The position numbers were made by a program, and so were the translations under genes. The notes beneath the pieces were generated by a model. The model was not told the DNA's origin. It saw nothing but the letters and a program-made list of their open reading frames with translations, and searched no databases. From Topomyia yanbarensis (taxonomy: Eukaryota; Arthropoda; Insecta; Diptera; Culicidae): a stretch of DNA of 64,000 nucleotides. The DNA lies in contig NC_080671.1 in assembly GCF_030247195.1 (NCBI RefSeq), positions 200,860,897-200,924,896 of the forward strand. The letters are read 5' to 3'. Of the stretch, positions 1 to 64,000 are shown in pieces (within the stretch, counting starts at the first letter, position 1; the number at the start of each line of letters is the position of its first letter).

Positions 1-1100
1 CCATTTGCTCTTTGCTAGCATAAGCCATTTGAATTTCTGTTGAGAGTAACGCAAGACAATCGTTCGTCCCTTTTCCTGGTTTTTGAATGGCGATGACCTT
101 CACTTGCCTCCAGTCATGAGGGAAGATATTACCTCAAGAAACTTATTAAATAAATTCAACAAGCGTCTCTTAGCAGAGTCTGGCAGATTATTTAACAGGT
201 TAAATTTGATTCTGTCTGGCCCTGGGGCTTTATTGTTACATGACAAGAGAGCAAGTGAGAACTCCACCATCGAAAACGGTGTTTCGTTCGCGTTATCGTG
301 AGGGGACGCGGCACGGTAGATCTTCTGTGCCGGGCGGAGTCCAGACAAACCTTCTTGGCAAAATCGAATATCCAACAGTTTGAATATTCCACGCTCTCGT
401 TAGTACTGTTTCGGTTTCGTAAGCGCCGGGCCGTACTCCAAAGGGTGCTCATCGATGTTTCTCTCGTTAGTCCGTCGACGAACCGGCGCCAGTAGCTAAG
501 TTTTTTGGCTTTCATCAAACTCTTCATGCGCGTTTTCGTCATTGCGTACTGTCGGTAGCTAACTGGCAGCCCGTCGTCCCTGAAGATCTTATACGCAGCG
601 GCCTTCTCCGCGTACACGTCCGAGCACTCTTTGTCCCACCATGGATTGGGAGGACGCCCGCGTGAGTTCGCGTCTGGTACTCGTTTAGTCTGAGCTTGAA
701 TCGCGGTATCGAGAATCAAGACAGCCAGGAACCCGTACTCTTTCTCCGGAGGAAGCTCTTGAGTGCATTTAATGCGAAACATTGATTGTATTCGGAGGCC
801 CTGAACCGTTAGCAATATTAATTATTATTGGCAGATGGTCGCTGCCGTGGGGATCATGATCCCCAAAAGTACTCCTCCGTAAGAGTCTTCTCGATCCAAG
901 CGAATAATATTAAAATCGTGGAAGTGTAGGGTTATTTCTGAAGTGAGCCATGTCTCGCATAGGGCAAATGCATCGCATTTCAAATTATTTAGTAAGATTT
1001 TAAACGAATCGATTTTCGGGATAATGCTTCTGCAATTCCACTTTAGAACAATGATTAAATCCGTGACCTCGTTCGATGAATTAGCCATCGAAGGATACAA
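1..1100 (-). pseudogene. ORF2 (endonuclease-RT) remnant of LINE copy A
   Basis: ORF2 would begin at 1100 (MYPSMANSS) and proceed leftwards. The endonuclease N-terminus is readable to about 860. A deletion then fuses it out of frame to the linker region, which reads openly from about 780 to 200. RT motifs are not reached except for a few codons at the edge. Several frame changes relative to copy B mark it as dead. Confidence 0.8.
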
Positions 1101-1362
1101 TCGCTGAAAGGAGGGGCCATTTCGCAGTGAACTGCATTAAGAATGTTTTTACTGCGGGGAGAAAGCTTATCAAGATGCTTTTAAGGGGGTCAGCCATATT
1201 TAAAGCTGCAAGAATACGGTCCACAGTGTCAGAGAAATTTATTAAGTCAGCGTAGTTTTCTTTCTCTGGCTGAGATATGGGAACACTTGGGATTTTTGAT
1301 GTTCCTGGTAGTGCTGGGAACTCCTTTTCTGAGCTCAGGTTACTGAGACCGGGAGCGACTTG
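1081..1362 (-). pseudogene. ORF1 C-terminal fragment of LINE copy A
   Basis: This is the last part of the nucleic-acid-binding ORF1 protein (about 94 residues, containing SSEKEFPALPGTSK and ending AIVSFDG). It matches copy B 24168-24450 almost residue for residue. The N-terminal part lies at 7537-8585, beyond the hAT-type insertion that splits the gene. Its stop codon overlaps the start of ORF2 (ATG at 1100), the same 20-bp overlap as in copy B, which suggests coupled translation in the ancestor. Confidence 0.8.
1355..1362. repeat. Target-site duplication, left copy (GCGACTTG)
   Basis: Eight bases identical to 7537-7544. Joining the flanks restores the LINE sequence as seen uninterrupted in copy B near 24445. 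Confidence 0.8.
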
Positions 1363-2091
1363 CAGGGCCGTCGAGAGCCGCACAGGGCCCCAAGGCTTGT
1401 ATTACTGCCGGGCCCTTTTAAACCTATGTTATCTAGTGCAGTATGAGTTAGTATCTCTTCAGCCATGTGAAACTCGTGAGTCCGTTTCTATTAGACTCCG
1501 GTTGACTCATATTGCCACATCTACAGATAGCGTGCCAGACAGGCGAATTTCGACACCTTCTTATTCCGCGGTGTCAAAATAAGGTAAATTTGCCATAGTT
1601 ATTAGTTTTTAAATTTGTGGGTATTCAGGAATCAGTAGCGTCTGGCTCAAATGGCGCATTCCCCATGTAGATCGGAGATCTTTGCCTTGCCATGAATCTT
1701 TTTTTCATCGTGTCCGTGATGGGAAGGATTGGGGAAGTGTTAAGGTTAGGGTAAGGAAAATAGGATGTGGAGGTGCTACAATAGCAGGAATAATACTTCC
1801 AACCCACGGAGGGATTTAGAATTTGTATTTTAACAGTGATTGGATATATTTCGTTTCGCGAAACAAACGCTTCTGTCTGGTCTGGAACATAATCAGCACG
1901 CTATGTCTAACATCTTTAGCTCCATTTGTACTTTTAATTATAGATCTTAAGGAATGTCTCGAAAAGTAAATAGGAATATATTTTGACTGCAATAGGTCAC
2001 TTTCTCCTTGTCATCGTCACTCGACACAGTAGCTTGGAACATAATATTTTGCCTCTACTGTGCGGACAAAGTAACATGTGGATTGATTTAC

Positions 2092-5000
2092 AGCGCTAAT
2101 TCGTTAGTTGGGTCACGACTGCACCCCCAACTAGCAAATCGTATCCGTTAATTGGGGCAACTGACAGATGACAAAAATTACCCAAGGAACACGCTGATTT
2201 TTTGTTTTCTTTCAATCAAAAACAAACAGAAATATTTTACGTTTCACAAAAGTTGGCTGTTTCCTTCCAGTTTAACGGACCACTTCAAAATAAACTGTGA
2301 ATATTTACTTACTGCATATAACGATTTTTTGCACCGTATATACGGCGCTGACGGCATTCAAATCACTTCAATACCTAAAATAGAGCATAGAAAATATTTT
2401 AAAATGAATACAAAATTAATTAATTCATTATTAGCAAAGATATCCTGTCCAGAAAACTAAAGGCCTAGTATAGATTGCAATGCCATATTATTACATGACG
2501 CCGCAATTTTCTGGGCAGTTTATCTAAGCCTCTACCAAATAAATAGTACTCAACTCACCTTGATCCCTTTGTGACACCCAATGAAAGCTCTTCAAGTCAG
2601 CAGAATCCATCAAAAAGGCCCTTGAATCGGAATTTCCTGTCCGAAAGTTCTATGAAAGTAACCTTTTGTTTACATTCATATCGGCAACACTATGGAATTT
2701 GTCAAAGTTAGCGCGCACTGTGTGCATTTTGTTGTAATGTGGTCAGAATTCAATATTGAATCCTTTGAGATATAAATTTCGAAACATTATTAACTTTATA
2801 CATGGACCAATGCATCGACAGTACATTTTGTCATGAAAAAACAATTTTGAAGCGTATTTTTTCGATTTACGTTCAACTAATGAATGAAACATGCTGACAT
2901 ATTTGACCATTCATGGTTGTTCGTTTGTTACAGTGTGAAAACACGTTTCATAAAAATTATATCCCATGGCCATCTACCCATAGTTTCACTTATTTGTTGA
3001 CACACTTTCATCGCTGTCAAACGGTTTATCTAGTGAGCTAATTGAAAAGGGATTATATCAAAGTTATGGAACCGATGCGGCAAAACATGAACAAATGCAT
3101 TTGCCGGTATTTCTGGTTCTAGTAAAACTCTATATTCAATGGTGAATAAAGATACCAAAAGTAGTATATAATCGAAACTTATGCATGAGGCAGACATCAT
3201 TTGTCTCTAAAGAACATTTGCAATGTAGCCAATCGTTTTTTGGAGTGCCTAAATTTGTAATAGAATATTTTTTTACATTCAGTCTAATAACTGATTGCAA
3301 CCGTCGTAAGGTAATAATGATCGCATCCGGCGATGGTATGTGAAAAATATATTACAGTCTTCGGTAGAAGTGTGATGAAGAGTTATGTTACTTATTGAAG
3401 AGAAAAAGCAAGTTATTCAACTACCAACGTATATACGCCAACGAACGACAAACCCGATGATATGAAAGGGAGTTCAACAAACGTGTAGACATGATGTACG
3501 AAGAGTACATAAAACATGGTGTGAAGCTAATCAGCGGGGTGGAAAATGCAAAGGTCGGTAGGGAAGAATTTTTTCGCCTAGTTATTGGTGATGAGAGTCT
3601 CCCCAGAACCACCGACGACAGCGTAAACGTCAATATTGCAGCAGGCAGAAAAATGGCTATGTGTAATACTTAGTACAACAAAATATTCGGAAACGCATTT
3701 GTAGACATCCAAATGGTGAAACGTGTTTTCAAAACAACCAGGTTTTGACAAATGGTTATTTCGTTGATGTCGTCGATGTTAGTATCTTCCAAAAATCGTC
3801 GATTCTAACCATGATGTGCTGGGAGAGAATTATTTACATGCTTGGTCAAACAGTGACTGTTGAATCAGGATGCTGCTAAAGAATATGTTGAAAAGCTCAA
3901 CGAACGAATAATTGAGCTACTAATAAGAGATAAACTAAACACAGCAAGGTATCAGGTTCACGAGGCGGTCTACTACAGCCACAAAGTGTTAAAAATACAA
4001 AAGGGCATCTGTGGAACGGCTGGATCAACGTTGAATGACCAATAGCGACAAACGAGAAAATCCAGACTGTGAGTCGAATGCTTGCAGCGGCTACACAGGC
4101 AACTTACACATTCAAGTGAAAGCCGGTATAAAATTTTATCGATGTAAGAAGGGGTACTTCGAGAAAAAAAATTCGAAGTACGAGGTAAGCTTTTGCTGGA
4201 AAGATTTGCAAAAATTTTACGGGACTATTTTCAGCACAAAAAAGAAAAGTTCTGTGGGATCAGATAGGATCAGGATGAGAAATCTGTTATCAAATTAAAC
4301 AAAGACAACTGCCAGCGGTTGTCATAGAATGGGCAATCAAATAGAGAATGAAAACACAGAAAAAGGATTGTTGATGAAAAACAGTTTATGAATCTACCCT
4401 CGCTAGAAGAAGTTGAAAATATTGCGATAACATGTTTGACAATAAAATGATATCAGTTTATAAGGTATCAAATGAGTAGAACGTAGAGATAAGCATTGCG
4501 TTACAAAAGAAACGAAATCACATCTGATCATAAGCCATTTTTCAACTAGATTGCTAGTTGAATAGTTTTACAAATATCTTTTATAACAATAAATGGTTAC
4601 AATTTTTTTAAATTACTAGATATATGACGGTGAAAAAACGTTTATAAAAATTAGGTAGCCAAATGATAATTTGAATACAACAGAGGCTGTATAAAACTTA
4701 CCTCCTCTCTACAGCAAAGAGTGTTTCATAAGAATATTTTTTACTGTACACTCGATGGCAAATTCTACAAAAAATCCTTATCGACGCACTAAATTCACCA
4801 GACCTTTTATTTTTTAGATATTTCCTCTTCTTCAAAAAAAACTTTGCTGTCGGTTGTAATATTCTAGTCAAAGCACTGACTGGACATTGTAAACTCAAAT
4901 ATCACAAGTTTCCTACTCAGCGTGCTGAGTATTATTTGTGTGACAGTGAATTCGATTACGGAACTTCAAATCTTTTGATATGTAATTGCTCTACAATAAC

Positions 5001-6174
5001 GCAATTACGTAATCGGATTTTTGGTTCTATATACATACACAAACTTTTGTACAGGAAGCTAGTAAGGATATGCTATAGTTCCTAACCCAGTGTGGCAAAG
5101 AGCTATAGGCTTTGTCAGTAGGGTTAATTATTCCTCCGGGAATGAAGAATTCATGCTGTTTACTGTTTTGTGTTGATTGTATTGTGTTGTCATTTTCCAT
5201 TCCCCTTCCTTTTGTCTCCTTTCCCTTCTTATTAGGAATCTTATAAGGGGACAAGGCTGGGCACAAATCTTCGAATAACATGGGGTGCGTACCAATCGAG
5301 TCAATATATACTGATTCCAATTTAACGATCAGTAATAAAATAAAGATTGTCTCATCCAAAAGGGCAGAGTTCTGCTGTTTCTTTGCGTGTACCTGTCATA
5401 CCATCTATTCCGTGTATCGTTACCTTGCCTTGTATAAATCCGAAAAATCTAATATAAAACTAATGGCACTATCATAATAAATGAGCCACAAGATGTTTTT
5501 ACCAGTTCCAGTTACGCAGTACTCAAATTATAGGATATAATCTTATTTTTGCACACCGATTTTGTTGTTGAGCATGTTGAGAACGTTAGTGAAAAACGAC
5601 TTTTTCAAATGAAACGCTAGATTTTTGTTTGACTTGTCTTGTCAACGCAATCAAAGTAACCAACAGTGTTCCTGGAATATTTTCACTTTCAACACATTAT
5701 TTTCCATTGAAGTGGTCCCTTAAAGTTATTTTTTGTTACAAAGTATGCCATTAGTGTTCTTTTTGTCATCAATTATTTTTTGATAAATTAGAACATAAAA
5801 CAGGAAATGGGTACACCGTCGGAAAAAAGCCGATAAAGCACAAACATACTACGTTGCCACTAGCTAAAAACCTTCAAAAGTTAGTAAACTAACCTCTCTG
5901 CGACACAAACTAAATGATGCTGAATGGAAGAAGCGAAATATTTAGCACATTTATTTCACTAAAACATTCCGGAATATGAATTCAAAAAATAAAATTCCAT
6001 TGAATTTCAAAGTATGCTTTTTTCCTAGATCGCCACAGAAATCAACCAATAAGCCACTTGAAATCAATGACATTCAAATGTTAATCAGTTTCTGACTTTC
6101 AGTTTTGATATAAGAGTGTCACCCATCTAGCGAACAGCCCAACTAGCGAACAGCCCAACTAACGAATTTGCGCT
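2092..6174. mobile_element. Putative nested TIR element with iteron-like ends (about 4.1 kb)
   Basis: The sequence AGCGCTAATTCGTTAGTTGGG at 2092 is found inverted at 6154-6174 with one mismatch in 21. Both ends also carry further copies of a GYTAGTTGGG motif: CCCAACTAGC and GTTAATTGGGG on the left, and two GCTAGTTGGG-type repeats on the right. Such subterminal iterations are common transposase-binding arrays. The 4-kb interior is AT-rich and holds only short open frames (for example 2152-2460, 3860-4045 and 4035-4298) that I could not assign to a transposase. No target duplication was identified. It may be a decayed DNA transposon nested in the hAT-type insertion. Confidence 0.45.
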
Positions 6175-6744
6175 TATTTGCTGGTAGCGGTGGAGCAGTT
6201 TTTGGATTTTGTTGTAAGCAAATTGAGAAGATAGCAGATGCAGTTCAAAATTCTCGTTTAAAATTATCAAATCGAAAAGATTTTCTATTTACATAAGCAA
6301 GCTGCGAGAATATTTGGGATGCGACAAAAATATAGACATAGAACACAGTAATCAGACGCAAATAAAACAACTGTGAGCACAGTAGACAATTGATCACTGC
6401 TGCTATTGCATCAGTTCTGATTTGATTTCTTTATTTCGCACATTATAATTGGGTTCTTATAGACATCACACGCATCTTTAGTGAGACACAAAATCATCGT
6501 TCTATCTCAACACAATGCATTTTTAGAGGGAAAATAGTAGTACGTGATATAACAATACAAAAATATAAAAATTAACCATTTTATTCTACGGTTAGTTAAG
6601 CTCAGTCTATCTTCTCATCTCGCCCAGAGTAGAAACTAAAAATCGTACCGCTATAGATACACGGTAAAAACGACTGAAGACGAATTGTGTTGCTATTGAT
6701 TTTTGGAAATGTCCTGTAAGATCAGCTACTCGAGAAGTGAAACA

Positions 6745-7270
6745 ATCACTAAACGTGTAGAGATACGTTTACATGAATTATCTCCACATACCCCTGACAT
6801 CGTGATTAACAAATTTATGTCAAGATACGGAGAAGTGCTTTTCATAACAGTTGAAACTTCGCATTTTCCCGGGTGTCCCTAACGTTGTTCTTATGGTGAG
6901 AATGCTTCCGCACAAACCAACTACTTCGTACGTAACCATTTTATGCGGATCAACCGAAAATGGGACGTTTCATCAGACAACACTGATTAATGATTATGCA
7001 CCCGTGGAAGATTCGTATGCACGAATTCTGCAAAAAGACACTACACCACTTTGTGCAAAAGAACAAAAAGCTCTCCTGCTATAACCGTAAACAGCACACC
7101 GTTATCTAGTGCCAACCCAAAAACGGCTTCAAAATCAATATCTACGGCTCTGACAGGAACAAAAATTCACTCAACAACAATCACTCCCAGTATCTCCACG
7201 TCAACAACTAGCAAAGAAGCGAACGAGGAAGAGGACGGATGCGTTTGTCCGTGCGCTCGCATTCCTGTTT
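6745..7270 (+). pseudogene. Retroelement ORF1 (RRM-type gag) relic
   Basis: The plus-strand translation gives RLHELSPHTPDIVINKFMSR, then YGEV, and after a frame change FPGVPNVVLMVRM. This aligns with KLHDLSPRTPPDLVAEYMSR, YGEV and FPGTPNGVLVVRM of the ORF1-only element at 21553-22775. Later residues (EEED near 7225) also resemble the tail of that protein. At least one frameshift near 6865 and a missing zinc knuckle make it a pseudogene. It has no recognisable 3' hairpin or A-tail. Confidence 0.65.
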
Positions 7271-7536
7271 GACGCTCTATTGCTTTCTTCGAACATACTT
7301 TGAATTGGCTTCTCAATTTCTCCACTATCAAATAAAGTTTGCATTTTTTACGCTTCCATAATTTACAATAATTTAATAAGACGAATGATTACAAAGAAAT
7401 TATTATTGATATTTTTATTGCTCCTCTATGAATACCGGACGTGTTCGCCCATCAACCAGGTAAAAACGCGGGCCCCTAAATGCGACCCGGGCCCCAGGGC
7501 AATTGCCCTGGATGATCCCCCCTCTCATCGGGCCTG

Positions 7537-7544
7537 GCGACTTG
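7537..7544. repeat. Target-site duplication, right copy (GCGACTTG)
   Basis: Matches 1355-1362. The LINE sequence CTTCGGTTTTGCACC continues immediately after it, as in copy B. Confidence 0.8.
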
Positions 7545-8585
7545 CTTCGGTTTTGCACCAGTACTTCCTTGAGTAGTTTTAGGGGGGCCATGAAGAGACA
7601 CCTTCTGGCCTTTACGACGAAGCTTGGGAGAGAAAATGTTACTCCTTTTTCTATTGCTTCTAGGCACAGCAGAAGATGTTCCCTCATGGGGTTCGTCACA
7701 GTTGCCTTCGTCAGTAGACAAGTTGGTATAGATGTTCGTAGAGACAGGTGGCGTAGTTATCTTAAGCATTTCTGCAAAACATCCCTTAGAGCGTCTCTGA
7801 AGGGAACTCTTAAGATTGACCTCGCGCTGTTTGTACGCGGGCCATGAAGGGAGATCATATGGGTTTCCCCCACAGTAGAGACACTTTTCGACATCTCTAC
7901 CACAGGAATCATCCGCATGATTCCCACCGCATTTCCCACAACGGGCTTTATTGCTACAATGGGAGGCTGTGTGCCCCAGTTGTTTGCAATTAGTACAGTT
8001 CATTACCCGCGGCACAAAGAGGCGAACAGGTAGATGAACCTTGTCAAAGAGGAGGAAGAATTTGGGTAGAGCAGAACCGGCGAAGGTCACCCGATAAGAG
8101 TCTGAGTTGACATATATTTTCTTTCCGTCAGCTGCGACTGATGCTGAATGCAAACGTTTGCACTCCAGTATTTTCACTGGATTAAGCATGGGGTCTTTAA
8201 AACAGCCATTCCCTTATTCTAGCAGGACCTCACAATTCAGACTCGAATCGGAAATGACCCCACTGACTTCAACCCTGCTAGCTAGAATATACACCCTGTA
8301 CTCCTTCGTAAAGAGCCCGTATCCAGCAATATCATTTGCCTGATTTAAACTGTTAACAACCACCCGAAGGTTATCAGGGCGAATTTTCGATATTTCTGTT
8401 ACGACCGAATACCAATCCGTCAGAACTCGAGAAATCTGCAACATATTCAAACACCTTTTATCTTTGGTCCGAAAGAAGATCACGAATGGCCTGGTGGTCG
8501 AGCTTGGATATACTTTGAGCCGGGCAGCCGATTTTGTTTCGGCGCCCATCTCACCTTGAGATGAACCGCCGTCAGGGGAAGTCAT
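7537..8585 (-). pseudogene. ORF1 (zinc-knuckle gag-like protein) of LINE copy A, N-terminal part
   Basis: ORF1 starts at ATG 8585 (MTSPDGGSSQGEMG). It reads through an acidic, Ser-rich N-terminus, a central region (KIRPDNLRVVVNSLNQANDI) and three cysteine motifs near 7830-8010: CTNCKQLGHTASHC, CGKCGGNHADDSC and CLYCGGN. The knuckles bind RNA in this class of ORF1 proteins. The reading frame changes between about 8190 and 8230, and the C-terminus is displaced to 1081-1362 by the hAT-type insertion. Copy B has the same architecture, which supports the start choice. Confidence 0.8.
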
Positions 8586-8865
8586 TTTTGCACCGGCCAT
8601 TTGCCCAGTGCACGTTAGTAGGAGAACCAAGGAGGGGAAACGTAAAATAATACTTAACGGTATCCAAACGGCTTACTAGAAGCACACTGCTTCACTGGTC
8701 ACTAGCCGGCTAACGGTACTCAGAAACAGAAACACGAACGAAGGGAAAAAGCACTGAAACCTCGACGAGGTGGATAGTGCGCAAGAAAACTATGAGCGCG
8801 GATAGGGCTCTTGCTACACACACAGTCAAAGCATCTGTTGGGCACACATTGCATGTTTACGTTCC

Positions 8866-9141
8866 ATGCAGCAAGTTAAAAGTTCGAGCAAAATGATATT
8901 CTTCTCAACAATAAATCCACCCAGTTCCATAATAATAATCTGTGATTATATGGCAATAAACACAAAGGATTATTTGAAGATTTTTACATATAAACTCGCG
9001 TTTAGAACGTGTGTAGTTGATGGTTGCAAAAAGGACAATCGTGAAGAGGAAGTATGGTTTCGCTTTTCGCTGGCGTTTAATTGTCCAGAACTGCTCGGTG
9101 CAATCGTAGGGAAATGTACAATACTAAATGTACTGAAGTAG
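8866..9141 (+). pseudogene. Possible THAP-like zinc-finger relic
   Basis: An open frame of 91 codons contains CVVDGCKKDNREEEVWFRFS near residues 50-69. This resembles the start of a THAP domain (C-x2-4-C, then a phenylalanine-rich FxFP-type segment). The downstream C-x2-H pair and the AVPTIF box that complete a THAP domain are not seen. The assignment is weak; it could be a chance match in a decayed transposase. Confidence 0.2.
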
Positions 9142-9374
9142 ACCGACTTGGTATCAAACCAAATTTTCCAAACCCAAGCATGTAAACGTAAGAAACATTT
9201 GGTTTGCTCCTGTGGAATCTACTGACACTTCAGATATCATATTTGTTCACCTATAAAAATAAAACTTATATTTTTTGCAAATTACATTTTTCAAATATGC
9301 ATTGAAATAGCATAAAATTTCACCCTACTATTTATGATAAGAAAGCCAAATTCAACATGTTTAAAACTTGTATC

Positions 9375-9790
9375 AGGGAATGGGAGTACGGGTAAAGGGT
9401 TTCAGTATGAAAAAACACTTTATTTTGCGATTTTTTTAGAAATTTAACTGAAGCGAATCGAGCAAAACTTTTGAAAAAATATCTCGAAGACTCAACGTAG
9501 GGGTTAGGTATTTTTTACAAAAAAATGTATATGCAAAGATTGAAATAAATCGGTTCAGTAGTCTTTGAATGGCAGTTAACACTTCAAGTCGTGTTTTTTC
9601 AAAGACGTTCTACGAAAAGCTTCACCTCCGACACGCTTGTTGATATTTTTGCATAGAAAAATTACAGCATGTTAATGAAATGAAATATTATAATGTACAA
9701 GTTTTGATTAATTCGCTTCACTCAAATTTCTAAAAAATCGCAAAAAGTGTTTTCTTTATACCGAAACCCTTACCCCGCCCCCTTGAGTCG
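9375..9790. mobile_element. MITE with about 90-bp terminal inverted repeats
   Basis: The left end (GGGTAAAGGGTTTCAGTATG and onward) and the right end pair as imperfect inverted repeats for about 90 bp. The paired stretch includes TTTGCGATTTTTTAGAAATTT and the GAAGCGAAT segment. The total is about 415 bp with no coding content. It is nested in the 8803-10182 element. Confidence 0.6.
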
Positions 9791-10182
9791 TATAGGCCTT
9801 AAAACCTTTCAAGTCTAGAAGCTTTTTTGTATGCATAAAGTCTCGATGCACAAGATATTTCACAAATTTGAAATAAAAACCATTTTTTTCTGCAAAAATC
9901 TTTTGGAATGCTCGTTGTTTCCATGGGTATGAAGCATAGCATTGGCAATGCTTTACTTATTTTGTCCGCGTATCCGGTTCAAACGATAGAAAACATTATG
10001 TCACGCAATGAATATTTAATTGTGATTCCTATAATACATTACATTTTCTCATATTTGCTCTTAAAATTGTGAATTAAATATTTAAAATAAATCAATCTAT
10101 CCGCTCCATATACATTATATGCAACTGTCATTTTTGCCTGCCCAACGGCTCACCAATACATATGCGCTCTGCAAGCACCCTA

Positions 10183-10265
10183 TTAGCACTATTCTTTGTC
10201 GCTACACACTGTACGGACTGGAAACAAAACACTTGTGTCTCGACCGAGCGCTCGAAGACTCGAAG
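10183..10265 (-). mobile_element. 5' terminal fragment of LINE copy A
   Basis: This 80-bp stretch matches the outermost 5' UTR of copy B (25705-25790): CACTATTCTTTGTCGCTACA against CACTATTTGTCGCTATAG, then GTACGGAC and a GAGCGCTCG-type block. It completes copy A, so copy A retains its 5' end. The matching 3' end lies left of the window. Confidence 0.65.
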
Positions 10266-11114
10266 AAGAATGGTCACACATACTTATATGTTTACACATG
10301 ATCACACTTTATCACACATACACAACACATTTGAATGAAAAACTTTGACCAAACGAAAATAAAAAAAGGAGTGTCGCTCTTGCCCCTTTGGGTGTCGGTC
10401 TTACCCGCAGCATTTTTAAAATGCCACTTTTCCCCATTTTATGGAAACCAATAATTTTTAATGAATTCATTTAAAAAAACTCTGAAAAAAGTATATAAGG
10501 TTAAGAACCTTCTAAACAAGAATCATACACAGACTATACAATTTTAGGAGCTTTGTGGAATATTAGAAAAACGATTACGCATAGGGTGTCGGTCTTGCCT
10601 CCGATTCCCCTACGTTATTTTAGTGAAAGACGGCAGAACCATTTTAAGATCGAGTACCACGTGCTCCCAATAGCCTGTCAATGTTCACCAGCTGCAAACC
10701 GGATATGTCAACTAATGTCGATTATCATTAGTATTCTTTTTAGCTTCGATATAACCAGCAGCGGGTCAATCGCCGATGTTGGGGCGAAAATGCTGTGGCC
10801 AGTTTTGATTAAATTATTCGACGGTGCTTTAATTGATCTGCATGCTTCGGTACGGGGTGGTTTCGCACCCGAGGGATAGCGGCATCGCCAAAACCGACTG
10901 ACATCGCTGCTGCTAACATGGTTTTATTTGCATAGATACGCGTACGTTGCCCACTACGGGAATAGTGAATAATAAATATAGTCTGCAGTCTGGCATGAGT
11001 TGATATGATATGAGTTTTAATAATTTAAATCTTTACAAAATAAGGAAAATCTGCTCTGTACTGTACTATTGTCAAATGAAAGCTACAGCTTCGTGCTTAT
11101 TCTCTCTTTTACAG
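10266..11114. other. Upstream intron or 5' flank of the Ig gene, no gene recognised
   Basis: AT-rich sequence. Direct repeats of GTGTCGGTCTTRCC occur near 10390 and 10580, with a related GTGTCGCTCTTGCC near 10370. These are probably ends of a small repeat element. The open frame 10553-10879 resembles nothing I know. The last bases form a pyrimidine tract and the TTTTACAG acceptor of Ig exon 1. Confidence 0.4.
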
Positions 11115-11218
11115 TAATCACAGATCCAAAGTTCAGCGCACCTATTGCGAACGTGACGGCAGCCGTTGGACGAGAAGCAACACTCACATGTGTAGTTCAT
11201 GATCTAGGTGCATATAAG
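11115..11218 (+). CDS. DIP/lachesin-type Ig gene, first visible exon (start of Ig domain 1)
   Basis: This exon is bounded by an acceptor (TCTTTTACAG) and a donor (AAG/GTTTGA). Codons start at 11117 and read ITDPKFSAPIANVTAAVGRE, then ATLTCVVHDLGAYK. This is the A-to-C-strand part of the first Ig domain of the DIP/lachesin family, including the first disulfide cysteine (TLTC). The exon begins with the last two bases of a split codon and ends in phase 0, matching the next exon at 17651. The signal-peptide exon must lie upstream and was not found in the window. In other insects these cell-surface proteins bind Dpr partners and guide synaptic pairing; that role is family knowledge, not shown here. 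Confidence 0.85.
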
Positions 11219-11880
11219 GTTTGATATTTTATTATAGTTTTTTCGACTACTAGTTTGTGATGATAAGAACTTTTATCTGTTTTCGATTATTTTCTAGTAG
11301 AATGCCCTATGTAGGTGTTTGTCGGTTTTAAACTTAGTACCATAAGCGCCAGTCCGTGTCCGGCTACTACTATTTTTTGACCAACATTTGATCCAAATGT
11401 GCCTGCATTAATGTCTGAGAGAAATATCGTGTGACTACGTTGTACGTTCACCTTATTTTCTAAGGATAACTTTTTTTTATTCAACGATGTTTCTCGAAAT
11501 GTGGAAGTCCGCGTATTTGTTCGTTTGTTATGGTAGTTTAGAATAACTTTTTATAATCAAACAAACTGCACCAAATTTTCAGCGTTTGTTTCAATGCTTA
11601 ATCAACGATGTTTCTGGAAACCCAATTTTTGTCATATAAACCAATTTTTATACTTTTGTCACTTTTTATGGAGTCGTGTCACTGTGTGGTAGCACGATTC
11701 TGTGTGTATGAACTCTATGTTCGCACCAAGCGTTTGGTCATACTGCCTTTACCTAGAGTTTTTCAACAGCAACAGTGTTTCTCAATACTCGATCAGTCAG
11801 TTTTAGGGGTTCAAACCCCTCCCATGAGGGTTTTGAATTACTTTTAAAAATTTATTAACTTCCTTTTCAGGGATGAAATT
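11219..11880 (+). other. Ig gene intron 1, proximal part
   Basis: The intron starts with GTTTGATA. No gene, RNA or clear repeat was recognised before the interspersed repeat at 11880. The open frame 11608-11847 shows no family resemblance. Confidence 0.4.
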
Positions 11881-12445
11881 ATATAGTGAGCCGTGTCATT
11901 CGAGTTCGATCACTCTTGAAACAAGTCGTTGAAAAAACCAAGGAAGAAACCCCACGAAGGTGGCTGGAAAGGGATGTAAGTTATGTTGGTCGGCATCTCC
12001 GGGCCGGTTCACATTTCGGCTTGTTTCGATATTAGCACTAGTTGTGAGTAGATCAGCTACACAGCAAAGGTCGGTCACCGGGCTAGCAACGGGATCTAAG
12101 GATAAAGCATGATGTCAAAGAAAATCGAGATATCATTATCTGCAGAAATTTTACAGCCGATGATCTCTCCGTCGGAGTGACTGACAGCTAAATGACTCGC
12201 GAAAATGGTAATCGGTATCGGCAGAAATACCGCCGCCGAGAAATTCTCAGCAGCAGCTATCAAATGAATAGGAACGAGTAGCACCAAGAAGGATAAGAAA
12301 CCCTGGGAAGGTGGTTGTAAAGAGATGTAAATCATTATGGTCGACACCTCCGGATCGGTTCGTGTCTCAACAGGTGACGATATTTGCAGCAGACATGAGC
12401 AGGTCAGATATACCGAGAAGCTTGGACAGTAAGCAAGAAAAAGCA
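11880..12445 (+). repeat. Interspersed repeat with an internally duplicated module, forward copy
   Basis: About 565 bp, with two related modules near 11945-12030 and 12290-12370. Both follow the order GAAACCC, GAAGGTGG, then a GGATGTAA or AGATGTAA block and a GGTCG-CAYCTCC block. The whole repeat is found again in reverse orientation at 31815-32115, with the same spacer words (for example the CAGCAGCTA segment). No terminal repeats or coding capacity were recognised. Family unknown. Confidence 0.6.
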
Positions 12446-12517
12446 TCATTGGAAAAAAAATGAACGATTAACACAAAATAAAAGGAGCTAGAGTACAATC
12501 CCCATTGAAGTTGTGCC

Positions 12518-14225
12518 TACACGGAAAAAATTCGTTCATAAATTCATGAAAAAATGATCGCTATTTCGTGAACGATTCACGAAAACCGTGACAGTTTCTA
12601 AAATTATGAATACTAGACCTCGTATCCATGAAACTATCTGTGTTTCTACAAAACTAGTTCGCTCCGACTATATACATGGCGTTACACTTGAATGTTTGGT
12701 TGAGTTACTGTTGTTCGCTGGATATGTTTAGTTTTTGTTATGAGTTTTGTTCATAATTTGGGAATACACAGCCGATTTTGATGATTTCAGGATTCTTATG
12801 TCAGCGCGGGATCTATGTTAATGATTTCAGGATCTTATTCACGATTTTCGTAATTTCTATTCGCTTTATCGTGATATTTCAGTCATGAGTAAAGTGATTC
12901 ATGTTCATAATCTCAGGATCCTAGTCACGATTTTGAATATTTCAATCACGAGTAATGTGATTTATGTCCAAGATTGCAGGAACTTTGGTTTTCATATATT
13001 CTGTTCATGTTGTGATATTTGAGTCACGAGTAGGGATTCATGTTCATGTTCATGATTTCAGAATCTTAGTGACGATTTTTGATATTTTTGTCACGAGTTG
13101 TGTGATTTATGTTTATGATTTCAGGACCTCAGTCACGAATTTTGTAATTTCTGTTCATCTTACCTTGATATTTTATTCTAGACCTTACTTTCGAATTTGA
13201 CACCTGAAGTAATGTGACATGATTTCAGTTTCATCGTGGTATTCGTAATTTCTCTTCTTCTTATGGCGATCTGGTATTTTTAGGTTACTATCGGTTTTTT
13301 ACTCGGAGTAACGTGACAAGGTGAACTGGACCATAAAAGTGTTCGCGGGATCTTATTCTGCAAACTATATTACGAACACGATTTGAGGCACTCAGCACAG
13401 TTTTCTTTTTCTATCCAGACATCACAATGAACGGCATCGAATGAATAACGATAATGGTCCCAATATTTTTTTATATCTACAGCTCGTACCTATTCTTGAT
13501 CGCTGACAGCTGGATATTTTATGAAAAAGTGCACGGAACAAGAATGATTCCACGACTACTACTCCACATTTTGAGAAATTAGCTCACATGAAAATTTCAT
13601 TACCATGTTCCATGAAATCGTATGTGAATCATGTACTAGAAATCATGAACCAGTTCATGAATACATGAATAATATGTAATGAACTTGGGAACTTTTTTAC
13701 GAGCACAGATATTGGTCAGTCGTGACTATTATACTAGAAATCATGAACGAGTTCACGAGTACATGAATAATATTTCATGATTTTGGGAACTTTCAGGAGC
13801 ACGAATGGTAAGTTGTGTTTAATATATAATCATGAATTAGTTCACGAGGATCGAATGGATTCATGATTAAAATTCCGAGTATCGTGAAATAGAGCACGAG
13901 AAAATATCCACAATGTTTTGATTTTGCGAACTATCTATGAATAACATCATGAGTCAACTGAGAGTAATGATCATAAAGTTGTGAACTAATTCACGTACAG
14001 AAAATCGTTTTGGTAATGACAAGGAAACCGTGGTTGAATTTCACAACACGAAAACTAATATTTCCACGAATAAAAGCGTTATGAGGGCGTTACTGAAGCG
14101 AAATTGAACATAATTATAAAACACATGGTTTTTTCATAGTCCTGTTTTCGTAACAAAAAAATGTGAATATTCTAGAATTCATGGTACTCTATGCAAGATT
14201 TTAGGAACAAATGTTTTTCAGTGTA
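12518..14225. mobile_element. Large MITE or foldback-like element (1.7 kb) built from short internal repeats
   Basis: The left end TACACGGAAAAAATTCGTTC and the reverse complement of the right end, TACACTGAAAAACATTTGTTC, form a terminal inverted repeat starting with TA. Inside are at least five imperfect tandem units of about 65-85 bp (12780-13200). Each has a GATTTCAGGATCTTAGTCACG-like segment followed by a GTGATATTTCAGTCACGAGT-like segment. Near 13600-13860 there are repeats of AGAAATCATGAACNAGTTCA. TCATGA and TCACGA words occur throughout in both orientations. No protein is encoded. Confidence 0.6.
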
Positions 14226-14463
14226 ACAGTGGATGGATGAGAATGGCAAGATAAGACGTTTAAGTTTAGTCAGTAAGATTAACTACTTCAAACCAATCCG
14301 ACACTACCACCAACCAATTCCATTCCTTCTTGATAATAGACATTTACCCGATTTGTTGAGCTGAGTCGATTGGTACACAATACTCGGCCTTCCAGGTCTC
14401 ATAAAAATCTTCAAAGTTTAACCTTTCTTTTATGAGAGACGTAGAAAAATCAAAACCCTCCCC

Positions 14464-15492
14464 ATGAGCATTTTCTGCGCACGGGCCTGCAAGACTGAAA
14501 CATTTTTCAAGAATAATTCAGCCCAAAGAAATATTCAATTGATGATTGCAATGTTAAATTCAGCTTCCATGTTTGAAGCTTTTCAAACTGAGTGGAAATT
14601 TGCTAACAAAATTTTAATGAATTTAATTTTATTAAATTGCAATGCCTGTTCCTTAACCTTCTGGCAGTTGCGTTAGTGCACTGAGTGCACGCTGAAAATC
14701 TGAATATCTAGCGAAATAGCCTTAGGGCACCAGCGGCTGCTCGTTCAGGGGGATATAACCGCGACTTCCGGAGGGTTAAAAACATTCAAAGACGAATTTT
14801 TCAACTTCTTGAGGATTCATAATGTGCATATAGCCGTTGTGACCGAGACTTTTTTTAAAACCAAATATTAGATTGAAGAGTAATTTTGTTATTCATCGAT
14901 TTCATCGAATTGTTGGATTTGGCGGAGGAATCGCAATAGTGGGTAATCGCAAGATTAAACATTGCGTCATACCGTCTCTTGACATAAAGGTGATCGAGAG
15001 TTAGGGTATCGAAGTTGAAACCGATCTTGGTATCATTTTTATTGCTGCAGCCTATTTGACTTACTGCTTACAAAACTTACAAGAAATCGGCCGAAATTCT
15101 TCATAATCGGTGATTTTAACGCTAAACATCGATGCTGGAATAATGCTCAAAGCAATTTCAACCGTAAACTACGTTTCAACGACTGCTCTACTGGTTATTA
15201 TTCAATTTTGTTCCCGAATCGACCTACGTGCTATTCATCTGTAAAGAAACCATCAACAATTGTTTTGACATATCAAAGTCCTATTTGTAGCGAATTGATT
15301 ACACATGCTGACTTTGATTCTGATCACCTTGCAGTAACTTTATCAATTTCCCAAGAAGCTGTTTCCAATCCCATTAGTTCAGCGTTTAATTATCACAACG
15401 CGAATGTTTGTAAATATACCGAAGTTTATCATGCAACCAATCGAAGCATTTGTGAACGTGTTGGAACATGTGCAAAATATGAAATGATTTGA
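14464..15492 (+). pseudogene. Jockey-type LINE relic: ORF1 end and endonuclease
   Basis: The plus-strand translation in changing frames gives a NLILLNCNACS-type start near 14620. Further on it gives FIIGDFNAKHRCWNNAQSNF near 15100, then PTCYSSVKKPSTI and ELITHADFDSDHLAVTLSIS (15290-15350). These are the GDFNAKH and SDHL catalytic motifs of an AP-like endonuclease from a Jockey-clade ORF2. The frames are broken at several places, and no reverse transcriptase follows. The fragment lies in intron 1 of the Ig gene, in the sense orientation. Confidence 0.75.
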
Positions 15493-16860
15493 AATCTATT
15501 TCGGAAATCGAACGATTTTTTTGATTAAATATACAATAAACTTATTTATAAATTCGAACATATTTCGTATTTAGTATATATGATGTTTGTAAGTATTATG
15601 AATGATGTTCGTAATCATAATCATGCCTTCAAGGGGGGCGTCTGATGTAGTGGGCAAAAATAATCGACTTCTTTCTTATCCGCTTAATTGAACCTCTAGA
15701 ATAGTCTCCCGCAATATCAGTGACCACACTGAACTTCTATTATTTTACACAGCTATACATTCCTGGTGCGTATTTGTTGAAACACATGCAGATTTCAATC
15801 TATCGACAACAATTTTCGAAAAACTGACAGCAATAAAAATACAGCGTGTACTTCTACCCACATTTTTAAGAGAATTTATCCATATTTTTTTGTTTCATCG
15901 AGTAACTACAACTCTAAGCTATACAAATATTATGGAAATTCCTGTGTCAGACAATTTTATCAAGTTATCGTGTTCGCTGCGGCGCTCATCGATATTGAAA
16001 TTGTTGGACGTCTACTCTTGGAACGCTCGTATGTTAGGCTCTAAGTAACTGAAAATATTTTATTTTCGTACACAATGAAATCTTTACATTACACAAAAGA
16101 TCCATTGTTGCCTTGCCTTCAAAATCGTAAAACAAAATAACTTTCGTATAAAATATAAGATTTTATAATCACCGCAACATATTTATTTCATGGACTTTGT
16201 TGACTTTTCTCGGTGAACTTTACCATTATTACATGTAACGTTTCGGCTTACTGTTCTTCAGCCATCGTTGGACGCATAAACTTATATCACGCATCAAAAT
16301 TCACTCGTACTATCTTTTATTCTCCACCGCTAGGCGGGGGATCACTCATTGATCGTCGAACTGATTTAACTTCAGGTGGCGTATGACAGTAATATTCACA
16401 CAAACAGTTGGTCTGAAAACCCCGATTCCGAAATTCCTGGGCCAGGTTGGAGAGTTTCCGCGAGTGTTCGGATAATTGAAAATGTTTATTATTCATTGAT
16501 CGTCGATTTATTGTAATTTGCAAAAATATTTGCAAGAAAAACAATTGTTTGCATGTCATATATCAATCTTTCTCTTTCTCTCCCTCAATACTGAAAGCAT
16601 TCCATATCGAGCTCGATATAAGATGAAGAAGATGTTGAAATTTTCATGTAGACAAGAATAAATATGTAGAAAGTACACCTCATGTTATAAAGGAGGAATA
16701 TATGCATGGAATATTTAATAACTTCTAATATTTTAAATAACAGAACAAATAAGGAGTGCCTGTTTAATTCGACACAAAAAAGGCATTCGTATTTAATTAG
16801 TTCGTAGTTATGAATTTCTCTTTTGTGATTTTTCAGACAAAAAGATTCATTATTCTTTCG
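15493..16860 (+). other. Intron 1 sequence without recognised genes
   Basis: AT-rich. A 3' flank of the Jockey relic may extend to about 15640 (GGGGGGCGTCTGATGTAG). The open frame 16317-16559 on the minus strand has no recognisable family features. Nothing else is supportable. Confidence 0.35.
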
Positions 16861-16863
16861 TAA

Positions 16864-17050
16864 AAATGGCTTTCGGCCAATCGGTAAAATGGCATTCGAT
16901 CAAACGGCACTCGATGAAATGGCATTCGACCAATTAGCATTTGGCCAAATGCCATTCAGCCAATCGAACCTATTGGCCAAATGGCAGTCTACCAAAAAGG
17001 GTTCAGTTAAACGGCATTGGACTAAATGTCTTTCGACCATATGACCAAAC
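16864..17050. repeat. Degenerate minisatellite, unit about 14-18 bp
   Basis: About ten imperfect repeats of a unit like AAATGGCATTCGACC, with variants such as TCGGCCAATCGG and TTGGCCAAATGCC. The unit length varies, so this is an old, diverged tandem array. Open frames through it are incidental. Confidence 0.75.
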
Positions 17051-17650
17051 GTTAATTGATGTAGCTCACTCCACGATCTTTGCTATAGCCGCTCTGTCCC
17101 ATTTATGTAGCTATGAAATTGAAAAAAAAAAACTAGCGTAAAGTTTGCAACAATTGTCGCTATTTTTTCAATTCGAAGTTTTTGCAATTGAAATTTTTGT
17201 ATGGCGCAACTCAAACACGTTCGTTATTCATTATTTATTCTTTTGACATTTGAGAACAACACCACTTATTGTGTATAAAGCTGATTTGTTTTGAAAGGTC
17301 CGTAGCGTGGTCTTCTAGCGCGTTTGGTGGAACCCGGTTTTGTGCCCTTTTGGAGTTTATAATTGCTTTCTTTTTCAGTTGGACTTTCGTACAACGTACA
17401 CTGATTTCGACTTATTTGACGATTTATTCCAATTGTTTTAAAAAATAGTTCAAATTTCAGCGCATCGCACGCTATGTTGTTAAATAGTTTTGCGCTCATA
17501 AATGGTAAATGTAGCTTAGGTATCAAGCAGCACGAATCTGCATCTACTCAATGCAAAACATTTGCCAGATATGATACTAATACTGTTTTAACGAACTGTA
17601 CGTATAATTTCTGGATTCAGAGAAATTTTTTCTTTCATATTATTCCGCAG

Positions 17651-17858
17651 GTCGCGTGGTTGCGGGTTGATACTCAAACCATTCTGACGATACAAAACCA
17701 CGTGATTACAAAGAACAAACGGATTGGCATCATTTACACGGAGAAGAAAACCTGGCAATTGCGGATACGAGACATCCGTGAGAGCGACAAAGGATGGTAC
17801 ATGTGCCAAATTAATACCGATCCGATGAAGAGCCAGATGGGATATTTGGATGTTGTAG
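17651..17858 (+). CDS. DIP/lachesin-type Ig gene, second visible exon (rest of Ig domain 1)
   Basis: The exon starts after TTCCGCAG at 17651 and runs 69 codons plus one base to a donor at G/GTAGAT. It reads VAWLRVDTQTILTIQNHVIT, then KNKRIGIIYTEKKTWQLRIR, and finally DKGWYMCQINTDPMKSQMGY and LDVV. It has the Ig core tryptophan (VAWLR) and the D-x-G-x-Y-x-C F-strand motif with the second cysteine. The NTDPMKSQ segment is a hallmark of DIP and lachesin proteins. It joins the previous exon in phase 0 and the next in phase 1 (G plus TG makes valine). Every codon is open and conserved in style, so the gene appears functional. Confidence 0.93.
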
Positions 17859-18080
17859 GTAGATATATGCGGTGTTGTGATTTCACTTATACCTATCCAT
17901 TATTATTTGCATTATCGATTTTAAATGAATTTCAATTGAGCTCATACTCGCCTTGTAAAACAGGCGGCAATTTTTTTGTTCTCGCTCAATTAAAAAGCAA
18001 TACATAATGATTTCCCTCGAAGATTATCATGTAATTACATTCTCTGGTTGTTTTTCTTTGGTATGCCTCATTCGGTGCTT
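17859..18080 (+). other. Ig gene intron 2, start
   Basis: Begins GTAGATAT. No feature seen before the antisense open frame. Confidence 0.4.
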
Positions 18081-18290
18081 TTAGGTTGAGTTTACAGGAT
18101 AGAGCGAAAGTTTGTTACTTTGATGAATATCCTGGCGCCTCGAACCTCCAATGAATGAAGAATTTTTACCATGTCTGGCAATCAAATTGATTTTTTCCTC
18201 ATCGTCAGAAAGAATCAAAACCGACTCGAAGCAAAAAATCATACACACAATCGTAAAAATAAACTGTAACGTAGCGAATAGAGGAACCAT
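18081..18290 (-). CDS. Candidate small secreted peptide, antisense in intron 2
   Basis: A 69-codon frame with a true ATG in a good context (AAATGG) encodes an N-terminus like a signal peptide: MVPLFATLQFIFTIVCMIFC, with probable cleavage after about residue 28. A polar tail of about 41 residues follows, with one dibasic or tribasic site (GSRRQ). About 120 bp upstream on the minus strand are an AT-rich TATA-like stretch (ATATTTATTT) and a TCAG initiator-like site. A short upstream ATG (PRE then stop) precedes the start. No AATAAA was seen close downstream. I do not recognise the peptide; it could be a chance frame in AT-rich intron. Confidence 0.3.
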   Translation of the reverse strand: MVPLFATLQFIFTIVCMIFCFESVLILSDDEEKINLIARHGKNSSFIGGSRRQDIHQSNKLSLYPVNST

Positions 18291-19369
18291 TTATTTATTC
18301 CCGAGGCATTACTGCCGGTAGTCACGAAATATTTAAATTGGTCACCTGGATAAAGCCGTCTTTACGCTAATGCACAGGCCTCGGTCTGAGTACACAGTCA
18401 AATAAATATTTCTTAATACTTCCTTGACTTTGCTAGTACGAATACCAATACCAATACCAGCTAGGAGTTATGGCCATCCATTCATATGTTTTAGCGGTGT
18501 GAAACGAATAATTACGATTTTCCATTCACTCTTCACGCTCTACACCATCGAATGTTTGTATCGCAGGTAAAACAAGTTCCCAATTGTTGTAATCCTCTCA
18601 GTCATGTTCAATTTACTGGTTTGCCTTAGGGGAACCAGTTTGCATTTTCTGGAGCAGAAAAATGCTTTGTGTGTTCAGTATTATGGCGAAATTCGCGTTG
18701 TTTATGCCAGAGGGAAAGAAAACTAATCCTTCTAATATTCGCATTTCATAGACTGTTAACATAATTTAATTTGAATTGAACTTCTTATATCACGAAAGAA
18801 AACATCGTCTGCCGCGTAAACTTAATGAAAATTTGATTTAGGTATACTTTATCTCATCATTTTGTCTGCTTTTTGCTAAATGCTAATTACATCATGGAAA
18901 TGCAAATAAGAAACGCAACGTAATATCTTTTATTTCTATTCTTCAAATGTCCTGTTACATTTACAATTAACATTACAGTGTCTCCTATTTTGAAAACCTT
19001 GGTTTAAAATGGTAATCAACTCTGTGATATGATGCTTTATCAATTTTATCTAATTTACGTTAGGGCCCCCATGATTCTGTACATTTTTTTAGAATCTTGT
19101 GAATCACTTACTCACTTGCTCTTCGAGTTACTCTGAGACTTTGGTTCCAAATTTCAGTTAAAGAGATCAACATTCAAACATTTCTAATGCGGATTGAATT
19201 TTGGAATGGATAAAACCTACAAAATAGAATAATGTGCCTATTGTGGCAGTAGAGCCTATTGTTTCCCTATTACGCAGCTCTTGGTTTCGAACCAAGCTTA
19301 TAGGATAATGACAATATTTATTTGGCTAAAATAGGTGTGCACAAATAAGCTCGTGTTAGACTATGCTAT
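18291..19369 (+). other. Intron 2 sequence without recognised genes
   Basis: AT-rich, with only short open frames. Nothing supportable apart from the possible promoter of the antisense peptide at its left edge. Confidence 0.35.
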
Positions 19370-19662
19370 GTTTCTCTTTAGTGGAGACAAATTTTGGTAA
19401 AAACTATTTGTTTCTCTACTGAGGAGACAATTATTTAAACTTCCATTTACGCGTTAAGGGCCAAAACCTATAACTAAATTAGTTATAGAATTTGCGATTC
19501 GACTTCGTCTCATCATAATCCGACACTGACTTAGTGGTAGGACTAATTCCATAACTAATTCAGCTATATGTTTTGTGCTCTTGACGGCTTAATGTGGTTT
19601 TAAACACGTGAAATAGAGAAACAAAATAGTTTGTACCCAATTTTTTCTCCACTAAGGAGAAA
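19370..19662. mobile_element. Hairpin MITE, about 290 bp
   Basis: The left arm starts TTTCTCTTTAGTGGAGACAA and the right arm is its imperfect inverse (TTTCTCCTTAGTGGAGAAAA on the minus strand). Pairing continues through AACTATTTGTTTCTCTA and, further in, through an AACTAAWTTAGTTATRGAATT segment. Nearly the whole element can fold into one long hairpin. It is non-coding. No certain target duplication was found; TA is present at both edges. Confidence 0.7.
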
Positions 19663-19830
19663 TATATCGTAGTGCGTCTTGCATTGGCTTGCTAGATCAA
19701 ACTAAATGTTTAGATTTCATTGCTTCTCAACAGCTTAAAATCCGTTATTTGCGGGACATCACGCACAACTCCTGTACTCGTTTTTGAAACTAGCGTCAAT
19801 CCGGCGTTAGCTTAGTTCTGCCACTAAGCT

Positions 19831-19843
19831 AGTGTCGGATTCT
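19831..19843. repeat. Target-site duplication of LINE copy B, left (AGTGTCGGATTCT)
   Basis: Thirteen bases identical to 25794-25806. They directly precede the poly(T), which is the A-tail of the minus-strand LINE. Confidence 0.85.
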
Positions 19844-19869
19844 TTTTTTTCAATTTGTTTATTTGATAA

Positions 19870-19897
19870 GGCACGTATGCGTTAGCTTAAAGGTGCC
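19870..19897 (-). promoter_or_regulatory. 3'-UTR hairpin of LINE copy B
   Basis: A five-base stem (GGCAC/GTGCC) closes an 18-base loop containing GCGTTAGCTTAA. It sits about 25 bp from the A-tail. A hairpin at the same place with a nearly identical loop but a different stem sequence is present in the ORF1-only element (21575-21607), and a related one lies at 36569-36601. RTs of some LINE groups recognise such 3' hairpins; recognition here is inferred. Confidence 0.6.
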
Positions 19898-19956
19898 ATT
19901 TTTTCATTGTTTTACATTTTGAATTTCTTAAAACTAGGGGGTTACACATTTCAATA

Positions 19957-21511
19957 TTATTTTGCTTTATATAATGAAACTAAAAAAAACTTTACAGCTA
20001 ACTTATACATATACAAGAGGGGATAATATAATTTAAGATTAGGGGGACGAATGAAATGCCGACCCACATCCATCCCCCTCAACCAAGGTTTCGTCGATAC
20101 CTTAGGGATTATCGAATGTAGCCACCTTCCCAGTTCACCATTGCTCCATGAAGTTTGCCAACTTTCGAGGGTTCTCTGATGAGTAATACTGAAAAATTTG
20201 CTGAAGCTAATTGGTCTTTCATATATGTCGTATATAGTTGAATCAGAAGCATGAAGGAGATTGACACGGTTGGGATAGTATGAAGAAGGATTGATATTTT
20301 GTGCCATGTAATCGAAGTACAAGGACATAAATCGGGTTTGAGAATTGAGTTCGACAAGCCTTTCAAAATTTTCAATTACTAACGGGTTCAAGATAGCGCA
20401 TCGGATAAGCAATCGATATGAGAGTTCCCAAAATCGATTTTTCAGTGGAAGGACGCCCGCCAGCACTTCAAAACTCATCGTATGTGTTGAGTGCATGCAA
20501 CCCAAAGCAATACGCAAACACCAATATTGGATTCGCTCTAGTTTGATGAAATGTATGTTCGCAGCGGAGCGGAAACAGAAACTCCCGTACTCCATCACCG
20601 ACAATATTGTTGTTTGGTACAGCATGATCAGGTCTCCTGGGTGGGCACCCCACCATGTTCCGGTTATTGTACGGAGAAAATTGATCCTTTGTTGGCACTT
20701 CTGTTTTAGATATCTATCGTGACATCCCCAGGTTCCTTTAGAGTCGAACCAGATCCCGAGATATTTGAAAGTTGAAACCTGAGCAATAATTTGACCCATT
20801 AATTGAAGCTGTAGCTGCGCTGGTTCACGCTTCCTTGAAAATACGACTAGCTCAGTTTTCTTCGTAGAGAACTCGATACCTAGCTGGAGAGTCCAAGCAG
20901 ACACATTGTCCAAGGTATCTTGCAATGGTCCTTGCAGATCGACGGTTTTGGGACCTGTAATAGAGACCACACCGTCATCTGCAAGCTGCCTTAGCGTGCA
21001 GGAATTGACAAGACATTCGTCAATGTCATTCACGTAAAAGTTATAGAGAAGGGGTCTTAGACATGAGCCTTGGGGAAGACCTATGTAGCTAATTCGTGAT
21101 GTCGACAAATCACCATGCGAAAAATGCATGTTTTTCAGACAGCAAGTTTAGCAAAAAGTTGTTTAGAGTCGGTGAAAGACCATGCTGGTGCAGCTTCTCA
21201 GAAAGAATTTTGATAGAAACTGAATCAAAAGCCCCCTTTAAATCTAGGCAAACTGATGCCATCTGCTCTTTGCTAGCATAAGCCATTTGAATTTCTGTTG
21301 AGAGCAACGCAAGACAGTCGTTCGTGCCTTTGCCTTTGCGGAAACCAAATTGTGAATCTGACAGTAAGCCATTTGCTTCAACCCAATTGTCGAGGCGAAA
21401 CAAGATCGTTTTCTCGAACAACTTTCGGATACAGGACAGTATCGCAATCGGTCGATACGAATTGTGGTCGGAGGCTGGTTTTCCTGGTTTTTGAATGGCG
21501 ATGACCTTCAC
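19957..21511 (-). pseudogene. Reverse transcriptase region of ORF2, LINE copy B
   Basis: From 21511 leftwards the frame gives RT fingers and palm: KPGKPASDHNSYRPIAILSC, FGFRKGKGTNDCL, and box A LDLKGAFDSVS with the first catalytic aspartate. A frameshift near 21115-21130 follows. The next frame then gives GLPQGSCLRPLLYNFYVNDI and box C LADDGVVS, with two aspartates but Leu-Ala in place of the usual aromatic-Ala. The thumb continues with STKKTELVVFSRKR, FKYLGIWFDSKGTWG and TGTWWGAHPGDLIML. After WLRGMDVGRHFI the protein ends abnormally at 19957, so the usual C-terminal zinc motif is missing. Confidence 0.88.
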
Positions 21512-21539
21512 TTGCCTCCAGTAATGAGGGAAAATATTA

Positions 21540-21552
21540 CCTCAAGAAACTT
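21540..21552. repeat. Target-site duplication of the nested ORF1-only element, left (CCTCAAGAAACTT)
   Basis: Identical to 22776-22788. The uninterrupted target is seen in LINE copy A at 132-144. Confidence 0.88.
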
Positions 21553-22775
21553 TTTTTTTATTTCGTTTATTTGACACGGCTCATAGCGGTAGCTTAACGG
21601 AGCCGTGGATCTTTCATGTGTTAACAATATGTGAAAATAAAAAATAAAAGCTAATATTGTTGATTACCCGTTGGATCTCGTGCGCGCAACTTTTTATTGC
21701 GAGCGGAGACCTTCTTTCGCGGCTCGCCTACCTACTGCGTCGTGGGGATCATTTAATTCTTTTCTATCGTTAGAGGTGTCTTGGTGATCAGATGTTCTTT
21801 CCTGCTTATTACCCTTACGGGTGCCAGTGTAAATCCGTCGTCATTGTTTTTATCTTCTTCACCAATATTGCTTACAGTGGTTTTTGGGGTGCTGGATGCT
21901 GCTTTTGCAGTTGTCAATATGGACTGAACAGCTGCCAGAAATTTTGCAACCGTTTGTGGTTCAGGTATTGGTATTGAAAACTCTTTTTTGGGTTGGTTTT
22001 CCGTGGATTCGTTGGGAATCGGTAGTGATGCATTCTCCTCTGTATCTTCCGCGCAAGGTTGTCCGTGGTGTGCTGTCTGATTACAATACTTGCATGTAGG
22101 AGTTTGCCCCTCGTGGGTGCATAACGTAGTTTGATTAATAGTAGCTTCGTGGGTTTTAAGTTTTATAGTCAAGTGGGAGGGGATGGGTCTTTCGATCCGC
22201 ATCCTCACCACAAGAACACCGTTAGGTGTACCCGGGAAGAAATTTCTCCAGGTATCAGGTATAACGGATTCCACTTCTCCGTATCGCGACATGTATTCTG
22301 CAACTAGATCAGGAGGGGTACGTGGTGATAGGTCATGTAACTTTAGATCTACATAGTCTTTTTCTATATACACGGGAATCTTAATTCCAACTTTATCACT
22401 TTCAGCCACGTGCTTCAAGTTGTTCTGCAGAACGAAACGTTCAGCTTTGGCTAACGTGTTGAATGATATGAGTACTACATTGCGAAGATGATGATACTGA
22501 AGGTACATAACCTCCTTGAGCCTAAGCTGCATCTTCACCTTCAACAGGTATTCCACTTCACTAAAACTCAATCGTATTGAGCAGAATTTAAAGTCAACGA
22601 CCGCTGTGTTGGGTCGGAGCAGACTTTTTTCGTCAACTTTACTCATGACGGCACGAATAAATTGAATGTTTGCTTTGTTCTCGAGACAATGCACACTAGA
22701 TCGAGAGGTTGCTAGTTGTTGTTCACTTGGTTCGATTGTACGTCTGACTTGGGCAGAAGTAGAAAGTAGATTGAT
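21553..22775 (-). mobile_element. ORF1-only retroelement (1.2 kb), nested in LINE copy B
   Basis: Flanked by 13-bp direct repeats and ending in a T-run (A-tail on its own strand), so it inserted by target-primed reverse transcription. It contains a single ORF (22781 to 21753), then a 3' UTR of about 200 bp with a hairpin (21575-21607). No endonuclease or reverse transcriptase is present. This is the layout of a half-LINE (HAL1-like) non-autonomous element that would rely on an RT supplied in trans. Diverged relatives lie at 6745-7270 and 36550-37610. Confidence 0.75.
21575..21607 (-). promoter_or_regulatory. 3'-UTR hairpin of the ORF1-only element
   Basis: A perfect 8-bp stem (CACGGCTC/GAGCCGTG) with a 17-base loop (GCGGTAGCTTAACG core). 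It lies at the same distance from the A-tail as the LINE hairpin at 19870-19897 and shares its loop, but not its stem bases. Confidence 0.7.
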
Positions 22776-22781
22776 CCTCAA
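21753..22781 (-). CDS. ORF1/gag-like RNA-binding protein of the ORF1-only element
   Basis: An open frame of 342 codons. The first codons overlap the 5' target junction, so the natural start may be a later methionine such as MSKVDEKSLL. The middle contains a fold typical of retroelement ORF1 proteins: KLHDLSPRTPPDLVAEYMSR, YGEVESV, and FFPGTPNGVLVVRM, an RRM-like segment. It is followed by one zinc-knuckle-like motif, CKYCNQTAHHGQPC. The tail is Pro/Ser/Glu-rich and acidic (GEEDKNNDDG). There is no internal stop over more than 1 kb, which suggests recent activity. The product probably coats the element's RNA. Confidence 0.7.
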   Translation of the reverse strand: MRINLLSTSAQVRRTIEPSEQQLATSRSSVHCLENKANIQFIRAVMSKVDEKSLLRPNTAVVDFKFCSIRLSFSEVEYLLKVKMQLRLKEVMYLQYHHLRNVVLISFNTLAKAERFVLQNNLKHVAESDKVGIKIPVYIEKDYVDLKLHDLSPRTPPDLVAEYMSRYGEVESVIPDTWRNFFPGTPNGVLVVRMRIERPIPSHLTIKLKTHEATINQTTLCTHEGQTPTCKYCNQTAHHGQPCAEDTEENASLPIPNESTENQPKKEFSIPIPEPQTVAKFLAAVQSILTTAKAASSTPKTTVSNIGEEDKNNDDGFTLAPVRVISRKEHLITKTPLTIEKN

Positions 22782-22788
22782 GAAACTT
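22776..22788. repeat. Target-site duplication of the nested ORF1-only element, right
   Basis: CCTCAAGAAACTT, matching 21540-21552. The LINE ORF2 sequence resumes directly after it. Confidence 0.88.
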
Positions 22789-24187
22789 ATTAAATAAATT
22801 CAACAAGCGTCTCTTGGCTGAGTCTGGCAGGTTCTTTAACAAGTTCAATTTGATTCTGTCTGGCCCTGGGGCTTTATTGTTACATTACAAGAGAGCAAGT
22901 GAGAACTCCACCATCGAAAACGGTGTTTCGTTCGCGTTATCGTGAGGGGACGCGGCTCGGTATATCTTCTGTGTCGGGGCTGAATCCGGACAAACCTTCT
23001 TGACAAAATCGAATATTCAGCATTTTGAATATTCCACGCTCTCGTTAGTACTGGTTCGGTTTCGTAGACGCCGGGCCGTACTCCAAAGAGTGCTCATCGA
23101 TGTTTCTCTCGTTAGTCCGTCGACGAACCGGCGCCAGTAGCTAAGTTTTTTGGCTTTCATCAAACTCTTCATGTGCGTTTCCGTCATCGCGTACTGTCGG
23201 TAGCTAGCTGGCAGCCCGTCGTCCCGGAAGGTCTTATACGCAGCGGCCTTCTCCGCGTACACGTCTGAGTACTCTTTGTCCCACCATGGGTTGGGAGGAC
23301 GCCCGCGTGAGTTCGCGTCTGGTACGCGTTTAGTCTGAGCTTGAATCGCGGTATCGAGAATCAAGCCAGCCAGGAACCCGTACTCTTCCTCCGGAGGAAG
23401 CTCTTGTGTCGATTCTACTTTTTCGGATATCGCGGACGCGTAGCTCTTCCAATCAATATTTCGTGTGAGGTCATACGAAACATTGATTGTATTCGGTGGC
23501 CCTGAACCATTAGCAATATTAATTACGATTGGTAGATGGTTGCTGCCGTGGGGATTAGAGACTACCTTCCACATGCAATATAACCGCAGCGATGTCGAGC
23601 AGAGGGACAGGTCTATTGCGCTCGGACGCGCTGGAGGGGCAGGAATCCGTGTCATTTCACCCGTATTCAAAATGGTCATATTGAAGTTGTCGCAAAGCTT
23701 AAAGAGTAGGGTAGATCGATTATCGTCATGAAGACAACCCCATGCCGTACCGTGGGAGTTGATGTCACCTAAAACCAGCCTCGGTGCGGGGAGGAGTTCC
23801 GCAATATCGCAAAGCCGTCGGTGGCTAGCTGAGGCTCTAGGGAGGATGTAGGTGGAAGCAATGGAAAGGTCTTTGCCTTTAATTCTGGTTTGACAACCGA
23901 CAACTTCAATGCGTGTCGATCCGATGGAAAGAATAGCACTTTTTGATCCCCAAAAGTACTCCTCCGTAAGAGTCTTCTCGATCCAAGCGAATAATATTAA
24001 AATCGTGGAAGTGTAGGATTATTTCTGAAGTGAGGCCTGTCTCGCATAGGGCAAATGCATCGCATTTCAAATTATTTAGTAAGATTTTAAACGAATCGAT
24101 TTTCGGGATAATGCTTCTGCAATTCCACTGTAGAACAGTGATTAAATCCGTGACCTCGTTCGATGAATTAGCCATCGAAGGATACAA
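22789..24187 (-). pseudogene. ORF2 N-terminal region (AP endonuclease and linker), LINE copy B
   Basis: The start is ATG 24187 (MYPSMANSS), overlapping the ORF1 stop by 20 bp. The endonuclease motifs can be read in order: VLQWNCRSI, a catalytic glutamate in ALCETGL, VLGDINSHGTAWG near 23750 (the GDxNxH core), and GSNHLPIVI near 23520. In the last motif the usual Ser-Asp-His reads Ser-Asn-His, which would damage the active site. The linker follows (NPWWDKEYSDVYAEKAAAY). Frame changes near 23900 and 23020 break it. Confidence 0.85.
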
Positions 24188-25482
24188 TCGCTGAAAAGAG
24201 GAGCCATTTCGCAGTGAACTGCATCAAGAATGTTTTTACTGCGGGGAGAAAGCTTATCAAGATGCTTTTAAGGGGGTCAGAAATATTTAAAGCTGTAAGA
24301 ATCCGGTCCACAGTGTCCGAGAAATTTATTAAGCCAGCGCTGTTTTCTTTCTCTGGCTGAGATATGGGAATACTTGGGGTTTTTGATGTTCCTGGAAGTG
24401 CTGGGAACTCCTTTTCTGAGATCAGGTTACTGAGACCGGGAGCGACTTGCTTCGGTTTTGCACCAGTACTTCCTTGAGCAGTTATTTTAGGGGGGGCATG
24501 AAGAGACACCTTCTGGCTTTTACGACGAAGCTTGGGAGAAGAAATGTTCCTCCTTTTTCTATTGCTTCTAGGCACAGCAGAAGATGTTCCCTCCTGGGGT
24601 TCATCACAGTCGCCTTCGTCAGTATACAAGTTGGTATAGATGTTCGAAGAGACAGGTGGCGTAGCTATCTTAAGCATTTCTGCAAAAGATCCCTTAGAGC
24701 GTCCCTGAGGGGAACGCTTAAGATTCTCCTCGCGCTGTTTGTACGCGGGACATGAAGGGAGATCATGTTGGTTTCCCCGACAGTAGAGCCACTTTTCGAC
24801 ATCTCTACCACAGGAATCATCCGCATGATTCCAACCGCATTTCCCACAACGGGCTTTATTGCTACAATGGGAGGCAGTGTGCCCCAGTTGTTTGCAATTA
24901 GTACAGTTTATTACCCGCGGCACAAAGAGGCGAACAGGTAGACGAACCTTGTCAAAGAGGAGGTAGTTGGGTAGGGCAGAGCCGGCGAAGGTCACCCGAT
25001 AAGAGTCTGAGTTGACATATATTTTCTTTCCGTCAGCTGCGCCTGATGCTGAATGCAAACGTTTGCATTCCAATATCTTCACTGGCTTAAGTATGGGGTC
25101 TTTAAAACAGCCATTCCCTTATTCTAGCAGGTCCTCGCAATTCAGACTCGAATCGGAAACGACCCCACTGACTTCAACCCTGCTAGCTGGAATATACACC
25201 CTGTACTCCTTCGTAAAGGGCCCGTATCCAGCAATATCATTTGCCTGATTTAAACTGTTAACAACCACCCGAAGGTTATCAGGGCGAATTTTCGATATTT
25301 CTGTCACGGCCGAATACCAATCCGTCAGAACTCGAGAAATCTTCAACAGATTCAAACACTTTTTTTCTTTGGTCCGAAAGAAGATTACAAATGGCCTGGT
25401 GGCTGAGCTCGGATATACTTTGAGCCGATTTCATTTCGACGTCCATCTCGCCTTGAGATGAACCGCCGTCAGGGGAAGCCAT
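24168..25482 (-). pseudogene. ORF1 (zinc-knuckle gag-like protein), LINE copy B
   Basis: Starts at ATG 25482 (MASPDGGSSQGEMDVEMKSA). It runs through an N-terminal region and a middle domain (RPDNLRVVVNSLNQANDIAG) to three cysteine motifs near 24720-24920: CTNCKQLGHTASHC, CGKCGWNHADDSC and CLYCRGN (written WLYCRGN in this copy). The basic, Ser/Pro-rich tail contains RSNRKRRNISSPKLRRKSQK. Two frame changes, near 25300 and 25100, split an otherwise readable protein of about 430 residues. It is better preserved than copy A. Confidence 0.82.
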
Positions 25483-25793
25483 TTTTGCACGGGCCTATTG
25501 CCCAGTGCACGGTAGTAAGACAACCAAGAAGGGGAAACGTATACTAATACTTAACTTGTGTAGGTAACGGTATCCAGACGGCTTACTAGAAGAACACTGC
25601 TTCACTTGCACTGACCGGCTAACAATACTCAGAAACACAAACACAAAAGAAGGGAAAAGATACTGAAACCTCGACTAGGCGTAGAGTGTGCGAATAACCT
25701 TGAACGCGGATTAACACTATTTGTCGCTATAGAGTGTACGGACCGACAACAAAAGACTTCTATCTCGCTCGACTGAGTGCTCGGTAACGAATG
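25483..25793 (-). promoter_or_regulatory. 5' UTR and presumed internal promoter of LINE copy B
   Basis: About 310 bp between the 5' target duplication and the ORF1 start. The element's first bases are CATTCGTTACCGAGCACTCA. LINEs of this group use an internal promoter at the 5' end. The matching region of copy A is at 8586-8802 and 10183-10265. No sharper elements can be called by eye. Confidence 0.5.
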
Positions 25794-25806
25794 AGTGTCG
25801 GATTCT
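25794..25806. repeat. Target-site duplication of LINE copy B, right
   Basis: AGTGTCGGATTCT, identical to 19831-19843. It fixes the 5' end of the LINE at 25793. Confidence 0.85.
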
Positions 25807-26520
25807 GATGAAATGAAGTCGAAAAGCAAATTTATAACTAATTTAAGATCAAGTTATATACTTTATTTTTTGTACATATCTATTTATTTAGGATTATCCT
25901 TTAAATCCAACTTTTAAGTAAAATACCCATTGGAGCTAAGGAAAAAAAGCTTCACATCTCGTTATTTTGCCAAAACTGTATTAAATATTGCACTGATACA
26001 TACCTTCATTTTAGCTGGAAAATTCATTTATAATTCACTTTAAAAGCATTCGTTAAACGCTAGAATTGGTCTAATATTGTAATGGGTTATTCTGAAATAC
26101 GGTGGTAACATATTATCGCCATGTTTTTTTCCGATACACTACCACAATTCAAACAATATTTTTGCATCCAGCACCCAAACTAAAACCAACTTGAAAATGC
26201 ATTTTAACACAATGTTCATGTATATTTCAAGTTATTCACTGCAATGTTTTATATGAAACTAGTCACTGCCAGTTTCCTGATTATTTCCTGCGAGTACAAT
26301 ATTGGGCGCTATTCTTCTAACAGCGGATGAGGTTCTTTAATATGCATAATGTTTACGTTTGTTTTGATGGGCCAAAAAAGTAGAATGATTTATTTTACAA
26401 ATCATGCGTTGGCGTCCCTTATCTGGATACCTAGTTAGAATCGACGCAAATGGAATATAACGTACTGCGTTTCAAAACCTTCTCTCCCAGAACCAAAATA
26501 ATTTAGATCGAAGAAAAAAT
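25807..26520 (+). other. Intron 2 sequence without recognised genes
   Basis: AT-rich, with no open frame or repeat I can assign. Confidence 0.35.
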
Positions 26521-26539
26521 TTATTGATGCTGACTGATT

Positions 26540-26650
26540 TAATTTAATACCGTAGGGGGATAATCAATCCAGACGAGTAATATTAAAATCAGGGAAGCTC
26601 AGCTCAATACCGGATGGTAACCAAGTTGCGCTTAACACAATTGAATTATA
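26540..26650 (-). pseudogene. Short I-clade LINE endonuclease relic
   Basis: The minus strand reads SATWLPSGIELSFPDFNITR and LD, matching ETGLTSEIILHFHDFNIIRL of LINE copy B. Only about 35 codons are recognisable, with stops. It is an older and more diverged insertion than copies A and B. Confidence 0.6.
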
Positions 26651-26963
26651 ATAAGTAACCTTCGAAATGGTTCAAATAAGTTATTTTTCATGATGCTTGA
26701 ACATTTTTTGATGGAGCTGTCTAAATCTTTTTTGATTTGTGAAGAAATAAAATTTTTAGACAGTGGAAATGACGTGATACATCGTCAACCAAATATTTAA
26801 TAAAACTGTTTTTTTGTTTGATTTACCTTAAAATTTGATTGTTTTAATAAAATCTGTCAAGTAATAAAGTGTATAGAGATGTAGATATTGGGAAATTATG
26901 TAATATTTACGTCAGTAAATAGGGGAAGTGTGTCGAAGGCGGATACCCTCAGAGTTTTAGTAG

Positions 26964-27181
26964 CAGGGGCGGATCCAGAAAATGAGCATTGTACAATGCG
27001 AAATACGTAAAACCCGCGTTAATTGAAAATTTATTTTTGATAATAATTAGTATTGGTGGTCAAATTTAGCTTGAAATGATTTTGGGTTTGAAACTAATAT
27101 ATAATTCAAACTAATTTAAAATTTCTCAACAAGTTGAAAATTTTCGGGAACCCCCAGGACCCTCCACTGGATTCGCCACTG
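26964..27181. mobile_element. hAT-type MITE, 218 bp
   Basis: Begins CAGGGGCGGATCCAG and ends with the inverted CTGGATTCGCCACTG. It is flanked by TTTAGTAG and TTTAGTAT, an 8-bp duplication with one change. A second copy occupies 56477-56491 plus 62145-62361, and a third fragment is visible near 45405-45475. Confidence 0.78.
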
Positions 27182-27677
27182 TTTAGTATACAACATGAAT
27201 TAAAAAAAATGCTTAATAAAGTACACAAACCCTTTGGACCACATATAACATACCTATTATAGCAACAGTCAAAAACACTTCTAAAGTGATTAAAAGTGTC
27301 CATAGTTTTTTGTAGAAGCTGCTTAAAATTTTGGCGATTCTAGAGACGATTTTTTCTTTATTCCGTTGATACATCTTGATGCTTAGGGTGTTCTTCGTTA
27401 CTGTAACATGGCTGAAAAACGGTGGAGCATTTGCAACCACTAACCAGTAAGATGGAGACTGGTGAAGAAGGTATTTATGTAATATCTAAACATACTATCA
27501 TAGTCTCCTTCAAGCGATACAGCTGGTGAGATCTTCAAATTTTGTTATTGAAAGTTTGAAATTAACAATATGTTCATCAATCAAAGCGGCTATGGCAAAC
27601 TGTTACGAATTCATTTTGATTAATACGAAACATTCTGAAAAGCTATGGTGTATTTGTGGTTTAATTAATGCCTGAAG
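27182..27677 (+). other. Intron 2 sequence without recognised genes
   Basis: The only longer frame (27213-27440, minus) starts with GTG, not ATG, and has one hydrophobic segment. It is not supported as a gene. Confidence 0.3.
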
Positions 27678-27996
27678 TACACACCTAGAAAAAATAGTGT
27701 AAATTTACGTCTCCTGACCCTGACATATACGAGCATCAAAAATGACTTAGTTTTACGTTTGATTTTAATTTTACATGACGTTTAATTTCGTAAATCATGT
27801 AATTTTACTCTACATACAGCGTTTGTTCTGAATGGTAGGAAGTCTAATTTTATGTCATTGTGCATGTAAAGTATATGTTTCATGTAAAATTAAACGGAAC
27901 ACGGTAATGTTCCGTCATTTCGTAAATTACGGTTTGTTGAATTGTGTCATGTTTGCAATTACGTCAACGATAAAATTCAGATTTTTTTGGTGTGTA
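27678..27996. mobile_element. TA-flanked MITE, about 320 bp
   Basis: The left end TACACACCTAGAAAAAAT and the inverse of the right end, TACACACCAAAAAAAT, form the terminal repeat, with TA on both edges. The interior has several ACGTAAAATTAAACG-like and TTTACATGA words in both orientations. No protein. Confidence 0.6.
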
Positions 27997-28140
27997 GGTC
28001 CTTTAAAAACAATACCGAGTCCAGATCAAATCATTATAAAGTTTTAAATTATAACTGACTTATCCGCCATACCCTCCGTAGGTGTCCGTGTTTCCCGTAT
28101 TGTTGGAGAAGTACAAGATCTAGATTAAAGACATACCTAG

Positions 28141-29255
28141 TTTTACATTTCTTATAAAAGAAATGTATAGAATTCGCTCAAACTTTCAAGATTTTTTCCG
28201 AGGCCCGGAGGGCCGAGTCTTATATACCAATCGACTCAGCTCGACGATTTGGGACAATGTCTGTGTGTGTGTGTGTGTGTGTGTGTCTGTGTGTGTGTGT
28301 GTATGTAACGGACAAATTCTCATTCGTGTTTCTCAGCAATGGCTGAACCGATCTTATCCAAACCAATTTTAAATGAAAGAACTAAAAAACAGTATGAACG
28401 CTATTAATTTGTTTTTGATTCTGATGTTTAGTTTCCAAGATATGAATGTTTGAATGCGCAAAAATGGCGCTTTTGCAGTTTTTTTGAATTATCTGCCGAA
28501 ATTGACAATATAGATTAACAATTTATATGTTTTCAGACAAATACCTTTCGAACAAGCTATAGATTGTTGAAATCGGACTATTATCAAAAGAGATATTTAA
28601 CATTAAATGCGGACGAAAGATTTTTATCATTTCCCATAGCCAGAAATATGACCAAAAACATGTAATCTATTATTAACGACAAAACGGCTTATTTTAGGTC
28701 AATAGTATCTTCGGAGAATTTAATGGAGGCAATATGCCCTTTCTTTTGGTATTATGCTTTTGCTGATTAATCCCCCTATGAGTGAGATATTTTCACAAAT
28801 TTTTTTGGAAGTGATTATATCGAAATGATGCCTTCAGCAAATTTGTAGCTCTTACTTTTGCGAATAACTTTACTGAAGACTTCAAATATCTATTTTGAAT
28901 ACTTTAAAAGTTATGGCTTGTTGTTTGTTGATTACTCTTTGTCGCCTTTTTATTGTTCAATATAGTAATAATCCATTGAAATAAGCCAAATATTATTTCG
29001 ATAAAACGAATTTTGTATTTCATTTTACTATCTACAACCGCTAGAAATAATCACCGAACACTTCCAAGTTGTCTGGAAGGAACTTGATAACTTATCAGTA
29101 CAAAAATGTTCATTTGTGCGAACCTTCTGACTGTAATTTTTCCAACTTATAACCATCGGATCGATCTGAAACATATCGGAAAATGAAAAGCGAAATAAAT
29201 AACTCCAAGCAACGGCGTAGCCAAGAGAAGGTTTTGGGGTTTAACACCATACAAC
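28141..29255 (+). repeat. Interspersed repeat family Y, copy 1, with (TG)n core
   Basis: Starts near the palindrome-like ACATTTCTTATAAAAGAAATGT. It then has the GAGGCCCGGAGGGCCGAGT block and a (TG)n run (28260-28310), followed by an AATGGCTGAACCGAT block and about 900 bp of AT-rich sequence to TTTAACACCATACAAC. Copy 2 at 38341-39437 matches along its whole length. Open frames over it are incidental. Many dipteran genomes carry repeats with this GGCCCGGAGGGCC/TG-run plan; the class is uncertain. Confidence 0.7.
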
Positions 29256-31020
29256 CCCCCTCCCCCCTCCACCACACCCAAAAAAAATATTGGATTGAAG
29301 TTGAAAATTTATTGATGCAGACTGATTTAATTCAATATTACAATAACAATTATCTGATCCGTAGATTGATAACCTGTTGTTGTAAACATCATGAGGACTT
29401 TTGATAAATTGTCGGAATGGGGTCCTGATATGTAACTGATCTCTTGGTCTTGATTTCACAGTTATCTAATAGCATCAATATCAAATTTCTGCCTGAAAAC
29501 ATTCCAATAGAAAATTCCAGAGTTCTGTAATCAATCATAATCCTCAGATTTATTTTCAAATTGATCTCGTTTTTGTAGAGATGTACTGTAATAAGGGTCT
29601 TTATTTAATAGGAAGCGAAGTTAAAATTGATTTAATGTCTATGAAACATAGAACTGCTCACCAAAAAATGCATAAATTTCAACATTTGCTAAAAATGTTT
29701 TTGCCTTTCTCATTCACTCTAAAATTCGTCGATCTAATCCCGACCGGGAGGGCCGAGTGTCATATGCTAATCGACTCAGTTCGTCGAGATCGGAAAATGT
29801 CTGTGTGTATGCATGTCTGTATGTATGTGTGAGTATGTGTGTATGTGGAAAAAAAATATGACCTCTGTTAATCAGAGATGGCTGGATCGATTTGCACAAA
29901 GTTAGTCTCAAATGAAAGGTACAATCTTCCCATCGGCTGTAATTGATTTTTTTTTATTGATTGGACTTCCGGATCCGGAGTTACGAGTTGAAGAGTGCAA
30001 TCACACAGCAAATTCCAATATAAACTGAAATGAAAAATTTTCAAAATCAAATTTGTATTTTTCATGCCAAATGACATTATAATGCATTTTGATGTAACCT
30101 TGAAAAATAACGTTTGACAAAAATTGATTTTTTTGGACTTTGGTACTTATTTGCTCTGTTACTATTTTCTGAAAAATTAATTCTGCATAATTTTAAAATT
30201 TCAAAAATTACGGTTTCAGAATTATGCCGTTTAGACATTAAGATCGATTTTCACCAAACCCCCACCAATTGTAAAATTGGTATTGTAAAAAAACGTAAGG
30301 GCGATACTTCAATGCTGATAGGTGGGACCAAAAAAGTAAACAATCGCCAAAGGGACTATATACTATATATACAATCATTTTGTCAATTTCAATAGCAAAA
30401 ACAAATTTTAATTTAATAATTTCAAATACTTCATGAAGTTTTGGGTTTCGATCACTGAATCATGCAATCTAGGATGTAAAAAACACAATAGTTCTTAAAT
30501 AGGAAATAAAACCAAGTCTAAAAATATGCACTGTTGATTTTCTTTGAATGGTGGGTTTTTTCAAGAAAAAGCGTTGATTTCTTAATTCTCAGTCGCGTTG
30601 GAAATTTGAGTAAAGTATAAACTTTAAATCGATTAAAACAAATCGATTTTTTTTGGATCAGTACAATATACATAACCCTTTTAGAAAAATCAGTTTTCCC
30701 ACCACAATGCATTGATTGAGGAATTTAGATATTTTATTAACAGAGCATTAGCAATAATTCGTTTGTATGTCTATTTTATGGGCCATTTTTTCGCCTTCCC
30801 ATTGATTTGGTTTGAGATTTCTAGCACTGATGTTGTCCTATGCTGATTTGAGTGATTCTCTGAGTCCTGCCACTATCCCATGTAGTATGTGTTATCAAAA
30901 ACATCGCGAAGCATCAAGTTCTAAATGTTCTCAAACGATATAATATCCGAAGAGAGTGATAAGAGTTATAAGAAATGTCTCATCACACTGTTAGGTGGAT
31001 TAATAACGTTTTTTAAAAAG
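29256..31020 (+). repeat. Interspersed repeat family Z, copy 1, with (TG)n core
   Basis: From about 29693 the order is TTTTTGCCTTTCTCATT, CGGGAGGGCCGAGTG, a short TG/TATG run, CAGAGATGGCTGGATCGAT and GACTTCCGGATCCGGAGTTAC. A long AT-rich tail then ends near TCATCACACTGTTAGGTGGA (30990). It is paralogous to 45099-47290. Its T9 tract at 29947-29955 corresponds to the empty insertion site of the H3-bearing element copy 1. The preceding part, 29256-29692, is C-rich at the start and otherwise unassigned. Confidence 0.6.
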
Positions 31021-31575
31021 AAATTCGCCTTATGTTTGAGGAACACTAATAGAACTATTATTCAACTTTGAATTCCATGTCAAGAATAGATTAAAACACC
31101 TGGGAAAAGATTCCAAACTTTAAAGTTTCCGTCTGAGAAACAGTTCCCCTAATGATTAATATCCTGTATTCTTTCTCATATTATACAATTTTTCATTATT
31201 TTACAGAATTACAGAATTATTAATTGAATGTTTGCTTTCCGATCTCAATTATGTTGTCAATCACGATCTACATGATCTCACAATTTGAAAAAAAAAAAAG
31301 CTTACCGATTATCAATATTTTGACAATTTTGTACATCGAATCACGTCGGGTTTTTGATATGAGCACAACTTTTACGACAAACTGTTTTTGAAATAATCTA
31401 GATCGCACCAAAATAGTTACTGCTGCAAAATAAGTCCAGTTTCCGGATTTCAGGTTGGTCAGATTTTTAGACAACGAAGCTCGTTTTCTAATCAGCATTT
31501 ATCTTTTTTATTGCAAAGAAACTAAAAATAATTAATTTTGTATCAACTAATCGTTTGACTTGATTTGCATTTCAG
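31021..31575 (+). other. Intron 2, end
   Basis: No feature except the acceptor of Ig exon 3 (TTTGCATTTCAG). Confidence 0.4.
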
Positions 31576-31734
31576 TGCCGCCTGATATTTTGGACTATCC
31601 TACCAGCACCGATATGGTGGTGCGAGAAGGGAGCAACGTAACTTTGCGTTGCGCAGCGACAGGATCCCCAGCACCTGCAATTGTGTGGCGACGAGAAGGT
31701 GGCGAAAACATATCGCTACAAGATGGGGAATTAG
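31576..31734 (+). CDS. DIP/lachesin-type Ig gene, third visible exon (first half of Ig domain 2)
   Basis: Between acceptor CATTTCAG and donor TTAG/GTAAGA. Its first two bases complete the valine codon opened by exon 2. It then reads PPDILDYPTSTDMVVREGSN, VTLRCAATGSPAPAIVWRRE and GGENISLQDGELG. PPDI and the VREGSNVTL-C block mark the linker and B strand of the second Ig domain, and IVWRREGG is the C strand with its core tryptophan. It ends in phase 1. The next exon, with the LxISKVxRxHMGxYxC-type F strand, was not found up to 64000, so the following intron is either longer than 32 kb or the exon escaped reading by eye. Confidence 0.93.
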
Positions 31735-31814
31735 GTAAGATTTAACAAATTGTGTGCTGTCAATATTGTCACCTTCCGAAACGCGAACCGATCCAAAAGC
31801 GCTGACCATAATTA

Positions 31815-32115
31815 CTTAATCTCTTAACAACCTCCTTCGCCGGGTTTCCTATCCTTTTTGGCAGTACTTGTTCCTATTTATCTGCTAGCTGCTGTTGAGA
31901 ATTGCCCGCGATTACGCCCGTTTTTAGTTCTCATCCACTCCGACTGAGATCAGAGAAATAGGAGAAATTTCTCTAGACAAAGTTATCCTGAAACTTGTCG
32001 AGACGTGAGTCGATCCTGAGATGCCGATCAACTTGACTTACATCCCTTTACAGCTACCCTCGCCGGGTTTCTTCAATGATTTGTTCCGAGAGTGACCGAC
32101 TCAAATGACATTTTG
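31815..32115 (-). repeat. Interspersed repeat with duplicated module, reverse copy
   Basis: Reverse complement of part of 11880-12445. It shares the GGATGTAAGTYAWGTTGRTCGG block, the CAGCAGCTA segment and the GGATARGAAACCC block. It lies just downstream of Ig exon 3. Confidence 0.65.
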
Positions 32116-35100
32116 ATGCGTCAATACAGCAAGCAGTTTAATTTTTTTCTGACAGGAAGTTAAGAAATTTTCGAAAGTGATTCCAAACTTTCATGGGACG
32201 GGTTTGAATCCCCAAAATTCTGCCTGGCACACGGGCCTGATTGTAAACCTACGGTAGCACAGTTTTACCCCAAAAACTAATCTATTATGTTCCATCGAAA
32301 CTTCCATTCATTCAGTGCTTTGTAGTCGATAATTCGCTATTTTGTTGCTTTCCTATCAACATTATGACCGTGACGAATAACGCATGAAAATTTTGGTAAT
32401 TTCAACTAGAAAACTAAAGGCAGACAAACTTTGAATAAAGAAGAGTTCGATAATGGATGCATTCTGATACACTTATGAACATTCCAAAGGACAACAATAA
32501 GAATAGCGATGAAAAATTTGAAGCGAGGATTAAACCAAGAGCGTTAGTTTGTATTCGCCAAATTCGAACAAACCATGTATCTTTTCATATCAGGCCTTGT
32601 GTTATTCCGCCTAAACTAAAGGCTGTATATATGAAAACTTCCCTTCATATTTTCAACGGAAGCCATATATTTCTTGTGAAGATATGAGAGGGAAAGGAGA
32701 TTAAAATCGGCTAGGAAACTTTGTAGCTGTGGTTAAAGTATGAATATGATATGCAATCGAGCTAAGTGATATATCGGCGGGGTAAAAGTGAAAGAGCTGT
32801 GAATTTTATAGACGCTTGGTAGTCGGCGCAATAAGCATGTTTTAATATTTATTTGCTTCTGTGTGTTCTACATTTACGGATACTGTTTGTCGGTATGTTT
32901 ATTGGTCACCGCGCGTGTAGGAGGTATTTTTCAAAACGGTTTAATTTCAATGATTGAAGTGCTCTTTGGAGAGATGATGTTTTTAATTTTTTTCACTTTT
33001 ACGCTGCGTTCAAATGGTTTCTCTCGTCCTCTTCCAATGTCTGCTGCACACCGCATAATATTGTAAGTGACTAGGTACACTCGGGTCATTCACATTTGAT
33101 GAAAACATAAAAAATCACGCTTGATCTGGTAGAAATAAAAGGTCATCGAGATACTTTTCCCACATGGCCTTACTTTATGCATTTATTTTCTTTTCAAAAT
33201 CTACAAGATAAACTAGAAAACAAATAGAAACTGACCCGTAATAACTATGACGTATTGAAAAGGCTAGAGCGGAGTTTGGCTCTTAACAGTAATCGTAATT
33301 TTGGAATGTAAACTAAAAATAAATGCGCATGGTAATTCAAACTATTAATAGTTATGATTTGCATACTGGATGGAACAGAACATAGAAGAGATATAAGACA
33401 CTTCTGACTACGTGAGAGATTGATACGAACCCGACCAGAAGGAAATAACACAATTATAACTCATGCTGATATTTTGTTACGAAAAATTTCCTATCAAATT
33501 TTGTTATAAAGTAGAAACCGTTAGGTGTTAAAATAACAAAAATTCTAACAAAAAATTGTCTACGAATATCACATTTATAACAAATGTTGATAGCAATATA
33601 ACACGATCATAACAACTTGAGATAGCATAATTGACCCCAACATAGCTTGTATTACTTATTGTATAATACCAATGATTTTAGCGTGCACGTCTAAAAATAG
33701 AATACGAGAAAAATAAAGCATACATTAGGGCGCTTTTTTCTTTGGAGCAAAAAGCTTCCTGCAGCAAAAGCTTTTATAGCATTGCCAAATAATTGCATAC
33801 CTGCTGGCTCATTGTTATTGTGAGTATATGACAAAAGCAGATTATTATTTTTCGATATTGCCGCTTTGAACCAGGGTACTCTGAGTTTGATGGGGAAGTT
33901 TCCTGCATGAATCAACGAAGTTGTTTTCGACTGATGTTTAATGTTAGCATAATATTCCACGCATTCGTCAAGGACAAAACGATTATAGATGCAGAAGACG
34001 TTTCCAGAACGCACACATTGAACCTTGCCCAAGCCTAAGTGCTGTTTGTTTTCCTGGTGTCATACGCTTTGTTTTTATTCAGTTTCAGTCACTAATACAG
34101 CTGCCTGTATGACGATAGACTAAATAGCTTTATAATATCTTTTCAGATTAGGAAAGAGGGGCTATTTTTAGATTCTAAATACTGCGCTTTGGCTCTTCTC
34201 TTGTACGTTAACGTGTTTTACATGGTTTTAAGAAATAATGTCGATGCGACATGGTAACATTGAGCGGATATTTAACATAAATTGTTTCACGAAGAATACA
34301 ACAAATCTTATTTAGGATTCCACATAGATTCAAAGCAACGAATGAGTTTTGAGGTTTCAAAATAAATCTCTTTTAGGGATTTGTTATTGGCATTTTTGAT
34401 AAGGGGAAGACTAAATAAACCAGTACAATTTGATTTCAATTCGCGTTTCTTTCATTTGACTGCTTGATACTTCCTGCATATTCTTCGAAATAATTTTTAT
34501 AGGAAAATTATAATCTTTATAAAAACGCACTTCGATAACTTCACGATTTCAAAGCTTTTTATAATAATGGCTTTAACATTTAAATCATACGCCTCCTACT
34601 CGAAGTTATGTGTCAGAAGAGTGTATCAGAAAATAGGAAATGTTATCTCTTAATCCAACTGAAACCAAGTAAGTCAATCAAACACCTCACTGACAAGTTC
34701 TCCGACCACTTGCATCTAAAACTTGTCTATACTCAAAATGCGAAATTTTGAAAATCCAAATAAAAAAATCAAAAGCTGAGAAAAAAAAGACTGTACTTAC
34801 TGTAACATCATCGTTGTATGCGTACATTAATATCATATTATTAATCCAATGATAGCACCAGAAGATATAATATTGATATAAGTTTTCTTGCATTCCTGAT
34901 CGGTATATCATAAAGATAACACAGAGAGTAATAAATATCAACATGAGATATAAATTTGATAGTTTTCTGGTATGATGTTCTGATCGGGAAGATCATGGTT
35001 TATAATATTTTTCGTTCCATGTCCCTCTTTCCGAGAACGTTGTTTGCGAAATATACAAATATAAAAAAATACAGATTCACGAATGCGGATTTCTAAGTTA

Positions 35101-35540
35101 GGATTCTCGAAGCCAGATTTCCAAGGTAGAATTGCCGACGTCGGCTTTCCAACTGCGAAATCTGAATCGGAATTCCGATATTGGAAATGTCTGATGTCGG
35201 AAATCCGGCAATAATCACATACTCGCATATACATTTACACATATACACATGGCTCACGAAACGGGCATCGGTACTGAGAAATTCAACCGCCAGGGAACTC
35301 TCAGTCGGAGTAGGGTGAGTTTATCGCCGAGGACTATCCGAATAGAGCGTGTTTAAGCTGGGAACTAAAAAGCTCACGGAAGCTGAATCTAAACGGCTTT
35401 TTTAAGCCGGCGCTAAACCGCATATATACGGTTTATGATTTTTAGCATTGAAAATGCTTTACTCTACTATATAGGGCTGGGGACAGGTGTAAAACTAAAA
35501 TCTGATTTCGAACTGCGTCATGAAAATGTGGCATAATTTT
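32116..35540 (+). other. Intronic or intergenic sequence downstream of Ig exon 3
   Basis: AT-rich. 33440-33620 has several TTATAAC/GTTATAA words that may be a MITE. 35060-35215 holds imperfect repeats of a GGATTTCCRA-type motif. A minus-strand 85-codon frame (34687-34944) is hydrophobic but matches nothing I know. No supported gene. Confidence 0.3.
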
Positions 35541-35870
35541 AAACGACTATAGCGCTGTTAATTGTTGATGGATTTGCGTAATTTAAATACTAATAGATTC
35601 AGAGAAATCCAACTTAAAAATTGGTTGCAACTATAAATTGGTATTTCAGCTGTACACTATTGAAAAATCTGTAACATTCTAAAAACATTGGGAAAATGTA
35701 AGAAAACAGACAAAGTTTTCGCTTACGTTTTGTTAATTATTGATGGATTTTAATGATGCGAAAACCAATAGACTCAGAAAATTGCCAGTAAAAAATTGTT
35801 ATCAAATTTATCTGTGTATTTTGTTAGCACACTATTAAAAAATTCGTAAATATGCACAATTTTCACAAAT
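35541..35870. repeat. Imperfect tandem duplication, unit about 180 bp
   Basis: Two successive segments share TTAATTRTTGATGGATTT, AATAGAYTCAGARAAAT, AAAAATTGKT and CACTATTRAAAAATY in the same order and spacing. Confidence 0.6.
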
Positions 35871-36549
35871 TTGCGCAAGACTTTCCCTAACACAGACCTC
35901 ATCTCGACATTCACAAGCGTCCTACACAATTCATCGCTTGATATAAAAGGAATGTTTTTGACCGAATTCCTTCATTGCCATGCCTGCTCTGCTGGCAGAA
36001 CCAGTTGGATTATCACTATTGTTGCTTGTAGGATTGCTGTTAGATCTTTCATTTGATCACGAGCTACGGAAAGAGGAACGTTTGGCTGTGTGCGTTGGAA
36101 GGATTTTATTCGCAGCTTCAAACGACGATGGCGGAACAGAAGCGAGATGGCGAACTGCTATTTTATGCCGTGTGTATCAGCCGTGCAGGCAAGGCTCAAA
36201 TCGTTCCATAGGATTCTCGTCTTATAGTTATTAGCAAACTGTGCTTATTGGGATGAATATATAATGGAAAAAAAATTATTTACGCTTTTAAGTGTTAATA
36301 ATGCTGCATTTTCAATGTAACTGCGGTCGTGTCTTGTACACAACCCTTTAATTTTTTACCGCTGGGGAATATCTGAGTGGTGTTCGGGGCTAAATGGCTC
36401 AAGTACACAGAGGATGTAAGCGTTGTAATAGATGGAGAGAATTGTGGAAAGCAAGAGAAGATTCAAGAGCTAAATGGCTCAAATTTCGAGCCATTTCATG
36501 GCTCAAATAAGGCTCCGAGATATCAGCGGAAAACTCGTGGTTCGATTTT
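35871..36549 (+). other. Unassigned sequence
   Basis: A less AT-rich stretch (35980-36240) has open frames in several phases, including one with a leucine-rich start. I do not recognise a gene. 36400-36540 repeats the phrase GAGCTAAATGGCTCAA. Confidence 0.3.
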
Positions 36550-37610
36550 TTTCTAAAGGTTTATTTGACACGGCTTAATGTGTTAGCACAACTGAGCCGT
36601 GGATATTTACAACAAGAAAAAATGAAAAATACTAAGAATGTCTATCTGCCAGATCTTGTTGACGCAGTTTGCTGCTGCGTATTGAGATCCTTTTCCTTGA
36701 CAGTGAAGCATTAGTTGCCTTTTCGTTCACGTTCATGTCATCATCAGTACAGCTTTCCTGCTGCTCACGGTAAGAAGTTCTTTTTTGTTTCTTATAGGTC
36801 TTATAGGTCGCTGTTGTAAATCCGTCTTCATCGGTATTTGTTTAGTAGGTTGTTCGTTTGGGAGCGATTGTCGTGGTCGTTGTCTTTTCATTGTTGGTTA
36901 ATTGGGTCGTTGTTTTTGGTTTATCTGCAAGTATCGGTGGCTGCTTGCTAGAGTTGGCTGTAGCAGATGAGTTTGACTAGTTGCTTCGGCGAATATTTTT
37001 CCGTAGTGGGCTGTCTGGTTACAGAATTGACATTATGGGGTCTGATCCGGATATGTAATCAGCATGGTTTGCCCATAGGTTACGCTATCCTTCGGTAATT
37101 TGCATTTGATAGTCATGCAAGAAGGTATTGGATTAGTCACTCGCATCCTCAAAATGTAAACGCCGTTTGGAATACCGGTGAAAAAACTCTCCGAGTGTCA
37201 TTCGTAGAAGAATACACTTACCCGTTATGTGACATAATTCGTTTGATGGAATCTTCCTCAGCGTGCGGTGCCAAATCATTGATACGAACTTCCAACATAT
37301 CTTTTTCCATACACAGGGGGATTTTGATTAAATTCGACATCGTGGTGCATGTTGTTCTTTGCATTGAAGTTTTCTGCCTGTGTTAAACTTCTAAACATAA
37401 TCAAAACACAGTTTTTAACGTGGTGTAGCTGAATGTACGTTCCATCTCCTGAATTGTGGGTCTAAGACGACTTTTATTAAAGTTGATCGAAATCGTGTTA
37501 TCCCAGTAGCACGGTCACTTTTGTTTCTTTGGCAGACTCATTTCACTGCGCAGTCGGGGGCAACGATACAATATTGTTTGTACACTGGATAGAGAACAAA
37601 GCGCTGGCTG
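36550..37610 (-). pseudogene. Degenerate relative of the ORF1-only retroelement
   Basis: A minus-strand translation in shifting frames gives FFTGIPNGVYILRMRVTNPI, then CQFCNQTAHYGK. This aligns with the RRM-like and zinc-knuckle segments of the protein at 21753-22781. The 3' end has the same hairpin layout (36569-36601) beside a T-run at 36546-36552. There are many stops. No target duplication was identified. Confidence 0.7.
36569..36601 (-). promoter_or_regulatory. 3' hairpin of the degenerate ORF1-only element
   Basis: Stem CACGGCT/AGCCGTG with a loop containing GTTAGC. Its position matches the hairpins at 21575-21607 and 19870-19897. Confidence 0.6.
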
Positions 37611-39458
<1,848 letters not shown>

Positions 39459-39996
39459 AATGTAGAATACATTTAAGGTTTCAATATAGGGGTCCCGTTT
39501 CAAAATATCGGCTGCGGTGCCGCGTCAGATTTTGAACGTTAATAACTTTTATCATACTTAACAGAATGATTTGATTTTTAGGCCAATTTGTTGCAAATAT
39601 GTTCCTCTATGCTGTATTAAAATTTGAAGTATGTATAACATGTACTAATAACAAAAAAAATGTGTTTTGAAAAATCTTTCGAAAACGACTCGGAAAAGTG
39701 AAAATTTTCAGCCCATCCCGCACAGAGCCGTCGTTATGGTAGACCAACCGAACAATAAAATAATGAAAAGTTTATATATAGGTCCACTACATGTTTGTTC
39801 GTATGGTTATTCGCATTGGGTTGCTTGACGAGAGCACTTGGTGGGGGAAAGACGGCATATTCCTTTGGTTAGGCCATTAGAAGCCGGACGGAAAGGAAAG
39901 GCTCATGCACGGCACGAGAACGAGCGAGAAAGCGATAGTAGTGCATATTAGCGCGATTCTGTCGGTCGGTTTTTCTCATCATTCATATTCGTTCAA

Positions 39997-40308
39997 GCAC
40001 TAGCAAGCAGCCAGTCCAGCGAAGGAAAGCAGTTGGCAATAGCGACGGACGGAAAAAGTGCCCCAGCTACTGGTGACTCATTGGAACTGTCGCCCTGCAA
40101 GAATTTCGCCCCAACTAAAGGGCAACAGAGTAGGCTATCGTTCCAGCGTCTGGGTCGTGAGATTGTGCAGGACTGCAAAGTCGAGCTACGCTTACAAAGC
40201 TCAGTCGTAATGATGCCCCGAGAAGACAACGATGCCTGCTTGGTCGGTTTGTTCGAGAATGCAAAATAGTGCTTTCTAGCTCACCGTGTCCGCGGGGAGT
40301 GCGTCTGA
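39997..40308 (+). pseudogene. Histone H3-derived pseudogene, copy 1 unit 1
   Basis: The frame from 39997 reads [20 protein letters not shown], then SAPATGDS. Further on come [40 protein letters not shown] and AK, followed by a TAG at 40267. After the TAG the same frame gives CFLAHRVRGECV and a TGA at 40308. These align in order with [56 protein letters not shown] and the C-terminus LARRIRGERA of histone H3. Relative to H3 there are two in-frame deletions (between SAPATG and FQRL, and between LFED and LARR) and one in-frame stop. The initiating ATG is lost. Unit 1 has Leu-Glu and Cys where the other units have Ser-Glu and Tyr. Any product would not be a normal nucleosomal histone. Confidence 0.85.
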
Positions 40309-40336
40309 ATTATGCTCCCGCAATAAAACAATAAAC

Positions 40337-40352
40337 GGTTCTTTACAGGACC
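40337..40352 (+). terminator. Histone-type 3' stem-loop, unit 1
   Basis: GGTTCT-TTAC-AGGACC forms a 6-bp stem (one U-G pair) with a 4-base loop, 29 bases after the TGA of the H3 frame. Position, stem length and loop size match the stem-loop that ends replication-dependent histone mRNAs; the usual loop is UUUC-like. It is preceded by ACAATAAAC. Confidence 0.75.
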
Positions 40353-40474
40353 AATTAATTGTGTTCTAATAAGAGTTAAACTGAAATTTACATTTTATGG
40401 TGCATAACAAATAATTTTCAGAAAGCAATATAAGCAATACGATGTGTGGAAAGAAAGAAAGAGAATTTAAATTA

Positions 40475-41030
40475 TCCTCTCTCGCTCGTTTTCGTGCACT
40501 GCTTTTCTATTCCTTTCTGCTGCTACTACCATCATAACTAAAACGAATGTGCGTGTTCACCCACCATCCTATGGCCAGTGTTGCCACAATTGCATGTTGC
40601 TATTACACTTTGAATTATTTTATCGATTCTCTCTAGTGTTGATAAAATATAGAACGTGCAAAGTACACTAGTCGCATGCTTTTATTCGAACTTTTTGGCA
40701 GCCTCCGTTGATTAACTGCATAAATCGATTTGTTTGTGCAGCTCCTTGCTAGTAGCAAACTAAATAGCCTTTATCAGCGCTAACAAATAACACGAAAGAA
40801 TTTAAATTTGTGAAAATCTTTTCCTTCCTTCTTTTCAAATCTGCAACATTCTTTGAAAATATTGTTTGAATGTTGCTATTGAAAAACTGAACATGCAAGT
40901 TTGCTAGCACTGGCCACTAGATTGAAGGCGATGGAAAGACAGAATATTCGTTTTGGTTATGCTAGTATTGGTAGCCGAACGGAAAGGAAAGGCGCAGGAA
41001 TGGCACAAAAACGAGCGATAGTAGTGCTTT
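40475..41030. repeat. Inverted arms flanking the H3 pseudogenes (first spacer)
   Basis: The stretch 40483-40592 (TCGCTCGTTTTCGTGCACTG, then CATAACTAAAACGAATGTG and CACTGG-like words) is the imperfect inverse of 40900-41015 (CACTGGCCAC, GAATATTCGTTTTGGTTATG, AAAACGAGCGA). Each H3 pseudogene therefore sits between a right-pointing arm and its inverse, like cargo in the loop of a foldback. The arrangement recurs in every unit of all three copies. Confidence 0.7.
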
Positions 41031-41040
41031 CTCGTGTGTT

Positions 41041-41080
41041 CATATATGAATATTGGTCGTTCGGTTTTTCTCATCATTCG
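41041..41080 (+). promoter_or_regulatory. H3 pseudogene core promoter, unit 2
   Basis: A TATA-like CATATATGAA at 41041 is followed about 33 bases later by TCATTCG (41074-41080), which fits the Py-CATTC-Pu cap-site consensus of histone genes. The H3 frame begins 12 bases further on. The same pair is at 42128-42167 and 43215-43254. Unit 1 has the cap-like TCATTCA but no comparable TATA. Confidence 0.6.
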
Positions 41081-41091
41081 TATTCGTTCAA

Positions 41092-41403
41092 GCACTAGCA
41101 AGCAGCCAGTCCAGCGAAGGAAAGCAGTTGGCAATAGCGACGGACGGAAAAAGCGCCCCAGCTACTGGTGACTCATCGGAACTGTCGCCCTGCAAGAATT
41201 TCGCCCCAACTAAAGGGCAACAGAGTAGGCTATCGTTCCAGCGTCTGGGTCGTGAGATTGTGCAGGACTGCAAAGTCGAGCTACGCTTACAAAGCTCAGT
41301 CGTAATGATGCCCCGAGAAGACAACGATGCCTACTTGGTCGGTTTGTTCGAGAATGCAAAATAGTGCTTTCTAGCTCACCGTGTCCGCGGGGAGTGCGTC
41401 TGA
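41092..41403 (+). pseudogene. Histone H3-derived pseudogene, copy 1 unit 2
   Basis: Same structure as unit 1, 1,095 bp downstream. It encodes the Ser-Glu and Ala-Tyr variant, so AYLVGLF matches H3 better than unit 1. The stem-loop is at 41432-41447. Confidence 0.85.
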
Positions 41404-41431
41404 ATTATGCTCCCGCAATAAAACAATAAAC

Positions 41432-41447
41432 GGTTCTTTACAGGACC
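41432..41447 (+). terminator. Histone-type 3' stem-loop, unit 2
   Basis: Sequence identical to the unit 1 stem-loop. Confidence 0.75.
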
Positions 41448-42178
41448 AATTAATTGTGTTCTAATAAGAGTTAAACTGAAATTTACATTTTATGGTGTAT
41501 AACAATTTTCAGCAAGTAGGTTAGAAATACGATGTGTGGAAAGAAAGAAAGAGAATTTAAATTATCCTCTCTCGCTCGTTTTCGTGCACTGCTTTTCCAT
41601 TCCTTTCTGCTGCTACTACCATCATAACTAAAACGAATGTGCGTGTTCACCCACCATCTCATGACCAGTGTTGCCACAATTGCATGTCGCTATTACAATT
41701 TGAATTATTTTATTGATCCTCTCTAGTATTGATAAAATGTAGAACGTGCAAAGTACACTAGTCGCATGCTTTTATTCGAACTTGGCAGCCTCCGTTGATT
41801 AACTGCATAAATCGATTTGTTTGTGCAGCTCCTTGCTAGTAGCAAACTAAATAGCCTTTATCAGCGCTAACAAATAACACGAAAGAATTTAAATTTGTGA
41901 AAATCTTTTCCTTCCTTCTTTTCAAATCTGCAACATTCTTTGAAAATATTGTTTGAATGTTGTTATTGAAAAACTGAACATGCAAGTTTGCTAGCACTGG
42001 CCACTAGATTGAAGGCGATGGAAAGACAGAATATTCGTTTTGGTTATGCTAGTATTGGTAGCCGAACGGAAAGGAAAGGCGCAGGAATGGCACAAAAACG
42101 AGCGATAGTAGTGCTTTCTCGTGTGTTCATATATGAATATTGGTCGTTCGGTTTTTCTCATCATTCGTATTCGTTCAA

Positions 42179-42490
42179 GCACTAGCAAGCAGCCAGTCCA
42201 GCGAAGGAAAGCAGTTGGCAATAGCGACGGACGGAAAAAGCGCCCCAGCTACTGGTGACTCATCGGAACTGTCGCCCTGCAAGAATTTCGCCCCAACTAA
42301 AGGGCAACAGAGTAGGCTATCGTTCCAGCGTCTGGGTCGTGAGATTGTGCAGGACTGCAAAGTCGAGCTACGCTTACAAAGCTCAGTCGTAATGATGCCC
42401 CGAGAAGACAACGATGCCTACTTGGTCGGTTTGTTCGAGAATGCAAAATAGTGCTTTCTAGCTCACCGTGTCCGCGGGGAGTGCGTCTGA
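42179..42490 (+). pseudogene. Histone H3-derived pseudogene, copy 1 unit 3
   Basis: The frame translates identically to unit 2 and lies 1,087 bp downstream. Units 2 and 3, with their spacers, look almost identical, so they are the most recently duplicated pair. Confidence 0.85.
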
Positions 42491-42518
42491 ATTATGCTCC
42501 CGCAATAAAACAATAAAC

Positions 42519-42534
42519 GGTTCTTTACAGGACC
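42519..42534 (+). terminator. Histone-type 3' stem-loop, unit 3
   Basis: Identical to the other units. Confidence 0.75.
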
Positions 42535-43265
42535 AATTAATTGTGTTCTAATAAGAGTTAAACTGAAATTTACATTTTATGGTGTATAACAATTTTCAGC
42601 AAGTAGGTTAGAAATACGATGTGTGGAAAGAAAGAAAGAGAATTTAAATTATCCTCTCTCGCTCGTTTTCGTGCACTGCTTTTCCATTCCTTTCTGCTGC
42701 TACTACCATCATAACTAAAACGAATGTGCGTGTTCACCCACCATCTCATGACCAGTGTTGCCACAATTGCATGTCGCTATTACAATTTGAATTATTTTAT
42801 TGATCCTCTCTAGTATTGATAAAATGTAGAACGTGCAAAGTACACTAGTCGCATGCTTTTATTCGAACTTGGCAGCCTCCGTTGATTAACTGCATAAATC
42901 GATTTGTTTGTGCAGCTCCTTGCTAGTAGCAAACTAAATAGCCTTTATCAGCGCTAACAAATAACACGAAAGAATTTAAATTTGTGAAAATCTTTTCCTT
43001 CCTTCTTTTCAAATCTGCAACATTCTTTGAAAATATTGTTTGAATGTTGTTATTGAAAAACTGAACATGCAAGTTTGCTAGCACTGGCCACTAGATTGAA
43101 GGCGATGGAAAGACAGAATATTCGTTTTGGTTATGCTAGTATTGGTAGCCGAACGGAAAGGAAAGGCGCAGGAATGGCACAAAAACGAGCGATGGTAGTG
43201 CTTTCTCGTGTGTTCATATATGAATATTGGTCGTTCGGTTTTTCTCATCATTCGTATTCGTTCAA

Positions 43266-43577
43266 GCACTAGCAAGCAGCCAGTCCAGCGAAGGAAAACA
43301 GTTGGCAATAGCGACGGACGGAAAAAGTGCCCCAGCTACTGGTGACTCATCGGAACTGTCGCCCTGCAAGAATTTCGCCCCAACTAAAGGGCAACAGAGT
43401 AGGCTATCGTTCCAGCGTCTGGGTCGTGAGATTGTGCAGGACTGCAAAGTTGAGCTACGCTTACAAAGCTCAGTCGTAATGATGCCCCGAGAAGACAACG
43501 ATGCCTACTTGGTCGGTTTGTTCGAGAATGCAAAATAGTGCTTTCTAGCTCACCGTGTCCGCGGGGAGTGCGTCTGA
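43266..43577 (+). pseudogene. Histone H3-derived pseudogene, copy 1 unit 4
   Basis: 1,087 bp after unit 3, with synonymous changes only (for example AAA for AAG in GKQLA and GTT for GTC in KVEL). The spacer after it is truncated near 43985, where the first 3' terminator of the element begins. Confidence 0.85.
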
Positions 43578-43605
43578 ATTATGCTCCCGCAATAAAACAA
43601 TAAAC

Positions 43606-43621
43606 GGTTCTTTACAGGACC
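43606..43621 (+). terminator. Histone-type 3' stem-loop, unit 4
   Basis: Identical to the other units. Confidence 0.75.
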
Positions 43622-43984
43622 AATTAATTGTGTTCTAATAAGAGTTAAACTGAAATTTACATTTTATGGTGTATAACAATTTTCAGCAAGTAGGTTAGAA
43701 ATACGATATGTGGATAGAAAGAGAATTTAAATTATCCTCTCGCTCGTTTTCGCGCACTGCTTTTCCATTCCTTTCTGCTGCTAATACATCATAACTAAAA
43801 CGAATGTGCGTGTTCACCCACCATCCTATGGCCAGTGTTGCCACAATTGCATGTTGCTATTACACTTTGAATTATTTTATCGATTCTCTCTAGTGTTGAT
43901 AAAATATAGAACGTGCAAAGTACACTAGTCGCTTGCTTTTATTCGAACTTTTTGGCAGCCTCCTTTGATTAACTGCATAAATCA

Positions 43985-44055
43985 TTAGATTTAAATTAAC
44001 ATCTCGAAGTGAAGTCACGATGCTCCGGTTATGTCACAGACATTACCCACCCATC
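43985..44055 (+). repeat. First internal 3'-terminator sequence of the H3-bearing element
   Basis: TTAGATTTAAATTAACATC leads to CTCCGGTTATGTCACAGACA and ends CCCACCCATC at 44055, then T9. It is the same motif as at 44438-44470 and 45066-45098, with one change in the hairpin loop (ACA for GCA). Confidence 0.8.
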
Positions 44056-44064
44056 TTTTTTTTT

Positions 44065-44470
44065 AGTTTAGAAGAGCGATAGTAGTTCGTATTCGACTAC
44101 TATCGCTCTCTCGCTTGCTCGTTTTCGGGCCATTTGTCTTTTCATTCTTTTCTGCTACTAATACTAGCATAATCAAAACGAATGTGCGTCTTCCCACCAT
44201 CCATTTAGTGAGCAGTGTTGCCAAACGCATTTTCAGTTTTTCATCAATAACATTTCAACAATATTTTCAAAGAATGCTGTAGATTCGAAAAAAAGAAAAA
44301 TAGTTGGTGATGGAAAAGAATTCCCAATTAGAATTTTTAACCATAATTATAACGAATCATTTGAAAATGTCACATGCAAACGTAATTTCGTTGCATATCA
44401 TTAGATTTGGATTAACGTCACAAGTGTAGTTACGACACTCCGGTTATGTCGCAGACATTACCCACCCATC
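44065..44470 (+). mobile_element. Half-foldback module without H3 (E2)
   Basis: Begins with a strong hairpin, GAGCGATAGTAGT...CTACTATCGCTC (44074-44108). It continues with an arm homologous to the H3 spacer arm (CTCGTTTTCGGGCC, AATCAAAACGAATGTGCG, GAGCAGTGTTGCC, CAATATTTTCAAAGAATG). It ends with the second 3'-terminator sequence at 44438-44470. No H3 sequence is present, so it resembles the empty symmetry centre of the H3 units. Confidence 0.6.
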
Positions 44471-44511
44471 TTTTAATGTAGAATATTTAATCTAGAAATC
44501 AGAATGTTCCA

Positions 44512-44751
44512 ATGGTCGTTTCAGGCGACTTCAACATAGATGTTTCAAAACAAGAGAATTTGAAATTTGTGCATTTTATGAATGAATGTCTCAAGCTTCG
44601 TTTGATCTCTGATCCATCACAAGCAACTACACTTGCAGGCACATGCATTGATCTTGTATTTGTCAAAAACGGCAATGCAGAAACCCGACGATATATTTCG
44701 TACTTTTCATATCACAGACCAATACTTTCTTTAATTGATCCAGTGGTTTAA
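44512..44751 (+). pseudogene. Endonuclease (EEP) domain fragment in E3, copy 1
   Basis: The frame reads VPMVVSGDFNIDVSKQENLK, then LISDPSQATTLAGTCIDLVF and YFSYHRPILS. GDFNID, T-x-x-GTCIDLVF and the terminal SYHRP correspond to the C-terminal half of an AP-like endonuclease fold (the usual SDHxP reads SYHRP). Upstream codons before the ATG continue the same frame (NQNVPM), so the domain is truncated at its N-terminus. Vertebrate Helentrons are known to carry a LINE-derived endonuclease at the 3' end of Rep/helicase. This may be an internal-deletion remnant of such a gene, or a separate LINE capture. Confidence 0.6.
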
Positions 44752-45065
44752 TTTCAAATGTAAACAACGCTTGAAAAATTATAACCGGTTGACGACCTAC
44801 ACCTACACCAATCATGTCAGAATCGCCTCCTGGACAACAGCTAAGCCCGGAAATAGTAAGAAGTTAGAAGCATCCAACGAGAATCGAAGCCAGCGCATCT
44901 CCCCCACCAAGGCCAACAACGCCAACAAAAACGGTCCTTTTCAGGACTACCATCATTTTTGTAAAGAATAATTTGAAATATTCCTCGCCCAAATCACCTT
45001 TTGTCCGAAAATTCCAATGAATATCAACATATTTGAAGAACGTGTTCCTTATGTATTCTACATCT

Positions 45066-45098
45066 CTCCGGTTATGTCGCAGACATTACCCACCCATC
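45066..45098 (+). terminator. Terminal 3' hairpin of the H3-bearing element, copy 1
   Basis: CTCCGGTTATGTCGCAGACA, then TTACCCACCCATC. The stem ATGTC/GACAT closes a GCA loop, and the element ends 12 bases later. By analogy to Helitron-class elements this hairpin is the likely transposition terminator. Other copies of the motif are at 44023-44055 and 44438-44470. Confidence 0.65.
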
Positions 45099-45305
45099 TT
45101 TTTTATTGATTGGACTTCCGGTTCCGGAGTTACGTGTTGAAGAGTGCAATCACACAGCAAATTCCCATATAAACTGAAATGAAAAATTTTCAAAATCAAA
45201 TTTGTATTTTTGATGCCAAATGGCTTTATAATGCATGAAACATCGAGATTTGATGTAAACTCGAAAAAAATAATGTTTGACATAAATTGATTTTTTTGGA
45301 CTTTG

Positions 45306-45706
45306 GTACATTTTTGCCTTTCTCATATAGAAAGGTTATGCAATCACTCTAAAAATCGTCAATCATACCGGCCCGGAGGGAGTATGCAGTGAGTGGTTGC
45401 TACTGTAAAATTAAAACTAGTTTAAAATTTCTTAACAAGTTAAAAATTTTCGGCAGGACCCGGACCTCCCGGATCTTACTATGTGATACTGAAACATCGC
45501 TTGAAACCAGCGGCGGTCAAGCGATGTTTCAGTATCACATAGTATCTCAAGATCGTGGCTGTCGATCCGTTGTACGTATGTGCAAATCGTACTGAACATG
45601 TAATATTCATTTCCACCATTGTATTGAACATAACCAGCCATGAAATCGTAGTCTGGACAAATGAGAAAAGCACAATTGCACCACTAGGTGGATTAAAACA
45701 GGTTTT
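45306..45706 (+). mobile_element. TGCCTTTCTC-bounded repeat containing a perfect hairpin
   Basis: Starts TTTTTGCCTTTCTCATATAG and ends with the near-inverse GAGAAAAGCACAATTGCACC plus the ACTAGGTGGATTAAAACAGG tail. Inside are a fragment of the 26964-type MITE (about 45405-45475) and a perfect 27-bp inverted repeat at 45478-45543. Confidence 0.55.
45478..45543. repeat. Perfect 27-bp inverted repeat with 12-base loop
   Basis: ACTATGTGATACTGAAACAT, then CGCTTGA, pairs without mismatch with its inverse ending at 45543; the loop is AACCAGCGGCGG. A transcript would form a pre-miRNA-sized hairpin. The perfect match suggests a recent origin. Confidence 0.85.
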
Positions 45707-46844
45707 TATTTTGGGAATGCGTCGAGTTGAGACGAAAACGTAATATGATTAATATCGAGGATAACACTTTCCGAATGTAGAGAGAAATTTATGAGAAATG
45801 ACGATTTCCATTCGACTTTAGCAGGTCCTGATCGATTTTGATGAGAATTTGATTTTTGTTGTATGACCAATTATATGTATAGGTCTAATGTTCAAAAACA
45901 GTAATTTAAGGTCAAGATAACATCATTTTGAAACCGCCAATTTCGGAGGTTTAGTATCTTCGATGAGTTTTACAAACGTTAAACAGCGCATCATTTGATA
46001 AAATAATTTTGGCGGTGTATCGTCCAAGAAGTATTTATGGTGAATTTTCTCAGGTTAATATTCATGACTACAATAAAGTCTCAACAAATTCGCTAAAAAC
46101 ACGAACTCTGTTACTATTTTCTGAAAAATTAATTCTGCATAATTTTAAAACTTCAAAAATTACGGTTTCGGAATTATGCCGTATGGACAGTAAGATCGAT
46201 TTTCACCAAACCCTCACCAATTGTAAAATTGGTATTGTAAAAAGAACTTAAGGGCGATACTTCAATGCTGATAGGTGGGACCGAAAAAGTAAACAATCGT
46301 CAAAGGGGCGATACTATCATTTTGTCAATTTCAATAGCAAACACAAATTTTAATTTAATAATTTCAAATACTTCATGAAGTTTTGGGTTTCGATCACTGA
46401 ATCATGCAATCTAGGATGTAAAAAACACAATAGTTGTTAAATAGGAAATAAAACCAAACCTGGAAATATTCACTGCTGATTTTCTTTGAATGGTGTCACT
46501 GCTAGTATCGCTTTTTTCCAGAAAAAGCGTTGATTTTTAGGTCTCAGTCGCGTTGGAAATTTGAGTAAAGTATAAACTTCATTCGGATTCAAAAAAAAAT
46601 TCGATTTTTTGGCTCAGTACAATATACATAACCCCTTTAGGAAAATTCAGTTTTCCCACCACAATGCATTGATTGAGGAATTTAGGTATTTTATTAACAG
46701 AGCATTAGCAATAATTCGTTTGTATGTATATTTTATGGGCCATTTTTTCGCTTTCCCATTGATTTGGTTTGAGATTTCTAGCACTGATGTTGTCCTATGC
46801 TGATTTGAGCGATTCTCTGAGTCCTGCCACTATCCCATGTAGTA

Positions 46845-47163
46845 GGGTGATGAGCCTATTTGCGCCATGTTTCAATTATCACCCTACCCATTTGAAGCCG
46901 TTGGTTAGAGCAGTGTCTGCCATTTTTGTTCAACGCATTGAGTCAAATGGTAGCGCAACAATAGGGGCATTCGATTCGAGTTTTCATTGTGCTCAAACAC
47001 GAGAATTTTACTGTTTTCAACGCATTTGTGTTATTATATTGGTTCTTAACAACGAAGCAAAGCGGTTGATGTCAATTTTTACGCATTTCATTGATTGTAA
47101 GGCAAGAAATTACCGAATTAATGAGGTACCTTGCTTAGTATGGTGGAAATAGGCTCATCACCC
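46845..47163. mobile_element. TA-flanked MITE, 319 bp, with a perfect 17-bp TIR
   Basis: GGGTGATGAGCCTATTT at the left end is exactly inverted at the right end, and the repeat continues imperfectly to about 25 bp. TA lies on both sides. The paralogous sequence at 30885-30900 (CATGTAGTATGTGTTATC) is the empty site with a single TA, which proves the boundaries. The structure fits a Tc1/mariner-type MITE. Confidence 0.88.
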
Positions 47164-47290
47164 TATGTGTTATCAAAAACATCGCGAAGCATCAAGTTTT
47201 AAATGTTCTCAAACGATATGATATCCGAAGAGAGTGATAGGAGTTATAAGAAAGTCTCATCACACTGTTAGGTGGATTAAAAGCGTTTTT

Positions 47291-47820
47291 CCTACACAAT
47301 ATTACAAAAGCTTATAAAACAACTTTCCCTAATAAGGTTGTAAAAATTTAAAAATATTTGAGAATTATTAATAGCTTTAGTAAACGGGGTAGTGACAATC
47401 GCTCCACAAAGCAGTTTATTTTTCATGACTTGCGGTGAGCACGATTTCTCGAATTGCTGAACTGAAAATTATGGAATAGAAGTTAGTTTTTAGAATTCTT
47501 TACAGATTTTACCCGACGAAAATCGCGCAAATGGCTCGGAATGAGACCCGCTGGTGCACTAAAACGATTTCGTTAGATTTTCAGAGCAGCACACAAGTGA
47601 CGGAAGGTTATCGAAAAGTTTCGTGGAAACAAAAATTCCAGTGATCATGATTTTCTTTAACCGGGTTTCGAGAGTTTTTTATTTGTTCTTTGGCATTAGG
47701 ATAAGCGATAATAATTCAAATTAAAGATACTACTGGGAAGTCACTTTTAGAAAAAGTCGATATCGAAGTAAACTTTGAGCTATGCAAGCATGCACTTCAG
47801 AGGTAGCGTGATATCAATCT
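47291..47820. other. Unassigned AT-rich sequence
   Basis: No open frame, RNA gene or repeat boundary that I can support. Confidence 0.3.
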
Positions 47821-48976
47821 CTGCATGTGTTATCAAAAACATCGCAAAACATAAAATTCTAAATATTCTCAATCGATATAATATCAGAAGAGAGTGATAA
47901 GAGTTATAAGAAATGTCTCATCACACTGTTAGGTGGATTAAAAACGTTTTGCCTTTCTCATATAAAGAAAGGCTATGCAATCACTGTAAAAATCGACTTT
48001 TTAACCGAGGCCCGGAGGGCCGAGTATCATACACCATTCGATTCAGTTCGTCGAGATCGGCAAATGTCTGTGTGTGTGTGTATGTATGTGTGTGTGTGTG
48101 TGTGTATGTGTGTGTGTGTATGTGTGTGTCATTTAAACTCACGCAATTTTCTCAGAGATGGCTGAACCGATTTTTGCAAACTTAGTTTCATCTGAAAGGT
48201 ATAACGCTCCCATAAGCTGCTATTGAATTTTTAGTTGATCCGACTTCCGGTTCCGGAGTTACGGGTTGAAGAGTGCGGTCACACAGCAAATTCCCATATA
48301 AACTGGTACCACCATATTGTTCAAATGATGTAAAACATATTAAAATTGATGTAACATTACTCTAGTTTGCGGGTCTGGATCACTAATGATTAATCAAAGC
48401 AGCTTTGACCACATTGGCCACCTATGACGGTTCATGACGCCCTCGGGGAACCCGCCAAGTTCCTAAGCTAATATCACACCCATTCCACAACGAAGTCTCT
48501 ACCGATTTTTACGAACTTAATTTCAAATGAAAGATACAGTAACGCCATTGACTGCTGCTGAATTTCATTCGGTTCTGACTCTTGCTTTCGGAGTTACAGG
48601 GGTGTTAGTAAGGATACACTGGAATTTCCCATATAAATCGGTACAATCGTAATACCTCAGAGGCTAAAAACTATTGAAATGGTCACCAAATTACTTCTAA
48701 TCGTAGATCTAGATCACTGATTGCCAATCAAACATTCTTTGAATATATTGTCCACTATCGACGATTTCGGAAGTCCGGAATTCCGGGCATATTCCACAAT
48801 TAAAGTCACATCGGTTCATCGGTGATGACTGAAGGATTTCTGACGCATCCTCCACACCCACTCTACTAAACCCCCATTCCCTACACGTTCAAACGCATTC
48901 CACCAACCTTTGCAAATTATAATTACATGAAGATAACATTGAACTCTTGCTTATTAAGCTAATTAAATATCATTCT
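47821..48976 (+). repeat. Family Z repeat, copy 3
   Basis: A tail fragment similar to 30900-31010 (47821-47945) is followed by a new head at 47950 (GCCTTTCTCATATAAAGAAA). Next come GAGGCCCGGAGGGCCGAGT, a TG/TATG run (48070-48130) and CAGAGATGGCTGAACCGAT. The CCGACTTCCGGTTCCGGAGT block is repeated in diverged form near 48575. Confidence 0.6.
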
Positions 48977-49838
48977 TTTGCCTTTCTTATATAGAAAGGT
49001 TATGCAATTGCTCCAAAAACCGACTTTCTAACCGAGGCCCGGAGGGCCGAGTCTCATATAACATTCGACTCAGTTCGCCGAGATCGCAAAATATCTGTGT
49101 GTATGTATGTGTGTATGTATGTATGTGTATGTGTGTATGTATGTGTGTGTATGTGCGGATTTGTTAACAAAATGTCCACATCGGTTACTCGGAGATGGCT
49201 GAACCGATTTTTACAAACTAAGATTCAAATGAAAGGTATAATATTCCCATAGGTTGCTATTGAATTTCATTTTCAACCGACATAATGTTCCGAATTACGA
49301 GTTGAAGAGTATGGTTACAAAACAAAATTTGTTGATTTTTCCAAATCGGTTTCTCGGAATTTTCTGAACCGATTTTGACAAACTTAATTTTAAATGAAAG
49401 GTCCATCAGCTGCTGTTGAATTTTGTGTGGATCCGAGTTCTGGTTCCTGAATTACAGGGTGATACGTACGATCACGCAGCAAATCCCGATTCTAACGAAT
49501 TCTGCGAAGAATGTAAAAAGGTGATTTTTTTTTCTAAAATGTAAACACAACTGTTGAATTTGTAGATCTAGGTCCCCAACAGTCATTCAAAGTCTCTTTG
49601 GCCACACTGGCCACCATCGACGGATCCGGAAGCATCCAAAGTCAGAATAACGGTTATATTGGTTTCTCGAAAATGGCTAGATTTGCTCAACTTAGTCTCA
49701 AATGAAAGGTGTTGCGTCCCCAGAAACTGATATTAAATTCCATCTCCATCCGACTTCCAGCACCGGAGTTACGGGTTGTGGAGGTCGATCACATAGAAAA
49801 CTCCGATTCAAACCGATACCGCGATGAATGCAAAAAAA
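48977..49838 (+). repeat. Family Z repeat, copy 4, left part
   Basis: Head TTTTGCCTTTCTTATATAG at 48976, then the GGCCCGGAGGGCC block, a TATG/TG run (49095-49155) and three diverged AATGGCTGAACCGAT-like modules. It is cut at the A7 tract by H3-bearing copy 2. The right part resumes at 55479-55625. Confidence 0.65.
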
Positions 49839-50185
49839 GATGGGTGGGTAATGTCTGCGACATAACCGGAGAGATGTAGAATACATAAGGAACACGTTCT
49901 TCAAATATGTTGATATTCATTGGAATTTTCGGACAAAAGGTGATTTGGGCGAGGAATATTTCAAATTATTCTTTACAAAAATGATGGTAGTCCTGAAAAG
50001 GACCGTTTTTGTTGGCGTTGTTGGCCTTGGTGGGGGAGATGCGCTGGCTTCGATTCTCGTTGGATGCTTCTAACTTCTTACTATTTCCGGGCTTAGCTGT
50101 TGTCCAGGAGGCGATTCTGACATGATTGGTGTAGGTGTAGGTCGTCAACCGGTTATAATTTTTCAAGCGTTGTTTACATTTGAAA

Positions 50186-50425
50186 TTAAACCACTGGATC
50201 AATTAAAGAAAGTATTGGTCTGTGATATGAAAAGTACGAAATATATCGTCGGGTTTCTGCATTGCCGTTTTTGACAAATACAAGATCAATGCATGTGCCT
50301 GCAAGTGTAGTTGCTTGTGATGGATCAGAGATCAAACGAAGCTTGAGACATTCATTCATAAAATGCACAAATTTCAAATTCTCTTGTTTTGAAACATCTA
50401 TGTTGAAGTCGCCTGAAACGACCAT
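50186..50425 (-). pseudogene. Endonuclease (EEP) domain fragment, copy 2
   Basis: Translates identically to the copy 1 fragment at 44512-44751. Confidence 0.6.
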
Positions 50426-51359
50426 TGGAACATTCTGATTTCTAGATTAAATATTCTACATTAAAAGATGGGTGGGTAATGTCTGCGACATAACCGGAGT
50501 GTCGTAACTACACTTGTGACGTTAATCCAAATCTAATGATATGCAACGAAATTACGTTTGCATGTGACATTTTCAAATGATTCGTTATAATTATGGTTAA
50601 AAATTCTAATTGGGAATTCTTTTCCATCACCAACTATTTTTCTTTTTTTCGAATCTACAGCATTCTTTGAAAATATTGTTGAAATGTTATTGATGAAAAA
50701 CTGAAAATGCGTTTGGCAACACTGCTCACTAAATGGATGGTGGGAAGACGCACATTCGTTTTGATTATGCTAGTATTAGTAGCAGAAAAGAATGAAAAGA
50801 CAAATGGCCCGAAAACGAGCAAGCGAGAGAGCGATAGTAGTCGAATACGAACTACTATCGCTCTTCTAAACTAAAAAAAAAGATGGGTGGGTAATGTCTG
50901 TGACATAACCGGAGCATCGTGACTTCACTTCGAGATGTTAATTTAAATCTAATGATTTATGCAGTTAATCAAAGGAGGCTGCCAAAAAGTTCGAATAAAA
51001 GCAAGCGACTAGTGTACTTTGCACGTTCTATATTTTATCAACACTAGAGAGAATCGATAAAATAATTCAAAGTGTAATAGCAACATGCAATTGTGGCAAC
51101 ACTGGCCATAGGATGGTGGGTGAACACGCACATTCGTTTTAGTTATGATGTATTAGCAGCAGAAAGGAATGGAAAAGCAGTGCGCGAAAACGAGCGAGAG
51201 GATAATTTAAATTCTCTTTCTATCCACATATCGTATTTCTAACCTACTTGCTGAAAATTGTTATACACCATAAAATGTAAATTTCAGTTTAACTCTTATT
51301 AGAACACAATTAATTGGTCCTGTAAAGAACCGTTTATTGTTTTATTGCGGGAGCATAAT

Positions 51360-51671
51360 TCAGACGCACTCCCCGCGGACACGGTGAGCTAGAAAGCACT
51401 ATTTTGCATTCTCGAACAAACCGACCAAGTAGGCATCGTTGTCTTCTCGGGGCATCATTACGACTGAGCTTTGTAAGCGTAGCTCAACTTTGCAGTCCTG
51501 CACAATCTCACGACCCAGACGCTGGAACGATAGCCTACTCTGTTGCCCTTTAGTTGGGGCGAAATTCTTGCAGGGCGACAGTTCCGATGAGTCACCAGTA
51601 GCTGGGGCACTTTTTCCGTCCGTCGCTATTGCCAACTGTTTTCCTTCGCTGGACTGGCTGCTTGCTAGTGC
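51360..51671 (-). pseudogene. Histone H3-derived pseudogene, copy 2 unit 4
   Basis: Mirror of 43266-43577, with the same amino-acid sequence. Stem-loop at 51316-51331. Confidence 0.85.
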
Positions 51672-52446
51672 TTGAACGAATACGAATGATGAGAAAAACC
51701 GAACGACCAATATTCATATATGAACACACGAGAAAGCACTACCATCGCTCGTTTTTGTGCCATTCCTGCGCCTTTCCTTTCCGTTCGGCTACCAATACTA
51801 GCATAACCAAAACGAATATTCTGTCTTTCCATCGCCTTCAATCTAGTGGCCAGTGCTAGCAAACTTGCATGTTCAGTTTTTCAATAACAACATTCAAACA
51901 ATATTTTCAAAGAATGTTGCAGATTTGAAAAGAAGGAAGGAAAAGATTTTCACAAATTTAAATTCTTTCGTGTTATTTGTTAGCGCTGATAAAGGCTATT
52001 TAGTTTGCTACTAGCAAGGAGCTGCACAAACAAATCGATTTATGCAGTTAATCAACGGAGGCTGCCAAGTTCGAATAAAAGCATGCGACTAGTGTACTTT
52101 GCACGTTCTACATTTTATCAATACTAGAGAGGATCAATAAAATAATTCAAATTGTAATAGCGACATGCAATTGTGGCAACACTGGTCATGAGATGGTGGG
52201 TGAACACGCACATTCGTTTTAGTTATGATGGTAGTAGCAGCAGAAAGGAATGGAAAAGCAGTGCACGAAAACGAGCGAGAGAGGATAATTTAAATTCTCT
52301 TTCTTTCTTTCCACACATCGTATTTCTAACCTACTTGCTGAAAATTGTTATACACCATAAAATGTAAATTTCAGTTTAACTCTTATTAGAACACAATTAA
52401 TTGGTCCTGTAAAGAACCGTTTATTGTTTTATTGCGGGAGCATAAT

Positions 52447-52758
52447 TCAGACGCACTCCCCGCGGACACGGTGAGCTAGAAAGCACTATTTTGCATTCTC
52501 GAACAAACCGACCAAGTAGGCATCGTTGTCTTCTCGGGGCATCATTACGACTGAGCTTTGTAAGCGTAGCTCGACTTTGCAGTCCTGCACAATCTCACGA
52601 CCCAGACGCTGGAACGATAGCCTACTCTGTTGCCCTTTAGTTGGGGCGAAATTCTTGCAGGGCGACAGTTCCGATGAGTCACCAGTAGCTGGGGCGCTTT
52701 TTCCGTCCGTCGCTATTGCCAACTGCTTTCCTTCGCTGGACTGGCTGCTTGCTAGTGC
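52447..52758 (-). pseudogene. Histone H3-derived pseudogene, copy 2 unit 3
   Basis: Mirror of 42179-42490. Stem-loop at 52403-52418. Confidence 0.85.
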
Positions 52759-53533
52759 TTGAACGAATACGAATGATGAGAAAAACCGAACGACCAATAT
52801 TCATATATGAACACACGAGAAAGCACTACTATCGCTCGTTTTTGTGCCATTCCTGCGCCTTTCCTTTCCGTTCGGCTACCAATACTAGCATAACCAAAAC
52901 GAATATTCTGTCTTTCCATCGCCTTCAATCTAGTGGCCAGTGCTAGCAAACTTGCATGTTCAGTTTTTCAATAACAACATTCAAACAATATTTTCAAAGA
53001 ATGTTGCAGATTTGAAAAGAAGGAAGGAAAAGATTTTCACAAATTTAAATTCTTTCGTGTTATTTGTTAGCGCTGATAAAGGCTATTTAGTTTGCTACTA
53101 GCAAGGAGCTGCACAAACAAATCGATTTATGCAGTTAATCAACGGAGGCTGCCAAGTTCGAATAAAAGCATGCGACTAGTGTACTTTGCACGTTCTACAT
53201 TTTATCAATACTAGAGAGGATCAATAAAATAATTCAAATTGTAATAGCGACATGCAATTGTGGCAACACTGGTCATGAGATGGTGGGTGAACACGCACAT
53301 TCGTTTTAGTTATGATGGTAGTAGCAGCAGAAAGGAATGGAAAAGCAGTGCACGAAAACGAGCGAGAGAGGATAATTTAAATTCTCTTTCTTTCTTTCCA
53401 CACATCGTATTTCTAACCTACTTGCTGAAAATTGTTATACACCATAAAATGTAAATTTCAGTTTAACTCTTATTAGAACACAATTAATTGGTCCTGTAAA
53501 GAACCGTTTATTGTTTTATTGCGGGAGCATAAT

Positions 53534-53845
53534 TCAGACGCACTCCCCGCGGACACGGTGAGCTAGAAAGCACTATTTTGCATTCTCGAACAAACCGACC
53601 AAGTAGGCATCGTTGTCTTCTCGGGGCATCATTACGACTGAGCTTTGTAAGCGTAGCTCGACTTTGCAGTCCTGCACAATCTCACGACCCAGACGCTGGA
53701 ACGATAGCCTACTCTGTTGCCCTTTAGTTGGGGCGAAATTCTTGCAGGGCGACAGTTCCGATGAGTCACCAGTAGCTGGGGCGCTTTTTCCGTCCGTCGC
53801 TATTGCCAACTGCTTTCCTTCGCTGGACTGGCTGCTTGCTAGTGC
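53534..53845 (-). pseudogene. Histone H3-derived pseudogene, copy 2 unit 2
   Basis: Mirror of 41092-41403. Stem-loop at 53490-53505. Confidence 0.85.
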
Positions 53846-54628
53846 TTGAACGAATACGAATGATGAGAAAAACCGAACGACCAATATTCATATATGAACA
53901 CACGAGAAAGCACTACTATCGCTCGTTTTTGTGCCATTCCTGCGCCTTTCCTTTCCGTTCGGCTACCAATACTAGCATAACCAAAACGAATATTCTGTCT
54001 TTCCATCGCCTTCAATCTAGTGGCCAGTGCTAGCAAACTTGCATGTTCAGTTTTTCAATAGCAACATTCAAACAATATTTTCAAAGAATGTTGCAGATTT
54101 GAAAAGAAGGAAGGAAAAGATTTTCACAAATTTAAATTCTTTCGTGTTATTTGTTAGCGCTGATAAAGGCTATTTAGTTTGCTACTAGCAAGGAGCTGCA
54201 CAAACAAATCGATTTATGCAGTTAATCAACGGAGGCTGCCAAAAAGTTCGAATAAAAGCATGCGACTAGTGTACTTTGCACGTTCTATATTTTATCAACA
54301 CTAGAGAGAATCGATAAAATAATTCAAAGTGTAATAGCAACATGCAATTGTGGCAACACTGGCCATAGGATGGTGGGTGAACACGCACATTCGTTTTAGT
54401 TATGATGGTAGTAGCAGCAGAAAGGAATAGAAAAGCAGTGCACGAAAACGAGCGAGAGAGGATAATTTAAATTCTCTTTCTTTCTTTCCACACATCGTAT
54501 TGCTTATATTGCTTTCTGAAAATTATTTGTTATGCACCATAAAATGTAAATTTCAGTTTAACTCTTATTAGAACACAATTAATTGGTCCTGTAAAGAACC
54601 GTTTATTGTTTTATTGCGGGAGCATAAT

Positions 54629-54940
54629 TCAGACGCACTCCCCGCGGACACGGTGAGCTAGAAAGCACTATTTTGCATTCTCGAACAAACCGACCAAGCA
54701 GGCATCGTTGTCTTCTCGGGGCATCATTACGACTGAGCTTTGTAAGCGTAGCTCGACTTTGCAGTCCTGCACAATCTCACGACCCAGACGCTGGAACGAT
54801 AGCCTACTCTGTTGCCCTTTAGTTGGGGCGAAATTCTTGCAGGGCGACAGTTCCAATGAGTCACCAGTAGCTGGGGCACTTTTTCCGTCCGTCGCTATTG
54901 CCAACTGCTTTCCTTCGCTGGACTGGCTGCTTGCTAGTGC
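54629..54940 (-). pseudogene. Histone H3-derived pseudogene, copy 2 unit 1
   Basis: Mirror of 39997-40308, with the same Leu-Glu and Cys variants. Stem-loop at 54585-54600. Confidence 0.85.
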
Positions 54941-55478
54941 TTGAACGAATATGAATGATGAGAAAAACCGACCGACAGAATCGCGCTAATATGCACTACT
55001 ATCGCTTTCTCGCTCGTTCTCGTGCCGTGCATGAGCCTTTCCTTTCCGTCCAGCTTCTAATGGCCTAACCAAAGGAATATGCCGTCTTTCCCCCACCAAG
55101 TGCTCTCGTCAAGCAACCCAATGCGAATAACCATACGAACAAACATGTAGTGGACCTATATATAAACTTTTCATTATTTTATTGTTCGGTTGGTCTACCA
55201 TAACGACGGCTCTGTGCGGGATGGGCTGAAAATTTTCACTTTTCCGAGTCGTTTTCGAAAGATTTTTCAAAACACATTTTTTTTGTTATTAGTACATGTT
55301 ATACATACTTCAAATTTTAATACAGCATAGAGGAACATATTTGCAACAAATTGGCCTAAAAATCAAATCATTCTGTTAAGTATGATAAAAGTTATTAACG
55401 TTCAAAATCTGACGCGGCACCGCAGCCGATATTTTGAAACGGGACCCCTATATTGAAACCTTAAATGTATTCTACATT

Positions 55479-55625
55479 AAAAGTGCTCTTATATATACTT
55501 ACCAAGTGTAATAAGAATGAAAGACATTTCCATAAAGTTATATTGTACGAACCAGCTATTAAATCATAGTTTGGAGAAATGAGAAAGGCACAATTGCACC
55601 TCTAGGTGGATTAAAACAGGTTTTT
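55479..55625 (+). repeat. Family Z repeat, copy 4, right end
   Basis: After A4 the sequence GTGCTCTTATATATAC leads to GAGAAAGGCACAATTGCACC, then TCTAGGTGGATTAAAACAGG, the 3' end of this repeat class. The same end is at 45660-45706. Confidence 0.65.
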
Positions 55626-56476
55626 TTTAATTAGTTTTAGCGGTATAGATAATGTTGGCATATACATCTAATTTCCATATAAATAGAAATCCAACGATTT
55701 GCATTGTAAAATTCCTTGTTTTGCGGTGTACATCATAGTTCAAAATATACTCGACCAATCGGTTTTAAAATTTTGGGCTGTATTTGTACACAAAATCCCT
55801 CAGGTAACGATAGAAACTTCTAGATTTTTGAGGTTTTCGAAACACATAGAAATCGTCGGAATTTCACTAATAAGAATTCGGGTAATTTTTTATTTTTAAA
55901 ATAATAATATTTTTTAAAAAGCCGTTGTTACCAGTAAACTTGTGCAAAATTCAAATCATGTGATCCAGCACATTTTGAGGTGTGATGTACATCGCAAACC
56001 AAAGTTTTCTCACAGCGCCTCCGGAAATTTATAGATATAACACTAACACTCTGCATATAGCACAAAAACTCATAAGCTGTCATACTCAAAATGTTTTTGG
56101 TTTGCCTTATATTAAAAGGGTTCAATTTCAAATGGTGTATATTTTATTCCGATCGGATGTTGCGTACTAAAATTTATTAGAATTTCAAAATGGTTTTAAA
56201 ATTTTAGAAGGTACACTGAAAGAATATATTCCTGAATTTCCTTTGCTTCCAGTTGATCCATAATTCGGTGCAGTAAGGACTCGATCACGAACTGTTCGTT
56301 GGTTTTGTATGAATAAGCTTAAATTTTTCTCTCTTCCAGGCTAATTTACAAAGTAGCCGAGCTCGTTCCATATTCTGCCGGTGCAATGCCAATATTTCAA
56401 CTAGTGATAATGTTCTCGGGTGAGCCTTCGTTTTTGTTATGACCTGCCGGGCTTCTCTCCTCTTTTGTTCTGAAGG
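55626..56476. other. Unassigned sequence between copies 2 and 3
   Basis: Mostly AT-rich. 56290-56470 on the minus strand reads as a coding-like stretch (EQKRREARQVITKTKAHPRT, then LSLVEILALHRQNMERARLL) with no initiator and an early stop. It may continue at 62370-62500 on the other side of the MITE. Family unknown. Confidence 0.3.
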
Positions 56477-56845
56477 CAGAGGCGGATCCAGAAAAAAAGA
56501 TGGGTGGGTAATGTCTGCGACATAACCGGAGAGATGTAGAATACATAAGGAACACGTTCTTCAAATATGTTGATATTCATTGGAATTTTCGGACAAAAGG
56601 TGATTTGGGCGAGGAATATTTCAAATTATTCTTTACAAAAATGATGGTAGTCCTGAAAAGGACCGTTTTTGTTGGCGTTGTTGGCCTTGGTGGGGGAGAT
56701 GCGCTGGCTTCGATTCTCGTTGGATGCTTCTAACTTCTTACTATTTCCGGGCTTAGCTGTTGTCCAGGAGGCGATTCTGACATGATTGGTGTAGGTGTAG
56801 GTCGTCAACCGGTTATAATTTTTCAAGCGTTGTTTACATTTGAAA

Positions 56846-57085
56846 TTAAACCACTGGATCAATTAAAGAAAGTATTGGTCTGTGATATGAAAAGTACGAA
56901 ATATATCGTCGGGTTTCTGCATTGCCGTTTTTGACAAATACAAGATCAATGCATGTGCCTGCAAGTGTAGTTGCTTGTGATGGATCAGAGATCAAACGAA
57001 GCTTGAGACATTCATTCATAAAATGCACAAATTTCAAATTCTCTTGTTTTGAAACATCTATGTTGAAGTCGCCTGAAACGACCAT
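56846..57085 (-). pseudogene. Endonuclease (EEP) domain fragment, copy 3
   Basis: Translates identically to the fragments in copies 1 and 2. Confidence 0.6.
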
Positions 57086-58019
57086 TGGAACATTCTGATT
57101 TCTAGATTAAATATTCTACATTAAAAGATGGGTGGGTAATGTCTGCGACATAACCGGAGTGTCGTAACTACACTTGTGACGTTAATCCAAATCTAATGAT
57201 ATGCAACGAAATTACGTTTGCATGTGACATTTTCAAATGATTCGTTATAATTATGGTTAAAAATTCTAATTGGGAATTCTTTTCCATCACCAACTATTTT
57301 TCTTTTTTTCGAATCTACAGCATTCTTTGAAAATATTGTTGAAATGTTATTGATGAAAAACTGAAAATGCGTTTGGCAACACTGCTCACTAAATGGATGG
57401 TGGGAAGACGCACATTCGTTTTGATTATGCTAGTATTAGTAGCAGAAAAGAATGAAAAGACAAATGGCCCGAAAACGAGCAAGCGAGAGAGCGATAGTAG
57501 TCGAATACGAACTACTATCGCTCTTCTAAACTAAAAAAAAAGATGGGTGGGTAATGTCTGTGACATAACCGGAGCATCGTGACTTCACTTCGAGATGTTA
57601 ATTTAAATCTAATGATTTATGCAGTTAATCAAAGGAGGCTGCCAAAAAGTTCGAATAAAAGCAAGCGACTAGTGTACTTTGCACGTTCTATATTTTATCA
57701 ACACTAGAGAGAATCGATAAAATAATTCAAAGTGTAATAGCAACATGCAATTGTGGCAACACTGGCCATAGGATGGTGGGTGAACACGCACATTCGTTTT
57801 AGTTATGATGTATTAGCAGCAGAAAGGAATGGAAAAGCAGTGCGCGAAAACGAGCGAGAGGATAATTTAAATTCTCTTTCTATCCACATATCGTATTTCT
57901 AACCTACTTGCTGAAAATTGTTATACACCATAAAATGTAAATTTCAGTTTAACTCTTATTAGAACACAATTAATTGGTCCTGTAAAGAACCGTTTATTGT
58001 TTTATTGCGGGAGCATAAT

Positions 58020-58331
58020 TCAGACGCACTCCCCGCGGACACGGTGAGCTAGAAAGCACTATTTTGCATTCTCGAACAAACCGACCAAGTAGGCATCGTT
58101 GTCTTCTCGGGGCATCATTACGACTGAGCTTTGTAAGCGTAGCTCAACTTTGCAGTCCTGCACAATCTCACGACCCAGACGCTGGAACGATAGCCTACTC
58201 TGTTGCCCTTTAGTTGGGGCGAAATTCTTGCAGGGCGACAGTTCCGATGAGTCACCAGTAGCTGGGGCACTTTTTCCGTCCGTCGCTATTGCCAACTGTT
58301 TTCCTTCGCTGGACTGGCTGCTTGCTAGTGC
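58020..58331 (-). pseudogene. Histone H3-derived pseudogene, copy 3 unit 4
   Basis: Counterpart of 51360-51671. Stem-loop at 57976-57991. Confidence 0.85.
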
Positions 58332-59106
58332 TTGAACGAATACGAATGATGAGAAAAACCGAACGACCAATATTCATATATGAACACACGAGAAAGCACT
58401 ACCATCGCTCGTTTTTGTGCCATTCCTGCGCCTTTCCTTTCCGTTCGGCTACCAATACTAGCATAACCAAAACGAATATTCTGTCTTTCCATCGCCTTCA
58501 ATCTAGTGGCCAGTGCTAGCAAACTTGCATGTTCAGTTTTTCAATAACAACATTCAAACAATATTTTCAAAGAATGTTGCAGATTTGAAAAGAAGGAAGG
58601 AAAAGATTTTCACAAATTTAAATTCTTTCGTGTTATTTGTTAGCGCTGATAAAGGCTATTTAGTTTGCTACTAGCAAGGAGCTGCACAAACAAATCGATT
58701 TATGCAGTTAATCAACGGAGGCTGCCAAGTTCGAATAAAAGCATGCGACTAGTGTACTTTGCACGTTCTACATTTTATCAATACTAGAGAGGATCAATAA
58801 AATAATTCAAATTGTAATAGCGACATGCAATTGTGGCAACACTGGTCATGAGATGGTGGGTGAACACGCACATTCGTTTTAGTTATGATGGTAGTAGCAG
58901 CAGAAAGGAATGGAAAAGCAGTGCACGAAAACGAGCGAGAGAGGATAATTTAAATTCTCTTTCTTTCTTTCCACACATCGTATTTCTAACCTACTTGCTG
59001 AAAATTGTTATACACCATAAAATGTAAATTTCAGTTTAACTCTTATTAGAACACAATTAATTGGTCCTGTAAAGAACCGTTTATTGTTTTATTGCGGGAG
59101 CATAAT

Positions 59107-59418
59107 TCAGACGCACTCCCCGCGGACACGGTGAGCTAGAAAGCACTATTTTGCATTCTCGAACAAACCGACCAAGTAGGCATCGTTGTCTTCTCGGGGC
59201 ATCATTACGACTGAGCTTTGTAAGCGTAGCTCGACTTTGCAGTCCTGCACAATCTCACGACCCAGACGCTGGAACGATAGCCTACTCTGTTGCCCTTTAG
59301 TTGGGGCGAAATTCTTGCAGGGCGACAGTTCCGATGAGTCACCAGTAGCTGGGGCGCTTTTTCCGTCCGTCGCTATTGCCAACTGCTTTCCTTCGCTGGA
59401 CTGGCTGCTTGCTAGTGC
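59107..59418 (-). pseudogene. Histone H3-derived pseudogene, copy 3 unit 3
   Basis: Counterpart of 52447-52758. Stem-loop at 59063-59078. Confidence 0.85.
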
Positions 59419-60193
59419 TTGAACGAATACGAATGATGAGAAAAACCGAACGACCAATATTCATATATGAACACACGAGAAAGCACTACTATCGCTCGTT
59501 TTTGTGCCATTCCTGCGCCTTTCCTTTCCGTTCGGCTACCAATACTAGCATAACCAAAACGAATATTCTGTCTTTCCATCGCCTTCAATCTAGTGGCCAG
59601 TGCTAGCAAACTTGCATGTTCAGTTTTTCAATAACAACATTCAAACAATATTTTCAAAGAATGTTGCAGATTTGAAAAGAAGGAAGGAAAAGATTTTCAC
59701 AAATTTAAATTCTTTCGTGTTATTTGTTAGCGCTGATAAAGGCTATTTAGTTTGCTACTAGCAAGGAGCTGCACAAACAAATCGATTTATGCAGTTAATC
59801 AACGGAGGCTGCCAAGTTCGAATAAAAGCATGCGACTAGTGTACTTTGCACGTTCTACATTTTATCAATACTAGAGAGGATCAATAAAATAATTCAAATT
59901 GTAATAGCGACATGCAATTGTGGCAACACTGGTCATGAGATGGTGGGTGAACACGCACATTCGTTTTAGTTATGATGGTAGTAGCAGCAGAAAGGAATGG
60001 AAAAGCAGTGCACGAAAACGAGCGAGAGAGGATAATTTAAATTCTCTTTCTTTCTTTCCACACATCGTATTTCTAACCTACTTGCTGAAAATTGTTATAC
60101 ACCATAAAATGTAAATTTCAGTTTAACTCTTATTAGAACACAATTAATTGGTCCTGTAAAGAACCGTTTATTGTTTTATTGCGGGAGCATAAT

Positions 60194-60505
60194 TCAGACG
60201 CACTCCCCGCGGACACGGTGAGCTAGAAAGCACTATTTTGCATTCTCGAACAAACCGACCAAGTAGGCATCGTTGTCTTCTCGGGGCATCATTACGACTG
60301 AGCTTTGTAAGCGTAGCTCGACTTTGCAGTCCTGCACAATCTCACGACCCAGACGCTGGAACGATAGCCTACTCTGTTGCCCTTTAGTTGGGGCGAAATT
60401 CTTGCAGGGCGACAGTTCCGATGAGTCACCAGTAGCTGGGGCGCTTTTTCCGTCCGTCGCTATTGCCAACTGCTTTCCTTCGCTGGACTGGCTGCTTGCT
60501 AGTGC
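60194..60505 (-). pseudogene. Histone H3-derived pseudogene, copy 3 unit 2
   Basis: Counterpart of 53534-53845. Stem-loop at 60150-60165. Confidence 0.85.
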
Positions 60506-61288
60506 TTGAACGAATACGAATGATGAGAAAAACCGAACGACCAATATTCATATATGAACACACGAGAAAGCACTACTATCGCTCGTTTTTGTGCCATTCC
60601 TGCGCCTTTCCTTTCCGTTCGGCTACCAATACTAGCATAACCAAAACGAATATTCTGTCTTTCCATCGCCTTCAATCTAGTGGCCAGTGCTAGCAAACTT
60701 GCATGTTCAGTTTTTCAATAGCAACATTCAAACAATATTTTCAAAGAATGTTGCAGATTTGAAAAGAAGGAAGGAAAAGATTTTCACAAATTTAAATTCT
60801 TTCGTGTTATTTGTTAGCGCTGATAAAGGCTATTTAGTTTGCTACTAGCAAGGAGCTGCACAAACAAATCGATTTATGCAGTTAATCAACGGAGGCTGCC
60901 AAAAAGTTCGAATAAAAGCATGCGACTAGTGTACTTTGCACGTTCTATATTTTATCAACACTAGAGAGAATCGATAAAATAATTCAAAGTGTAATAGCAA
61001 CATGCAATTGTGGCAACACTGGCCATAGGATGGTGGGTGAACACGCACATTCGTTTTAGTTATGATGGTAGTAGCAGCAGAAAGGAATAGAAAAGCAGTG
61101 CACGAAAACGAGCGAGAGAGGATAATTTAAATTCTCTTTCTTTCTTTCCACACATCGTATTGCTTATATTGCTTTCTGAAAATTATTTGTTATGCACCAT
61201 AAAATGTAAATTTCAGTTTAACTCTTATTAGAACACAATTAATTGGTCCTGTAAAGAACCGTTTATTGTTTTATTGCGGGAGCATAAT

Positions 61289-61600
61289 TCAGACGCACTC
61301 CCCGCGGACACGGTGAGCTAGAAAGCACTATTTTGCATTCTCGAACAAACCGACCAAGCAGGCATCGTTGTCTTCTCGGGGCATCATTACGACTGAGCTT
61401 TGTAAGCGTAGCTCGACTTTGCAGTCCTGCACAATCTCACGACCCAGACGCTGGAACGATAGCCTACTCTGTTGCCCTTTAGTTGGGGCGAAATTCTTGC
61501 AGGGCGACAGTTCCAATGAGTCACCAGTAGCTGGGGCACTTTTTCCGTCCGTCGCTATTGCCAACTGCTTTCCTTCGCTGGACTGGCTGCTTGCTAGTGC
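61289..61600 (-). pseudogene. Histone H3-derived pseudogene, copy 3 unit 1
   Basis: Counterpart of 54629-54940. Stem-loop at 61245-61260. Confidence 0.85.
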
Positions 61601-62361
61601 TTGAACGAATATGAATGATGAGAAAAACCGACCGACAGAATCGCGCTAATATGCACTACTATCGCTTTCTCGCTCGTTCTCGTGCCGTGCATGAGCCTTT
61701 CCTTTCCGTCCAGCTTCTAATGGCCTAACCAAAGGAATATGCCGTCTTTCCCCCACCAAGTGCTCTCGTCAAGCAACCCAATGCGAATAACCATACGAAC
61801 AAACATGTAGTGGACCTATATATAAACTTTTCATTATTTTATTGTTCGGTTGGTCTACCATAACGACGGCTCTGTGCGGGATGGGCTGAAAATTTTCACT
61901 TTTCCGAGTCGTTTTCGAAAGATTTTTCAAAACACATTTTTTTTGTTATTAGTACATGTTATACATACTTCAAATTTTAATACAGCATAGAGGAACATAT
62001 TTGCAACAAATTGGCCTAAAAATCAAATCATTCTGTTAAGTATGATAAAAGTTATTAACGTTCAAAATCTGACGCGGCACCGCAGCCGATATTTTGAAAC
62101 GGGACCCCTATATTGAAACCTTAAATGTATTCTACATTAAAAAATTCGGGAGGGGTCTGAAATTTTGAATTAGAAATGAACATTGCACAATTCGTATACG
62201 CAATAACCTTATTTAATTAAAATCAGTTTTGGTAGTCAAATTTAGTTTGGAATGATTTTGGTTTTGAAACTAAAAAAAAATTGAAATTAATTTAAAATTT
62301 CTGAACAAGTTGAAAATTTTTGGGGAGGTCCTCCAAGATCTTCTCCCTGGATCCGTGACTG

Positions 62362-62712
62362 TCTGAAGACCCCGCAACATAGGTACTCAATTCTGGTGTT
62401 GTTTAGGCTCCAATAGGGAATTAACCTGCTGGATAATCGGCGAATTCTTTTCAATTCTTTTCTGTTTTACCAGCTGCAATTTCCTTAACTTGTTGGAATT
62501 ACCATGAAGGCGCTAGAATTTTATAGATTATTTCCTCTTCTCTCGACATGCTTCCCGTGGATCGACATTCTCTCTGTGATATCTCGGCGAAGAAAGGGCT
62601 TTGATTGGGGTGCGAGAGTCGCAATAAGAAGTGTTTGTACCACAACCAGATGTGTGTCACTACCTCGAACCTGATCGATTTACATACAGAGCTGCTGGAC
62701 ATAAGTCATTAA
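62362..62712. other. Unassigned sequence
   Basis: On the minus strand 62370-62500 reads in part as NKLRKLQLVKQKRIEKNSPI, a basic coding-like stretch with stops and a frame change. It is possibly the upstream part of the relic at 56290-56470. Confidence 0.25.
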
Positions 62713-62870
62713 TGGGGGTTTTCATTGAAAAACCCCGGGGCGGTGGATTGCACTGGTGTTGCATTTTCTAGCAGAAGATCAAGCCACTAGACGTGTTTCA
62801 TTTCTACTTCTGCTCGAACGTGCAAAACTAGTGCAATCCACGGCTCCGGTGTTTTTCAATGAAAAACTTC
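62713..62870. mobile_element. Hairpin MITE, about 160 bp
   Basis: GTTTTCATTGAAAAACCCC at the left pairs with the inverse at the right (GTTTTTCATTGAAAAACACC on the minus strand). Pairing continues through GTGGATTGCACT and TTTTGCA-type segments for about 60 bp per arm, leaving a loop of about 35 bp. Non-coding. Confidence 0.7.
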
Positions 62871-64000
62871 ATAAGAAAGCAACATAGTATGAATTCAGAT
62901 TGAACTAACTGTATACTTCCATCCCCTTCTATTTACAAATGTATCAATCCAGCCGCCATCCAACCCGAAGAATCGATCACTGAATTCGTTTTACCTTTTA
63001 CCTCGAAAAATCAATTTTCTCATCAGCGGTTTAAAATATCGATGCGCAAAATCGATTTTTTTTTCAAAATCCGCATCACTACGAAAAGGTACTTTTACAC
63101 AAGTTATAAGTAGTAGAATGTGTTCGGTTGTCGGCACACTTTTGTTTTTGGCTCACAACATTACTCCAATTGCACAATATATGGGAATAAGCATACCAAT
63201 TGTAAGCTAGAGGCCTTAGCTAATAATTGATGAAGGAATTTAATTTGTTCTGTCAACATGAAAAAAATTATTAACAATTTAGTAAAATGATAATTTTTTA
63301 CCATTTTTAAAAATGTGGTCGGTTGTCGGCACCCTAAGAGAATTTACTAAAAATGAAAAAATATGAATGCAAATCATCAAGATTCGTAGGGAAAAGGAAG
63401 TTTAATCAATTAAACAAGCATCAAAGGCATTTTGAACATGCGAAACATCATTCTTTATCAGAACCACAATATTTGTATGTGAGAAACTGGTGCGAATATT
63501 ACGCACTTCTAATGCACTGACGGCGCGCATTCACTGCAATTGTGTGAGTTTCAGGCAGTTCATTTTTTGACCAGAGCTTCAAATCAAATAGAAGTCCACG
63601 CTGGCACGTAGCCAAACGGCGAGGGGGGCTCCACAGTAACCACGTTCCCTCACAAAATTTTCTTGTCGTGACAATCTTGTATATACCGTGCCACCTAGCG
63701 GTGGAAACATGATCAGGTGGGCTTTCTTCATGTAGATGTAAAACGCTAAACTGGAAGTCGCCTTCCTGGTTTTCAGAATGGTGACAAAGATTGATCTCCG
63801 GTATATATTCGTAAAGCCCGTTCCAAAAATACCCATATGGATTAGGTTATTGAGAACTCAGCATTTGTCATAAAAAATGGGGTAGGGGACTTGTGGGTAA
63901 AATGAACAGGGGGTAAAATGAACAGGTAGCCAAATCAAGTCAATGTTGTAGTGGGGGTATTATGAACCATCTTGCTGCTCCAAGTACCAAGCCTCAAAAT
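62871..64000. other. Unassigned sequence to the window end
   Basis: A direct repeat of GTCGGTTGTCGGCAC occurs near 63125 and 63315. GGGTAAAATGAACAG is tandemly repeated near 63895-63925. No gene or RNA was recognised; the minus-strand frame 63579-63836 shows no family features. Confidence 0.3.

Follow-up and report, generated by a model that had tools for sequence, protein, structure and literature searches.

The stretch of DNA analysed here (the window, 64 kb) contains three copies of a 5,650-bp element, with ends common to all three and unrelated flanks (Table 1). Each copy holds four tandemly arrayed units, about 1,087 bp long and with one decayed histone H3 apiece, and the three near-identical copies therefore bring 12 H3 relics into the window. 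Copies A and B make up opposed 5.65-kb arms, which are 4.7 kb apart and differ at one base. A preliminary description of this DNA had seen four units of 1,087-1,095 bp, derived from an H3 gene, decayed to pseudogenes and multiplied in tandem within a mobile element, and all of this is borne out. The span it gave for the array, 39997..43621, is too short, as both array and element extend beyond it on either side, and the two minus-strand copies, with their eight relics, had been missed.

Table 1. Features of the element copies, by position in the window.
Feature	Position	Strand	Remarks
Element copy A, Helentron-like non-autonomous (HINE)	39455..45104	+	5,650 bp; one base off B and C, with which it shares its ends but not its flanks
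5' subterminal inverted repeat (subTIR) ATGTAGAATACAT, itself a short hairpin	39460..39472	+	element nt 6-18
Array of four units, last unit truncated	39846..43983	+	spacing 1095, 1087, 1087
H3 relic, unit 1	40027..40299	+	tblastn E 7e-14
Histone 3' stem-loop-like sequence	40333..40357	+	6-bp stem, 4-nt loop; downstream of unit 1 relic
H3 relic, unit 2	41122..41394	+	tblastn E 8e-15
H3 relic, unit 3	42209..42481	+	tblastn E 8e-15; unit identical to unit 2
H3 relic, unit 4	43296..43568	+	tblastn E 8e-15
Internal repeat of 3' terminal sequence (end 1)	44023..44059	+	one mismatch; surrounding stretch fold z -1.50
Inverted diverged copy (77%) of unit spacer 40825-41016	44117..44298	-	–
Internal repeat of 3' terminal sequence (end 2)	44438..44474	+	exact; surrounding stretch fold z -1.37
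Endonuclease fragment, Exo_endo_phos_2-like	44491..44748	+	86 aa, stop-free
Second histone 3' end, stem-loop and downstream element	44928..44973	+	Rfam RF00032 (Histone3)
3' subterminal inverted repeat	45051..45063	-	exact inverse of the 5' one; 41 nt from 3' end
3' hairpin GGT-T-ATGTC-GCA-GACAT-T-ACC	45070..45090	+	8-bp stem, one T-T mismatch; 14 nt from 3' end
Element copy B	49833..55482	-	identical to copy C over all 5,650 positions
Copy B, four H3 relics (54638-54910, 53543-53815, 52456-52728, 51369-51641)	51369..54910	-	tblastn
Element copy C	56493..62142	-	identical to copy B over all 5,650 positions
Copy C, four H3 relics (61298-61570, 60203-60475, 59116-59388, 58029-58301)	58029..61570	-	tblastn

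An H3 protein served as tblastn query to locate the relics, and every unit gave a match. PDB H3 chains matched unit 2, the sole unit tried, at 1.1e-13. With the Pfam Histone model, on which the preliminary description had staked its H3 assignment, and with the in-frame TAG read as X, three of the four units came out over the cut-off of 26.4 bits (26.5 bits, E 8.2e-6), but unit 1 stayed under it (22.4 bits, E 1.5e-4). A frame-aware alignment to H3 scored 167 for unit 1 and 176 for units 2-4, as compared to a maximum of 42 among 60 shuffles of unit 2. A protein search with residues 1-80 of the relic in unit 2 gave seven proteins out of eight candidates, all with a Pfam Histone domain, and the three that were inspected are H3-like and free of the lesions of the relic.

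The alignment confirms that the missing start codon and the in-frame TAG are common to all four units, as described before. The two in-frame deletions of the preliminary description are right as a net count, and one of them is a clean 14-codon gap; the other, though, consists of two mutually cancelling frame-breaking losses, with H3 residues 44-59 between them in another frame and a further stop. Altogether a net 25 codons are absent between K18 and E133. The relic is non-coding and lacks the intact reading frame of a functional replication-dependent H3 gene; a functional H3 variant was also set aside.

Downstream of the relic, the histone 3' stem-loop-like sequence is present in 12 of 12 units, as exact copies at 41428, 42515 and 43602 and in the eight units of copies B and C. 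Its folding in unit 2 is not exceptional (z -0.96, 37 of 200 shuffles as good), and in a search of copy A that admitted E values up to 10, Rfam did not report the stem-loop-like sequences of the units. The second histone 3' end, near the right end of the element, scored 32.3 bits (E 1.8e-6), slightly below the gathering score of 34. At the gathering threshold there were no Rfam matches in the whole window, and with E up to 10 there were six in 39800-45200, of which only this one was judged credible. With H4, H2A, H2B and H1 proteins as queries, tblastn (E up to 10) gave no match inside the three copies; ten translated stretches were free of linker-histone matches in Pfam, and 44735-44968 had no match in PDB.

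The ends of the element, TTTTAATG and CATCTTTTTT, start with TTTT and finish with TTTTTT in all three copies. Palindromic subTIRs, a 3' hairpin and T-run boundaries have been described for mite and Culex Helentrons and HINEs (PMC4067079), and the same set is seen here. The subTIRs are a 13-nt palindromic exact inverse pair, within the 12-15 bp of the Helentron/HINE rule and, on the right, within its 38-60 bp from the 3' end. The hairpin likewise falls within the rule, which asks for a palindrome of 5-10 bp at a distance of 8-35 bp from the 3' end, and the T-rich insertion with Ts at both borders follows it in three of three copies. The 5' subTIR begins 5 nt from the end, as compared to about 2-4 nt in mite Helentron families, where the number of Ts is variable (PMC4067079). 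The 60 nt at the 3' end, in which the subTIR lies, have a folding energy of -5.5 kcal/mol (z -5.06, none of 200 shuffles as good), and the folding of the 61 nt at the 5' end, taken together, is not above that of shuffles (z -0.23; 87 of 200 did as well). A canonical Helitron, with 5' TC, 3' CTRR and insertion between A and T (PMC4067079), was ruled out since the ends do not fit.

Visual inspection of the 60 bp to the left and right of the three copies showed no target duplication. The flanks of copy A, joined with three border Ts, align over the T run to a paralog at 29930-30041, where 102 of 112 positions match, but only 19 bp lie on the left side; without the three Ts, no alignment to that paralog passes over the border. 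This candidate empty site is partial, complete to the right and 19 bp to the left, because the paralog has about 670 bp there which are absent from A. For copies B and C no match crossing the joined flanks was found within the window. An assembly artefact was set aside as the flanks differ among the three copies, but the complete identity of B and C may be one.

The right side of the element has its 3' terminal sequence three times over, in a stack. The endonuclease fragment next to them scored 21.3 bits with Pfam, under the cut-off of 27.4, and has seven relatives, of which six are 60-73% identical to it and one 49%. Pattern scans for its relatives gave 151 matches in viral contigs and 81 in bacterial and archaeal genome contigs, none of them confirmed; the exact pattern of the element's 3' end was not found in either collection, nor that of the relic in the viral contigs. 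These null results carry little weight for an insect element, because the collections are of viruses, bacteria and archaea. No Rep/helicase was recognised in ten translated stretches outside the array.

Taken as a whole, the element very probably belongs to the Helentron/HINE (DINE-1-like) group of rolling-circle transposons, as a non-autonomous member in a culicine mosquito, with a captured H3 multiplied in tandem. A degenerate host histone cluster, or a segmental duplication, could also place H3 sequences in such an arrangement: a 3' stem-loop-like sequence is retained in the units, a divergent histone promoter might account for the inverted spacer copies, and a recent duplication could explain the identity of B and C. 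It is a very unlikely origin, since three copies in unrelated flanks have the same exact ends, these ends bear subTIRs and a hairpin, and the other histones of a cluster are missing from the searches above. About equally improbable is another class of DNA element, a MITE or cut-and-paste transposon, or a non-LTR fragment with similar ends. The inverted repeats are short, which would suit such an element, and the family of the endonuclease fragment also serves non-LTR elements (PMC4067079), but the repeats are subterminal and not terminal, and the internal 3' ends, the T-run borders and the lack, by eye, of a clear target duplication argue against it. That the array is kept for small RNAs or antisense RNA on histone mRNA, with the inverted arms of A and B forming long double-stranded RNA, is the least probable reading of all, as the H3 frame is not kept and an exact match of the relic to any canonical H3 coding DNA is at most 24 nt (an upper bound under best codon choice, for coding DNA only); a small RNA can be of that length, and the match therefore limits this reading and does not close it. 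The same figure bears on the influence on histone-locus biology foreseen in the preliminary description; an effect on host histone genes is not supported.

For the Helentron/HINE element, a course of events can be proposed. An ancestral element would have taken up a replication-dependent histone H3 gene with its 3' stem-loop, probably with promoter DNA too, and would also have picked up the 3' end of a second histone gene. The stacked 3' terminal sequences make replication past one 3' terminator to a later one the most likely way of capture. The captured copy would then have decayed past coding, and unequal exchange or slippage in replication would have turned the H3-plus-spacer segment into four tandem units, a route that may be likened to that of the central repeats of Helentron/HINE elements. 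That damage came before multiplication, as the preliminary description proposed, fits the common lesions but is unproven; no difference separates units 2 and 3 over their 1087 positions, and homogenisation inside the array could therefore likewise have spread the lesions. The finished 5.65-kb element would have moved later, three times into the window, with Rep/helicase supplied in trans by a partner.

The structure displays these likely steps, with the 3' ends still stacked, the captured gene decayed and multiplied in tandem and the element freshly dispersed, which implies that gene capture by Helentrons and the birth of a satellite from a captured gene can be dated across mosquito genomes. 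In such genomes, dead copies can also inflate H3 copy numbers or the annotation of histone arrays. We take the domain model smart00428 to be the H3 model. A mosquito Helentron with histone sequence is already in print, and the case, called unusual in the preliminary description, is not without precedent: in Culex quinquefasciatus, eight copies of a Helentron with fragments of two histone genes were described (Thomas et al. 2014, PMC4067079). Of those fragments, one matched 'H4 superfamily' (smart00428) along 244 bp and the other H15 (linker histone) along 87 bp, and in Helentron-Cq-32A and HINE-Cq-32A.1 they have a stop, a frameshift and indels (PMC4067079). The element described here is a further case, with tandem H3 units, and gives histone-carrying Helentrons a second, probably different, mosquito host; judging from a single reverse-transcriptase ORF, this host would be a culicine other than Culex, perhaps one of the Sabethini. 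No report of a tandem H3 array in a Helentron was found in the literature searched, which took in few subscription papers. More tentatively, and with the chances well against it, mosquito Helentrons may have taken up histone genes repeatedly, by separate events in Culex and this lineage, or the element may have been passed between them; the tandem histone locus would then be a favoured site for landing or read-through, and the H3 piece here would be on its way to becoming element-dispersed satellite DNA.

Compared to a replication-dependent histone H3 gene, the residues and the 3' stem-loop-like sequence are still recognisable, but the relic is without a start and has frameshifts and stops. 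With Helentron-Cq-32A and HINE-Cq-32A.1 the element has in common the palindromic subTIRs, the 3' stem loop, the insertion at Ts and the damaged histone fragments, and about half of HINE-Cq-32A.1 is made up of simple or tandem repeats (PMC4067079). Unlike Helentron-Cq-32A, going by its description only (PMC4067079), the present element has no linker-histone match in the searches above, its H3 piece is present in four tandem units and its host seems to be of another tribe. The middle of HINEs and DINE-1 is a tandem array in a non-autonomous Helentron, spread by transposition as here (PMC4067079), and in oyster, satellite-like arrays carried by Helentrons are likewise spread by transposition (PMC7492417). 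What sets the present array apart from both is its repeat unit, which is a captured histone gene with its spacer, about 1.1 kb long.

The tandem array of H3 units is contained in a 5,650-bp sequence that occurs three times in self-comparison of the window (copies A, B and C). B and C are the same at all 5,650 positions, while a single base sets A apart from the two of them. The left and right ends are the same in the three copies and their flanks are unrelated, which bears out the preliminary description in its claim that the array is carried in a mobile element. The three near-identical insertions lie in a 23-kb stretch of the window, and the two identical ones, B and C, have the same orientation and are about 1 kb apart; this clustering suggests local transposition or targeting. 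A longer repeat family has two diverged members in the window, and copy A sits inside one of them.

Features of the window, with the basis of each call or a remark
Feature	Position	Strand	Basis or remark
Non-LTR-retrotransposon-like ORFs	7476-8630, 19957-21511, 21753-25082	-	partly alike copies
ORF resembling immunoglobulin-domain exon	17474-18007		by eye
Reverse-transcriptase ORF	19960-21129	-	protein matches
Longer repeat family, two diverged copies	28143-30887 and 38339-46844		88-93% in pieces
Perfect (AT)145 microsatellite	38050-38339		1.1 kb left of copy A
Element copy A	39455-45104	+	self-comparison
Tandem array, four direct repeats	39846-43983		spacing 1095, 1087, 1087
Further inverted copy of unit spacer	44117-44298
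Endonuclease/phosphatase-family-like fragment	44491-44748		Pfam 2.6e-4, below cut-off
Perfect 28-bp inverted repeat, 12-nt loop	45477-45544		some 370 bp beyond the right end of copy A
Element copy B	49833-55482	-	self-comparison
Element copy C	56493-62142	-	self-comparison

An exact 13-nt inverted repeat, ATGTAGAATACAT, itself palindromic, lies 5 nt in from the 5' end of the element and 41 nt in from its 3' end, and a 3' hairpin is found 14 nt from the element end. The last 60 nt fold better than any of 200 shuffles (0/200 as good, z -5.06); in the first 61 nt a small hairpin of the subterminal inverted repeat (subTIR) is present, and the fold is no better than shuffles (z -0.23). For Helentrons and their non-autonomous forms (HINEs), Thomas et al. 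2014 describe palindromic subTIRs of 12-15 bp, a palindrome located 8-35 bp before the 3' end, and T-rich targets with no target modification (PMC4067079). T runs are seen at both borders of the present element. When the flanks of copy A were joined with three border Ts, they matched a further copy of a repeat, 29930-30041, across the T run at 102/112 positions, only 19 bp of which are on the left side, and this paralog no longer aligned across the border once the three Ts were left out. A weaker paralog, 48216-48305, aligns across the same border (79/90 positions, 13 bp on the left).

Pfam recognised no Rep/helicase part in ten translated stretches outside the array, and the element is therefore taken as non-autonomous. 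In Helentrons, an endonuclease domain such as that resembled by the fragment in copy A stands at the end of the Rep/helicase protein (PMC4067079). The fragment has seven relatives, six at 60-73% identity and one at 49%, none of which bears a telling name; the alignment of relatives took in six.

All four units are readable as H3, as had been claimed. A tblastn search with a histone H3 protein matched unit 1 at E 7e-14 and units 2-4 at 8e-15, unit 2 matched H3 chains in the PDB at 1.1e-13, and frame-aware alignment to H3 scored 167 for unit 1 and 176 for units 2-4, as compared to at most 42 among 60 shuffles of unit 2. In the profile search, where a lack of H3 similarity had been named beforehand as speaking against this reading, the cut-off of the Pfam Histone model was barely reached in three of the four units, unit 1 falling below it. 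The H3 reading thus survives the check that the preliminary description had set for it.

The H3 piece is a pseudogene. KQLA is the first recognisable motif, the start codon and the next 17 residues thus being absent, and from there to the RGE motif the relic has 91 codons as compared to 116 residues in H3. Two in-frame deletions had been proposed. One is indeed a clean 14-codon gap near the end, but the other, earlier in the relic, consists of two frame-breaking losses that jointly restore the frame, with H3 residues 44-59 between them read in another frame. The final stop coincides with the expected H3 stop position. The lesions, including the missing start codon and an in-frame TAG near the relic end, are common to the four units. 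Because they are shared, the sequences suggest that decay preceded amplification, as first proposed. Units 2 and 3 are, however, identical (0/1087 differences), while unit 2 differs from unit 1 at 46/1071 sites and from unit 4 at 19/874, units 1 and 4 differ at 44/861, and 13 columns of the alignment pair unit 1 with unit 4 and not with units 2 and 3. The array may therefore have been homogenised, and the lesions could also have spread inside it.

Near its right end the element holds the 3' terminal sequence in three places (44023, 44438 and 45066). The interval between the last two contains the endonuclease fragment as well as a second histone 3' end (Rfam 32.3, just under the gathering score of 34; E 1.8e-6). 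Repeated read-through past a terminator would stack 3' ends in this way; read-through is a capture route discussed for Helentrons in PMC4067079. Each H3 unit holds a sequence that resembles the 3' stem-loop found in replication-dependent histone mRNAs. It is exact in 12/12 units, with no match in Rfam for copy A and a fold that, in unit 2, is not unusual (z -0.96). Diverged inverted repeats lie within the unit spacer, and a putative divergent histone promoter would account for them. The routes of capture and of amplification are ones that we infer.

No evidence supports a role of the array in histone biology or the suggested effect on the histone locus. As an upper bound, 24 nt of the relic in one stretch could match some DNA that codes for canonical H3 (30 random window pieces reached maxima of 10-16 by the same measure), a length that suffices at best for one small RNA. 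Copies A and B, which lie in facing orientations, could give rise to double-stranded RNA.

Elsewhere in the window, the non-LTR-like ORFs include gag-like ones with zinc knuckles, seen by eye, and reverse transcriptase, for which protein matches were obtained at 19960-21129 only. Among the 42 proteins listed for this ORF, the two best are from Topomyia yanbarensis (86% and 76%, each over 77% of the query). Further matches are to Wyeomyia smithii (78% over 49%), Malaya genurostris (83% over 31%), Uranotaenia lowii (71% over 70%), Toxorhynchites rutilus (70% over 46%), Culex quinquefasciatus (61% over 64% and 62% over 42%) and Aedes albopictus (44-63%). Within Culicinae, the genera Topomyia, Malaya and Wyeomyia belong to Sabethini and Culex to Culicini; the window is mosquito DNA, and its host is probably closer to Sabethini than to Culex, a single transposon ORF being weak evidence. 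The immunoglobulin-like ORF is a candidate exon of a host gene, presumably of the lachesin/DIP type.

We found neither the four-fold tandem H3 unit nor the present host in print in the open-licence literature. Thomas et al. 2014 had described a Culex quinquefasciatus Helentron, in eight copies, that bears pieces of two histone genes, an 'H4 superfamily' piece of 244 bp and a linker-histone (H15) piece of 87 bp, damaged by a stop, a frameshift and indels (PMC4067079). The model name behind the 'H4 superfamily' match is smart00428, which we take to be histone H3. Tandem arrays are reported to be carried by oyster Helentrons too (PMC7492417). The present element is therefore not the first of its sort and joins a kind of element that is already described.
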